From: Strigamia acuminata
Lineage: Eukaryota > Arthropoda > Chilopoda > Geophilomorpha > Linotaeniidae
Length of the DNA: 64,000 bases
Direction of reading: 5' to 3'
NCBI GenBank assembly: GCA_949358305.1
Contig: OX442314.1
Location: 27,699,118-27,763,117, forward strand
The position numbers and the translations under genes were made by a program. Below, piece after piece: positions 1 through 64,000 of this stretch. Numbering within the stretch: the first letter of the stretch is position 1; each line of letters starts with the position of its first letter. The notes under the pieces were generated by a model, which was not told where the DNA came from, ran no database searches, and saw only the letters and a program-made list of their open reading frames with translations.

Positions 1-420
1 CTAAAATTTAATTTTTCTGCCTAAAATTTAATTTTTCTGCCTAAAATTTAATTTTTCTGCCTAAAATGTAATTTTTTTCTGCCTAAAATGCAATTTTTCT
101 GCTTAAAATTTAATTTTTCAGCCTAAAATTTAATTTTTCTGCCTAAAATTTAATTTTCCTGCCTAAAATGTAATTTTCCTGTCTAAAATTTAATTTTTCT
201 GCCTAAAATTTAATTCTTCTGCCTAAAATTTAATTCTTCTGCCTAAAATTTAATTTTTCTGCCTAAAATTTAATTTTTCTGCCTAAAATTTAATTTTTCT
301 GCCTAAAATGTAATTTTTTCTGCCTAAAATGCAATTTTTCTGCTTAAAATTTAATTTTTCAGCCTAAAATTTAATTCTTCTGCCTAAAATTTAATTTTTC
401 TGCCTAAAATATAATTTCTT
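1..420. repeat. 20-bp tandem repeat (minisatellite)
   Basis: About twenty head-to-tail copies of a 20-21 bp unit built on TAATTTTTCTGCCTAAAATT, with scattered point variants and a few one-base indels. Copies 1-3 and later blocks repeat the same variant order, so the array seems to have grown partly by duplicating multi-unit blocks. It starts at the window edge, so its full length is unknown. It probably lies in an intron or 3' flank of the minus-strand potassium-channel gene. Confidence 0.95.
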
Positions 421-5198
<4,778 letters not shown>

Positions 5199-6623
5199 AT
5201 GGGTAACCAACCAGAGCAAGTCAATGCGGCCGCCCCTCGTCCGGAAGTCCACGAAGGCGACACGATAGTTTCTCCCAAATTAGAGAAAAATATTCCCGTA
5301 ATTTCTCCCGAATTAGACAAAAATATTTCCATCGTTTCTTCCGAATCAGACAAAATTATTTCTATCGTTTCTCCCAAATTAGACAAAATTATTTGTATCG
5401 TTTCTCCCGAATTAGACCAGAATATTCCTACTTTTTCTCCGGTATCGGACGAAGACGGTGTACGAGAGATAAAACAAGAACGCAGCGAAGGTGACGTCAC
5501 CGATCCACCGCGACACAAGATCGAGATATTGTGGTTTCACTGCTCGGCCGCGAACTGCGACTACAAAAGCTACAGACAGTACAACTTGACTCGGCATTAT
5601 ACCAAATTGCACGAGCAGTCGACGAAACCGGAAAGATGTTGCGATGTGGATTTCCCCACCAAATTCGACTTCTTCCAACACGTGAAAGAGCGTCACGGAA
5701 ACGGATATTTCTGTCCCGAAATCGGCTGCGACAAATGGTTTCCGAAAAAAGTCACGCTGGAGCGCCATTCGTTCGTGCACACGGGCATAAAAGACATCCA
5801 CTGCGACACCTGCGACTACGACACGGCGCATGCGTTCAACATGAAGCGACATTGCATGAAGAAGAACCATCAGTGCCAACACGAAAAAGTCCGGGACGAC
5901 CTCGCGAGACTACGGAACCCGGATCAGCAGAACCAAGTGTCCAGCGACGACAGCGACGAAGTTCTAATCGAAGGTACCCAAGTCGCGACTCCACAAATCG
6001 AAATCGCCGATAAAATTGCGCCGTCTTCTCCTAAGCGTAAACGTCCCGCCAAACGGGTTAAAACGGAGAAAACAGACGTAGATATCACTGTAGTGCACGC
6101 GGATACCAAACCGAACGTCGAAGTCGCCAATACTCGCATTAAAAAGGAAATTATCTGCGATAATGTGTCGCCACGGCAGAAACAAATTGCGTTTTTAGCA
6201 AATATTGGTTTACGTCCACGTTTGGCACCTTTAACTTCACCACGTTCGAGATTGAGGCCACGTAGGTCGCTTTTTAGTCCAAAAGAGGTCACACCAGATA
6301 AAACAAATGTAAAAACTAGTCGAAAGCGTAACGTGGATACCAACCCGAATGTCCAAGTCGTCAACACTCCACAACCTCCATCGAAACGTCCCAGATTGAG
6401 TGAAATTGTTGCCAAGCTTGCACAACGGGTTAAAACGGAGAAAATAGACGTAGAAACTTGTGTAATGCGCGTGAATGTCGAAGAAAATATTAAATATGGC
6501 GTCGACAATGTTGGGATAAGAGTGAATAACACCTCATTCTTGCATTGTTGTCCAATTTGCTTTTTTGTAAATGATTTTGAGTTGCCGCTTGACCTATCGA
6601 TGAAAAAGTCGTCAACAAATTAA
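5199..6623 (+). CDS. Intronless C2H2 zinc-finger protein with C-terminal PLDLS motif
   Basis: The 474-residue product is a likely nuclear DNA-binding regulator. Residues about 20-85 hold six or so 11-12-residue repeats of the type VSPxLDKxI. Zinc fingers follow at about residues 110-230: C-x4-C-x12-H-x4-H, a degenerate second finger (CC near residue 147), C-x4-C-x12-H-x3-H, and C-x2-C-x12-H-x5-H. The C-terminal half is basic, with a nuclear-localisation-like PKRKRPAKR and two copies of a segment starting QRVKTEK/KRVKTEK. At least four matches to the SUMO consensus (IKQE, VKTE twice, IKKE) are visible. The protein ends LPLDLSMKKSSTN, containing a PxDLS motif like that which recruits CtBP co-repressors. 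Together these suggest a repressor, but that is inference. AATAAA lies at 6714-6719. No target or orthologue is recognised. Confidence 0.85.
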   Translation: MGNQPEQVNAAAPRPEVHEGDTIVSPKLEKNIPVISPELDKNISIVSSESDKIISIVSPKLDKIICIVSPELDQNIPTFSPVSDEDGVREIKQERSEGDVTDPPRHKIEILWFHCSAANCDYKSYRQYNLTRHYTKLHEQSTKPERCCDVDFPTKFDFFQHVKERHGNGYFCPEIGCDKWFPKKVTLERHSFVHTGIKDIHCDTCDYDTAHAFNMKRHCMKKNHQCQHEKVRDDLARLRNPDQQNQVSSDDSDEVLIEGTQVATPQIEIADKIAPSSPKRKRPAKRVKTEKTDVDITVVHADTKPNVEVANTRIKKEIICDNVSPRQKQIAFLANIGLRPRLAPLTSPRSRLRPRRSLFSPKEVTPDKTNVKTSRKRNVDTNPNVQVVNTPQPPSKRPRLSEIVAKLAQRVKTEKIDVETCVMRVNVEENIKYGVDNVGIRVNNTSFLHCCPICFFVNDFELPLDLSMKKSSTN

Positions 6624-6713
6624 TTCCGTGATTTATTTTAAATTTTATTTTTTACGATGTATCGATATTTGTGTTTTTATTCGTCATTTTTACTAAACAA
6701 TTACGTAACCTTC

Positions 6714-6719
6714 AATAAA
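6714..6719 (+). terminator. Polyadenylation signal of the zinc-finger gene
   Basis: AATAAA lies about 91 bases after the stop codon of the zinc-finger gene and is the first such hexamer downstream of it. Confidence 0.6.
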
Positions 6720-6848
6720 ATAATGAAAACGTGACACAACAATTGTTCCATTGCAGCTTTGGCATCCATGTTTGAGAAACCGTTTGTTCGCGCACAGCTT
6801 TAACTATAAAATTTGCAATTAATTTCAAAATTTGAGATTGTAGTTTTT

Positions 6849-7796
6849 ATGTCACCCAACCAAAGAAACATGAATCAGTCGACGTTCGTGAAAACCATAG
6901 CCGAGATTAGCGGTGGCCAAAACTGGCGCCCCTCAGTCCGCCAGCAATCATGGAAACAATCTCAACGTTCCAGACTCAGCAAACACCCGATGGAAGTGCA
7001 AACCGGACTGAGGCGGAAAATCAGCACGAAAAAACTGAACCCCGAAGCCCCTTCGAGGAAAAAACAAATCGAACAGAAAACCAGAACAAAATCCGCGTCG
7101 AAAAAGCGACAAAACAACCAGAAAATGACTTTCGCCAGCAACCAGGTGGAGGGCTGCCTCCTGGACCCCACAAGGTACCTCGACGAGTCGCCAATCAGGC
7201 CCCAGAAGCCCCTCAGGATGGTGAACGAGCGGTCTTTTCGCGAGAAGGACAGCGCCGACGTGAGGGCCCTCGTGGGCCCCTTGAGGAAGGAAGACGAGAT
7301 TAAAATGCGACTGGAGAAGGAGAAAACGATGCGGAATCCTCGGCAACTGTTTTATGATCGAGTTTTAAGCGGGAGCGAGGTTCGTGTAGTGATCAATCCG
7401 AAGAACGAGGCGATTGGTGAGAGCGAGACGGAGATTGAGAAGGAGGAGAAGTCAGAGACGTGTTCGGAGATTTCCGAGCCGCAGGAGCCGGAATGTGCGG
7501 GGATTTTCGGGACGTCGGTGCAGTTTGTTCCGTGGAAGTCGAAGGCGTATAAGATTCATGGGAAGACGTTGGAGGAAGAGCGGATAGAGAAAATTCTGGC
7601 GCGCCAAAGCAGTATTAATAAGTACAAGAATCATCACTGGCAGTCGAATGTTTTCGACGATGGGAATAAAGATTATTTCGAAGTTACGATTTGTAATCAG
7701 CATCCGGTGTTTCGGCCGACCGTGCGGTGTCGCGAAACGGAGTCTGTGCGCAATCCGATTACTGGGGAGGAATTCCAGCACACTCGTGCTATGTAA
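6849..7796 (+). CDS. NPITGE-family tandem gene 1
   Basis: The 315-residue basic protein is the first of six tandem paralogues; the family's function is not known to me. The ATG at 6849 is the first in frame. The N-terminal third is rich in K, R, S and Q (residues about 30-90). Motifs shared with genes 2 and 3 follow: SFREKDSAxVRALVGPLRKE, MRNPRQLFYDRVLSG, a GIFGTSVQFVPWKSK block, IHGKTLEEERIEKIL, NHHWQSNVF at 261-269, and VRNPITGE ending at 307. There is no signal peptide or membrane segment, so it should be cytosolic or nuclear. The short repeated [IL]FG-like, KSxxF and NPITG motifs loosely recall the layout of Jupiter/HN1-type microtubule-associated proteins; that is a weak suggestion only. 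AATAAA at 7965-7970. Confidence 0.8.
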   Translation: MSPNQRNMNQSTFVKTIAEISGGQNWRPSVRQQSWKQSQRSRLSKHPMEVQTGLRRKISTKKLNPEAPSRKKQIEQKTRTKSASKKRQNNQKMTFASNQVEGCLLDPTRYLDESPIRPQKPLRMVNERSFREKDSADVRALVGPLRKEDEIKMRLEKEKTMRNPRQLFYDRVLSGSEVRVVINPKNEAIGESETEIEKEEKSETCSEISEPQEPECAGIFGTSVQFVPWKSKAYKIHGKTLEEERIEKILARQSSINKYKNHHWQSNVFDDGNKDYFEVTICNQHPVFRPTVRCRETESVRNPITGEEFQHTRAM

Positions 7797-8186
7797 ATTC
7801 GTGTTGAATAAGTGAGAAAAGATAAACAAGACAAACGATCAATATATTTTCTTTTTAAATACAATATAATGTGTATAAATTTTCTATATAATATGTTACG
7901 TGTGGTAGAAAAGCAATGTTGAAAAGGATTTGTAAGACAAAAAAATATGTAAATACGGTTAAATAATAAATTAAAAAAATTGTACATAAGAAAGAAAGTT
8001 GTGAGTTTTGTTTGCGTACATATATACAGTATATATATATTTTTTATTATTTGAATAATAATTGTGAGATGTTGCAATTTGACTTATCCGACACATTTTC
8101 GTGGACACCATGTTTTAGCAAATTGGGATGCTGTTGGAATAAACAAAGATAAAAATCATAATATTTACTTATTCAAAAATATGGGA

Positions 8187-8756
8187 AGGATATTATAGCC
8201 AAAGTGAAGGAATTATTTGCGATTGGCCATGGGATCAGACAAATAAGCCGTGATCTCAAACTTCCCAAAAGTTCAGTGCATAAAATAGTGAGAAATGATT
8301 ATAAGAAAGTTAAGAAGAAAAGAGGACCTAGATTTAAGTTGAAACAGAAGGAAAAAACCAGGATAAAGAAAGGATGAGAAGGTTACAGCCAGAAAAATCA
8401 AGGAAAATTGCGATTTATCTGTTTCAGTTAAGACTGTGCAACGTGAATTAGCCCAAGAAGGGTTTGTTTACAAGCATGTTGTGCAAAATTTACCTTTGAC
8501 CAAACAGCATAAGAAAAACCGACTGGAATTAAAAATCGATTGCTGGAAATCATCCTTTTGACAAAACTGTTTTTAGTGATGGGAAGAAGTTTTCATTTGA
8601 TGGACCTGATAATTTTGGCTCATATTGTGACAAATATATCAAAAATTCTCGTATTAAACGTCAGATGGGCGGAGGAAGTGTAATGGTCTGGGGACTCGTT
8701 TGTCCTGATGGATTCATTCATCTAGAACGGTTGACAGGATGAGTGAAAGCAGTCGA
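8187..8756 (+). pseudogene. Degenerate Tc3-like (Tc1/mariner) transposase
   Basis: Three frame-shifted segments read as a Tc1/Tc3-type transposase. An N-terminal helix-turn-helix (GIRQISRDLKLPKSSVHKIV) runs to a stop near 8376. A second-HTH-like segment (VSVKTVQRELAQEGFVYKH) follows, then the start of the DDE domain with KTVFSDGKKFSFDGPDNFG and GGGSVMVWG. The first catalytic Asp is present. The region with the second Asp and final acid is missing, and stops and frameshifts interrupt the frame. The sequence after it (from about 8772, TGAACCCTCTGCAAAAATTG) matches the intergenic DNA after gene 2 (about 11034), so the transposon inserted into an already duplicated spacer. Confidence 0.85.
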
Positions 8757-8819
8757 TTACCTACAGTTACAACAGATGAACCCTCTGCAAAAATTGGGTC
8801 TGTGGATAAAATGTTGAAT

Positions 8820-9250
8820 AAAAAATTGGAAATTCTTGATAAATTTTAGAAAACTTCAGAAAATGTCAGAAAATTGTAGAAAACTTCAGAAAATTTCAGA
8901 AAGTAAGAGAAAACTTCAGAAAACGTCCGGAAAACATCAGTAAACGTAAGATATTGTGAGAAATTGTCAAAAAATGTAAGAAAATGTCTAAAAATGTAAG
9001 AAAATGTCTAAAAATGTCTAAAAATGTAAGAAAATGTCTAAAAATGTAAGAAATGTCTAAAAATGTAAGAAAATGTCTAAAAATGTAAGAAAATGTCTAA
9101 AAATGTCATATAATGTCTAAAAATGTCATATAATGTCTAAAAATGTAAGAAAATGTCTAAAAATGTCTAAAAATGTAAAATGTAAAAATTGTAAAAAAAA
9201 TGTGAGAAATGTGAGAAATCTTCAGAAAATGTCCAGATAATTCCAGAAAA
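8820..9250. repeat. AAAATGTCTAAAAATGTAAG minisatellite
   Basis: Interspersed copies of a roughly 20-bp unit mixing AAAATGTCTA and AAAATGTAAG half-units, preceded by TCAGAAAATT variants. Related arrays lie at 11100-11370 and 13440-14040, each just upstream of the next tandem gene. This shows the repeat was carried along when the genes duplicated. Confidence 0.9.
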
Positions 9251-9354
9251 CTCCCCAAATTTCAACTTTTTAACAAATTTTCCAAAATGGTAACAACTTT
9301 TGAAATTTTCTTGGAACATGTCAAATTCCAAAGAATGCAAATTTTTATCAAATC

Positions 9355-9589
9355 TTTATCCATTTATCTATTTATTTATTTATTCAATTCTCAAGGCATT
9401 CTTTTATCGTCGTTCTCTGCATCACACAAATACGCCACCAAAACAAAACCAAAACCAAAACCAAAACCATTTCTAATCGCAACAATGGCGTATAATAACA
9501 ATAAAAAATAAAAATTAATGGCGTAAGTAAAAAAAAAGCAGAGAAAAACATCCAAGAAACCATTTCACGAAAAACCAAACAAAATTCAC
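9355..9589 (+). promoter_or_regulatory. Conserved upstream block of tandem gene 2
   Basis: A TTTATTTA tract, then TTCTCAAGGCATTCTTTTAT, CGTCGTTCTCTGCA and a purine-rich AGAGAAAAACATCCAAGAAA directly before the ATG. The same block precedes gene 3 (11484-11760) and gene 4 (14195-14462). It probably holds the 5' UTR and core promoter, but I cannot place a transcription start. Confidence 0.45.
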
Positions 9590-10687
9590 ATGAGTACGAA
9601 CCAATTCAGCCGCATTTCCAAACACAACAAATGCCTGAGTGAAGGAACACCGCCCAGAAAAAACTGGCTCAAAATCCACCAACCATTCGACTCGTTATTG
9701 CTCAGGAAAATCAAAACAGATCTCTACGAACTGCAACGCGACAAGTACAAGTCCATCTCCACCTCCGCCGTCTTTCCCGACACCCCGAAATTTCTCCGAC
9801 ACGACTCCAACTCAAAACCCAACGACAAATACAAACCGACCACCAAACTATGCGCAGTACAATCCCGCTGCGAGTTCGCAGGTTGCAGAGAAAGCAAAGA
9901 AGAATCAAAGTCCAAGATAATGGAATTGCCATTCCAGAAACCGCCGTCCACGTCCAAGGAACCATCGACGGTGAAACGACCACAGAAAACGTCGAAAAAA
10001 CGATCAAACAACCAGAAATTAACTTTGACCAGCACCCAAGTCGAGGAATCGTTTCAGGACCCTAGAAGATACCTAGAGGATTCACCAACCAGGCCCCAGA
10101 GACCCCTCAAGAAGATCACCGAGAGGTCTTTTCGCGAGATGGAGAGTGCGGGCGTGAGGGCCCTCGTGGGCCCCTTGAGGAAAGAAGACGAGATTAAAAT
10201 GCGACTGGAGAAGGAGAAAACGATGCGGAACCCTCGGCAACTGTTTTATGATCGAGTTTTAAGCGGGAACGAGGCTCGTGTTGTGATGAATCGGAAAAGC
10301 GCGGCAATTATCGATGAGAATAGTCGGAGGAAGCCGGTGAAGGCGGAGACGTATTCGGACATTTTCGGGCTGCGCGAGACGGAATGTCGGGAGATTTTCG
10401 GGACGTCGATGGCGATTGTTCCGTGGAAGTCGAAGGCGCATACGATTCATGGGAAGACGTTGGAGGAAGAGCGGTTAGAGAAAATTCTGGCGCACAAAAA
10501 CGTTATTAAGAAATACAAGAATCATCAGTGGAAATCGAATGTTTTCGACGCGGGGAGTAACGATTATTTCGAAGTTACGATTTGTGATCGGATTCCGGTG
10601 CTTCGACCGATCGTGCGGTGTCGCGAAACCGAGTCTGTGCGCAATCCGATTACTGGAGAGAAATTCCAGCACACTCGTGCTAAGTAA
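9590..10687 (+). CDS. NPITGE-family tandem gene 2
   Basis: The 365-residue paralogue has two clear parts. Residues 1-130 form the N-terminal module shared with genes 3 and 4: MSTNQFSRISKHNKC, KIHQPFDSLLLRKIKTDL, FPDTPKFLRHDSNSK and LCAVQSRCEFAGCRESKE. Residues about 160-365 match gene 1 closely: SFREMESAGVRALVGPLRKE, MRNPRQLFYDRVLSG, EIFGTSMAIVPWKSK, NHQWKSNVF and ESVRNPITGEKF. The ATG at 9590 is shared in position with genes 3 and 4. The 3' flank (to about 10975) is nearly the same as that of gene 1, including AATAAA near 10855. Soluble, basic, no signal peptide; function unknown. Confidence 0.82.
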   Translation: MSTNQFSRISKHNKCLSEGTPPRKNWLKIHQPFDSLLLRKIKTDLYELQRDKYKSISTSAVFPDTPKFLRHDSNSKPNDKYKPTTKLCAVQSRCEFAGCRESKEESKSKIMELPFQKPPSTSKEPSTVKRPQKTSKKRSNNQKLTLTSTQVEESFQDPRRYLEDSPTRPQRPLKKITERSFREMESAGVRALVGPLRKEDEIKMRLEKEKTMRNPRQLFYDRVLSGNEARVVMNRKSAAIIDENSRRKPVKAETYSDIFGLRETECREIFGTSMAIVPWKSKAHTIHGKTLEEERLEKILAHKNVIKKYKNHQWKSNVFDAGSNDYFEVTICDRIPVLRPIVRCRETESVRNPITGEKFQHTRAK

Positions 10688-11079
10688 ATTCGTGTTGGAA
10701 TTAGTGAGAAAAGATAAACAAGACAAACGATTAATATGTTTTTTTTTTTAAATACAATATAATGTGTATAAATTTTCTTTATAATGTGTTACGTGTGGAA
10801 GAAAAGAAATATGGAAAAGGATTTGTAACGCAAAAAAATATGTAAATACGGTGAAATAATAAATTAAAAAAATTGTACATAGAAAGAAAGTTGTGAGTTT
10901 TGTTTGGATACATATACAGTATATATATTTTTTTTATTATTATTTGAATAATAATTGTGTGATGTTGCAATTTGACTTATAAAACTATACCTTTTCAAAA
11001 TTTGGAATGATGCTTATTGAGTTTAACAACTCAATGAACCCCCTGCAAAAATTGGGTCTGTGGATAAAATGTTGGATAA

Positions 11080-11380
11080 AAAATTGGAAATTCTTGATAA
11101 ATGTCAGAAAATTGTAGAAAACTTCAGAAAATTTCAGAAAGTAAGAGAAAACTTCAGAAAACGTCCGCAAAACATCAGTAAACGTAAGATATTGTGAGAA
11201 ATTGTCTAAAAATGTAAGAAAATGTCATAAATTGTAAGAAAATGTCTAAAAATGTAAGAAAATGTCAAAAAATGTAAGAAAATGTCAAAAAATTTCTAAA
11301 GTTTAATAAATTGTCAAAAAATGTAAGACAATGTCAGAAATGTGAGAAATTTTCGGAAAATGTCAGATAATTCCAGAAAA
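11080..11380. repeat. AAAATGTCTAAAAATGTAAG minisatellite, second array
   Basis: Units like AAAATGTAAGAAAATGTCAA and AAAATGTCTAAAAATGTAAG in the spacer between tandem genes 2 and 3. It is shorter and more variable than the arrays at 8820 and 13640 and has the same flanks. Confidence 0.88.
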
Positions 11381-11483
11381 TTCCCCAAATTTTAAATTTT
11401 AAACAAATTTTCCAAAATGTTGACAACTTTCGAATTTTTCTTGAAATATGTCAAATTCCAAACAAGGCAAATTTTTGTCAAAT

Positions 11484-11485
11484 CT

Positions 11486-11548
<63 letters not shown>
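11484..11548. repeat. (TTTA)n microsatellite
   Basis: About sixteen perfect TTTA units within the conserved upstream block of gene 3. The corresponding tracts before gene 2 (9365-9384) and gene 4 (14196-14218) are far shorter, so this tract has expanded recently. Confidence 0.95.
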
Positions 11549-11549
<1 letters not shown>

Positions 11550-11760
11550 TTCTCAAGGCACTCTTTTATCGTCGTTCTCTGCACTACACAAATCTACGCC
11601 ACCAAAACACAACAAAACCATTCCGAATCGCAACAACGCCGTAGCAAGCCCAACAATCGCCTTCGCGCAACAATAACAAATAAAAATTAATGGCGTAAGT
11701 AAAAAAAGGCAGAGAAAAACATCCAAGAAACCATTTCAGGAAAAACCAAACAAAATTCAC

Positions 11761-12987
11761 ATGAATACGAACCAATTTCTCCGCATTTCCAAACACAACA
11801 AATGCATGAGCGAAAAAATACGTCCCAGAGAAAGCTGGATCAGAATCCACCAACCATACGATCTGCTCAGGGAAGTCAAAACAGATCCCCCCGAACTGCA
11901 ACGCGACAAGTGCAAGTCCATCACCGCCGTCTTTCCCGGCACCCCGAAATTTTCCCGACACGACTCCAATTCCAAACCCAACGACAATTACAAACCGACC
12001 ACCAAACTATGCGCGGTGCAATCCCGCTGCGAGTTCGCAGTTTGCAGAGAAAGCAAAGACAAATCAAAGTCCAGGAAAATGGAAATCACATTCCAGAAAG
12101 CGTCGTCCACGTTCAAGGAACGATCGACGGTGAAACGACCACAGGCCTTGAGTTGCGACTTCACGCCGAACTGCTTGGTGAACAAACACTCGCGGAACAT
12201 GCAGTACGAAAACCACCATTGGAAGTCGGACGTTTTCAACCCGGATCAGCATCAGCCAAAGTTGAAGATTAATTTGAGACGTCGCAAAAAGCCAAACATC
12301 AATCCCATCACGTGGGAGGAGACGAAAGACGACGCTCCGATGTGGCACAAGTGCGACACGCCGATCTTCGACGTGACCGTTTCCGACACGATTTATGCGC
12401 GACCGGCAGTCAGGTGTCGAGAGGTCGAGAGGGCTTTTCGCGAGAAGGACAGCGCCCGTGTGAGGGCGCTCGTGGGCCCGTTGAGGAAAGAAGACGAGAT
12501 TATAATGCGACTGGAGAAGGAGAAGAAGACGGGGCACAACACTCGGCAAGTGGTTTCTGATGGAGTTGTAAGCGGAAAGGAGGCTCGTGTTGTGATCAAT
12601 GTGAAAAGCGAGGCAAGTAACGATGAGAATAGTGAGAAGGCAGAGATTTGTTCGGACATTTTCGGGCCGTACGAGCCGGAATGTGCGGGGATTTTCGGGA
12701 CGTCGGTGCAGTTTGTTCCGTGGAAGTCGAAGGCGCATAAGATTCATGGGAAAACGTTCGAGGAAGATCGAATAGAGAAAATTCATGCGCGACAAGACGT
12801 TATTAATAAGTACAACAATCATCACTGGAAGTCGCATGTTTTCGACGAGGGGAATAAAGATTATTTCGAAGTTACGGTTTGTAATCATCAGCTTCCGGTG
12901 CTTCGACCGACCGTGCGGTGTCGCATAACCGAGTCCGTGCGCAATCCGATTACTGGAGAGAAATTCCAGCACACTCGTGCTAAGTAA
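11761..12987 (+). CDS. NPITGE-family tandem gene 3 (chimeric)
   Basis: At 408 residues this is the longest family member, and it joins two subtypes. Residues 1-130 are the N-terminal module of genes 2 and 4. Residues about 135-220 match the second half of gene 4: SCDF, NKHSRNMQYENHHWKSDVF, LKINLRRR, NPITWEETKDDAP, WHKCDTPIFDVTVSD and ARPAVRCREVE. They lack the 30-odd residues between SCDF and the NKHSRN block that gene 4 has. From RAFREKDSARVRALVGPLRK onward it matches genes 1 and 2 to the end (GIFGTSVQFVPWKSK, NHHWKSHVF, ESVRNPITGEKF). The junction falls where both subtypes have a charged CRExE-like stretch. It therefore carries two NHHWKS blocks. The frame is intact, so it may be expressed; function unknown. 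Confidence 0.82.
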   Translation: MNTNQFLRISKHNKCMSEKIRPRESWIRIHQPYDLLREVKTDPPELQRDKCKSITAVFPGTPKFSRHDSNSKPNDNYKPTTKLCAVQSRCEFAVCRESKDKSKSRKMEITFQKASSTFKERSTVKRPQALSCDFTPNCLVNKHSRNMQYENHHWKSDVFNPDQHQPKLKINLRRRKKPNINPITWEETKDDAPMWHKCDTPIFDVTVSDTIYARPAVRCREVERAFREKDSARVRALVGPLRKEDEIIMRLEKEKKTGHNTRQVVSDGVVSGKEARVVINVKSEASNDENSEKAEICSDIFGPYEPECAGIFGTSVQFVPWKSKAHKIHGKTFEEDRIEKIHARQDVINKYNNHHWKSHVFDEGNKDYFEVTVCNHQLPVLRPTVRCRITESVRNPITGEKFQHTRAK

Positions 12988-13238
12988 ATTCGTGTTGGAT
13001 GATAAACTATCAATATATATATTTTTTAATACAATATAATGTGTATAAATTTTCTATGTAATATGTTACGTGCGGAAGAAAAGCAATATGGAAAAGGATT
13101 TGTAACACAAAACAATTTATAAATACGGTGAAAAAATAAATTAAAAAAATTGTATATAAGAAAGAAATTTGTGCATATATATATTTTTTTTTATAATTTT
13201 AATAAGACATGTGACATTGGGAGGGGCACACATAGTGA

Positions 13239-13364
13239 CCAATCAAGTGACAGTGCAATGAACTTTTTCGAAACTATATATACTCTAACCAACTAGAAGT
13301 TGGTCCTTTCTCCCATTGGGCGAGCCTCATTACTGCTACTCTACTGCCACCAGGAAAAGTATGT
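13239..13364 (+). promoter_or_regulatory. Possible CCAAT/TATA promoter and leader exon upstream of gene 4
   Basis: CCAAT at 13239-13243 is followed by TATATATA at 13275-13282, in a segment of higher GC than its surroundings. About 75 bases on there is a donor-like AAAA|GTATGT at 13359. This order fits a core promoter and a non-coding leader exon spliced across the minisatellite to gene 4. No such segment was found before genes 2 and 3, so the link to gene 4 is a guess. Confidence 0.3.
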
Positions 13365-13439
13365 TTTTTATTTTTTTATTTTTTGGATTAATTGGGACTC
13401 TGGATAAAATTTTGATAAAAAAATTGAAAATTCTTGATA

Positions 13440-14040
13440 AATTTTAGAAAATTGTAGAAAATGTCAGAAAATTGTAGAAAATGTAGAAAATTGTAGAAAA
13501 TGTAGAAAATTGTAGAAAATGTAGAAAATTGTAGAAAATGTAGAAAATTGTAGAAAACTTCATAAAATGTCAGAAAATTGTAGAAAACTTCAGAAAATGT
13601 CAGAAGGTGAGAGAACACTGGAAACGTCTGGAAACGTTCGGAAAAGTTAGAAAATGTAAGAAAATTTCAAAAAATGTAAGAAAATTTCAAAAAATGTAAG
13701 AAAATTTCAAAAAATGTAAGAAAATTTCAAAAAATGTAAGAAAATTTCAAAAAATGTAAGAAAATTTCAAAAAATGTAAGAAAATTTCAAAAAATGTAAG
13801 AAAATTTCAAAAAATGTAAGAAAATTTCAAAAAATGTAAGAAAATTTCAAAAAATGTAAGAAAATTTCAAAAAATGTAAGAAAATTTCAAAAAATGTAAG
13901 AAAATTTCAAAAAATGTAAGAAAATTTCAAAAAATGTAAGAAAATTTCAAAAAATGTAAGAAAATTTCAAAAAATGTAAGAAAATGCAAGAAAATTTAAA
14001 AAAATGTAAGAAAATATAAGAATATGTCAGAAATTTTCAG
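13440..14040. repeat. Highly homogenised 20-bp minisatellite
   Basis: First a 19-bp unit (AAAATTGTAGAAAATGTAG) at 13440-13560. Then from about 13655 to 13985 come some sixteen copies of AAAATGTAAGAAAATTTCAA that are essentially identical over more than 300 bp. The related arrays in the other spacers are much more diverged. The homogeneity points to recent expansion or ongoing gene conversion. Confidence 0.95.
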
Positions 14041-14462
14041 AAAATGACAGATAATTCCAGATAATTCCCCAAATATCAAATTTTTAACAAATTTTTCCAA
14101 ATGTTGACAAATTTCAAATTCTTCAAAATGTTGACAAATTTCAAATTTCTTTTGGAATATGTCAAATTCCAAACAATGCAAATCTTATCAAATCTTTATT
14201 TATTTATTTATTTATTTACGGTAATTCTCAAGGCACTCTTTTACCGTCCTCTTCAACACCACACAAATCTACCTCGTACGACCACCACGCCACCAAACAA
14301 AACAAAACAAAACCCAAAACCATTCCGAATCGCAACAACGCCGTAGCAAGCCCAACAACCGCCTTCCCGCAACAATAAAAAATAAAAATTAATGGCGTGA
14401 CTAAAAAAAAGCAGAGAAAAACATCCAAGAAACCATTTCCTGAAAAACCAAACAAAATTTAC

Positions 14463-15275
14463 ATGAGTACGAAGCAATTTTGCAACATTTCCAACCACGA
14501 AAAATGCATGAGTGAAGAAACCCATCCCAGAAAAAGCTGGCTCAGAATCCGCCAACCATACGACTCGCTCCTCAGGAAAATTAAAATAGATCCCCACGAA
14601 CTGCAACGCGACAAGTGCAAGTCCATCTCCGCCGTCTTTCCCGGCACCCCGAAATTTTTCCGACACGACTCCAAGTCCAAATCCAACGACAAGTACAAAC
14701 CGACCATCAAAGTATGCGGAGTGCAATACCGCTGCGAGTTCACAGGTTGTAGAGACAGCAAAGAGAAATCAAAGTCAAGGAAAATGGAATTGAAACCGTC
14801 GTCCATGTTCAAGGAACGATCGACGGTGAAACGACCACAGGTCGTGAGTTGCGACTTCTCGAGTATTCTCGACGGTTCGGACGGAGTTTGGCAACCAAAT
14901 CAGCGCATTGCGTACAACTTTCTGCGGGTGAACGGCGTGCATGTGAAGAAGATGGAGGATGACAGCAAGAACTGCTTGATGAACAAACACTCGCGGAATA
15001 TGCAGTACGAAAACCACCATTGGAAGTCGGACGTTTTCAATGTGGATCAGCCAAAGTTGAAGATTAATTTGAGACGGCGGCAAAACTCGAACAGGAATCC
15101 CATCACGTGGGAGGAGACGAAACACGACGCGCCGAATTGGCACAAGTGCGACACGCCGTTGTTCGACATGACCGTTTCGGACAGGATTTATGCGAGGCCG
15201 GCGGTCAAGTGTCGCAAGATGGAGATCATTCGCAACCCGATCACCGGCGAGGAAGTGAATTTTACACGTGGTTGA
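14463..15275 (+). CDS. NPITGE-family tandem gene 4
   Basis: The 270-residue member represents the second subtype. The ATG at 14463 matches the start of genes 2 and 3; the open frame reaches 14397 but without an earlier ATG. Motifs in order: MSTKQFCNISNHEKC, the IRQPYDSLLRKIKID block, FPGTPKFFRHDSKSK, QYRCEFTGCRDSKE, then SCDFSSILDGSDGVWQPNQR, VNGVHVKKMEDDSK, NKHSRNMQYENHHWKSDVF, two NPIT motifs (NPITWEE and the C-terminal RNPITGEEV) and WHKCDTPLFDMTVSD. It lacks the REKDSA-VRALVGPLRKE module of genes 1-3. It shares SILxGxxxxxVWQP and GVHVK-EDDSK with gene 5, so it links the two ends of the cluster. Function unknown. Confidence 0.82.
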   Translation: MSTKQFCNISNHEKCMSEETHPRKSWLRIRQPYDSLLRKIKIDPHELQRDKCKSISAVFPGTPKFFRHDSKSKSNDKYKPTIKVCGVQYRCEFTGCRDSKEKSKSRKMELKPSSMFKERSTVKRPQVVSCDFSSILDGSDGVWQPNQRIAYNFLRVNGVHVKKMEDDSKNCLMNKHSRNMQYENHHWKSDVFNVDQPKLKINLRRRQNSNRNPITWEETKHDAPNWHKCDTPLFDMTVSDRIYARPAVKCRKMEIIRNPITGEEVNFTRG

Positions 15276-15654
15276 GTTGGTTTTCGATTAGTTTGGCTTT
15301 GGAATTATTATTGGGTTCTGACTTCTGAGTCGACAAAAAATGGAAAAATAAGAAATGATGAGTGAAGGAAAAAAAATCGTAATTCTAAACATAAATTGAT
15401 TAGTATATTTTTATAAAAAATATGTAAAAATATATTTTTATTAAAAAATATGTAAAAACAACGCAAAAGTTAATTGTATTAAAAAAATGTGCAAAATGGA
15501 ATTATTCTCTCTTTTATTTTTATTTTTATTTTATTTTATTAATAAAAATTAGAATTATTTGTCATCAACAGGACCCGTATTAATTATGCAAAAATTGATG
15601 AAAACAGAATATTTTATGACGAAATAGATAAAACAGCAATATTTTTGTATCTGA

Positions 15655-16115
15655 AAATAGTGTACAAAATAACGTAAAAACACCAATTTTGTGTACAAAA
15701 TAACGTAAAAACACCAATTTTGTGTACACAATAATGTAAAAACACCAATTTTGTGTACAAAATAACGTAAAAACATTATTTTTTGTACAAAATAACGTAA
15801 AAAATTATTTTTTGTACAAAATAACGTAAAAACACAAATCCTGTGTACAAAATAACGTGAAAACACCAATTTTGTGTAGAAAATACCGTAAAAACACCAA
15901 TTTTGTGTATAAAATAACGTAAAAACACCAGTTTTGTGTACAAAATAACGTAAAAACATTATTTTTTGTACAAAATAACGTAAAAACACAAATGGTGTGT
16001 ACAAAATAACGTAAAAACACAAATGGTGTGTACAAAATAACGTAAAAACACAAATGGTGTGTACAAAATAACGTAAAAACACAAACGTTGTGTCCAAAAT
16101 AACGTAAAAACACCA
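15655..16115. repeat. GTGTACAAAATAACGTAAAA minisatellite
   Basis: About fifteen copies of a roughly 29-30 bp unit GTGTACAAAATAACGTAAAA plus a variable ACACCAATTT or ACACAAATG end. Variant types are grouped in blocks, which suggests unequal exchange. A long minus-strand open frame across it is an artefact of the repeat. Confidence 0.95.
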
Positions 16116-16408
16116 ATTTGTATGCAAAAAAATAAACGAAAACAGCACATTTTGATTTAAAAACTCATTTTTTCCTAACACTCCTTCGCTTGCCTCAACG
16201 GTGGCGCCGTCCCCACACCATCACATCCGCAACACACAAAACCCCCAAAACCAACTCCAAAACAAACCGACGTCATTCCGCCATTTGTTCCCCCACGAAA
16301 CAATAACCACATCACTCCCCAATTATTACTAAACCACACAACACAACAAGACTAACGCGAAAAATGTTTAGACATCCAATACAAGAAAATTAACCAAGTA
16401 AGTTGACG

Positions 16409-17401
16409 ATGAGTTACGACAAACCAGTCCGTTTCGTAAAATACATGAGCGAAATTGGCTCCGAAGAAAGCCGAGCACGATGCAGCATTCGAATCAAGAA
16501 ACCACCGGTCGTCACGGCTGCGACGTGTCGTCCTTTTCTCTTACGTAACATGAACAAACCTCCGGTACCTTCAACACGAATCCTCCGCAGAAAACAAGTG
16601 CTCTCCTACAGACACCGGAACCCCGAGTACAGCAGTCGACAAGTGCGCAGGGCCTTAAATTGCAGAGACACTTCCTATTGGAACCTCAACCCCATCGTAA
16701 GAAAAACCAAACAACACACCAACGCCAACGTTCGTCCGGACGGCGTTAAGGCCCGATTCAGGCCGCTCGCCGCCCCTGGAGACCGCACAACGGACAACTT
16801 GTCGCCAGCCGAACCTAAGAAATTCTCCGACAGCTCGCGAAGAGGGACCTACCAATCGCAATACGTGCACCAATGTCTGAGCGACGAGGAGGACGACCCC
16901 GACTCGAAGTTGCGGGTGGTTAAGGTGAATCCCGCTTTGGTTACGACCGATATGAGGGACTGTGCGGTTCCGGAGAAGAAGAAAAATAAGAGGATGCTGC
17001 ACCCGGCTTACGTCAACGGCAGCGCGTATTATAGTATTCTTGGGCCGGCTGCGGATCAGATTGTGTGGCAGCCGACGCGCTCGATGGCGTACGAGTTGGT
17101 CGGGACGAAGGGCGTGCACGTGAAGAGGTGGGAAGACGACAGCAAGCAAAAGATTATGAATAAACAAAAACACAATTTGAAATTTAAAAACCATCATTGG
17201 AAATCGACGGTTTTCGCCGAGCCGAAGAAGGATCTGGGGAATGAAAACGTTTATAAATACAATAATATTCTTCAGGAGAACGGGAGTGAGGTTTCGCGGC
17301 GCGCTGAGAGCGTCATTAGTCGGAGACGTGGTGCGGATGTTCGCAATCCTATCACGGGGGCGAGGATATCATACGATCGCAAAAGTTGCAGGGAAGAGTG
17401 A
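16409..17401 (+). CDS. NPITGE-family tandem gene 5
   Basis: The 330-residue, basic member starts MSYDKPVRFVKYMSEIGSEE. The ATG at 16409 is the first in frame. Its N-terminal half shares only scattered features with genes 1-4 (CMSE-like start, basic IRIKKP block). The second half aligns with gene 4: YYSILGPAADQIVWQPTRS, GTKGVHVKRWEDDSKQ, KNHHWKSTVF and, at the C terminus, VRNPITGARISYDR. No signal peptide or membrane segment. AATAAA at 17596-17601. The motif order confirms the family; biochemical role not recognised. Confidence 0.8.
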   Translation: MSYDKPVRFVKYMSEIGSEESRARCSIRIKKPPVVTAATCRPFLLRNMNKPPVPSTRILRRKQVLSYRHRNPEYSSRQVRRALNCRDTSYWNLNPIVRKTKQHTNANVRPDGVKARFRPLAAPGDRTTDNLSPAEPKKFSDSSRRGTYQSQYVHQCLSDEEDDPDSKLRVVKVNPALVTTDMRDCAVPEKKKNKRMLHPAYVNGSAYYSILGPAADQIVWQPTRSMAYELVGTKGVHVKRWEDDSKQKIMNKQKHNLKFKNHHWKSTVFAEPKKDLGNENVYKYNNILQENGSEVSRRAESVISRRRGADVRNPITGARISYDRKSCREE

Positions 17402-17629
17402 AAATTATAAATTGTTTATTTTTTTTTTTATTTTTTATTTTTTTTTTTACTTTATTTTGTTTAATTAATATTTTAAAATTTCATATAATGCAATGTCAAT
17501 GTTAAAATCGTAAATATTTAAGTTGCAAATTTTAAATATTTTGTTTTGTGAATGGCAGTAAAACGTTATGCGTGTAAATGTACAATATGTAAAAGAATAA
17601 AAATCGTATAAATGGATGGATTTTCCTCC

Positions 17630-18045
17630 ATAGAAAAGCATTTTTTCCTCTTAGAAATGCATTTTTTCTCTCAGAAATACATTTTTTCTCTTAAAAATGC
17701 ATTTTTTTCTTGGAAATGCACTTTTTTCTCTAAGAAATGCAATTTTTCTCTTAGAAATGAATTTTTTCCTCATAGAAATGCATTTATCCTCTTAGAAATG
17801 CATTTTTTCTCTTAGAAATGCATTTTTCTCTCAGAAATACATTTTTTCTCTTAAAAATGCATTTTTTTTCTTAGAAATGCACTTTTTTCTCTAAGAAATG
17901 CAATTTTTCTCTTAGAAATGCATTTTTTCCTCTTAGAAATGCATTTATCCTTTTAGAAATGCATTTTTCTCTTAGAAATCCATTTTTTCTTTTAGAAATT
18001 CATTTTTTCCCTTAGAAATCCATTTTCTTCTCTTAGGAATGCATC
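17630..18045. repeat. CTTAGAAATGCATTTTTTCT minisatellite
   Basis: About fourteen copies of a 28-29 bp unit centred on CTTAGAAATGCATTTTTTCT, with higher-order blocks (the order of variants at 17640-17760 recurs at 17820-17940). Confidence 0.93.
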
Positions 18046-18179
18046 TTTCTCATAAAAATACATTTTTACATCCAAAAATTTCCCTATTACACAAAAGTTC
18101 AATTTTAGGCACAATAATAAACGCCCTCGTGATTTCATTGACCATCTCAACCCCAATGCACATTTCTCCCAAATCAAAA

Positions 18180-18181
<2 letters not shown>

Positions 18182-18256
<75 letters not shown>
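18182..18256. repeat. 75-base poly(A) tract
   Basis: Seventy-five consecutive A residues upstream of tandem gene 6. No upstream retroposed gene or SINE body is obvious, and no target-site duplication was seen. It may be a simple microsatellite expansion, and its length is likely to be unreliable in assembly. Confidence 0.95.
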
Positions 18257-18258
<2 letters not shown>

Positions 18259-18478
18259 TTCATCTCCAACAAACACTAAAAACAAACAACCCAAATCTCA
18301 ATTTCCACACTCCCACAATCACGTATTTCAATTTATCTAATCCATTGTTATCTATCACTCATTGTAAGTTCAGTTCTTTTCCGCACCCTGGCCGACTTGG
18401 TTCAGCACAAAAATTAACCAATGTAAATCCATCCCCGGACCACTCAACCGCACAAAAAGACAAAAAATTCCAGCAAGA

Positions 18479-19426
18479 ATGAAAGGCAGGTCACTCGTCA
18501 GCAACCGAATGTCCATAGCGGACCTCGGCGACGACACAGCCTGGAAATACCACATACGAATTAAGCCTCAAAACGTAGCAGCGTCGAGCCATCCCTTTTC
18601 CGTCTACGAAATCAACTCCAAATCATCCGCACAACACACTCTCAGACCCCGACTAATCCACCACCACTACCAGGACTTACGACAACTAAATCTCCCCATC
18701 TTCGACGCAAAATCCAACGGCCGCAGCTCTCCGACGGGCCGCTGTTTCGGGCGCTGCTCTCCGCATCCGCACGGACGCTGCTCCCCGAACCTCCTGCATT
18801 ACTCCGAGCAACCCGACACGACAATTCGTCCGCTGAGCCCCCGAAGTGCGCAGAACCTCAATTTCGACAGCTCCAGGGTGCAAACGCAATTGAGTTGGGT
18901 CCCGAAGAACAAACAAGACACGGAGGTTTCGCCTCGACGAATACGAAAAAATGTCGTTTCGAATTGCGAGAGAAAGGCGTTCAAAATTAACGAGGAATAC
19001 GGGCAAAATGTGGTCAAAGAGGCGCGCAGCACGCGGCACTTGCGCACGCAGGCTGCGAGCACGTATAATTTTCTGGACGGCGCGGCGGAGTCGGTGTGGA
19101 AGCCGGGTCGCCGACAGAGTCGTCCGGCGATGCACACGAGTCAGTTGAACTTCGATAACTGTGATAACGTTGAGAAGAGACAGCGCGAGCGGCCTTCGAA
19201 GCGTTTGAATCGTGATTGCAGTAAATCTAGTTTGTTTGGTTCGGACATATCAAACGTGAATAAGAAACGGCATCGGAATTTGAACGTTTCGAACGTGTGC
19301 AGCGGGGAAGTGTTGTTCAGACCGAGTATCAAGGTTAAGCAATTTGACGACGTGCGCAATCCGATTACTGGTGAATGTATTAGTTACACGCAGCTTTGTC
19401 CGGCGGAGAAAAAGAAGGGACTTTAG
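18479..19426 (+). CDS. NPITGE-family tandem gene 6 (most divergent)
   Basis: The 315-residue member starts MKGRSLVSNRMSIADLGDD. It keeps the family skeleton in weaker form: a WKYHIRIKPQ block resembling the KIHQP/IRIKKP region, STYNFLDGAAESVWKPGRR corresponding to the SILxG-VWQP block, SKSSLFGSD where the others have HHWKSxVF, and VRNPITGECISYTQL near the C terminus. A short Cys/Gly/Arg-rich repeat (GRCFGRCSPHPHGRCSPN) at about residues 85-103 is unique to it. AATAAA at 19507-19512. It is basic and soluble, with unknown function. Confidence 0.75.
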   Translation: MKGRSLVSNRMSIADLGDDTAWKYHIRIKPQNVAASSHPFSVYEINSKSSAQHTLRPRLIHHHYQDLRQLNLPIFDAKSNGRSSPTGRCFGRCSPHPHGRCSPNLLHYSEQPDTTIRPLSPRSAQNLNFDSSRVQTQLSWVPKNKQDTEVSPRRIRKNVVSNCERKAFKINEEYGQNVVKEARSTRHLRTQAASTYNFLDGAAESVWKPGRRQSRPAMHTSQLNFDNCDNVEKRQRERPSKRLNRDCSKSSLFGSDISNVNKKRHRNLNVSNVCSGEVLFRPSIKVKQFDDVRNPITGECISYTQLCPAEKKKGL

Positions 19427-19639
19427 TTGATTTCTTTTTAGTTTTAGAAAATGTTTTATTTGGTTTGATTTTGTGTGATAACTGATACGGTTTTAGAAAA
19501 ATATGAAATAAAATGTGAAATTTGTCTCCCACGATTTTTTGTTGATTATAATTACGAAATTAGCGGTATCAAAAACCGGTATTTTTTAAGAAAATACCGA
19601 ATACTGTCTTTGGTATCGGTTTCTTCCGTTGAATGACAT

Positions 19640-19835
19640 TTTTTTAAACATAAAAATGTGAGTTTTCGATTTTTATACGTAAAAATTAGAAATTAATCGA
19701 TTTTTATACGTAAAAATTAGAAATTAATCGATTTTTATACGTAAAAATTAGAAATTAATCGATTTTTATACGTAAAAATTAGAAATTAATCGATTTTTAT
19801 ACGTAAAAATTAGAAATTATTCAATTTTTTCCACA
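19640..19835. repeat. ATTAGAAATTAATCGATTTT tandem repeat
   Basis: Five or six near-perfect copies of a 31-bp unit that includes ATCGATTTTTATACGTAAAA. It closes the tandem cluster on its right side. Confidence 0.93.
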
Positions 19836-20276
19836 AAAAAATGAGAATATATTGATTTTTTAACTTAAAAATGAGAATTTATCAAATTTCTTAACTTAAA
19901 AATCTTATATACTCTCAATTTATAAATTTAAAAAAAAAATTCAATTTCAACTAATAAAACCAACACCTGATAACATAACAATCCCACATTCATCAAACTG
20001 CTACAACCCATTCAAAATAATAATTTAAAAAAATTAAAATGAAAACATTACGATTAAAATAGTATAATATTTAACATCGCAGCTATTTTATTTTACCGTA
20101 TTACCGAAAAATACTGGTTTTACCAAAAGTCTCGATTTATAGAAATCCTCTTACAAATAATTACACGAGTAATAATTCTTCATTTTAATTATATCAGAGT
20201 TTTGAACCGTAGGTCTTTTTACTGCGTTTGAACATTGACCTCCATTCATTGCTCGTCGGGTTCCTCGACTTACAAG
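19836..20276. other. Intergenic AT-rich spacer upstream of FAH
   Basis: Between the last tandem gene's 3' repeats and the FAH start codon. I see only AT-rich unique sequence, with no domain, exon or clear promoter motif. Confidence 0.4.
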
Positions 20277-23200
20277 ATGTCGTTTTTGAACGTCGATCCG
20301 CAAAGCGATTTTCCCATCCAAAATTTGCCATATGGCGTATTTTCGACTCAAAAAATGGTGAGTTTTTGTGTTTTTTGTGTGTTTTTCAGCCCAAATTTGA
20401 TTCACTTTTAGCCGGTGCATCGGATTGGAGTGGCGATAGGGGATCAAATATTGGATTTACGAGCGATAAAACATCTGTTCGACGGGCAGTATATGAGAAA
20501 TCAGCAACAAGTGCTCGATGAAGTAATTATACACATATATAAATTTTATATCTAAAAATTTAAAAAATTTAAAAAATTTTGTCAGCCTTCGCTTAATGCA
20601 TTTATGGCACTGGGTCGTCCAGCTTGGATGGAAGCCAGACGTTTAATTGCGCAACTGCTATCTGGTGATGACGCAAGGATCCGCGATGACCCTGAACTCA
20701 GAGCCAAGTATTATCTTCCTTATCTTCGCGATGGAAATGAGAAACTGTAGCAAACTTTGCTTATTTATAGGGCTTTTGTTCACCAAAGCGACGCAACGAT
20801 GCACTTGCCAGCCGAAATTGGTTAACTAAATCAATAAAGAAATGAATAAATTTTTGATGTTTTCGTTTGCTTCGTTTTGTTTAGGTGATTATACTGATTT
20901 CTATTCATCAATTCACCATGCAACTAATGTTGGTACTATGTTTCGTGGAAAAGAGAATGCCTTAATGCCCAATTGGTAATTTTGCTTATTAATCTTGATG
21001 CCAAAATCCAACTGAAAAATTCCAATCTGCGCAAAAAATACATGATTTTTAGAAATGATACAAGATAGCAGCACTAAATAGTTGTAGACTTTTGTGTGAA
21101 TACAGTCGAAACTCTTTAAAACGAATCGCGATGTAACGAATTATCGATATAACGAATACCTAAAAATGGCTGGTTTAGTTGCCAATTCGTTATAACGAAT
21201 TGATTTTTCAGGTCCCTTGCTTGTGATTCGTTATAAAGAGTTTCGACTGTACTGGATTTAGTGCTTGAATTTGGCATCAAAATACTGAGCGTAGATTGTA
21301 TGTTCAGAGTTTAGACCGCACTAGGCGAGTTCAAAGTTTCGGATTTTACGGTTTTTACCGAATTTTTATTCACCATGTACTCGGGCGATAACGATCATTT
21401 TCAGTCATTTTCGGTACGTTTTTGGACAATAGAGAGTTTGCGGGATGCATTTTTCCCATATTTTGTGCCACGTTACACTATATTAGTGCCATATCGTAAG
21501 GGAAAAATCTTTAGTGTATCGTTTTCAACACTAAATTAAAATATAGCGCAGCCAATCAGAATTGAGAACACTAAATTGTTAGCTCCGCCCACACAACAGT
21601 CAAAGGTATGTAGATTGAATGATAAGTGAGGCCCAAAATTAAATTTTAGGCCCAAAGCCATACTTTATAGGCATAATAATGGAATTTTATGCAGAAATTT
21701 GCACATTTACGCCCCCAAATTGAATTTTTAGGCCCAAAATTACTAACTGTCAGTAGTTGGCTGAAATAGTGTAGTGATAAGGGAAAAGTGCAGCCCGCAA
21801 AAACTTAATTTATCATTTTTCCCTTACACTATTTTTATACGGTATAGTCTTTAACTGTGAGGGAAAAATGCAACTCGCAAACTCTCTATTGATATGGCAG
21901 AAACGAAGCTAAAACGTGTTGCAAATTTGGGATCATTACTTATTTAAATCAAGTAAATATTTTTAATTCATTGCAATTTAACAACAGCGCAATTTTGGGA
22001 GCAATTTTAGTGATCGCAAATTAGGACATCGCAAATATGGTCCTACACCGTAACTTTGAACTTATTGTATACCGTAACTAACATTGCAATATTGTCTGTT
22101 TAAACTCAACTAGGAAATACCTCCCTGTCGGTTATCATGGCAGGGCCTCGTCGGTTGTCATTTCGAAGACTCCGATTAGAAGACCTGTGGGACAATCTCG
22201 ACCAAACGACAGTAAGTGCATTCTGACAATTATACAGGGTGTCCCAAAAGCCAGCCATTGTGGCAAAAATTAAATTTTTACTGCAAAAGTACTGAATTTC
22301 TTCAATAAATGTATTCAAATTTCCATTATTATGCAAGTTAACAAGAAAAACTACCATTTTTTTTAATGTCTAAATTAATTTATTTTCATAAGAAGAAAAA
22401 ATTTCAATTTGCTGATTTATTTTCCCTTTTTTCTTAAAAAAAAAAACAGTTAACTTAAGATGACTAACTTGTAAGATAAGTTGGATAGTACTAATTTGAT
22501 GGTGCTCTACAACTTTCTGATTGGAAATTGTGCTCTAACCTGATTGGACATAAAATGGAAAACTACATTGCCAATGATGCTTTGGAATTTTCTATTTTCA
22601 ATTTTACACGTTCAACTGCAATTTAAAAGAGACTTTTTGAATGCAGCTAGAATTTCTTTTGATTGTTTTGTTTAGCTCAGCCACCAGTATTCGGTGCCTG
22701 CAAGCAACTCGATTTCGAGTTAGAGATGGCTTTCTTCAACGGACCCGCAACTACGTTAGGCCAACCAATTCCCGCATCTAAAGCTGAAGATTACATTTTT
22801 GGAATGGTCCTTATGAACGATTGGAGTGGTCTGCCATTAATTTAACTCCCTTTAACCTATTAGTAATTGCGTGAATGTTTTTATAGCAAGAGATATCCAA
22901 AAATGGGAATATGTTCCTCTTGGCCCATTTACATCGAAGAATTTAGGAACTGTGATCTCACCGTGGGTTGTCACAATGGAAGCTTTGGAACCATTTAAAA
23001 CCAACAATTCTTCTCAGGTGACTTAATAAAATACAGTGTAATCTGTACAGACTGGACAGGTTTGCAGGACCTAACCTATATCTCATCTGGACACCCTTTT
23101 AGTCAAATGTCCAATATCCGGTCTGTACAGACTACAATGTATGTGTGCATGTTTAAAAGGAAATGAATAAATGTTTGAAATTTCTTGATAGGATCCAGAG

Positions 23201-24640
23201 CCATTTCCATATTTGCAACACAAGGATCCTTACTCGTTTGATATTAAATTAGAAGTTGCACTGACACGTAACCACAAATTTATATTAAGCATTAAAAATA
23301 CGATATCTATTGCCAGGGGAAAATAACGTGGCGTCCCAACCTAACCTGGCAGGATACCGGGAATTATTTCCCGGTGGCCCATGGAACTACGAATTTTTCT
23401 CTCCGTTCGTTGTGGCCCGATCTATCCAGATTTCCGGGTATATATTTGTTCCCGTGGCCCGACCTGTCCAGATTTCCCGGTACTAAATTTGTTCCCAGTC
23501 CAGCCCTGCCTGTTTTTTTTTGGTCGTTTTTCAAGTTTCATTACCAAAATTTTTTTATGCCGATTTAATAATAAATAATAAATAATAAAAGTTGAATTTT
23601 TGCTGGAAAATTGTGGCTCGGACCCACGATTTCAGGGCAGGGCCGCCAAACCGAAGCCTTACTTTTACCATATCAATTGGCATTTTGGACCAAAGCATTT
23701 TCCCCTATCAATAGATATTTCCTAAAAAAAAAAAATTAAATTCCATTTAACCAAAAACTCCTTTCAAATTCAGCTAAGGGAACCAACACACCACTTACAA
23801 TCTGCAAAACAAACTTTAAGGTAACTTTGAAATATTTCAATTGAATTACACACATAAAAATTCTTATTTATCTTGATAGAATATGTATTGGACTATGAAA
23901 CAACAATTGGCTCAGCAGACAGTAACAGGTTGCAATCTGAATCCAGGAGACCTCCTAGCATCTGGCACCATTAGTGGCGAGGTAACTCATGCCTAGTGCA
24001 TTAAAAATAAAATTATAAACAATAAAGCCTCTATTTAGACGCCAGATTCTTTTGGAAGCATGTTGGAACTATCTTGGAGGGGGACAAAACCTCTGAACAT
24101 TGGCAATGGTTTAACACGCGTCTTCATTGAAGATGGGGATGAGGTTATCATGAATGGTAAGAGCGAAACTAACAGTGGCGAGTCACCGCATAGGCGCAAA
24201 CAAACGCATATCTGCAGGGCTGGACTGAGTACAAATTTAGTACCGGGAAATCTGGATGTGTCAGACCACAGGGACAGGCTACGAGGGGCCAGGGAATGGG
24301 CCAAGGTGGGCCTGCCACCGGTCACTGAGTCACGAGCCAGTCCAGCACTGCATATCTGGACCTTTGGATAAATATAAATCCACACACCACCAAAGTCCCT
24401 ATGCCAGGGCCTCAAAAACAATTGTTGATTTAAGAAATAGGGTGCGCTTTGGGGCCCTCCAAATGAATGATCCGCCACTGGAAAGCAATGTGGTTTATCT
24501 GATTTAAAAAGTGTTAATTATGTTCTGTAGGTTACTGTCAAGGAAATGGCTATCGAATTGGATTTGGCTCTTGCAGCAGCAAAGTTTTGCCAGCAATTTT
24601 AGACATCAGATCAAGTGAACAAGCCAAAGTCGAACTCTAG
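20277..24640 (+). CDS. FAH: Fumarylacetoacetase (13 exons)
   Basis: This enzyme hydrolyses 4-fumarylacetoacetate to fumarate and acetoacetate, the last step of tyrosine catabolism. Exons: 20277-20357, 20412-20522, 20586-20707, 20771-20820, 20885-20975, 22114-22211, 22676-22828, 22887-23017, 23192-23267, 23774-23820, 23880-23981, 24039-24156, 24531-24640. All introns are GT-AG and the joined frame is 429 codons plus stop, against 419 for human FAH. The N terminus ([20 protein letters not shown]) is the family's SH3-like domain start. Metal and catalytic residues fall at the human numbers: D126, H133, R142, E199, E201, D233, Q240, K253, T350, E364. The main oddity is a 12-residue tail beyond the usual VLPAL end ([12 protein letters not shown]). 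Introns 5, 6, 8, 9 and 12 carry small transposons. AATAAA at 24753-24758. Cytosolic, dimeric in known members. Confidence 0.97.
21103..21249. mobile_element. pogo/Tigger-like MITE in FAH intron 5
   Basis: 147-bp palindromic element with terminal inverted repeats starting CAGTCGAAACTCTTTAAAAC and ending AAAGAGTTTCGACTG, flanked by TA on both sides. Ends of this kind and TA targets are typical of non-autonomous pogo/Tigger elements. There is no coding capacity. Confidence 0.85.
21427..21891. mobile_element. TIR element in FAH intron 5
   Basis: Inverted ends CAATAGAGAGTTTGCGGG and CGCAAACTCTCTATTG enclose 465 bp with internal GGGAAAAAT/ATTTTTCCC repeats in both orientations. It is non-coding. 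Superfamily not assigned. Confidence 0.65.
22233..22550. mobile_element. Fragmentary mariner-type element in FAH intron 6
   Basis: Starts TATACAGGGTGTCCCAAAAG, the same end as the palindromic element at 49442-50366. It contains CTACAACTTTCTGATTGGAA and CTCTAACCTGATTGG, subterminal sequences shared with that element and with the intact mariner at 52366. The central part differs, so this is an old deleted copy. Confidence 0.6.
23034..23139. mobile_element. pogo-like MITE in FAH intron 8
   Basis: Ends CAGTGTAATCTGTACAGAC and GTCTGTACAGACTACAATG, each preceded or followed by TA. At 106 bp it is a small non-coding palindromic element. Confidence 0.7.
23311..23508. mobile_element. hAT-like MITE fragment in FAH intron 9
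   Basis: Its right end (CAGTCCAGCCCTG) and internal CCAGATTTCCCGGTACTAAA match, in reverse, the MITE at 24215-24350. The left end near 23311 is unclear and no target duplication was found, so the boundary is approximate. Confidence 0.45.
24215..24350. mobile_element. hAT MITE with 8-bp target duplication in FAH intron 12
   Basis: Terminal repeats CAGGGCTGGACTG and CAGTCCAGCACTG bound 136 bp. The flanks are perfect 8-bp direct repeats, CATATCTG at 24207-24214 and 24351-24358. CAGGG-type ends with 8-bp duplications are diagnostic of hAT elements. Confidence 0.9.
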
Positions 24641-25207
24641 AGAAAATCCAAGATGGCCGTTGGCCGGTGTAGAAATGTGAAAAACATGCGGCCATTGAAC
24701 GACGGCAAACTTGATCAAAATAACAAACACCTGACTATAAAAATGTACAAGAAATAAAGATTCATTTTGTTTCTCACTATAAATATTAAATGGGGCACAT
24801 ACTTCCAATCTGAACGTTAAAAAATACACCAATCCGAGCTAAACAATTGAACGGACACCTTGAAATGAAATTTGAGAAGTGCAGCTCGCAGATCGAATCG
24901 TCATGCTTCTGATTGGTTACTTAGGCAGAGGACCAAAAAGTCCAGATTTTTAAATAATTTTTTCATTTTTAGTTTTATTCCATATAAATTTCTTTTATTT
25001 CTAAAACGAATTTTGGATATTTCTATCCAATAAAAACGAGTAATATCGCAATTCCACCGTGTTGTGTTTCTTCGAGTTGCATGTAGATGTCAGCACCAAA
25101 CATTCTCGCCGCAACGTCACCAGTGACGCGCACCAATCAGCGCGCCAGCGCAAAATCCGATCTGTTGCCATGTCTGTGTTCGATGCCGGCAAATAACGTG
25201 TCACAAA

Positions 25208-27820
25208 ATGCTACTGTGTATTCCACCCTTGATTTTATCTGCAATAATTATCCCAGCTATCGCGAGTGATGTCCTCACATTCACCGATACAGATTTCATC
25301 GAAAGCATTCAAGCCTTGAAAACCGTGTTAGTAGAGTTTTATGCACCATGGTGAGAACCCAAAAATCCAAAAACTATAAATTTAAATATAATTACTTTTT
25401 TCATCCTTGAAGGTGTGGACATTGCAAAAGATTTGCACCAGAATATGAGAAAGCTGCAACAGCTCTGAAAAAATCGAATCCACCCATTCCTTTAGCCAAA
25501 GTGAGACCCGATTAGGGAACCGGGAATTTGGACGAGTTTTCACGTTTCATTAACAGAAGGCGCATTTATTTCACCGATTTTGTGATTACAGAAATGCAAA
25601 ATCGTAAAATTACAAAATTGTACATTTAATGAAACCCTTTTACCGTCAAATTCCGAAATTTTGGTATTTTGGATAGGATATTACTATAAGAATACCCTAT
25701 AATATTTTTTCATATGGGCTCGCTGGATCAAACACGCAATTTTTTCTCCTTCAATTCCTACGGAATAAATTGAAACAAATTTTAGGTCGATTGTACCCAA
25801 GCCGGCAAAGACACGTGTGAGAAATTCAGTATTAACGGTTATCCGTCGTTGAAGATTTTCCGCGGCGGCGAATATTCGCACGATTACACGGGGATCCGCG
25901 AAGCCAGTCAGTGAAAAGAAAAACAAGTATACGGAGGAGAAAAAATGATGTTTTAATTTAATTTTTTTTAATGTTTTAGATGGAATAGTGACCTACATGT
26001 TGACCCAAGCTGGCCCCAGTGCGAAGACATTGGAGAGTGTGGCCGATTTGCAGACGTTTTTGAGCAAACAGGAAGTCGGTGTTGTGGGATTTTTCGAAAC
26101 CGCTGACGGGAAGTTGAGAAGAACGTTCGAGAAAGTTGCGGATAAGCTCCGCGACTCCGTACGATTCGCTCATTCGAGCAGTGCTGATGTTCTTAAGAAA
26201 TATAAACGCAAAAAGTTGGATGATTATTATTATTATTACTGTATTATTATTATTTTTTTAATTAAATTTTTTTTTCAGTAAAGTTGTTTTGTACCGTCCG
26301 GCTCAAATGAAAAATAAGTTTGAAGACAACGAAATTACATACAAAGGAGATAAAACAAACAGAAGTCAAATGGAGCACTTTATCAGCCACAATTAGTAAA
26401 CCATTTGTTTACATTTATCAGATTCAGTTGCACGTGAACCCCAATATAAGAATGCTTTTTTTTAAGATGCAAAACTGAAATTTACATTTCTTAAATGCAA
26501 AAAAGGCGATATTTTGCTAAAACAATTAAATTTTAAGTGCACAAGTGCTGTTTTTAAGTGGCAAAAAAATCTTTTTTACATGAAAAAATGCTCTTTTTGG
26601 CCGGTAAAACGAGTCTTTTCATGCAAAAAAAAAATATTTTAAACCACCAAAATTCACTTTTACCACCAAAATGCAAAATGTGTACGCAAATGGTGTATTT
26701 TACTGTTCCAAAACTGCACAAAAATGGAGTTCATCCATAAATTTTCTCAAAGCTGAATGTAATTATTTTGTTATTCGTACCAGTCACGGTCTTGTTGGCC
26801 ACAGAACGAGCGAAAACAGTGGCACGTTCCCAAAACCCTTGGTCATCGCCTACTTCAAAGTCGACTACACGAAAAATATCAAAGGTAACTAACCACATCA
26901 CTGAAAAATCCGATAATCAATCCATCAATTAATTATTTATTCATCAAGGGACGAATTATTGGAGAAACCGTATTTTAAAGATCGCAAAAGCTCACCGCGG
27001 AAACGTCACCTTCGCCATTTCCAGCAAGGACGAATTTTCTCACGAAATGAACGAACTTGGCCTGCCTTATCGGAATGACGACAAGCCGGTAGTCTCAGGG
27101 CGGAATGCCAAATCCGAGAAATTCGTAATGGCGGACGAATTCACGTGAGTAATTAATTAATGAATTAAAAACTTTGATTTTTAATCCATTTTTTTTGTCA
27201 CAGGCCCCTCGCTTTGAACAAGTTTGTTGTTGATTTTCTTGCGGGTAATTTAACCCCGCACATGAAATCCGAGCCGGAACCGGAAGTGAATGATGGACCG
27301 GTCAAGGCGAGAGTCTAAATCGATTACTAGTGGTTTTAAAATTGAATTTGATCTTGATTTTCAGGTGGTGGTGGCTAAAAGCATCGACAAATTGGTCACG
27401 AAAAGCGAAAACGATGTTTTGATTGAATTTTACGCGCCCTGGTGTGGACATTGTAAGAAATTGGCGCCCATTTTCGACGAATTAGGAAGTTTGGTAAATA
27501 TTTGTCGTCAAATTCGCACGTCTTACTGCAAAGAAGAAAGGAATTTAAAATTTTGTTTGTTTTTTGGGTCTTAGATGAAGTTGGAGGACGTGGATGTCGT
27601 CAAGATGGACGCAACGGCCAACGACGTGCCGGATTATTTCAGGGTGAGCGGGTTCCCCACGTTGTTTTGGGTGCCGAAGAACGGGAAGACCAACCCCGTG
27701 CGGTACGAAGGGGGAAGAGAGTTGGATGATTTTGTTAAGTTTGTAGCAAAACATGCCACGGTCGAATTGAAAGAGTACGATAGGAGTGGGAAGAAAAAGG
27801 GCAAGAAAGGCGAGTTATAG
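25208..27820 (+). CDS. PDIA3: Protein disulfide isomerase A3 / ERp57-like (10 exons)
   Basis: An ER thiol oxidoreductase that forms and rearranges disulfides, in known members with calnexin/calreticulin on glycoproteins. Exons: 25208-25350, 25413-25500, 25786-25906, 25980-26214, 26279-26395, 26784-26884, 26949-27144, 27204-27306, 27365-27493, 27575-27820, giving 492 codons in frame. Residues 1-20 are a signal peptide. Domain a has WCGHCK (Cys49, Cys52) and domain a' has WCGHC (Cys395, Cys398); b and b' lie between ([23 protein letters not shown]). The C terminus is Lys-rich and ends KGEL instead of KDEL-type. Intron 8 appears to use a GC donor (GTCAAG|GCGAGA); a weak GT six bases on would add two residues. 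The gene follows FAH by about 570 bp on the same strand. AATAAA at 27930-27935. ERp57 is favoured over PDIA1 by VDCTQ/ANDVP-type residues and length, but the A3 assignment is inferred. Confidence 0.93.
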
Positions 27821-28044
27821 AAATTGATAGTGAAATTTTCATTTCATCAGTTCGAAGTATTGTAAGTTGTGGGAGCCACTGAGAAGCTGATATTTGAATT
27901 TTTCTGTTTTAAAAATTTGTCACGTTTTCAATAAAAATGTGTTTATTTTGGTTTGTGGGTTATTTGAAGTTCACAATCTGTCACAGCGCGCAGCAACAAC
28001 CATGGTGTACTTCACTTGGGTCTCACATAACCATTAGCAATTAG

Positions 28045-28215
28045 TATACACAAACCCAACACCAGTGTTGGGTGCGGTACACCCGCGGTACAAGTACGCG
28101 GTACTTGTGCAGGTGCTGGAAAGCACCGCGGTCCCGGTACGCAGTACCTAGAACGGTACCGGTATATGGTACAAGGCGCTTCCGCACTTAGTACCGTGGT
28201 CCTGGTATCAAAGTG
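28045..28215. repeat. GGTAC-rich repetitive segment
   Basis: A GC-rich island with more than ten GTAC/GGTACC-type palindromes (CGGTACAAGTACGCGGTACT and similar), opening with CAGTGTTGGGTGCGGTAC, which resembles hAT ends. No matching right end or target duplication was found. It is probably a transposon remnant. Confidence 0.45.
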
Positions 28216-28360
28216 AGCATAAACATCAATTATTATTTATTTGATAAGAAAAGGTTTATTAAATAAGCTTTTTCCCCTTTTAATCAATCAAACAATGTTA
28301 GCATAGTTTGTTGGTTTCTTTTGGCAGGAAAACAAAGGTTTAGTTTTTTATCGGATGTTT

Positions 28361-28470
28361 TGCCTAGTTAGATTACATTTCTGGTGTTATGGGCTACTTT
28401 TTTGTGCCACTACACTAGTGAGATGGCTCAACCAATAGGAGTTAGGTTAACGTTGGGGTGATTTTGATTA
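28361..28470. mobile_element. Partial copy of the 228-bp MITE family
   Basis: Contains TTCTGGTGTTATGGGCTACT, TTTTGTGCCACTACACTAGT and AACGTTGGGGTG in the order seen at the right end of the complete copy at 28623-28850. The left end is missing. Confidence 0.65.
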
Positions 28471-28622
28471 TGGCTGCGCGTTTGCGTTGACACCAATCAG
28501 TTTATCGATGAGCTTCAGTTGTGTTACCAATGTTACCATGTCTTCTGAAATAAATGAGCGGTCTGCTCCAGAATGCAGCAGTCCCAACAACGTCTGCTCT
28601 TGGATAATAACTGGTTACATCA

Positions 28623-28850
28623 CTACACTCAAAACCACCCCAACGTTGATCTATTTCAGCCGGTTTACGCCTAACTGTGTACTGTGTTCTACTACGCGGA
28701 AAAGTAGTTCTGTGTCAAAGCATCACCTTTGACAATGTTGGTAATCGAGCACAATGTCTGGAGTTCGATTACAATTCTGGTGTTTCGGACTACTTTTTTG
28801 TGCCACTACACCAGTGAAATAGATCAACGTTGGAGTGGTTTTGAGTATAG
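28623..28850. mobile_element. 228-bp MITE with 8-bp target duplication
   Basis: Inverted ends start CTACACTCAAAACCACCCCA and end GGTTTTGAGTATAG, extending about 37 bp each side to ATCTATTTCA. Flanks are TTACATCA at 28615-28622 and 28851-28858. The 8-bp duplication points to hAT or a similar superfamily. A second copy of exactly the same length, inverted, is at 36974-37201. No coding capacity. Confidence 0.88.
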
Positions 28851-28858
28851 TTACATCA

Positions 28859-29214
28859 CTAGAGCATCCATTTGCTCCCTAGCAACATTACAATAAATTA
28901 CACATCCACGTCCATTGCAAACAGAAGTTCCACCCAGAACGTGTCAGACTCTCCTTTGGAGAAATTTAATTAAAGCAAGCCCTAAGATGTGTCTTACGAA
29001 TTTTAGCAAAGCACAAGGCGTGATGTTAAAAATATGAAATTATATACTTTATTGCCGAGTAAAAGGTAATTTAATTATTTCGTTGGTTCAACCATAAAAG
29101 TGTATAGATGAAATACAAAGAAAGGTCTGTGGCGAGATACACATTGAAAAAATAGTTGAAAAAATAGTTGATGAAAAATGATATAAATTCAACAGTTTTG
29201 TACTTTATTCCTCA
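28859..29214. other. Spacer left of segmental-duplication copy A
   Basis: AT-rich unique sequence between the MITE and the duplicated block. I see no exon or repeat unit in it. Confidence 0.4.
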
Positions 29215-29568
29215 CTCAAAAACAACCATGATGAAACATACTTTTTAAATATCAATATTTAATTACAATTTTATGACTTTAGTTCTTCTTTTACTGCTGC
29301 TCACAAATTGAAAACAAACATTATTTTAGAAAATTACATTTCTGTAATTTGGTATAAAATTTTTTTTCAAAGAAAATTCAGTTGAAAACAAATTAACTTT
29401 TGAAGTTTTACAACCATAATCATTCAAGTGAAAAACAAATTAAATTAAATTAAAATTGCAATCCAAAAAGACAAGTTAATAAATTTTACTCCATCATTTA
29501 TGTACTATCGATGTTAAACGACATATAAGTTACGCAGTTTTATCTTTTAAACTTGAGTTGTAGACAAA

Positions 29569-30317
29569 ATGCCCGCTCCTAAAGCTTTGCGCATCCGCCG
29601 GTTCCGCATTCGTACTCGCCAATTTGTGCGACAAGAATTGCAAACTTCACTGTCGGGCAAAGATAGTTTGCGATTTATAAACAACGTTCTCGAGAACACT
29701 GGAATAGTTCGTGCAGTTTGGTTGGTTGGTTGGTTGGTTTGTTTCGGCATTTGCGGTTATCAAACTTGGGAAAGATTTCGCTTCTACATGTCTGGACCCT
29801 TCAAAGTTGAAATTGATTTTGTTCCAATACAAGAAAGCAGATTCGCTGAAATTAGACTCATGGTGCTTGATACTCCTCTGATGTCGGAGTACTGGGACAA
29901 AATACCAGAACCGAACACAATTGATGATGTAAAAGAGAGAATGAGAGCATGCAGGGCCCCAGTGAGAGGAATCATTTTGAAGAAAGTCAAAGTTAAAAAT
30001 TACACACACTTGTGGGAACATTCCAACATTTCAGAAAATATGCAGCACTTTAAGTTCAGACAGGTAAGTAACCTTGGAAAAGTAAAAGAGCTATATTAAA
30101 AAATATTGTTGTCAGTATTTTGCTAATAACTACTTTTTCAGGGCAAAACTATATTACTTGAGACTAAGATGAAAAGTGGCAATTACACAAACCAGGAGAC
30201 AAGAGTTGAATTAAAATACAAGAATTCTGTTTTCGGCAGTACACTGATTGTGAAAACAGGTAAAATTCATATAATCATATTTTCCATTTATATAATCTTT
30301 TTGGCCGTAATATTATG

Positions 30318-30353
<36 letters not shown>

Positions 30354-33300
30354 TTAAGATTTACAACAAGCTCCAAAGAGAAAATTGCATTTCCTTTTTA
30401 AAAAAAATGGAACCTGTGTCGTACCAATGGTTGCAGTCAGTTCACTTTGTCAAATTGGGGATCCGTAATACGTGCAACATTCTTACGCGGTGTTGCGTAG
30501 TGCAAATATTCGTACGTGCGACGCGTACAAATCACGTAGGCATCCGTGTGCGCGATTAACAGACGTCCAAATTGGCCGAAAATGTCGGCGCCGACTCCAA
30601 GTCGCTTTGCTTGCGATGTTGGCACTGACTTCCCGCCCAATCGGCGCACCGACCGATCCACACACAGTCCTTGTCCCTCAGTTCGCTCTCGAGGAAACTC
30701 TGGATAAAATTCGTCACATTAACCGTAATATTTTTAGCCAATCATTCCGGTCGTAATCGTTCATAAACTCGGCCGACGTGATGAGCAAGTGGGCGATGCC
30801 GTTCTCGCTCTTGTTGCAATCACCCGAGTCGGCCGACGTCAAGCATGTGCATACATTTAAAAGTCGCCGTCGTGCCTATGAATGCTTACAATGTGAACAT
30901 GTGCGATGTTGCGCATATAGATACTTACAAAACTTGACGTCGCACGTGTGCATGCAAAGTTGCAAACAGTATGCATAATCGCGACGTTGTGCGTAAGAAT
31001 ATATCGCGTGTATTATAGAGGCCCGTCAAATTGATTCTCCTTCAAGGGGATGGCATATTTCGTTCAATCCTGATCGTATAAAATGTTCATACTAACCTGA
31101 TTTAGCATGGCTAACCGAATATACCATGAACAGTTTATGCGACTGGGATTGTACAATTGCGGTCATAAAAATTGTTTATTGCACTTCCATCATTTAATAC
31201 TAGGTATCTCTGAAGGATGGTGTCATGCCCTATCGATACACTTTGCCGGTGCAGATGGGAATTGAAGCTGAATTTCAATTTATTTTGCGTAAAGTGAGTT
31301 AATTGCTTGTCTGTTTAGTTCTAGCAATTTATTCAACGATGCAGCAAGATTACAGATATCTTGTGACAGTTATTAATTTGTATTGCAAATGGATGCATTT
31401 AACAAAAATAGTGATATTGTATTTCTTTTCTGCAAGTATCAATTTTTGCCTTCAAGAAAGCCCTACTGCGAGCCCAGCCTGATAAAGCAAACCCAATGTT
31501 ATGATGACTGTGTGACAAAACAAACTCTTAAAAAACATCCACAATGCAGGTCTGTAAACTTAGTTCACTGAAACAATTGATAATGCTGATTGATTGTTTA
31601 CTTAGGTTGCCTTACATGGGTGCCAAAAATCTGCCAGACTGCAGTTTAGAAGCAAACAAATCAACTGTGTTAAAAGTGTATGATGACTCCTACCATCCCG
31701 AAACATCCACGCTGGCGACAATTGAATGTGGTTGCCTAAGACCTTGTCAAACGAGTGTTTATATCCTAATAGTGAAGACCGATACTAGTTAGGTCAAACG
31801 ATATCATTTTGACGTGTAATTATAACAAAATTATTTTCTTTTTACTGTTAGATTTTGAAGATGAACCTAGTAGTAAAGATTTAGCAAGTATAAATCTTAA
31901 AGTGATGGAAGAAACATTTGTCAGAATGACAGAAATCTACATTTACAAAATCCCTAATTTGGTGATCGATTTTGGCGGTAATCTAGGATTTTCTTTGGGA
32001 TTTTCGCTCCTCTCTATAATCGAAATTGTACAATTTGTTTCGTTTTTGTGCTACAATAAGTATATTAGACCTGTTCGACTACAAGCTCACATAAAAGCGA
32101 AAGTCATTAATCAAATTAGAAAGTCAAATTTGAAGATAAAGGATGAAACTTTGCCTCAAGCCTCATCCATGCTACAACGCACGTTGTTTTTCATTCTCAT
32201 TTTTATTTTCGTCTTCTTAGCAGTTTATGTGAGCAAAGAAAGAATTACATTATATCTGAGTGAACCGACAAGATATGTAGTAAATATTCAAGAAAATGAC
32301 ACATTATATATGCCCAACGTTATTGCATGTATGGACGGGCCTTTAACGACACACTACAGGAACCAATATGCCAAAATTACAGGCATTCCAGAATGCAAAA
32401 TTCACTTTGTTGATTTAATGAATACAACCATCAAAGGGAAAAAGCCATCAATGGAAGATGTATGGCGCTATCAAACACCTATAATGGATATGGTTACCTT
32501 GGAGGCTGCTGCAAGTGTAAGTGTTTGGTCTGATGTCCAAGAACATCAGTAATCATTGTCTTTATGTTTCATCCGTGGGGCGGGGACCATCTGAGCACAT
32601 TGCAAATGAGCACCGAAATTAATTGAGCACCTCAATTGAGCACGTTGCAAAGGCGCTGTCTCACGTGGAGCACGTCCTAAATGAGCTCGTCTTAAATGAG
32701 CACTGATTAAAATGTAATAAAATAAAATAAAAATAAATTAAATAATATTAAGTTGCAAATGAGCACCCTATTTAAATTGGTTGCAGGGGAGCACGGGTTT
32801 ATTTGTATGTATATATAATAATAATAAAATGGGTTTCAAATGGGCACATTAGTAAATCCGTTGTTATTTCTTGTTATTTTTATAATAAGAAGAGTCTGGT
32901 AAGATAGCTACGCTTCTTTATAACCATGCGGCAAACATGGCATTTTAGAAGCACATCTATCTGAACAGCCCTTTGTACACAGGCAGAGCATGCAGTGTGC
33001 CCACACCTGTACACAACACTGCACTTGTGTGCATTGCACAGGAGACAGGTGGAATCTGTTGGTTCCAACTGCACCACTAGACCTGCGTTTGCCTCGGTCA
33101 GCACTTCGATCAACTGGGCCGCCACTCTATGAACTACCTCGGGTAGTTGTGCAATGGCCTGGAGTCGCTGCCGTTCCCCGATGTTGGCCCATTCATCAGG
33201 CATTACCGCATATTTCTCCTCAACAAGTGTCATAACGAGCGCTTGGGGCACATCTTCGGTAATGTTCCGTCTGGTTCTGCGGCGTTGCGCTGGCGTTTGT

Positions 33301-36300
33301 GCATTTAAAACGTGCTCATTTAAAACGTGATCATTTAAAACGTGATCATTTAAAACGTGCTCATTTAATTTAATTATTACTTAATTAATTATGTAATATT
33401 AATATTTAAATTTTTTAATTGGGTGCACAAATAAACCCGTGCTCCCCTGCAACCAATTTAAATAGGGTGCTCATTTGCAATGTGCTCAGATGGTCTAACC
33501 CCCATCCGTGGGATGGGATGACATTAAATCTTGGTTCTTAACCTTTATAGCAGTTGGCACCCCTTGACTTTTACAGTCTCTGCTCACAGCTTACCAAAGG
33601 AAAATATTTTTTTAACTAAGTTTTTACTGTTGTTACTGAACCACTTATGAAGTAACTTTGCACCCCTAGAATATCTATCTTGCACTCCTAGGCAATGCAT
33701 GCATTATCGGTTGAGAAGCGCTGCATAAAATGGGTCTAAGAACATCGGAAAAACAGTCTGCCATCCAATTCCTAATGGGTCGATAACTGTGGCAGTGATT
33801 AAATACACAGTAGGTCGATTTGCATTGGGTCAAAAGACATAATAAAACGCCCCCCAAAACTATGCATCCCCCGCAAAACAAACTGAAATGCCCCCCACTT
33901 TTTGAACCCCCCAAAAATATCTACTTCGCCCCCTTTAAAGTTTTTTTTCCCCCATTTCCTTAAACCCCCCAAACTAGGTTTTGTCGCCTCATTACGTCGC
34001 ATGAACGTGTTACGTGTAACGTTCGTGCAACGTACGTGTCTGTTTGACTATACAGTATAAGCTGGCTTGTGCGCATTCATATTTATTCGTATTCATACTG
34101 CGATGGCGATGACTTCACAAACGTATGTGTTCGTAAACTCCAATTCCGAATCTGATTCAGATCAATCCCGAAAGCGCCGGAAGTTGGGATTAAAATGGGC
34201 CAAACAAAAAGTTTTTGCTCACATCGACGAGGCATCTTTGACTCTGAAAGCTGAGCAGATGTGTGAGAAGCGACGAAACTCTACCACGCAAGAGGGAGAA
34301 GGTTGACCTTAAAAATTGGCGTCACTTTGATAAGACCTACATGTGTAAACACATTTTAAGTATAGCAATTGGTGAGAAGCTGTACTCTGTTCCGCTTGAG
34401 GCGAAAAATGTTCCTCTAGGAGAAAAAAGGAAACGTGGCAGGCCGTCTAAGGCTAAAAAGGCACTTTTCGTGCAATAACTGCTTATTTTGGGGGGTAATT
34501 GATTAATTTTTGATATTTCTGTTTGGGGGGAACTCAGTTTTTAGGGGGCCCAAAAATGTATTTTGGGGGACCAAGTAGATTTTCTTGATTGGTTTTATTT
34601 GGGGGGCCAAACATATTTTTTTCGGGGGGGGGGGGGGAAACCCGTTAATTCAGGGGGGCCATTAATAGCAATCCTTTGATAAATCTATTTTGAACCTGTT
34701 AGGTAGACTGTGCGAGTGTTATACTGTGAGCCGATACAACGTTGTCCTAATTCAAACCGTATCACTGGTGTAGTGGCACAAAAAAGTAGCCCATAACACC
34801 ACTAGAATTGTAATCGAAAAATAAAAAAACAGCAGGTTTAGCAAATTAAATAAAAAATTTATTTCCAAATAAATTAAATCTATCATTCTAATCACTTTTT
34901 ACGCTAAAACTAATTGGAAGTAGACAAAACTACTTTTCCGTGTAGTAGAGCTCACTCCACAGTTAGGCGTAATACGGCTTGAATTAGGACAACCTTGTAT
35001 CAGTTCAGAGTATAGATCAAACTAGTCCTTTCTACCAAATTCAATCATATACATAAAATGTATTTTCCTAACAGAACTTAGGAATAAAAGCAAATGTATC
35101 TTGGAGCAAAATTGCTATGCACACAGGAACATGCTATCAATCTCGAATAGGTAATTAAAAATTTGTACAAAAATTATAATTTTATAACAATTATAATGAC
35201 ATTATTTTCTTAGAACCACTAACATATGCAGGAGTTGCTTCAGCAATATTTTTTAGTTTTCGACCAAACAAACATCAAATCTGTAACCAAAATGAGTACG
35301 AGGTAATGAACAAATTCCATTTTTCATCAACTATTGAATTTTGCACGGTACTCGAATAAATACACAAGTTGCACAATACTTATCCACTAGGTGGACAAGA
35401 GTCGCCGTCAAGAGTCATAGTAATTAATCTTTTTGATAAATTACTAAAGACATTTGCAGTAAGCACAGATGAAATGTACCAACATCAGCTTGTATTTTTG
35501 TTAACTGTAGGGTTGTTTGATCAGAACTGATTTCATGCTAAATGTTAAGGTTACGATAACGGTAGTTTTCTTTCTGTAGGTGTACTTTAAACAAAGCGAA
35601 GCGACAATTCCATCAATTCCTTCAATACTAAGAAGCAGAAGAAGTATTAAAACAGACACCTTTACCATTCTCCAATTCAAAATGTTTAAAGTATGTTTGG
35701 AGACAATTATATAAACAAAACTACTAAAACTAAAACTACTAAAATCGATTGTTTTAATTTAGACCATTCGATTAAATCTGAAATCTCAACCTTGCCTTGA
35801 CCATGACAAATACATGAGATGCCAAGATGATTGCTACGAAAAAAAGATTTATAATATAATTCAGTGCAAGTGAGTATTTCTTTTTCTTTTTACATATATG
35901 TGACATTTAGGGAGTTACTGTATGAGTGGTGTCATCACTTTTCACACTTGTAAAAATCTGTGTTTTGGACATTAAGAAAACCAACAGATGAAATTTTAAA
36001 ACTTTACACGATGTAGTTTGCAATACATGTTATTTAAATATTATTAGGTTACCATTTTTGGTCAACATCAATAAGAATAATTGCACCAACCTTCAAGACA
36101 CTAAAACTTCATTGGCATCCTTCATGAACAATTCATTAACTACCGATACAATTATAGACTGCGGTTGCCATCCACCTTGTGAAGAGCCGGTGTTTGACAC
36201 ATTCGTTTTCTTTCAAGACAAACAAGCATGGCCAGTCAAACTTCTCGCTATAATTCCAATGAACAACATAATTGAAGAGATTAAGCAAATATTATCCTAC

Positions 36301-36429
36301 ACTGAAGTTGCATTGTGCTGTGACATTGGAAATTGTTTTTCACTAATGCTTGGCCTTTCAATTCTTGCAATTCCACAGCTATCACAAAAAATGTTTTTGC
36401 AATTTATTCGACTGACCAGAAAAAAGTGA
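29569..36429 (+). CDS. Two-unit (tandem-fused) DEG/ENaC channel, copy A
   Basis: Thirteen exons give one 864-residue chain: 29569-30063, 30142-30259, 30359-30435, 31204-31293, 31437-31549, 31606-31787, 31852-32516, 35075-35150, 35214-35302, 35369-35458, 35580-35690, 35763-35869, 36048-36429. Unit 1 has TM1 at about 46-66 after ENTGIVRAV (family HG motif reduced to TG), a Cys-rich ectodomain ending ECGCLRPC, and TM2 at 399-424 (NLGFSLGFSLLSIIEIVQF; filter GFS 408-410, E416). A basic cytosolic linker of about 40 residues leads to unit 2: TM1 at 469-486, MPNVIAC after it, ectodomain with DCGCHPPCEEP, and TM2 at 832-857 (filter GLS 840-842; Gln848 in place of the Glu). Both units have a phase-2 intron at QC[R/K]|LP. 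DEG/ENaC proteins are trimeric sodium-permeable channels of the plasma membrane. The donor of exon 3 (GCA|GTCAGT, 30436) was chosen because it keeps frame; a later GTAATA would not. Weakest call: acceptor of exon 10 (ACACAAG|TTG). Confidence 0.85.
32578..33502. mobile_element. TIR element carrying a RING-finger gene, inside intron 7 of copy A
   Basis: The ends GACCATCTGAGCACATTGCA and, inverted, TGCAATGTGCTCAGATGGTC lie within 925 bp flanked by CATCCGTG (32570-32577 and 33503-33510). Copy B of the duplication has the uninterrupted site (CATCCGTGGGATGGGATGAC near 46777), so this is a real insertion. Subterminal GAGCAC/GTGCTC repeats occur in both halves. An 8-bp duplication suits hAT-like families; superfamily not certain. 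Confidence 0.85.
32880..33233 (-). CDS. RING-finger protein encoded by the TIR element
   Basis: The frame from the first ATG (33233) gives 117 residues; the frame stays open upstream, so the start is uncertain and part of the N terminus may be lost. The C-terminal half is a C3HC4 RING: C-x2-C, x10, C-G-H-x2-C-x2-C, then C-x2-C (CLLC, RCGHTACSAC, KCHVC). Such domains usually bind E2 enzymes as ubiquitin ligases. Upstream is a helical stretch (ERQRLQAIAQLPEVVHRVAA). It lies wholly within a mobile element and is not part of the channel gene. Whether it is a captured host gene or the element's own is unknown. Confidence 0.6.
   Translation of the reverse strand: MTLVEEKYAVMPDEWANIGERQRLQAIAQLPEVVHRVAAQLIEVLTEANAGLVVQLEPTDSTCLLCNAHKCSVVYRCGHTACSACVQRAVQIDVLLKCHVCRMVIKKRSYLTRLFLL
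33841..34673. mobile_element. Internally deleted MULE-type transposon
   Basis: Copy B reads through this position (CAAAAGGCATTTGACAAACC near 52330), so the 833-bp insertion is bounded by comparison. Both ends are dense in CCCCCC (left) or GGGGGG (right) tracts forming imperfect inverted repeats. It carries remnants of a MULE transposase (see 34102-34478). No clean target duplication was identified. Confidence 0.7.
34102..34478 (+). pseudogene. MULE transposase remnant (FAR1/FLYWCH-like N terminus and SWIM end)
   Basis: Frame one, from ATG 34102, has an acidic-basic start (SNSESDSDQSRKRRK) and a KWAKQKVFAHIDEA segment like the N-terminal DNA-binding region of some MULE proteins. A frameshift then leads to YMCKHILSIAIGEKL followed by VPLGEKRKRGRPSKAKKAL and a stop at 34478. 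The CKH and the GRPxKAKKAL tail are typical of the C-terminal SWIM region of arthropod MULE-like proteins. The catalytic core is missing, so it cannot be active. Confidence 0.7.
34720..35015. mobile_element. TIR element related to the 228-bp MITE, intron 7 of copy A
   Basis: Inverted ends GATACAACGTTGTCCTAATT and AATTAGGACAACCTTGTATC, with outer TATACTGTGA/TCAGAGTATA, surround a core sharing CACTGGTGTAGTGGCACAAA and AAAACTACTTTTCCG with the 228-bp family. Absent from copy B. No exact target duplication seen. Confidence 0.75.
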
Positions 36430-36973
36430 AATCTACCATCACATTTCCCAAAACATATACACTGATATAAATAAAAAATTAAACTACAAGTAAATGTAAA
36501 GCATACTCTAATAAATAATACCCACGTAAATAAATAAGTAAATAAATATAACAAACAATAGTAGATAATGAGCATGGCTATCTGTCACTAATACACACAA
36601 TGCAGCTAAACTTTTCTATCAATCACTCAAACTCAGTTTCTTTAAATATTATATTTTAATTTGACGTAAAGTCAAGCGACTTGGGTTAGTGGGGGCAAGT
36701 TTGACCACGAGCATAACATACTGTTGTCTGTTTTTTCACAAACTTTAAGTTGTTATAGAGTGGAAAAAGATCTTTTAAGAGGTTTAAAAAGTAAAAGTAT
36801 CATTTCAGAACAATTTAGTCTCTCAGTTTATATTTTAAGACTTTAATTTTTCAACTATTACTGTAATATAATATTTTACCTACCGGTATTATGATACATC
36901 ATGCTATTATGAACTTTACCCATATATATTTTTAATCTTAAAAATTGAACATTCGATAGGATTAGTGGGCTAA

Positions 36974-37201
36974 CTATACTCAAAACCACCCCAACGTTGA
37001 TCTATTTCACTGGTGTAGTGGCACAAAAAAGTAGTCCAAAACACCAGAATTGTAATCGAACTCCAGACATTGTGCTCGATTACCAACATTGTCAAAGGTG
37101 ATGCTTTGACATAGAACTACTTTTCCGCGTAGTAGAACACAGTACACAGTTAGGCCTAACCCGGCTGAAATAGATCAACGTTGGGGTGGTTTTAGGTATA
37201 G
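36974..37201. mobile_element. 228-bp MITE, second complete copy
   Basis: Same length and ends (CTATACTCAAAACCACCCCA ... GGTTTTAGGTATAG) as the copy at 28623-28850, in the opposite orientation. It lies in the 3' flank of copy A. Its left target copy is degraded; the right flank is TTATGCTA. The matching place in copy B (60347-60373) holds a short footprint. Confidence 0.88.
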
Positions 37202-37251
37202 TTATGCTATCCTATTAACTGTTATTAATACTATACTATATTATTATAATA

Positions 37252-37387
37252 TATATTTCGGGCATCCAATTGTGTGCCCGCGCGCAATTCGAGACCCGCG
37301 CGTTATTGACAAAAATATAATTTGTCCCGCGCGCAATTTGAGGTCCGCGGGCTATTAGAGGCCCGCGTACTAATCGCAGATATACGG
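37252..37387. mobile_element. Truncated TACCGTATATC element
   Basis: Shares CCCGCGCGCAATTCGAG, TTATTG-CAAAAATA and CGCGGGCTATTAGAGG with the longer copy at 43711-44029 and ends in GATATACGGTA. The left end is missing. Confidence 0.7.
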
Positions 37388-37615
37388 TACTATTAAAACG
37401 ATTATTCTATTTTATTATCCTATTATTCTATATTGTTATCCAAATATTCTATTTTATTATCCTATTATTCTATATTGTTATCCAAATGTTCTATTTTATT
37501 ATCCCATTATTCTATATTATTATTCTATTATTCTATATTATTATCCTATTATTCTATATTATTATCCTATTATTCTATATTATTATCCTATTATTCTACA
37601 TTATTATACGATTAT
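37388..37615. repeat. TATTATTCTATATTATTATCC tandem repeat (21-bp type)
   Basis: About ten copies of a 21-bp unit made of CTATTATTCTATATTATTAT variants. Open frames of the LFYIII type across it are repeat artefacts. Confidence 0.9.
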
Positions 37616-38289
37616 TCGGTGCGCAGCGTTGCCAGCGTTTTTTAATCCTGGCGTTTCGTGTTTTAGCATATTTGTAGTTTTAAATTGTTTTTTTCAGCAT
37701 TTTCAATTTCAGCGTGTTGAATTAATTAATATAATAAACTAATTTGCAAATCTTTTACATTGTAGTGTTTTTTTTGCCAGCGTTGTTCTTGCCGGCGTTT
37801 TTCTAGCCAGCGTTCTGCGTTGTAGTGTTTTTGCGCGTGTACATGTTTGTGAAACGTCGGGCGTACGTGCACGTTACACGCTGCGTTTATAAAAATTCAA
37901 ACGATTCCCAGCGTTTTCATTGCAGGCGTTTAATCAGCCGTGGACATATACTCAATATCTCAATGGATAGTGGTAGTTATAGCGAATTGAAGAAGAGCGC
38001 AACCCAATTGCGCTCTTCTTCAAACGCGCTTGAGCAATAATGGCGCAGGCATTGCGCGTTTATGCAATGCCACTGATAGCTGGGAAGTCGAATGTGAGAA
38101 TGATTAGACAACCTTTAGGTTTGACTGTCGTAACTAGACTATTTATTTCAATTAGATACAGAACAAATCAGGTAAAGGGCGCTATAGCTCACACGACCCT
38201 CCTTTTTGAGTTGTCGTCCTCGACAACAAAACAAAATCAAAATACAACTAGGGCACAATACGATTCCTTAACACGTAACGTGCCTCCGA

Positions 38290-38890
38290 TGGATCTTCAA
38301 TCGTCTTCGTCGAGTCTGTTTTCTCCGTCAAAGTCCTTTCGTCCTTCTCGCCGAAAAATCTCTTTAGCTGAGAAGCGTGAGTTTTTCAAGATCTCCCCTC
38401 AGTTGAATCCGTTATTAAAAACACCTCGCTACCGATATTCTTCACGATCTCGAATGGTCCTGTGAATAACGTCTCGAACTTCTTGTTGCGCGGACTATAT
38501 GTGGAAACTGTTGAGAGGGCACAGACCGACGTGTGTCAGCAATCGACTGTGGTTGATGTGGGGCACAACCATCTGGGGCATTCGAAGAGCCGGTGCCACA
38601 CGGCAAAACGAGAGTCGACTCAAGCGACGAAACCACAAGACCATCTGGTGGTGCGACCGAAGAGGGCGAGGTGCTGTGAAAGCGTGAAGTTCATCGTAGA
38701 GCCTGCCAAATGTAAGCAGTGGGTCGACGGGATAAGTGAAGGTGTTTTGGGAGAAACCACCGGAATGCGAGGAGCGGGGAAAAGTGCAGCTGCTACATCT
38801 AGGAACCGACCGAATGGTGGCAGATATGCTGGCCAAAGCAATAACACTGCAAAAGCAGAGTTAGTGATACAAAACGCGGTGGATTGAATA
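38290..38890 (-). pseudogene. Gypsy-like retrotransposon integrase C-terminal remnant
   Basis: On the minus strand a frame from about 38520 to 38300 reads FETLFTGPFEIVKNIGSEVF, then LITDSTEGRS and THASQLKRF, the usual tail of Ty3/gypsy-type integrases (GPF-V-K-I ... H-SQLK-F). Upstream, near 38740-38620, a degraded NFTLSQHLALFGR fits the conserved P-x-L-x-FGR of the same region. Frameshifts and stops are present; no reverse transcriptase or LTR was recognised. It is an old fragment and not functional. Confidence 0.65.
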
Positions 38891-39904
38891 GATGTTGAAA
38901 ATATGCGTTGTTTTGAAATTGATTTATTAATCTTTCCATTGAATTGTTTGTAAGTGTGTTTCATTTTGCATTTTTATTTTTACTTTTTATTTTATTTTAT
39001 TTTATTTTATTGTGCTATTTTGTGATTACAGTTTTGTGAGTTTGTCTTGATTTGAGTTATTGATCAGTTAAAGGTGGTGTGTGTTGTTTATATTTTGTTT
39101 GTCACCTGGCTCCAATATACAAATCCCGAATGAGGGTCTCCCACCAGGGGGAGTTCTTGAAATCTCGCGACCCAGAACGTGATTTGGACACTTCCAGTTA
39201 CTTTACGACAACGTGCGGTTCGTACGCGATAACGTGTGCGCAAATAAACGACTTGCGTGTATCCTCACCAATCAATGCGCGTTTTCTTCAACGATTTACA
39301 ATACCTTTAATATTCCAATATTAGTTAAATTAGCAAAATATTCATATTATATAATTCTAGTTTTCAATTGGTCCGCAAACCATAACTGTGAAATTTAGTT
39401 AGAAAAGAAATTTTAAATATATTTGCATAAAACGTTTAAACACTAGAACTAAAAATGGCCGTGATCACATAATATTTCACATTTCTTGTGAGTACATACT
39501 TTCGACTGCGTTGTTGAAAATATTGGGAATATTTTCAATTTACATGTACGTAATGCTTTAATGTATTTTTAAAAAATTAGATGATGTTTTTCAATTAATT
39601 TTCATATCATGCCGCACTATATAATTTTCACCGATGTTCGTGAGAAAATTTAATGACTCACTGAATTAAATTTTAAAATTATGCACATGGTTTATAAAAA
39701 AATCAATTTTTAATTTGGATGTTTCGTAAACAACCGATTATGAACTTAATTATGCAGTAAACCATTACTACAATATCAACACTTAATGTAAGTTTGTTGA
39801 ATTTTTTCGCACCTGAAGAGCAGCGTTTCTATATACTGGACTGCCAACAGCACGAGTTGTCGAAAGTTGTCATCATTAGAGTAAAATTTGATACAAAATG
39901 ACTG
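38891..39904. other. AT-rich spacer between the gypsy fragment and the channel relic
   Basis: Contains (TTTTA)n near 38977-39010 and short open frames without domains. I can support no gene or repeat family here. Confidence 0.35.
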
Positions 39905-40086
39905 GTAAGAATTTTTCGACTTAGTCAAAACCACATTTGTCGTTTTATGCGACAAGAAATGCAAGGTTTAGTGTCAGACCCAAAGATAGTTTTTCATTTT
40001 GCAAGAAGTCAAAGTTGAAAACTATACAAATTTTTCGCTAAAAACCAATAATTCAAGTAATTTTCAGCACATAAATTTAAGACAGG
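39905..40086 (+). pseudogene. Decayed third copy of the DEG/ENaC first exon
   Basis: CGACAAGAAATGCAAGG and CCCAAAGATAGTTTTTCATTTT align with the QFVRQELQ...KDSLRF part of exon 1 of copies A and B. AAGAAGTCAAAGTTGAAAAC through TAAATTTAAGACAG aligns with the KKVKVKNYT...FRQ end, followed by a GTATTT donor-like site. The middle, including TM1, is deleted and the frame is broken. No other exons of the gene follow, so this is a lone relic. Confidence 0.75.
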
Positions 40087-41464
40087 TATTTTAATCCTAT
40101 TATTTTAATTAAAACTGAATGGGAGATTATGTCGACTAGGGGACCGGTTAGTGGAGTTTAACAGCATACAGTTGTCATCAAAAGTATATTCACATCGCTG
40201 TAAAAACTTAATGATACTGAGCGTGGGATGAACCGGGAGAAGGCGGGACTAGTGCAGAACATGACTGCTCTCACTAGTGTCCACAACACGACTATCTCAC
40301 CTTTCTCTCTCCCTGCACCACTGAGACCCCTTTTTCACTTTTCTGGGTCGGCCCAACCCATGGTAAGGGTAGGACTGACTTTAGTGTTTAGGGCAATTGG
40401 TCAGTGTATCCATTCTGGGGTATGCCATACACTTGACAGACCAAACGGTCATAATCAGCTTCTTGATGATTTTTCGGGCATTTGTGCCAATTGTCTTCAA
40501 TGCAAAATTTTTCCAATATCTAAAAATTGCGAGGATATTTCGTGTGAACCGGATGAACCAGATGTTTCAGAGGCCTCGCGGATTTAGGGGTCCGGGAGGT
40601 CGTAGTCATAAAAGCTTAAAGCCACTGTGCGTGATTCGACTTAGTGGTAGATAATACAAGAGCTTCGGAACAACAATGAATAATGAAATAATACTTTATT
40701 AAATAAACTTACGATAGATAATACACTAAATTGTTAAATTATATTGGGTCTCGGATTCCTCTGCGAATACGATTCGTTGCTAAGCAATCATGATTGATTG
40801 TTTAGCCTTACACGTGGCTTCTGTTGTTGTCTAGGGTTAAACACTTGTTTCGATTAAACACGAGGTGAAATTCTCGTCGTGCGAATTATCGTTGTAACGT
40901 AGATTTGCTATGTTAAAAGATTATCTCGGTTGTACAGTTGTAAATCAGCGGGCATCGGTCCTCTATCAATCCGGTAAACCGGCCTGAAGGTGAGGTAATG
41001 ATGCTCTTGCTAAAAGGTAAACTGTAACTGTAGTGTAGTTTCCGGTCAAAACATGGGCTTATATATGAACCGGAAATGACGTAACATGCAAATCTTAACG
41101 GATTATGCAGTATCGCAGAAGCGGGAACTAGCCAATCTAGTTCTTCGGATGACTCCTAGCGTCGTATTGGTTTACTAATAACTAGTAAACAAGATGAAAT
41201 TCTATCTAATCATTTCTTGTGATTTGGAATCACAACACAATTTTTTACGGGACCGAATATTTTGCGGAACAGCGGAACGGCGGAACCTGGTGTCCAATTG
41301 GCTGCCACTAATCCTATTGTTCTTAGAACTTATATGAGCTCTGGTTTTCACCAGAACTTTGGCTTTTATTCTTGTTTTGTTATCTTTTGATTCTTAACAG
41401 TTTTAAGCCCCTTCAATAGTTTACTATTGTTGTAACGCTGACAAACGCTCTTGTCGCTGTCACG
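40087..41464. other. Unassigned, probably repeat-derived region
   Basis: Mixed composition with AATAAA-like sequences on the minus strand around 40690-40710 and TATA-like stretches near 41055 and 41330, possible signs of a degraded LTR. No paired LTR, primer-binding site or coding domain was found. The open frame at 40228-40587 has no recognisable domain. Confidence 0.3.
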
Positions 41465-42052
41465 TTGTGACTGCTATGGTCTCGCCAGTGTAGTCAGGGG
41501 ACTGATAACACCGGGTAGGGACGCATACTTCACGTAAATAACGGGGAATCCCACAATATTGGTTGGTTGGCCTTTATTGTGTTGTCTAGGGGTATGGGGA
41601 ATCCCGTTATCCGTTGCAGGGGTGCCACGAAGGCACGCCGCACCGGCAACCGGCCCGTCACACACTGGGCGCGAGCCCAATGGGTGACGTGGTCGGTTCA
41701 ACGTTACATTCATGCTGTACTTACCTACAGCCCGCAGTGACCACTCATGGAGGCTGTATTGGGTGGTAAACCCAGATACTGAGCATCGCTGTGGTGAATG
41801 GGAAGGAGTGCAGAGTCCTCTCAGCCGGGACACGTCTTGTCCCCTCGTCAACTACAACACCCTGGAACTCTGTCAACACACGACCGTCCTGGTCGGTGCC
41901 CGCACTCTCTCTCTCTGCAACTCCCGCCCACACCACTCAGCTCCCTCCTTCCCCCGGGCTAGATCACCTTGCCCAATCAGGGGGTGATCTTGGGGCCGTA
42001 TGGTGGTGTGTGGCAGTGACGTAGGTCACCCCAGGTGGCCTGACGGTCACAA
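41465..42052 (+). mobile_element. TIR repeat family R1, copy 1
   Basis: A 588-bp non-coding element with ends TTGTGACTG and GGTCACAA. It contains TTGTCTAGGGG, a GCACGCCGCACCGGCAACCG block, GTGACGTGGTCGGTTC, a CTCATGGAGGCTG box and ACCACTCAGCTCCCTCC. The same order recurs at 44483-45108 (inverted), 50367-50883 and 63205-63748. It is much more GC-rich than its surroundings. Target duplications are not clear, so the superfamily is open. Confidence 0.8.
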
Positions 42053-42718
42053 CGTTAGCGATCATGTGTCGCACATATTCGGGGAGGCGAACCCAGTTAA
42101 CCGTAGTCCCTCCACTCAACTCAGCTTGCCTTTTAGGTGTAAGATTGGTTGTAGCAGGCGATCATATATCGCGCGTACGGGAAGGCGAACCCGTCCAACA
42201 AATCCCGATTACTGATCATTCGCGATCAGATTCACAGTCACGTCTCTGAGGCGGACGGAGGTGTCAAAACCTCCCGAAATGGTTGTAGATCATTGTTGAC
42301 TGTCCCCGCCGATATTTCAATTATTACTAATAACTAATGTTTTATTCTTGGTACTTTTCCGAATCTCGTACAACCGATTGAGAAATCGATTGGTTAATTA
42401 TTGGTGATGCAGAGAATTCTCCGCATCATTGTGCATTCTCGCCAAGTGGCTAAAATGGCCACATAACGTTGTTTTGACGATGCTGCGAAGCCTGCCTTAT
42501 CCCTCGGCCCGCCCGGACACTCATCCAGACGATGCCACCCGTTTACACGTGTACAGAACCCAGAACCCCGGTTTCTTTATACTGGTAATAAACATAGTCA
42601 TGTCCATTGTATCGTAAGTTCGTATTATCCAGTAGTTATAATTCACTTAGCACACAATAGTTTAGCTTATCTCAGTTAGATTTGTATTATTTACCTACCA
42701 AAAAGTAGAATCGTCACA
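42053..42718 (+). mobile_element. TIR repeat family R2, copy 1
   Basis: Ends in AAAAGTAGAATCGTCACA, the inverse of TTGTGACGATTCTACTTTT at 46955. Shared blocks include GACTGTCCCCGCCGATAT, GATGCAGAGAATTCTCCGCA and ACACGTGTACAGAACCCAGA. It abuts R1 copy 1 and the left border of duplication copy B. The TTGTGAC end is shared with R1, so the two are probably related families. Confidence 0.7.
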
Positions 42719-42987
42719 CTCACTCAAAAACAACCATGATAAATCATACTTTTGAAATATCAATATTTCATTATAATTTTATGACTTTAGTTCCTCTTTT
42801 ACTGTTGCTCACAAATTGAAAACAAACATTATTTTTGAAAATTACATTTCTATATTTTGGTATAAAATTTTTTTTTCATGGAAAATTCAGTTGGAAACAA
42901 ATTAATTTTTGAAGTTTTACAACCATCGATTGTTAAACTAGATACAAGTTACGTACTTTTATCTTTTAACCTTGATTTGTAGACAAA

Positions 42988-45900
42988 ATGCCCGCTCCTA
43001 AAGCTTTGCGCATCCGTTGGATCCGTATCCGTACTCGCCAATTTGTGCGACAAGAATTGCAAACTTCACTGTCGGGCAAAGATAGTTTGCAATATATAAA
43101 CAAGGTTGTCGAGAACACTGGAATAGTTCGTGCAGTTTGGTTGGTTGGTTGGTTGGTTTGTTTCGGCATTTGCGGTTATCAAACTTGGGAAAGATTTCGC
43201 TTCTACATGTCTGGACCTTTCAAAGTTGAAATTGATTTTGTTCCAATTCAAGAAAGTAGATTCAATGAAATTAGACTCATGGTGCTTGATACTCCTCTGA
43301 TGTCGGAGTACTGGGACAAAATACCAGAACCGAACACAATTGATGATGTAAAAGAGAGAATGAGAGCTTGCAGCATCCCAGTGAGAGGAATCATTTCGAA
43401 GAAAGTCAAAGTTAAAAATTACACACACTTGTGGGAGCATTCCAACATTTCAGAAAATATGCAGCACTTTAAGATCAGGCAGGTAAGTAACCTTGGATAA
43501 GTAAAAGAGCTATATTAAAAAATATTGTTGCCAGTATTTTGATAATAACTACTTTTTCAGGGCAAAACTATATTACTTGAGTCTAAGATGAGAAGTGGCA
43601 ATTACACAAACCAGGAGACAACAACTGAATTAAAATACAAGAATTCTGTTTTCGGCAGTACACTGATTGTGAAAACAGGTAAAATTAATATAATCATATT
43701 TTCCATTTATTACCGTATATCTGTAAATAGCACACCCGTGCGCTTTTAGAAAATTTTTTTTTGGCCCTTGCGCTATTAGTATCGGCAATGAAAAACACCT
43801 AAAAGTGTGACAATTGAAACGTTTTCCATACGTTTCGGTAATTTTCTGCCGAAACGTATGCAAAACTTGTCATTTGTCATCCTTTTTTGGCACATTATCG
43901 GGGCTCCAATTGTGTATCCGCGCGCAATTCGAGGCCCATGCGTTATTGGCAAAAATAAAATTTGCCCCGCGCGCAATTGGAGGTTCGCGGGCTATTAGAG
44001 GTCCGCAGACAATTCGACGATATACGGTATTTAATCTTTTTGGCTGTATTTTTTTATTTTTTTTATTTTTTTTAGATTTACTACCGGTTCAAAAGAGAAA
44101 ATTGCATATTCTTTTTAAAAAAAATGGAACCTGTGACGTACCAATGGTTGCAGTCAGTTCACTTTGTCAAATTGGGAATTCGTAATATGTGCAATATTCT
44201 TACGTGCAATAATACCAATCACACCTAAGAATCGTGTTGCATAGTGCAAATATTCGTACCTGCGACGCGTACAAATTACGTAGGCATGCGTGTGCTCAAT
44301 TAGCGGACGTCCAAATTGGCCGAAAATGTCGGCGCCGACTCCAAGTCGCTTTGCTTGCAATGTTGGCACTGACTTCTCCCAATCATGCACTGACCGCTCC
44401 ACACTGCAACGATCCGGGTCTTTCTGTTTAATATTCGGAAGGAATAATAAATAATCACCTTTGAGATGCCATATTAAACTTTGTTACCGCTTGGCCACCC
44501 AGGGTCACCTGCGTCACTGCCACACACCACCTTACAGCCCCAAGGTCATCCCCTGTATGGGTGGACTGACCTAGCCTAGGGGAAGAGGGAGCTGAGTGAT
44601 GTGGTGGAGAGTTGAGTGTGATAGGTGAGAGAGAGAGGTTGGTTTGTCTCTCTGTCTGTCACCGGTCGTGCTAGAGAGAGGTGAGTCTCTCTCCGACTGC
44701 GAGGGAGAGAGGAGCTGTGATCATCGAGGGGACAAGACGTGTCCCGGCCTATCGTGGACTCTGCACTCCTTGCCATTCACCACAGCAAAGCTCAGTATTA
44801 TGGCGGTCTCTTTAGTGCACCCTCCATGAGTGGCTGCATGGGTCGTGGGTGAGTACGACATGAGTGTTATGTCGAACCGACCACGTCACCCATAGGGCTC
44901 ACGCCCTGTGTGTGACGGGTAGGTTGCCGGTGCGGTGTGCCTACTGGCATCCCTACAACGGGTGACGGGATTCCCCATACCCCTAGACAACACATATTAA
45001 AGGCCAACAACCAATAATAAGGAGTCTTTGTCATTTATTCATGAGTATGCGTCCCACACCAGGATAACCAGTCCCTGGGTTACCTTGGCGAAGACCAATA
45101 CTTACAATGTGCACTTGTGCGTCGTCGCACATGTACTGTACATACTTACAAAACTTGTCGTTGCGGTGTATGCACGCAAACATTATCGCAACATCGCGAG
45201 TAAGAATATCGCATGTATGATAGAGGCCTGTCAAATTGTTTGTCCTTCAAGGGGGTGGCATATTTCGTTCAATCCCAATCATAAAAATTGTTCACACTTA
45301 CCTGATTTAGCGTGGCTATCCGAATATACCATAAACAGTTTATGCAACTGGGATTGTACAATTGCGGCCACAAAAATTGTTCATTACACTTCCACCGTTT
45401 AATACTAGGTATCTCTGAAGGATGGTGTCATGCCCTATCGATACACTTTGGCCGTGCAGATGGGAATTGAAGCTGAATTTCAATTTATTTTGCGCAAAGT
45501 GAGTTAATTGTTTGTTTCTTTAGTTCTTGCAATTTATTCAATGATGCAGCAAGATTACAGATATCTTGTGACAGTTTTTATTGCGGATACATTTAACAAA
45601 AATAGTGATATTGTATTTCTTTTTTGCAAGTATCAATTTTTGCCTTCAAGAAACCCCTACTGTGAACCCAGCCTTATAAAGCAAACCCAATGTTATGAAA
45701 ACTGTGTGTCAAAACAAACTCTAAAAAAACATCCACCATGCAGGTCTGAAAACTTAGTTCACTGAAACGATTGATAATGCTGATACTGTAGATTGTTTAC
45801 TTAGGTTGCCTTACATGGCTGACAAAAATCTGCCAGACTGCAGTTTAGAAGCAAACAAATCAATTGTGCTTAAAGTGTATGACAACTCCTACCATCCCGA

Positions 45901-48900
45901 AACATCCACGCTGGCAACAATTGAATGTGGTTGCCTAAGACCTTGTCAAACGAGTGCTTATACCCTAATAGTCAAGACCGATACTAGTTAAGTCAAACGA
46001 TATCATTTTTAGGTGTAATTATAACAAAATTATTCATCTTTCACTCTTAGATTTTGAAGATGAACCCAGTAGTAGAGATTTAGCAAGTATAAATCTTAAA
46101 GTGATGGAAGAAACATTTGTCAGAATGACAGAAATCTACATTTACAAAATTTCTAATTTGGTGATCGATTTTGGCGGTAATCTAGGATTTTCTTTGGGAT
46201 ATTCGCTCCTCTCTATAATCGAAATTGTACAATTTGTTTCGCTTTTGTGCTACAATAAGTATATTAGACCTATTCGACTACAAACTCACATTAAAACAAA
46301 AGTCATTTATCAAATTAAAATGTCAAATTTGAAGAAAAAGACAAAGAAGACTTTGCCTCAAACCTCGCCCATGCTACAACGTACGTTTTTCATTCTCATT
46401 TTGATTTGTGCTTTCTTAGCAGTTTATGTGAGCAAAGAAAGAATTACATTATATCTGAGTGAACCAACAAGATATGTGGTAAATATTCAAGAAAATGACA
46501 CATTATATATGCCCAACGTTATTGCATGTATGGATGGACACTTAATGACACACTACAGAAACCGATATGCCAAAATTACAGGCATTCCAGAATGCAAAAT
46601 TCACTTTGTTGATTTAATGAATACAACTATCAGAGAGAAAAAGCCATCAATGGAAGATGTATGGCGCTATCAAACACCTATAATGGACACTGTTTCCATG
46701 GAGACTGCAGCAAGTGTAAGTGTTTGGTCTGATGTCCAAAAGTGTAAAAGAACAGTAATCGTTGTCTTTATGTTTCATCCGTGGGATGGGATGACATGAA
46801 ATCCTGGTTCTTAACCTTTGTAGCAGTTGGCAACCCTTGACTTTTGCAGTCTCTGCTCACAGCTTACCAAAGGAAAATATTTTTGAACTAAGTTTTTACT
46901 TTTAACCACTTCTGAAGTAGATTTGTAGAATATCTATCTTGCACCCCCAGGTGGTTGTGACGATTCTACTTTTGGCTGAATATACAGTATTAGCCTTTAA
47001 AGATAAACCTAAACCTACAGAGTTAGACTAAAACTGTGCGCTAACACAGGTAACGTGATTATGTTTATTATAAAGTACGACTGGATTCTAGGTTCTGGGC
47101 ACGTGTAAACAGGCAGCATCGTCTGGTTGAGGATCTGGACGGGCCAAGGGATAGGGCTGGCTTCGCGGCATCGTCACAATAACATTACATGGTCGTATTC
47201 GGCCACGTGGCTGAAATGCACAAAGATGCAGAGAATCCTCTGCATTTACCGAGATTTATAACATCGATTATTCAATTGATGGAATCGTGATTCGAACAAT
47301 ACTAAACTATAAAAACATAACAAATAAATAGACCCCGGATAAATGCATAAATGCATAGAATATATTTATATTGAATAAAAAGCTGAAATTGGCTTAAATT
47401 GCATATTTCGCAAAAATCGGTAAATAAATGCATAAATCGCCATTTTTCCGAGAAAAAACTGCGATTTATGTCTTTTTTTAACGATACGTAACATGTACGT
47501 ATCAATTTTTGTCTTTTTTTTTAAGACACGTATTGTGTACTTATGCTTGCATTCGGAAAACTGAGGATTTTGCCAAAAACAGACACCAGGGGAAATCACT
47601 AAATTAGTGTCTGGAAAAAGTTTTAAGAAATAAACAAATAAACAAATAAAAAAATAGCAAAAAATGAATTGTAATTACTAATTATAATTCATTTACATCA
47701 AGAACACTTTCAAATGGCATTAAGTTGTTATTTAACACCTGATTTCACTTGAATAATTTTTTTTATTTTGCATATTTGTATTTTTATTTTGCATAAAATG
47801 GAATTTTTGGTGCTTATTTTATGCGCATAAAACGAATTTTATTTTGCATAAATATCCGGGGTCTACAAATAAAAGTTAGATATTAATAGAAACTGGATAA
47901 ATGCATAAATGCATACAAATAATTTTTATTGAATAAAAAGCCGAAATTGGCGATAAATGCATATTTTTGAAAAATCAAAAATAAATGCATAAATCGCCAC
48001 TTTTTCCGAAAACATGGCGATTTATGACGTCTTTTTACGATACGTAACGTGTACGTATCAATTTCTGCCTTTTTAAAGAAACGTATTGTGTACGTTTCAT
48101 GTACGCTTCATTTGCATTCGGAACTGAGGACTTCGCCTAAAACAGAAACCAGGGGAAGTCACTAAATGTGTGAAATAAACAAATAAAAAAGTTAAAAAAT
48201 AGAAAAGAATGAATTGTAATTACTAATTATAATGCATTAACATCAAGAACACTTGGAAATGGTATTAAGTTGTTATTTAACACCTTATTTCAATCGAATA
48301 AATTATTTTATTTTGCATATTTTTATTTTTATTTTGCATAAAATGAAATTTTTAGTGCATTTTTATGCACATAAACCAAATTTTATTTTGCATAAATATC
48401 CGGTCTCTAGATATTAATATTATCGGCGGGGTCAGTCACGATGGTTTTAAGGCCATCGCGGGAGATTATTACACCTCCATCCGCCACATAGTCATAACAA
48501 CTAAGAGCCATGACGGTCGTAGAATCATGAATGATCCATGGCTGGGAGGATTTATTGTTCGGGTATTCCTTCCCGCATGATAACACTTTATAAATACAAC
48601 AGCAATTCAATTACTCGGGCGAGCTATTGCCGAAACACACGACAACAAGTCATCACTTTATAGTCAAGCTACTGAGGGGGTCTAATGCTTTTCAATAGAG
48701 AGATCACAGACACAAACCAAACAGAAAAACAGAAAAAGCCGCAGTTCAGAAGTCGGTTCATTTCGTCGCCGACGGTTTTGTAGTTTTAGTGCCCAAAAAT
48801 CAATGTTTTTACTAATTTTTTCTGTGGGTCATTTTGTCGCCGGTCATTTCATCCCCACTCATTTCATCGCCGTTCATTTTGTTGACGCTCATTTCATACT

Positions 48901-51900
48901 GTGGTGGTTTTAGGGTTATATTTTGAAGAAAGATAGTAGATGCATTCAGCCTTCCTCTTCTCGTTGGTGTACGCATATCCCCCCATGCACAACTTGGGTT
49001 TATTTCGATTGGTCTTGCTCATCACAATGTCATTACAAGTGGCCATTCTACAGCAAAGCGATTGTAGTTAGTAATCAATCATTTGATATGCACATCTTTT
49101 ATACTACACCACAGGGCTGTAATGTCATACAAACGTAGGTCACGTTTATCTAACAAACGTAACACCCTGGGCGTCGAAACGACCAATAGCCAACAAAACA
49201 ACTAATAGGCGACGAAATGAATGTCGAAAAAACGACTGGTGACGAAATGACCGGCGACGCAACCATTGGCGACGAAATGACCAGCGACAAAACAAACAGC
49301 GACAAAACCATCGGCGCCGAAATGACCATACAAAAAAAAGAAACAAAAATTTACCAACGCTGAAAAACACCCATATTTCATCGCCGTTTCCGGCAACAAA
49401 ATGATCGGGAACGAAACGTGGGCGACGAAATGATTGAACTCTGCCATTCCAGGGCGGGCAAGATCATGCCCAGGCACAAATTAGTCACCTCTAATCTTAT
49501 TGTTCTCAAGAACTATACAGGGTGTCCCAAAAGTCTGAACCACCCTAAATATTTCATGAGCAATTGCATCTAGGCCAACTTTGATGAAACGATCGTATAG
49601 TAAGTTGGGTGAGAGCAATCCAATGACGTCATCAAATTTGACCTTGGAGGTCATTTTCAAGGTCATTCACTTGCTAACTTCTAAACCAATCAGGTTAAAG
49701 CAAAATTTCCAATTAGAACGTTGTAGAGCATGGCCTAATTAGTCTAGAACTGTTCTTAAAAAAGTTATCTCGTACTGAAAGGTTTTGAGAAAAAAAGGTT
49801 TGAAATGTTAGTCAACTCAGCTTTGTAACTCAGCTTTGTAACCTAAAACTATTGAGGCAACCAAGCTAATCCTCAATTAGGATACTTTATTGGGTCATAC
49901 TTGTAAGTAGAAGAGAGGAAACACAAAAGAAAGGAAATAATTAATTTTGGAAATACATTCCACATGATAGTTTTAGGTTACAAAGCTGAGTAGATTAACA
50001 TTTCAAAACTTTTTTTCTCAAAACTTTTCAGTAAGAGATAACTTTTTTAAGAACAGTTCTAGACTAATTAGGCCATGCTCTACAACTTTCTAATTGGAAA
50101 TGTTGCTCTAACCTGATTGGTTTAGAAGTTAGCAAGTGAATAACCTTGAAAATGGCTTTAGAGGACAAATTTGATGACATCATTGGATTGCTCTCACCCA
50201 ACTTCCTCTACGATTGCTTCATCAAAGTTGGCCTAGATGCAATTGCTCACGAAATATTTAGGGTGGTTCAGACTTTTGGGACACCCTGTATAGTTCTTGA
50301 GAACAATAAGATTAGAGGTGACTAATTTGTGCCTGGGCATGATCTTGCCCGCCATGGAATGGGGATTTACCACAGCGGGAGGGACGCATACATCAAGTAA
50401 CAACAAGACAGGGACTAAGATTGCTGAATTTTTGCCTTTAATCGTTGTCTAGGGGTCGGGTCATCTATCTTACTGTGTGGCTGTGCCGTTAGGCATGCTA
50501 CACCGGCATCCGACCCGTCATACCCAGGGCCTAAGTCTCATGGGTAACGTGGTCAGTTGCGTTGGACGAACATTGTGTCGTACTTACCCGTACAACCCAT
50601 CTAGCCGCTCATGGAGGCTGCAGCAGGCACAACTTCCTTTTACTGAGCGTCACAGTGGTGAATGGTGAGAGCAGCAGAGTCAGCAGTTGTCTCTGCTGTG
50701 GTTGGGACCGTGGCAACTCACCCTGGCACGTCTTCACCCTCGGCTCTCTCAGCAACGTTTCTCTCTCACCACACCACTCAGCTCCCTCCTCGGCCGGTCC
50801 ACTCCTCCAAGAGTTGGACAGCTTGGAGCCACCAGGCGGTGTTTGGAGTGACTTAGGCCACTAGGGTGGCCAAACAGTCACAAATTGAATACCAGAATCT
50901 AGAGATTCGGAGGTCCAATCTAAAGACAGGACCAAATCTCGAAGAGTCCAATTGGCTCTCTTCACAGGTAAGTATAAACATTAATATTAAGGAGTTTCAT
51001 TAAATGAGCGATTATTGTGATTAGTTGATTATTGAAATAATCGTAATCACTCAATTATTGAGGGCCCAACAAAAATCTGATTATGTGATTATTGCTCCGA
51101 TGGGCGGAATTGTTTAAATTGTAACCTAAATACCGTACCGCCCCGTTTAAAAGCCCGGGCGTTTAATTCTTTTTTTCAGCCGCCCTTCCCGGCGGCTATT
51201 TGAGGCCCGGCGCTAAAATGAACCAGGCGCTTAACCAGAAAAAAATGTAAATTATTGATTGGAAACTTTATTTTTTGCTCCGTTGTTGTAAAATCCATCC
51301 AAACACAGCTGATTCCGGCCCCAGTCATTCGTTTTTTAACAATCTTCGTCGTATTGTTGGTTTTTTTAGCTATCGCTGCTTCCAAATACCGAAACAGTAC
51401 TGCACGTTATCTAGACGTACTCGTTGACCCGGCGCTTATTTGAACCCCGGCGTTAATACGGGCCAGGCGCCTATAAACTTTCCGGGTGCTGACTGCCAGG
51501 CGCTTAAACGGGGCGGGCGCTTAAATGAACCCGGGCGTTTAAACGGGGCGTTACGGTACGTTGCAATTGTTTAAAAAAAGTTTCTACAAATGCAGCCGTG
51601 GTAATTCATCCCCAAGCCATTTTACTATTGGGATCGTTTTTCTGTATGTGTATTTGTCCACAACATTGAATTAAGGGTATCATGGACCAATATACTTATA
51701 AAAAAGTATTGGAGGATTGTTATGCTTCCATTTGAAGATGATAAACTGTCTTTGACTTGGATATTTCAGCAGGAAAATGATTCTAAGCACACAGTCAAGT
51801 CAATTGCTCAGTGTTCCAAACCCATCACACTTAAGTTTTGACTTGGGCTGCACAATCACACATACAAAATTTTGGTTAACCAACATAATATTGAAATATA

Positions 51901-54900
51901 TTGTTCAAATAAACAATGATTTTCTGAAGAAACCGGTTTTTTTTGTGCTTTTTTTGAATGTGGTGCTAAACTTTTGTCCAGCACACAAACACTAAAAATT
52001 ACTATTATTAATTACGATGGATGATTTATTTAAATTTTTTAACATTTTCTAAGGCAGAATTTAATGCTGAATTCATATTTTTTATCAGAAAGATGCTGCA
52101 GGCTTTACTTTTTTGTCAAAACACAAAATAGTGCAAGTGACGGTAGTGGTGCTAAACTTTTGGCCACCACTGTAGTTCATGCACCATCTGTTGAAAAGCA
52201 CTGCATAAAATACTTGTAGACACGAAATGTGTCAAAGAACATCGGAAAAACAATGTCTGCCATCCAATCCCCAATGGGTCGAAAACTGTGGCAGTGATTG
52301 AATATACAGTAGATCGATTTGCATTGGATCAAAAGGCATTTGACAAACCTATTTTGAACCTGTTATACAGGGTGGAACAAAAGTCTGTTCCCCTCGAATA
52401 TTTCCTGAGCAATTGCATCTAGGCCAACTTTGATGAAGCGATCATATAGGAAGTTGGGTGAGAGCAATCCAATGATGGCGTCAAATTTGACCTTGGAGGC
52501 CATTTTCAAGGTTATTCACTTGCTAACTTCTAAACCAATCAGGTTAGAGCAAAAAAGTCAATTACAAAGTTGAAGAGCACCATTTGTTTAGTCAATATCC
52601 ACTTTTAAATCTTATTGTTACCTTTTCTTATCTTGTGAAAAAAGTGAAAACATAAATTTCAAAACTTCCTCAGTTACTAGAAAAAAATCAAATCAAATCA
52701 AATTGAAGTTTTCTTTAACTTCTGTATTAGAATAATGAGGATAAGGAAAGGATAATTAGTCCAGTATTTGCTCAATGTGCCGACCACCAGCACCAAGACA
52801 CAATTCTGCTCGGTTTTGTGTAGATTTGTACACTGCATCGATTGTTTGTGGTGTGATTCCAGCACATGCTGCTGTTATTCGATCTTTGATTTCATCTATA
52901 AATGCTGGCTGAGTTTTGTAGACAACATCTTTTACATGACCCCAAAGAAAGAAGTCTAATGGTGTTAGGTCAGGAGATCTTGGTGGCCATGCTATTGGCC
53001 CTCCTCGTCCAATCCAATGAACTCCAAATAAGGCATTTAAATGCTGACGAGAAGCAAGTGCGAAATGTGGAGGGGCACCGTCATGTTGATACCACATTTG
53101 ACGTGCCGAGGCCAGTGGTAAGTTGTCAACATACTCCTCAACTGTATTTGTCAAGATGAGATCACAATAACGCTGGCCTGTTAAAGTGCCATTGAAGAAC
53201 ACAGGACCAATGATTTCTTTGTTGTAGATTCCACACCACACATTACAGCGCCAATTTACTTGGTGTGCTACTTGGCGTAACCATCTAGGATTTTCTGAAG
53301 CCCAATAATGGAGATTGTGTCTGTTGACAGTTCCATTGCGTGAGAATTGGGCCTCGTCTGACCACAAGACTTTTTGAGGAAACAGTTCATCATTATCAGT
53401 TTGGGTTAGGAACCAGTCACAATACTCTGCTCGAGTATTGAAATCAGTTCCATGAAGTTCTTGGTGGCAGTGTAAATGGTATGGATGGAAATGATTGGTG
53501 TGCAGTACTCTTAACACAGATGTATGGGCACAACCAACATCATTAGCAATTGCTCTGCTGCTGAGATGTGGGTTTGCTCCTACTGCTGCCAGAATTGTTG
53601 TGCTCATGTCATCATTTGTCACTGTTCTTGGCCGACCTTGTCGAGGACGTGACTGTACACTTCCCGTTTCCCGGAATCTCTGAACAATTGATCGAAGTGT
53701 TCGTGGTACTGGATGACGTCGATTTGGATATTTTGCACTGTACAACCTAGTTGCGGCTGCACCATCTTCATTTGCTGCACCATAGCAGAACATCATGTCT
53801 ACCATTTCTTGGTTTGTGTATTCTGACATAATGTCTGAAATTTGGATCTGGAAATTTTTTGAGTTTTTCTGGGAAATGAACGTGAGAACTTTGTACTGAA
53901 AAGCAAGCACTTATTAGGATCAGCTTGTAATGAATCGCGTTTCTAAGATTAAATTAGACACGTTTTGAAATGCAGTATCTCAGGAGCCTGGTTTGAGTAC
54001 CTGCCCGGCAGTCAATGTACACCGGAAGTTGGTGGCATACACTCCAAATACCTCTAGTCTTTACACAATTTTATTTTTTACCGGGCCTTACCAAGCCTTA
54101 AAAATGGAGACAGAAATGTTGAAACCAAAGAAATTTGGAAATTGACGCGTACTGACCAAGCAAATGCAAGGCAGCACGCCCGAAAAGAAACTAGACACGG
54201 AAATAATGGCTACATAAATCTTGCCCTATTCTGAGGCACACGTCACGTTGCTAAAATAAACAAAGGGAAAAAACAAAGGAATTCAAATGGAATAAAAACG
54301 AACGAAATGCGTATTCAAATGTGGTGAAAATGGAAAAAACTCAGTGGTCAGGAAATTGGTCCACACTGAGCAATGGGAAAGCAAAATATCAGCTCCCAAG
54401 TGAATTATGCAGGCTTGTGAGAATACCGGCTAGTTAAAGCTCTTACACATTCAAAGCTCAAAGCACAACTGACTTGAAAAAGGAAAAAGAGGTGAGAGCT
54501 AAACTTGGTCCAGAATAGACTGGGCCAAGCTTAACCAATCACGGAAAGGTCAGGAAACCAATCAAATGCATCGGTGCATACCAAATGGGTATGACTCATG
54601 ACGATGCATTGAAGGTTTAGAAATATGCAAAACAAAACATAGAGAAAAGAAAGTAAACCAGGAAAGAAAGGTCGAAATTGAAACAAAATAAGAAAAAGTT
54701 AAGAGAAACTAACATAACAAACTTCAACACAAAATAAGGTAGGACTAGGAATTAGGTTTAATGAACGAACAAAACAAACAATGCACGAATTATGCCAACA
54801 AAACAATTGGAAACACAGGGGAAAAAGCGCGTAGAACTCGTGCGCGTATCCCTGGACCGTGACAAGCTGAACTGACAGTTAAGTTTTTATGTTCAGTTAA

Positions 54901-57900
54901 CATGCTTAGTTTCTGATTTTTTTTGTCACATTTTTTTTTGAGTTTTGAAATTTATATTTTCACTTTTTTCACATGATAAGATAAGGTAACAATAAGATTT
55001 AAAAGTGGATATTGACTAAACAAATGGTGCTCTTCAACTTTGTAATTGACTTTTTTGCTCTAACCTGATTGGTTTGGAAGTTAGCAAGTGAATAACCTTG
55101 AAAATGGCCTTCAAGGTCAAATTTGACGCCATCATTGGATTGCTCTCACTCAACTTCCTATATGATCGCTTCATCAAAGTTGGCCTAGATGCAATTGCTC
55201 AGGAAATATTTGAGGGGAACAGACTTTTGTTCCACCCTGTATAGACTGTGCTAGTGCTAGATCAAACTAGTCCTTTCTACTAAATTCAATCATTTACAGG
55301 ATAATTGTGCATAAAATGTATTTTCTTGACAGAACCTAGGAATAAAAGCAAATGTATCTTGGAGCAAAATAGCTATGCACACAGGAACATGTTATCAATC
55401 TCGAATAGGTGATTAAAATTTTTTACAAAAATTATAATTGTATAACCATTACTACCGTCTTTCCCCGAATACAACACCATGGTGTTGTATTCGAATACAA
55501 CACCAGGGTGGTCTTATATTGGAATACATCACTGTGGTGTTGTATTCGAATACAACACCAGGGTGGTCTTATATTGGAATACATCACTGTGGTGTTGTAT
55601 TCGTCAAATAACATGTAAGTTTGTAAAAAAAAGAAAATTGCTTCCCAAATTGATTTATAAACATGATAGCCTCTAACAACATAAGGGTGCGTTTGGATCG
55701 GTTTAGATCGGTTTTTTAAAAAATCCGACCCAATTCAAAAAATTGCGGATGGGTAAATTGATGATTCAATCCTATCCGAAAAAAAATGGCGTTCTATCCA
55801 ATCCTATCCGCATTCAATTCAAACCGAATGCGGATTTCGGATCGGATTGAGTTCCAAATTTCACATTTCGCAATACAGTGTAGGCTGCGTAGCCCGGACA
55901 TAGCACCATCCGGACAGCTGTGTGGTCCGGACAGTTTGGAGGGCCTGATTTAGTCCCATCCACTACCCAGCAATATTAAATCTCCTCTCCCATCCGGACA
56001 TTCCCTAGACCGGACAAGTTTCTGGGTCCCGTCCTATGTTCGGGCTACGCAGCCTACACTGTAATGTTGAAATAAGTTTTAAAAAAAGTATTGTTTAGTT
56101 TTATTGAAAATTCCAAAGATTTAATTGAACATTAGAACTTAGAAGTTAGGAAATAAAAATTAAAAATTAGAAAATTATAATGAGAAACTTGGCAGATTGA
56201 ATTTTTTGACTATTTCAATTTTATCCATGATTTCAAGCACATGGAGGCAGTTATGCTTTCTTTGGATAACGTTCTGCGATTTGGAGGAAGCAAATCAACT
56301 CCACCAGAAAACTCTCTCTCTATTGGAACTAATGTGACGATATGGCACTTATATACCGGAAAAACGAAATACAAACGTCCTATAAACGAAACTATGAAAG
56401 CATATAGACGAACATGCACGTCCTAAACACGTTATTTTTATTTCATCAGCAAAAAAAAAATTGGATTATATGAATCGGTTTCGGTTTTTTCAAACATCCC
56501 GATCCGAAATGTACGGATAAAAATCTGGAATATCCAATCCGATTAAAAAAAACGGATTGCTTTGAGGCCATCTGAAACTGACTCAATCCAATCCGAATTC
56601 GGTTTGAATCGGATTGCATTCGATCCGACCCCACCCTTAAACAACACTAACTAACTTGAATTCACACATTTCTAAACAACCCTGTTTGCACCACTGCACA
56701 ACACACCTTCAATAAACAAATTTGTTAAATGTGTATGTTTAATATGTAAAATCCAGTGCACGTTTCGGTAGCGTTTTGGAAGCGTGCACTGTACGTCTTT
56801 CATAGTTTTCTAAAAATTCGAATATAACACTATGGTGTTATAGCTGAAGTAGTGATAAATTCGAATTTTTGCTCAATGTTTACAAACTTGCCATTTTGAG
56901 CAAAACTCGAATACAACACAATGATGTTATATTCGGGGGAAGACGGTAGTGTAATGACCTTATTTTCTTAGAACCACTAACATATGCAGGAGTTGCTTCA
57001 GCAATATTTTTTAGTTTTCGACCAAACAAAGATCAAATCTGTAAGCAAAATGAGTATGAGGTAATGAACACGTTCCATTTGTCATCAACTCTTGAATTTT
57101 GCACGGGACTCGAATAAATACACAAGTTGCACAATACTTATCCAGCGGGCGGACAAGAATCGCCGTCAAGAGTCATAGTAATTCATCATTTTGATAAATT
57201 ACTGAAAACATTTGCAGTAAGCACTGAGATGAAATGTACTGTCACGTGCACAGTTTTCATCCCTTTTCTAATTTATCAGATTTTTCCATTTTATTATTTT
57301 TCTAAGTTAACCTATTTTTATTTCTATTATTTCTGCAAGTGATCTTTTATAATGTATGCGCAGATAATTCTTTGCGCATCACATTATTTTCTGATTCATC
57401 TTTAGTTCTGCCCCACCCCTGATCACAATTGACATTACCTGCCAATCATGTGATCAGAGCTGATTTCTGGGCTAACAGACCTGTAAAATTCACTTTCTGG
57501 CTTGATTGTCGACAGAATACATCTCTCTGGACTTTCAGTTAGTTAGTCACTCTTCTTTTAAACCCTGGCACAACACAGAACCTTGGTTAAAACCCAAGTC
57601 ATCTGCTAGTGCAGGGTTTCCCAAACGGTGAGGCGCGCCTCACTGGTGGGGCGCGAGCTGATTATTGGTGGGGCGCACCCATCATACATGCCTAAATAAA
57701 ACAAGCTTATTTTGCAAACTTTTATAAATTTTTAACCAAAATTATACAAAATTATATAAAAAATTATACAAAGTTTTATGCAACTTTATATTAAAATTTC
57801 TTTTTTTCTTTTTAGTAGTATATTTTTTAAAAATTTAATGCACTGGTAGATGAAGTGAGGCGCAGAAGATCGCCTTGCTTAAAAAGTGGGGCGCGATGCT

Positions 57901-59811
57901 AAAAAGTTTGGGAACCCCTGTGCTAGTGCATTTAAAGGTGGATTGCACAACTGAATAAGCCTTTTCTTTGTGCCTTAGACCTCCTCTCCCCCTGTAACAA
58001 GGTCGTAACAAATTCACAAACCCCCCCCTAGCACTAGAACTGCCAGAGGGGTCATTTTGACCCGTCTGGCAGTTTGTCAGAAATGAGTTTTCTAGATATT
58101 CTGAAGGTTATTATTAAAATTGTGTACATTTATAGTAATTTAAGCCAATTTTCTACATTTTGGACATCTAAAAATAACAGCATTGTAAACCCATTGGGCT
58201 TATTTCTACAGTTGTTTTAAACTGCCAAAACCGCTCTGGCAGTTCTAGTGCTAGAATATTACGTAACAAAACTCACCACTCTCCCCCCCCCCCCCAAAAA
58301 AAAAATATTTTTTTTTGATACAAGCTTTTCCAAAATTTTACAAAAATGTAAAAAAAATATTCAAAAATATAAAAAAAAATTTCAAAAATTTTAAATATTT
58401 TACAAAAATTTAAAATTCACAATAATAATAAATTAAAACAATAAAAGTAAAAATTTTACTTTTTGTTACGTAACATTATTAAGAACCCCCTCCCCCCCCC
58501 CTTGGAGCGTTACGTAATTTATGGACGGCCCCTTAAACAAGCGCACTCCATCCAATTTCTAACTGTATCGTGCCTATTTCCCCACTATGTTAAGCCATGG
58601 TTAGTGATCATTCTCCATCCCTAATGAAGTTTGAGACCTGAGTCAAACCCGTTCTTTTAGGTTAGTCAACACTAACAAAACACTCAAATCTTGCAAATAC
58701 AAAATAGTGTTGTAAACTTCAGCGAATTGGGATTTCTCGACCGCCTGACGTCCTTATTAAATGGCAACCATCTTTGGGACTTCCCACGAACCTGGATCCA
58801 CGCGCAAACCTCCACTTGCGCGTAGTAAACTTATTTAAATCCACCACCAACCAGATTGAACGTGACAGTACTTACACCAGCTTGTATTTTTTTTAACTGT
58901 AGGGGTGTTTGATCAGAATTGACTTCATGCTAAATTTTAAGATTACGGTAACTGTAGTTTTATTTCTGTAGGTGTACTTTAAACAAAACAAAGCAACAAT
59001 TCCATCAATTCCCTCAATACTAAGAAGCAGAAGAAGTATTAAAACAAACACGTTTACAATTCTCACATTCAAAATGTTTAAAGTACGTTTGCAGACGATT
59101 ATACTGTATAAACAAAACTGCTAAATCGATTGTTTTAATTTAGACCATTCGATTAAATCTAAAATCTCAACCTTGCCTTGACCATGACAAATACATGAGA
59201 TGCCAAGATGATTGCTACGAAAAAAAGATTTATAATATAATTCAGTGCAAGTGAGTATTTCTTTTTCTTTTTACATATATGTGACATTTAGGGAGTTATT
59301 GTATGAGTGGTGGTCATCACTTCTCACACTTGTAAAAATCTGTGTTTTAGACATTAAGAAAAACAACAGATGAAATTTTTTAACTTTATATGATGTAGTT
59401 TGCAATACATGTTATTTAAATATTTTTAGGTTACCATTTTTGGTCAACATCAATAAGAATAATTGCACCAACTTTCAAGACATTAAAACTTCACTGGCAT
59501 TGTTCATGAACAGTTCATTAACTACCAATACAATGATAGACTGCGGTTGTCATCCACCTTGTGAAGAGCCAGTGTTTGACACATTCGTTTTCTTTCAAGA
59601 CACAAAAGCATGGCCAGTCAAAATTCTCGCTATAATTCCAATGAACAACATAATTGAAGAGATTAAGCAAATATTATCCTACACTGAAGTTGCATTGTGC
59701 TGCGACATTGGAAATTGTTTTTCACTAATGCTTGGCCTTTCAATTCTTGCAATTCCACAGCTATCACAAAAAATAGTTTTGCAATTTATGCGACTGACCA
59801 GAAAAAACTGA
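42988..59811 (+). CDS. Two-unit (tandem-fused) DEG/ENaC channel, copy B
   Basis: Exons: 42988-43482, 43561-43678, 44076-44152, 45409-45498, 45631-45743, 45805-45986, 46051-46715, 55333-55408, 56972-57060, 57127-57216, 58972-59082, 59144-59250, 59430-59811. Each has the same length as in copy A and the 864-codon frame is intact. Exon 1 differs from A at about 11 of 165 residues (for example RRF to RWI at 10-12). Exon 7 keeps its length through compensating indels in the cytosolic linker (KKKTKKT). Pore motifs are the same: GYS instead of GFS at 408-410 in unit 1, E416 kept, GLS in unit 2 with Gln. Intron 7 has grown to 8.6 kb and holds an intact mariner-type transposon, so efficient splicing is not assured. 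Conservation of frame despite heavy intron invasion suggests selection on the protein. Confidence 0.83.
43711..44029. mobile_element. TACCGTATATC element in intron 2 of copy B
   Basis: Inverted ends TACCGTATATC and GATATACGGTA, 319 bp, with CCCGCGCGCAATT repeated inside. Copy A has only a short (TTA)n intron here. A truncated relative is at 37252-37387. Confidence 0.8.
44483..45108 (-). mobile_element. TIR repeat family R1, copy 2 (inverted)
   Basis: Reverse complement of the R1 arrangement: TTTGTTACCGCTTGGCCACC at the left, GGGGACAAGACGTGTCCCGG, GCACTCC-ATTCACCACAGC, CCTCCATGAG, then GACAACAC, ending near ACTTACAA. It lies in intron 3 of copy B and is absent from copy A. Confidence 0.78.
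47331..47863. mobile_element. GACCCCGGATAAATGCATAA element, copy 1
   Basis: Inverted ends GACCCCGGATAAATGCATAA and TTGCATAAATATCCGGGGTC enclose 533 AT-rich bp. Inserted within R2 copy 2. No coding capacity. Confidence 0.8.
47889..48410. mobile_element. GACCCCGGATAAATGCATAA element, copy 2
   Basis: A slightly shorter, diverged tandem neighbour with ends AACTGGATAAATGCATAA and TTGCATAAATATCCGG. It matches copy 1 throughout (GGGGAAATCACTAAA versus GGGGAAGTCACTAAA) and lies head-to-tail with it. Confidence 0.78.
48753..49438. mobile_element. Element with GGCGACGAAATGA subterminal repeats
   Basis: The left part has several TCATTTCGTCGCC-type copies and the right part has the inverse GGCGACGAAATGA many times (at least six), in about 690 bp. 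The clustered inverted subterminal repeats suggest a non-autonomous DNA transposon. Ends and target site are not resolved. Confidence 0.6.
49442..50366. mobile_element. Long palindromic (foldback) mariner-type element
   Basis: Arms of about 400 bp (49442-49840 and about 49970-50366) are inverted copies of each other. The inner part is a mariner-like TIR starting TACAGGGTGTCCCAAAAG, including GAGCAATTGCATCTAGGCCA and CTCTAACCTGATTGG, shared with the intact element at 52366. The outer 73 bp (GGGCGGGCAAGATCATG to GTTCTCAAGAACTA) are also inverted. The central region has no transposase. It can be a deletion derivative of the mariner family inside an inverted duplication. Confidence 0.75.
50367..50883 (+). 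mobile_element. TIR repeat family R1, copy 3
   Basis: Begins within R1 (AGGGACGCATAC) directly at the edge of the palindrome and runs to GGTGGCCAAACAGTCACAA. Contains TTGTCTAGGGG, GGCATGCTACACCGGCAT, CTCATGGAGGCTG and CACTCAGCTCCCTCC. Its left end seems to be cut by the palindrome junction. Confidence 0.75.
51131..51558. mobile_element. TACCGTA-CGCCCCGTTTAAA element
   Basis: Ends TACCGTACCGCCCCGTTTAA and, inverted, TTTAAACGGGGCGTTACGGTA minus its last base. Many GGGCGTTTAA/GGCGCTTAA subterminal repeats lie in both halves of its 428 bp. Non-coding. Similar TACCGTA ends start again at about 63936. Confidence 0.75.
51659..52174 (+). pseudogene. Tc1-type transposase 3' remnant
   Basis: After MDQYTYKKVLED a frameshift leads to LSLTWIFQQENDSKHTVKS, matching the Tc1 FQxDNDPKHT region but with Glu where the catalytic Asp normally stands. 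The frame then breaks. The segment ends GGTGCTAAACTTTTGGCCAC-CACTGTA, a Tc1 terminal repeat. The 5' half is missing. Inactive. Confidence 0.75.
52366..55241 (-). mobile_element. Intact mariner-superfamily transposon with about 300-bp TIRs
   Basis: The 2876-bp element starts TACAGGGTGGAACAAAAGTC and ends GACTTTTGTTCCACCCTGTA. Inverted arms are 52366-52667 and 54941-55241, very similar through their length. TA duplications flank it (52364-52365, 55242-55243). Copy A of the duplication has the empty site (CCTGTTAGGTAGACTG, near 34699), so insertion followed the duplication. The transposase gene lies off-centre at 52756-53829; the 1.1 kb from 53830 to 54940 is unassigned and may hold 5' leader. 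Family: Tc1/mariner (IS630) group. Confidence 0.92.
52756..53829 (-). CDS. Mariner-superfamily transposase with DUF4817-like HTH, DD41D spacing
   Basis: An uninterrupted 357-residue transposase. The ATG at 53829 starts MSEYTNQEMVDMMFCYG; the frame is open further upstream but without another ATG. Residues 1-60 resemble the DUF4817 helix-turn-helix region (YTNxE ... AATRLYSAKYPNRRHP). A second HTH follows (SSRAIANDVGCAHTSVLRVL). The DDE domain has VLWSDEAQFSRNG, WYQHDGAPPHFA and PPRSPDLTPLDFFLWG. Between the second and third Asp (the last D of PDLTPLD) there are 41 residues, giving DD41D. All three acids are present and no stop or frameshift interrupts the gene, so it may be active. The DD41D group is known in the literature (rosa-like elements); membership here is inferred from the spacing. 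Confidence 0.9.
   Translation of the reverse strand: MSEYTNQEMVDMMFCYGAANEDGAAATRLYSAKYPNRRHPVPRTLRSIVQRFRETGSVQSRPRQGRPRTVTNDDMSTTILAAVGANPHLSSRAIANDVGCAHTSVLRVLHTNHFHPYHLHCHQELHGTDFNTRAEYCDWFLTQTDNDELFPQKVLWSDEAQFSRNGTVNRHNLHYWASENPRWLRQVAHQVNWRCNVWCGIYNKEIIGPVFFNGTLTGQRYCDLILTNTVEEYVDNLPLASARQMWYQHDGAPPHFALASRQHLNALFGVHWIGRGGPIAWPPRSPDLTPLDFFLWGHVKDVVYKTQPAFIDEIKDRITAACAGITPQTIDAVYKSTQNRAELCLGAGGRHIEQILD
55682..56639. mobile_element. Nested TIR element (AAGGGTG ends)
   Basis: Left end AAGGGTGCGTTTGGATCGG and right end GATCCGACCCCACCCTTA, with CCAATCC/GGATTGG-type repeats internally. It sits inside the 55452-56949 element and is itself split by the MITE at 55876. Confidence 0.65.
55876..56061. 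mobile_element. pogo-like MITE, innermost of three nested elements
   Basis: Perfect-looking inverted ends CAGTGTAGGCTGCGTAGCCC and GGGCTACGCAGCCTACACTG with TA on both sides (55874-55875, 56062-56063); 186 bp and non-coding. Confidence 0.88.
57612..57920. mobile_element. hAT MITE in intron 10 of copy B
   Basis: Ends CAGGGTTTCCCAAAC and GTTTGGGAACCCCTG with perfect 8-bp target duplications TGCTAGTG (57604-57611, 57921-57928). Internal GTGGGGCGCG repeats. 309 bp, non-coding. Classic hAT signature. Confidence 0.92.
58028..58254. mobile_element. Small TIR element (CTAGCACTAGAACTGCCAGA)
   Basis: Inverted ends CTAGCACTAGAACTGCCAGA and TCTGGCAGTTCTAGTGCTAG bound 227 bp in intron 10 of copy B. A second inverted pair (GACCCGTCTGGCAG) lies inside. 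Superfamily not assigned. The adjacent poly(C) runs at 58280 and 58490 frame another AT-rich repeat. Confidence 0.78.
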
Positions 59812-60346
59812 AATCTGCCATCACATTCACATAATATACACTGATATAAATAAAAAATTCAACAACAATTAAATCTAAAGCACATCCTATAATACGCACG
59901 TAAATAAATAATTAAATAAATATAACAAAAATCAACACACAGACGATGGTACAAAGGAGCATGGCTAACGGTCACTAATCCACACAATGCAGCTAAACTT
60001 TGCTATAAATCACCCACAAACTCAGTTTCACATAAGAAACAACTTTAAATATTATCTTTTAATTTGACATAAACTCGGACGACTTTTGTCAGCATAACAT
60101 ACTGTTGTCTGTTGTTTCACAAACGTTTAGTTGTTATAGAGTGGGAAAAGATCTTTAAACATGTTTAAAAACTAAAAAGTGTCATTTCAGAAGAATTTAG
60201 CCTCTCGGTTTGTATTTTAAGACATTAATTTTTCAACTACTACTACTGTAATATAATATTCTATCTATTACATCATGCGATTATGGACTTTACCCATATT
60301 ATATATTTTTAATCTTATAAATTGATCCTCCGATAGGATGAGTGGA

Positions 60347-60373
60347 CTACGCTAACTACCGGTAGTTACGCTA
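60347..60373. other. Putative transposon excision footprint
   Basis: Where copy A carries the 228-bp MITE, copy B reads CTACGCTA, one A, the palindrome CTACCGGTAG, then TTACGCTA. Two near-identical 8-mers around a short palindrome resembling the MITE ends (CTA...TAG) is what imprecise hAT-type excision leaves. Confidence 0.5.
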
Positions 60374-60420
60374 TCCTATTATACTGTGCTATTATACTAT
60401 ACTACACTATATTATTAACT

Positions 60421-62061
60421 ACACTACTACAGCACTATTTATTATTCCGTAGTATTTATATTTATTAATCAACTCTGTTTTTACTTTCCATTTTATCGTT
60501 TCTGCAGCAATTTAATCCATAGTTGTTGCATACATTTTTTTTAATTGCTATTCCCAGTCAGTCCACCTCTTAAAATTAACTTCACAATCAAATAACAAAC
60601 TTATTGTTAAAACTACCATCTTTTACTTTCATCGGTTTGAAAATTTTTAAATTTTTTTATACTGTCGACATGGGATAATTTGATCCCTCATTTGCCTCTG
60701 TGATTGAATTGACTACATCAACCCGACTACGTCAACGGTAAAACTATAAGATACAACTAAATTTCACAATAGTTGATCGTTTCTTACGTTTATGATAATG
60801 CTGATTGACGTTGTTGCTGAATCAGATGTATTAGCTACGGAGCGCCATCTATTTTTTTCATTTTTCACGTCGTTGCAATGTCTGTTAAAATAAAAACATG
60901 TGTTATTATATATGGTATATTCTATTTGATTGTTAAATTATTATTACTCCCTTCATTTGCGTCGCATTGAGTTAAACCGGCAGCCGCCATTAAAAGTTGT
61001 CGTGACGTAGTAGTCAAAGTGTTTTATGCGCATGCTCGATAGCGCATTTTTTTTTCCTGTAAAATAAAATAATAAAATAAAATACCGAACATAATAAACA
61101 CAGCCTTTGGTATATTATATTTTCAAGCATTTTCGGTCTATCCATTATGGGTTTTGGATTTTTCTTACCAGATAAAAAAAATGGCGGCAGTTTCAAATAA
61201 ATACTGCACAAATTCATGTGTGAACAAGCTAAAGCAAAGAAAGGTTTGCATCTTAGCAGGGTCGGCTCAGACGTCGGTTTTTCGGACCCCAGAACGAGGC
61301 CCCGCGCTCACAGGGGCCCCGCACTTTCGAAAGTAAAAAATTGAAAAATAAAAGGTTAAAATAAATTCTTTTTTTTACAAATACACTTTGGGATCCACTA
61401 ATATCTTTTTACCGAGGCGCTGCAAAACCTGCAGCCAGCCTTGTATCTTAGCAAGATAAAATGAAGATACAGTGCATACATTTTTATTTCTTCTCGCATT
61501 TTCTCTTGTCTTACGGCAACTGCCACCTCATTGGTTACAAAGAAATTTGAAAAAATTGAAATTACTCGATATATTTCTTCCATTTTTCAAACTTGAAGAA
61601 ATTCAGATGACCAAAACGAGACAATAATCCAAAATAAATTTTATTTATTTATTTATTATTATTATTATTAATAGAAGTGTACGAATACGAATAGAAGTAT
61701 TGTTGGGTAAACAATGATACTCCGATATAAAAGAAACGAGTGAAATGTTTATTCTTGGATGAAAATTAAAATGGCGCATCTACACGACCGTGACTTGCGA
61801 TCGAGATACATTTCTAGAATAGCAACAAAAACGCATGTGTCGCGTGGATGATTAAATACGTCGTAATAACATCATACGAAATTATAAAGTCACATCGTAC
61901 ACGTACAGTCATAAAAGAAAATACATCACAAATACTAGTACACGACACTAAATAATATAAACTGTTCCGTATAAATTACATGCATAAGACAAATATCGTT
62001 TTTGGTTTAATATACCACAAGAATTACTGCCCATTTCTTTCGGCATCCCAAGGGCAACACT
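60421..62061. other. Intergenic/3' UTR region right of copy B
   Basis: AT-rich, with (TTA)n near 61655-61672. TTTATT at 61747-61752 could be the minus-strand polyadenylation signal of the BTB-BACK gene, making about 300 bp its 3' UTR. The open frame at 61154-61336 has no recognisable domain. No other feature supported. Confidence 0.35.
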
Positions 62062-62543
62062 CTAGAAAGAGTACAATCGTGCGGGAGAACGTGCAACTGC
62101 TTCACTAATCAACAAATGTTGAAATGTGTTGCACTCAGTGTTCCGGTTCAACTCCAACAAATCGTATACGGTTTCGTCGTCCAAATGTTGCAGTTTAATC
62201 TTCTGCAATAACCGAACGGCAGCACGCTCTCTATTCCGATCGCCGTTGCATTTCCACTTGAAAATGCACCGAGCGATCGCATTGGAGCAAGAAACGTCGT
62301 TGCCACATTCAATTAAATAACTCTTTTCGGATTCACTCAACAATTGAATGCTTTCACTCCCTGCAAGTGCCTCAATGTTACTCAGAAATTGTAATAATTT
62401 ACAATCTCGTCGGCAGAGATCGTATTGAGTGGCCAAACTCCAAACTTTGGGGAACGTTTCCACACTGACGTCATCAGCTAATCGGTCCCAGCAATGGCGA
62501 AGCAAATCATGAATTCGCATCAAATGACAGGTGGAAATTAACT
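62062..62543 (-). CDS. BTB-BACK domain protein, terminal exon (partial gene)
   Basis: The exon encodes about 160 residues ending PARLYSF and a stop. ELISTCHLMRIHDLLRHCWD matches the usual end of a BTB domain (LL-A--LL-----L---C), and the rest forms a BACK-type helical region (FPKVWSLATQYDLCRRDCKL ... YLIECGNDVSCSNAIARCIF ... HLDDETVYDLLELNRN). BTB-BACK proteins often act as CUL3 ubiquitin-ligase adaptors; no Kelch repeats follow here. A plausible splice acceptor (CTGACAG|AG) is at 62544; the frame also stays open to 62604, so the exact start is uncertain. The BTB exon(s) must lie to the right, beyond the R1 repeat or outside the window. Confidence 0.7.
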
Positions 62544-62565
62544 CTGTCAGCAGACGGTAAGTCAC

Positions 62566-63204
62566 AAACCACTCATTACAATTCTCAGAAATCTCATGAA
62601 TTATTTAAAATACAGAGTAGTAATTACTTGTCAACTTTCACAAAACATCAATATAGCTGCAATGCGGTGTTTTTCAGTGGATCGAGTGCCACGTTTTCAC
62701 CTGAGTGGACTTTAAAACCGTATGTATTTTTTCATGTCTATATTCAATTCATTATGAGCTTATGAGAGAGATATTCAATTATATTCGAGTTTTGCAAATC
62801 TGGATCAAATCATAGTAAAAAAAAAGCACTGGATTTGCAAAATAACATTCAAATTTATGTGAATCCCACTCTCTCAATACTATCAATAGTCAGTATTTCA
62901 ACAAGAATGTAATTATCACACGGTTTTAAGTTCTGTTTTTTTTTTAATGAAAGACATCAGTTGCATTAATTTCGGATTGCTGTGACAACCGAAGCTACGA
63001 CATTTGCCCGAATGCACCGTAACGTGTTTTGAAAGGTTCCTGAATAAACCAATCAGAACGAGCGGTGTAGCATGGGTTGCCATCAAGCGGAGCAAAACTG
63101 GTATTGTGCTCCCCTACCCAGGTAGTATTCCCTTCCACCTTGGCACAAGAGGTGCCCCCTTAGGACTCTGAATTTCATGGGCCCCTAATTCCAAAAATAA
63201 AATA
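62566..63204. other. Non-coding, probable intron of the BTB-BACK gene
   Basis: AT-rich unique sequence without recognisable exon on either strand, ending at the R1 repeat. Confidence 0.35.
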
Positions 63205-63748
63205 TTGTGACGGTCTGGTCTTACCCATGGTAACCTGGGGTGGAACGCATTCTCACGTAAAATAAGACAAGGACTCCAGATTGTTGGGTTGTTGTCCTTT
63301 AATCGTTGTCTAGGGATTGGAGTCTCCAGTCTACCCACGTGTTGGCAAAGGCACGCCACACCAGCAACTGACCTGTCACACACAGGGAGGGATGCCCATG
63401 AATGACGTGGCGGGTTGGACATAACTATTCTGCTGTACTCACCTGTACAGCCCATGCAACTGCTTATGGAGGCTGTGGTGGTATTGACGTCTCACCACTG
63501 AGCGTCGCAGTGATGAATAGGGAGGAAAGCTGAGTCAGCACTGAGCACAACTGCTTTTGCTGGCTTCAGGACTTCAATTCACATGTCTGTCTCAGTTGAG
63601 ACCCAGCGCTTTTTTCTCTCCCTGCACCACTCAGCTCCCTCCTTCTTCGTACTGGGTAATCCAACTCCGCGAGGAGGGGTGACCTTGGGGCTATTGGGCG
63701 GAGTGTGGTAGTGCCGCAAGTCACACTTGGATGGCCAAGCGGCTACAA
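63205..63748 (+). mobile_element. TIR repeat family R1, copy 4
   Basis: Ends TTGTGACGGTCTGGTC and GGCCAAGCGGCTACAA. Contains TTTAATCGTTGTCTAGGG, GGCACGCCACACCAGCAACT, TGACGTGGCGGGTTGG, TTATGGAGGCTG and CACTCAGCTCCCTCC, the same order as in copies 1 and 3. The ends give the clearest definition of the family's inverted repeat (TTGTGACCG-TTGGCC type). Confidence 0.8.
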
Positions 63749-63935
63749 AATTAAGCAATTGCAAAGGGACACAGTCTATACTGTGCCAAACTTAGAACTA
63801 CGGATACATCCGGAGTGAGATAAAAGAATGTTTGGTTTGTTTATTTAAATGAGGTAGTGTGAGTTGAGAGTGAGGTTTTGTTGTTGTTTGTATTTGCTAT
63901 GAGTATTGGTTTGTGATCCCAGAATTATGAGATAC

Positions 63936-64000
63936 CGTATTTTACTGAATAAGAGTCGCCCTCGAATTGTAGCTGCCCTCGAATAAAAGCCGCGACTAAG
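63936..64000. mobile_element. Start of a TACCGTATTTTACTG element, cut by the window end
   Basis: TACCGTATTTTACTGAATAA followed by repeated GCCCTCGAATTGTAG/GCCCTCGAATAAAAG units resembles the ends of the TACCGTA-type elements at 43711 and 51131. Only the left end is visible. Confidence 0.4.

Follow-up and report, generated by a model that had tools for sequence, protein, structure and literature searches.

The 64-kb window analyzed here (the whole stretch of DNA, 64,000 nucleotides) contains one gene that is predicted to encode two complete DEG/ENaC channel units in a single polypeptide chain, together with an intact paralogue of the same two-unit design. At the DNA level, the assembled sequence establishes that the units are joined, that the frame is open across the join, that both units are recognisable and under selection, and that a duplicate is joined in the same way. 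The first-pass annotation had claimed one gene with two units in one chain; expression aside, this claim is well supported at the DNA level, and it is stronger than was known when it was made, since an intact paralogue carries the same join. In our assessment, the fused chain is in all likelihood actually made.

29569..36429, + strand: copy 1 fused gene, predicted 834 residues (GT-AG borders, one open frame, PF00858)
29569-30063, 30142-30259, 30359-30435, 31204-31293, 31437-31549, 31606-31787, + strand: copy 1 coding exons 1-6
31852-32516, 35075-35150, 35214-35302, 35580-35690, 35763-35869, 36048-36429, + strand: copy 1 coding exons 7-12
42988..59811, + strand: copy 2, intact paralogue with the two-unit design, predicted 834 residues (PF00858 on both halves)
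42988-43482, 43561-43678, 44076-44152, 45409-45498, 45631-45743, 45805-45986, + strand: copy 2 coding exons 1-6
46051-46715, 55333-55408, 56972-57060, 58972-59082, 59144-59250, 59430-59811, + strand: copy 2 coding exons 7-12

Judged from the sequence alone, copy 1 has 12 coding exons with GT-AG borders throughout, and the sole stop codon is the one that ends the frame. The new model replaces the 13 exons and 864 codons reported earlier with 12 coding exons and 834 residues, a correction that leaves the main point (two units, one chain) unaffected. Exon 3 ends at a weak donor (30435, score 2.9; the other donors, outside intron 3, score 3.7 to 12.5), and an end at 30420 was set aside with a donor score of -6.9. 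For exon 5, a start at 31461 was rejected because its AG is absent from copy 2, whereas 31437 suits both copies. The surrounding window is animal-like, intron-bearing DNA with 38% GC.

Each half of the predicted chain is recognisable as a channel unit in its own right. The whole copy 1 chain matches PF00858 with an E value of 7.7e-31 in three stretches. When the halves are searched alone, residues 1-457 of copy 1 score 74.7 bits and the last 377 residues score 44.4 bits, and the halves of copy 2 score 72.7 and 40.5 bits; all lie above the curated cut-off of 23.6 bits. Hydropathy gives a Kyte-Doolittle mean above 1.6 at four places per chain in both copies, which in copy 1 correspond to the following segments.

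29701..29757, + strand: unit 1 TM1, residues 45-63 (hydropathy and alignment with TM1 of BRTNaC1)
31962..32048, + strand: unit 1 TM2 with GFS, residues 396-424, sequence DFGGNLGFSLGFSLLSIIEIV
32169..32240, + strand: unit 2 TM1, residues 465-488 (hydropathy and alignment with TM1 of BRTNaC1)
36310..36390, + strand: unit 2 TM2 with GLS, about residues 796-822

The G-x-S motif in TM2 of unit 1 is GFS in copy 1 and GYS in copy 2, that of unit 2 is GLS, and the ectodomains contain 10 (unit 1) and 12 (unit 2) cysteines. PF00858, hydropathy, and motifs agree with the earlier description of two units, each with TM1, a Cys-bearing ectodomain, and TM2 with G-x-S. The topology proposed with it, N-terminus and C-terminus both inside, is likewise consistent with the hydropathy, with ten N-glycosylation sequons that are confined to the two ectodomains (at identical residue numbers in the two copies), and with basic regions at the N-terminus, the linker, and the C-terminus. 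A His-Gly motif before TM1 is common across DEG/ENaC. No HG occurs anywhere in the protein of either copy, and we did not count this against DEG/ENaC membership because PDPNaC1, a proton-dissociation channel from the centipede antenna (PDB 9jf7), is also without the canonical motif according to its report (PMC12714832). Unit 2 also matched QueC below that profile's cut-off (E about 0.005), which was dismissed as chance. AlphaFold gave a mean pLDDT of 38 for exon 7 of both copies, too low to be of use.

The two copies share their architecture exon by exon: each has 12 exons with identical phases, the same double frame, and 834 residues, and alignment of the proteins over 833 residues, in which each has a single one-residue gap, gives 90.5% identity. 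Several introns of copy 2 are much longer than those of copy 1, with differences up to about 6 kb, and copy 2 intron 7 houses a DUF4817-type transposase ORF. Across the 6 of 11 introns that were aligned whole (the other five, with lengths too different, were omitted), 45 of 569 sites differ and indels measure 11, 5, 10, 1, and 1 nt; the coding sequences differ by just two indels, of 3 nt each. Of the differences between the copies across 833 codons, 53 are synonymous (Ks 0.103) and 86 nonsynonymous (Ka 0.046). The resulting Ka/Ks values are 0.44 for the whole gene, 0.50 for unit 1, and 0.34 for unit 2, ratios that may be somewhat low given that the method ignores transition bias, and the binomial p values against equal rates are 1.4e-5, 0.009, and 1e-4, respectively. 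Purifying selection, as read from these substitutions, acts on both units, and the possibility that the copies are pseudogenes was rejected, since both frames are intact and Ka/Ks is below 1. A remnant of a third copy lies between them.

39944..40085, + strand: decayed exon 1 piece of a third copy (blastn, 72% and 80% identity in two pieces; stop within the tblastn match)

With exon 7 as query against a collection of genome contigs, 586 pattern matches were found, among which tblastn recovered 0 relatives.

The two units meet within exon 7, which reads from TM2 of unit 1 through a short linker into TM1 of unit 2.

31852..32516, + strand: exon 7, junction exon of copy 1 (unit 1 TM2, linker, unit 2 TM1, start of ectodomain 2)
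32049..32168, + strand: linker of copy 1, 40 residues with 9 K/R and 2 D/E, taken as cytosolic
46051..46715, + strand: exon 7 of copy 2, with a linker of 41 residues at 46248-46370

The earlier placement of this exon at 31852-32516 is confirmed by its open frame, its AG and GT borders, and the order of its segments, and its translation (from 31851) by itself matches PF00858 with 54.5 bits in two stretches. The spacing from TM2 to TM1 is 120-123 nt in the two copies, with zero stops between the units. Linker substitutions between the copies number 4 synonymous and 12 nonsynonymous (p 0.51), which indicates no constraint on its residues; the frame is nonetheless open and in register in both copies. 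By chance, 808 of 6542 non-coding 120-mers of the window are open in a given frame, and when 16 random changes are simulated, both copies remain open in 36% of trials. Linker openness alone is therefore weak evidence, and its weight comes from the continuation of the frame into a complete, selected unit 2. No AATAAA is found in exon 7 of either copy, and the 200 nt past the stop contain four (copy 1) and three (copy 2). Weaker poly(A)-type variants occur in the linker: two ATTAAA in copy 2, and CATAAA and GATAAA in copy 1.

Could the units be separate genes, or yield separate products? It appears very improbable that the assembly dropped DNA between two genes and that the units are truly separate. 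Tandem arrays can collapse and the analysis rests on the assembly alone, but the same join and frame are present in both copies despite the 45 of 569 differing intron sites and length differences of up to about 6 kb in other introns, and the join lies within one exon. The earlier argument that these are not two adjacent genes read as one accordingly stands: neither copy has an inter-unit stop, the gap is 120-123 nt, and the indels are in frame only. We consider it unlikely, although less so, that the fused reading is one isoform among several, with single-unit subunits arising as well, through splicing within exon 7 or through internal initiation. A methionine precedes TM1 of unit 2 in both copies, so that separate initiation of unit 2 is conceivable, and exon 7 of copy 2 contains a single acceptor (46419) that could serve four different donors. 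Three of these four pairs would shift the frame; with one of them, 46302-46419, the chain would end shortly past TM2 of unit 1 and give unit 1 alone. Use of 46087-46419 would delete TM2 and TM1 without shifting the frame, but would deprive unit 2 of its TM1. A looser scan of copy 1 finds an acceptor-like site at 32220, yet no cryptic introns are found in exon 7 of this copy at scores like those of the used sites, and when the sequence is shuffled by mononucleotides 500 times, 28% of the shuffles also contain at least one donor-acceptor pair. Support for a single-unit isoform, although such a product is possible, does not exceed chance.

The relationship between the units bears on how the fused gene arose. 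Unit 1 and unit 2 are identical at 75 of 362 aligned residues (21%), rising to 29% across the last ~140. Introns 1-5 of unit 1 and all five introns of unit 2 have phases 0, 1, 0, 0, and 2, in this order. On the unit alignment, two of the five intron pairs coincide exactly and a third is displaced by 1 column; the remaining two, in a poorly aligned stretch, are displaced by 14 and 18 columns. The sixth intron of unit 1 (phase 1) has no counterpart in unit 2. On the simplest reading, both units would descend from one intron-bearing gene and represent old tandem paralogues. A recent internal duplication was rejected because the identity is only 75 of 362 and the distance between the units is about that between BRTNaC1 and PDPNaC1, which show 23% similarity according to the PDPNaC1 report (PMC12714832).

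In the best explanation, two DEG/ENaC genes of the short centipede type, each coding for a single unit, would have stood in tandem. Loss of the DNA that separated the final exon of the upstream gene from the initial exon of the downstream one would have left an in-frame join, and exon 7 would combine these two exons. Such a join would be a fusion at the DNA level and not the result of splicing across two genes. It would have produced a single gene whose chain has four transmembrane segments and two channel units, and the fused gene would afterwards have been duplicated whole. We regard this account of the fused gene and its chain, the seating of the units in a pore excluded, as probable.

Comparison with solved structures (PDB only) identifies BRTNaC1 as the best match, with E values of 1.7e-15 for the whole chain, 2.4e-15 for unit 1, and 2.6e-13 for unit 2, and PDPNaC1 matches with 7.5e-6 for unit 1 and 4.3e-7 for unit 2. 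Among solved structures, these two are by sequence the closest relatives. When the halves of copy 1 are aligned to them, the alignment covers most of unit 2 and falls into two blocks in unit 1. BRTNaC1 (broad-range thermal receptor 1; PDB 8ymr, 8ymw, 8ymx) resembles the window proteins in its short ectodomain and similar unit length (431-residue chain) but has one unit per chain, whereas each window protein carries two units that share about 21% identity. According to PMC12714832, both relatives come from the centipede Scolopendra subspinipes mutilans, and PDPNaC1 is a 421-residue homotrimer with one unit, in contrast to the two-unit window proteins. In the same source, Gly378 of PDPNaC1 forms a constriction, and its change to Ser increased Na+ selectivity (PMC12714832). 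Counted along the alignments, with a residue numbering that matches the one in PMC12714832, this place holds Gly in unit 1 and Ser in unit 2. In addition, a TM2 Glu is present in unit 1, BRTNaC1, and PDPNaC1, and unit 2 has Gln there with Pro just before it. Given these Gly/Ser and Glu/Gln differences, the two units would line a pore differently. With both solved relatives coming from a centipede, the DNA of the window probably derives from a myriapod. The protein itself would act as a sensory cation channel, as BRTNaC1 and PDPNaC1 do.

As a rule, DEG/ENaC channels assemble as trimers of separate subunits. A two-unit chain cannot evenly fill a three-seat pore; the channel would need a fixed partner, have a unit to spare, or form pores in pairs. 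In the favored arrangement, both ends and the linker would be intracellular with both ectodomains outside, the two units of a chain would sit side by side in one trimeric pore, and the third seat would go to a single-unit subunit or to a unit from a second chain. Given that the fused chain is made, we put the chance that it provides two seats of one pore at roughly even. The proposal of the first-pass annotation, that a chain would supply two of the three pore positions, is thus not the only option: one chain may join a single-unit partner, two chains may assemble and leave one unit spare, or three chains may make two pores. The last of these, in which the unit 1 parts of the three chains would build a trimeric pore and their unit 2 parts another, with three linkers tying the two, is in our view rather doubtful. 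Three chains supply exactly six units, so that no spare and no partner is needed, and the divergence of the units (21% identity, Gly or Ser at the Gly378 place) and the selection on both would suit it, but unit 2, with Gln preceded by Pro instead of the TM2 Glu, may not form a good pore alone. If true, this would be a covalently tied natural DEG/ENaC whose pores are held, and perhaps gated, together. Least probable is an even-numbered assembly, in which two chains would form a four-unit channel without spare units. Cross-linking is reported to show an ASIC1a tetramer at the cell surface in PMC4529235; on the other side, PDPNaC1, a nearest solved relative, is described as a homotrimer (PMC12714832), and ASICs are treated as trimers in the ASIC2a/3 paper (PMC10329638).

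The two-unit chain has counterparts in engineered ASIC and ENaC concatemers, in which, as predicted for the window gene, subunits are joined head to tail via a cytosolic linker. According to PMC4529235, ASIC1a concatemers of two, three, and four units gave currents, and the two-unit construct gave ASIC currents though smaller products were detected too. Three-unit ASIC2a/3 chains served to fix stoichiometry, according to PMC10329638. These concatemers are laboratory-made, whereas the join in the window is genomic and present in two copies. The first-pass annotation knew of no described natural channel of this kind, and this agrees with our search: among the papers listed by keyword searches of one open-access library, whose reach excludes most subscription papers and unannotated cases, none describes a natural two-unit DEG/ENaC. 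For four-seat pores, chains with several fused pore units are well known, as in K2P, TPC, Nav, and Cav channels, which acquired theirs through gene duplication and fusion. Their pores are tetrameric or pseudo-tetrameric, so that 2 or 4 units divide evenly, whereas a three-seat pore does not.

Altogether, the gene would represent a natural counterpart of the laboratory concatemers built to fix subunit order, with both units kept by selection in two gene copies. As a design made by evolution, it would allow the assembly rules of DEG/ENaC channels to be tested.

Beyond the coding exons of the two fused two-unit DEG/ENaC genes (copy 1 and copy 2, its intact paralogue), the window holds the following features, two of them within intron 7, which separates the junction exon from exon 8:

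6810-19426, plus strand: six ORFs with an RNPITG motif, starting at 6810, 9527, 11677, 14379, 16394 and 18368
32576-33504: inverted-repeat element, within intron 7 of copy 1
52756-53910, minus strand: DUF4817/HTH transposase-like ORF, within intron 7 of copy 2
62065-62604, minus strand: BACK (BTB and C-terminal Kelch) match, under the cut-off (17.9 bits vs 20.9)

The 54-nt arms of the copy 1 element (32753-32806 and 33427-33480) are 100% complementary, and between them lies a minus-strand ORF (32880-33380) that was judged RING-like by eye and had no match in a Pfam search. Also by eye, copy 1 is flanked on both sides by short palindrome-like elements (28620-28860 and 36975-37195), which have ACCCCAACGTTGATCTATTTCA or a near copy of it in common.

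The six plus-strand ORFs, all with RNPITG near the C-terminus, apparently form a tandem family; a Pfam search of four of the six returned no match.

In the channel proteins themselves, a furin-like site, RSRR, is found at residue 653 in the ectodomain of the second channel unit (unit 2), alike in both copies. Since ENaC subunits are activated through furin cleavage, it is possible that unit 2 of the fused proteins is processed at this site.
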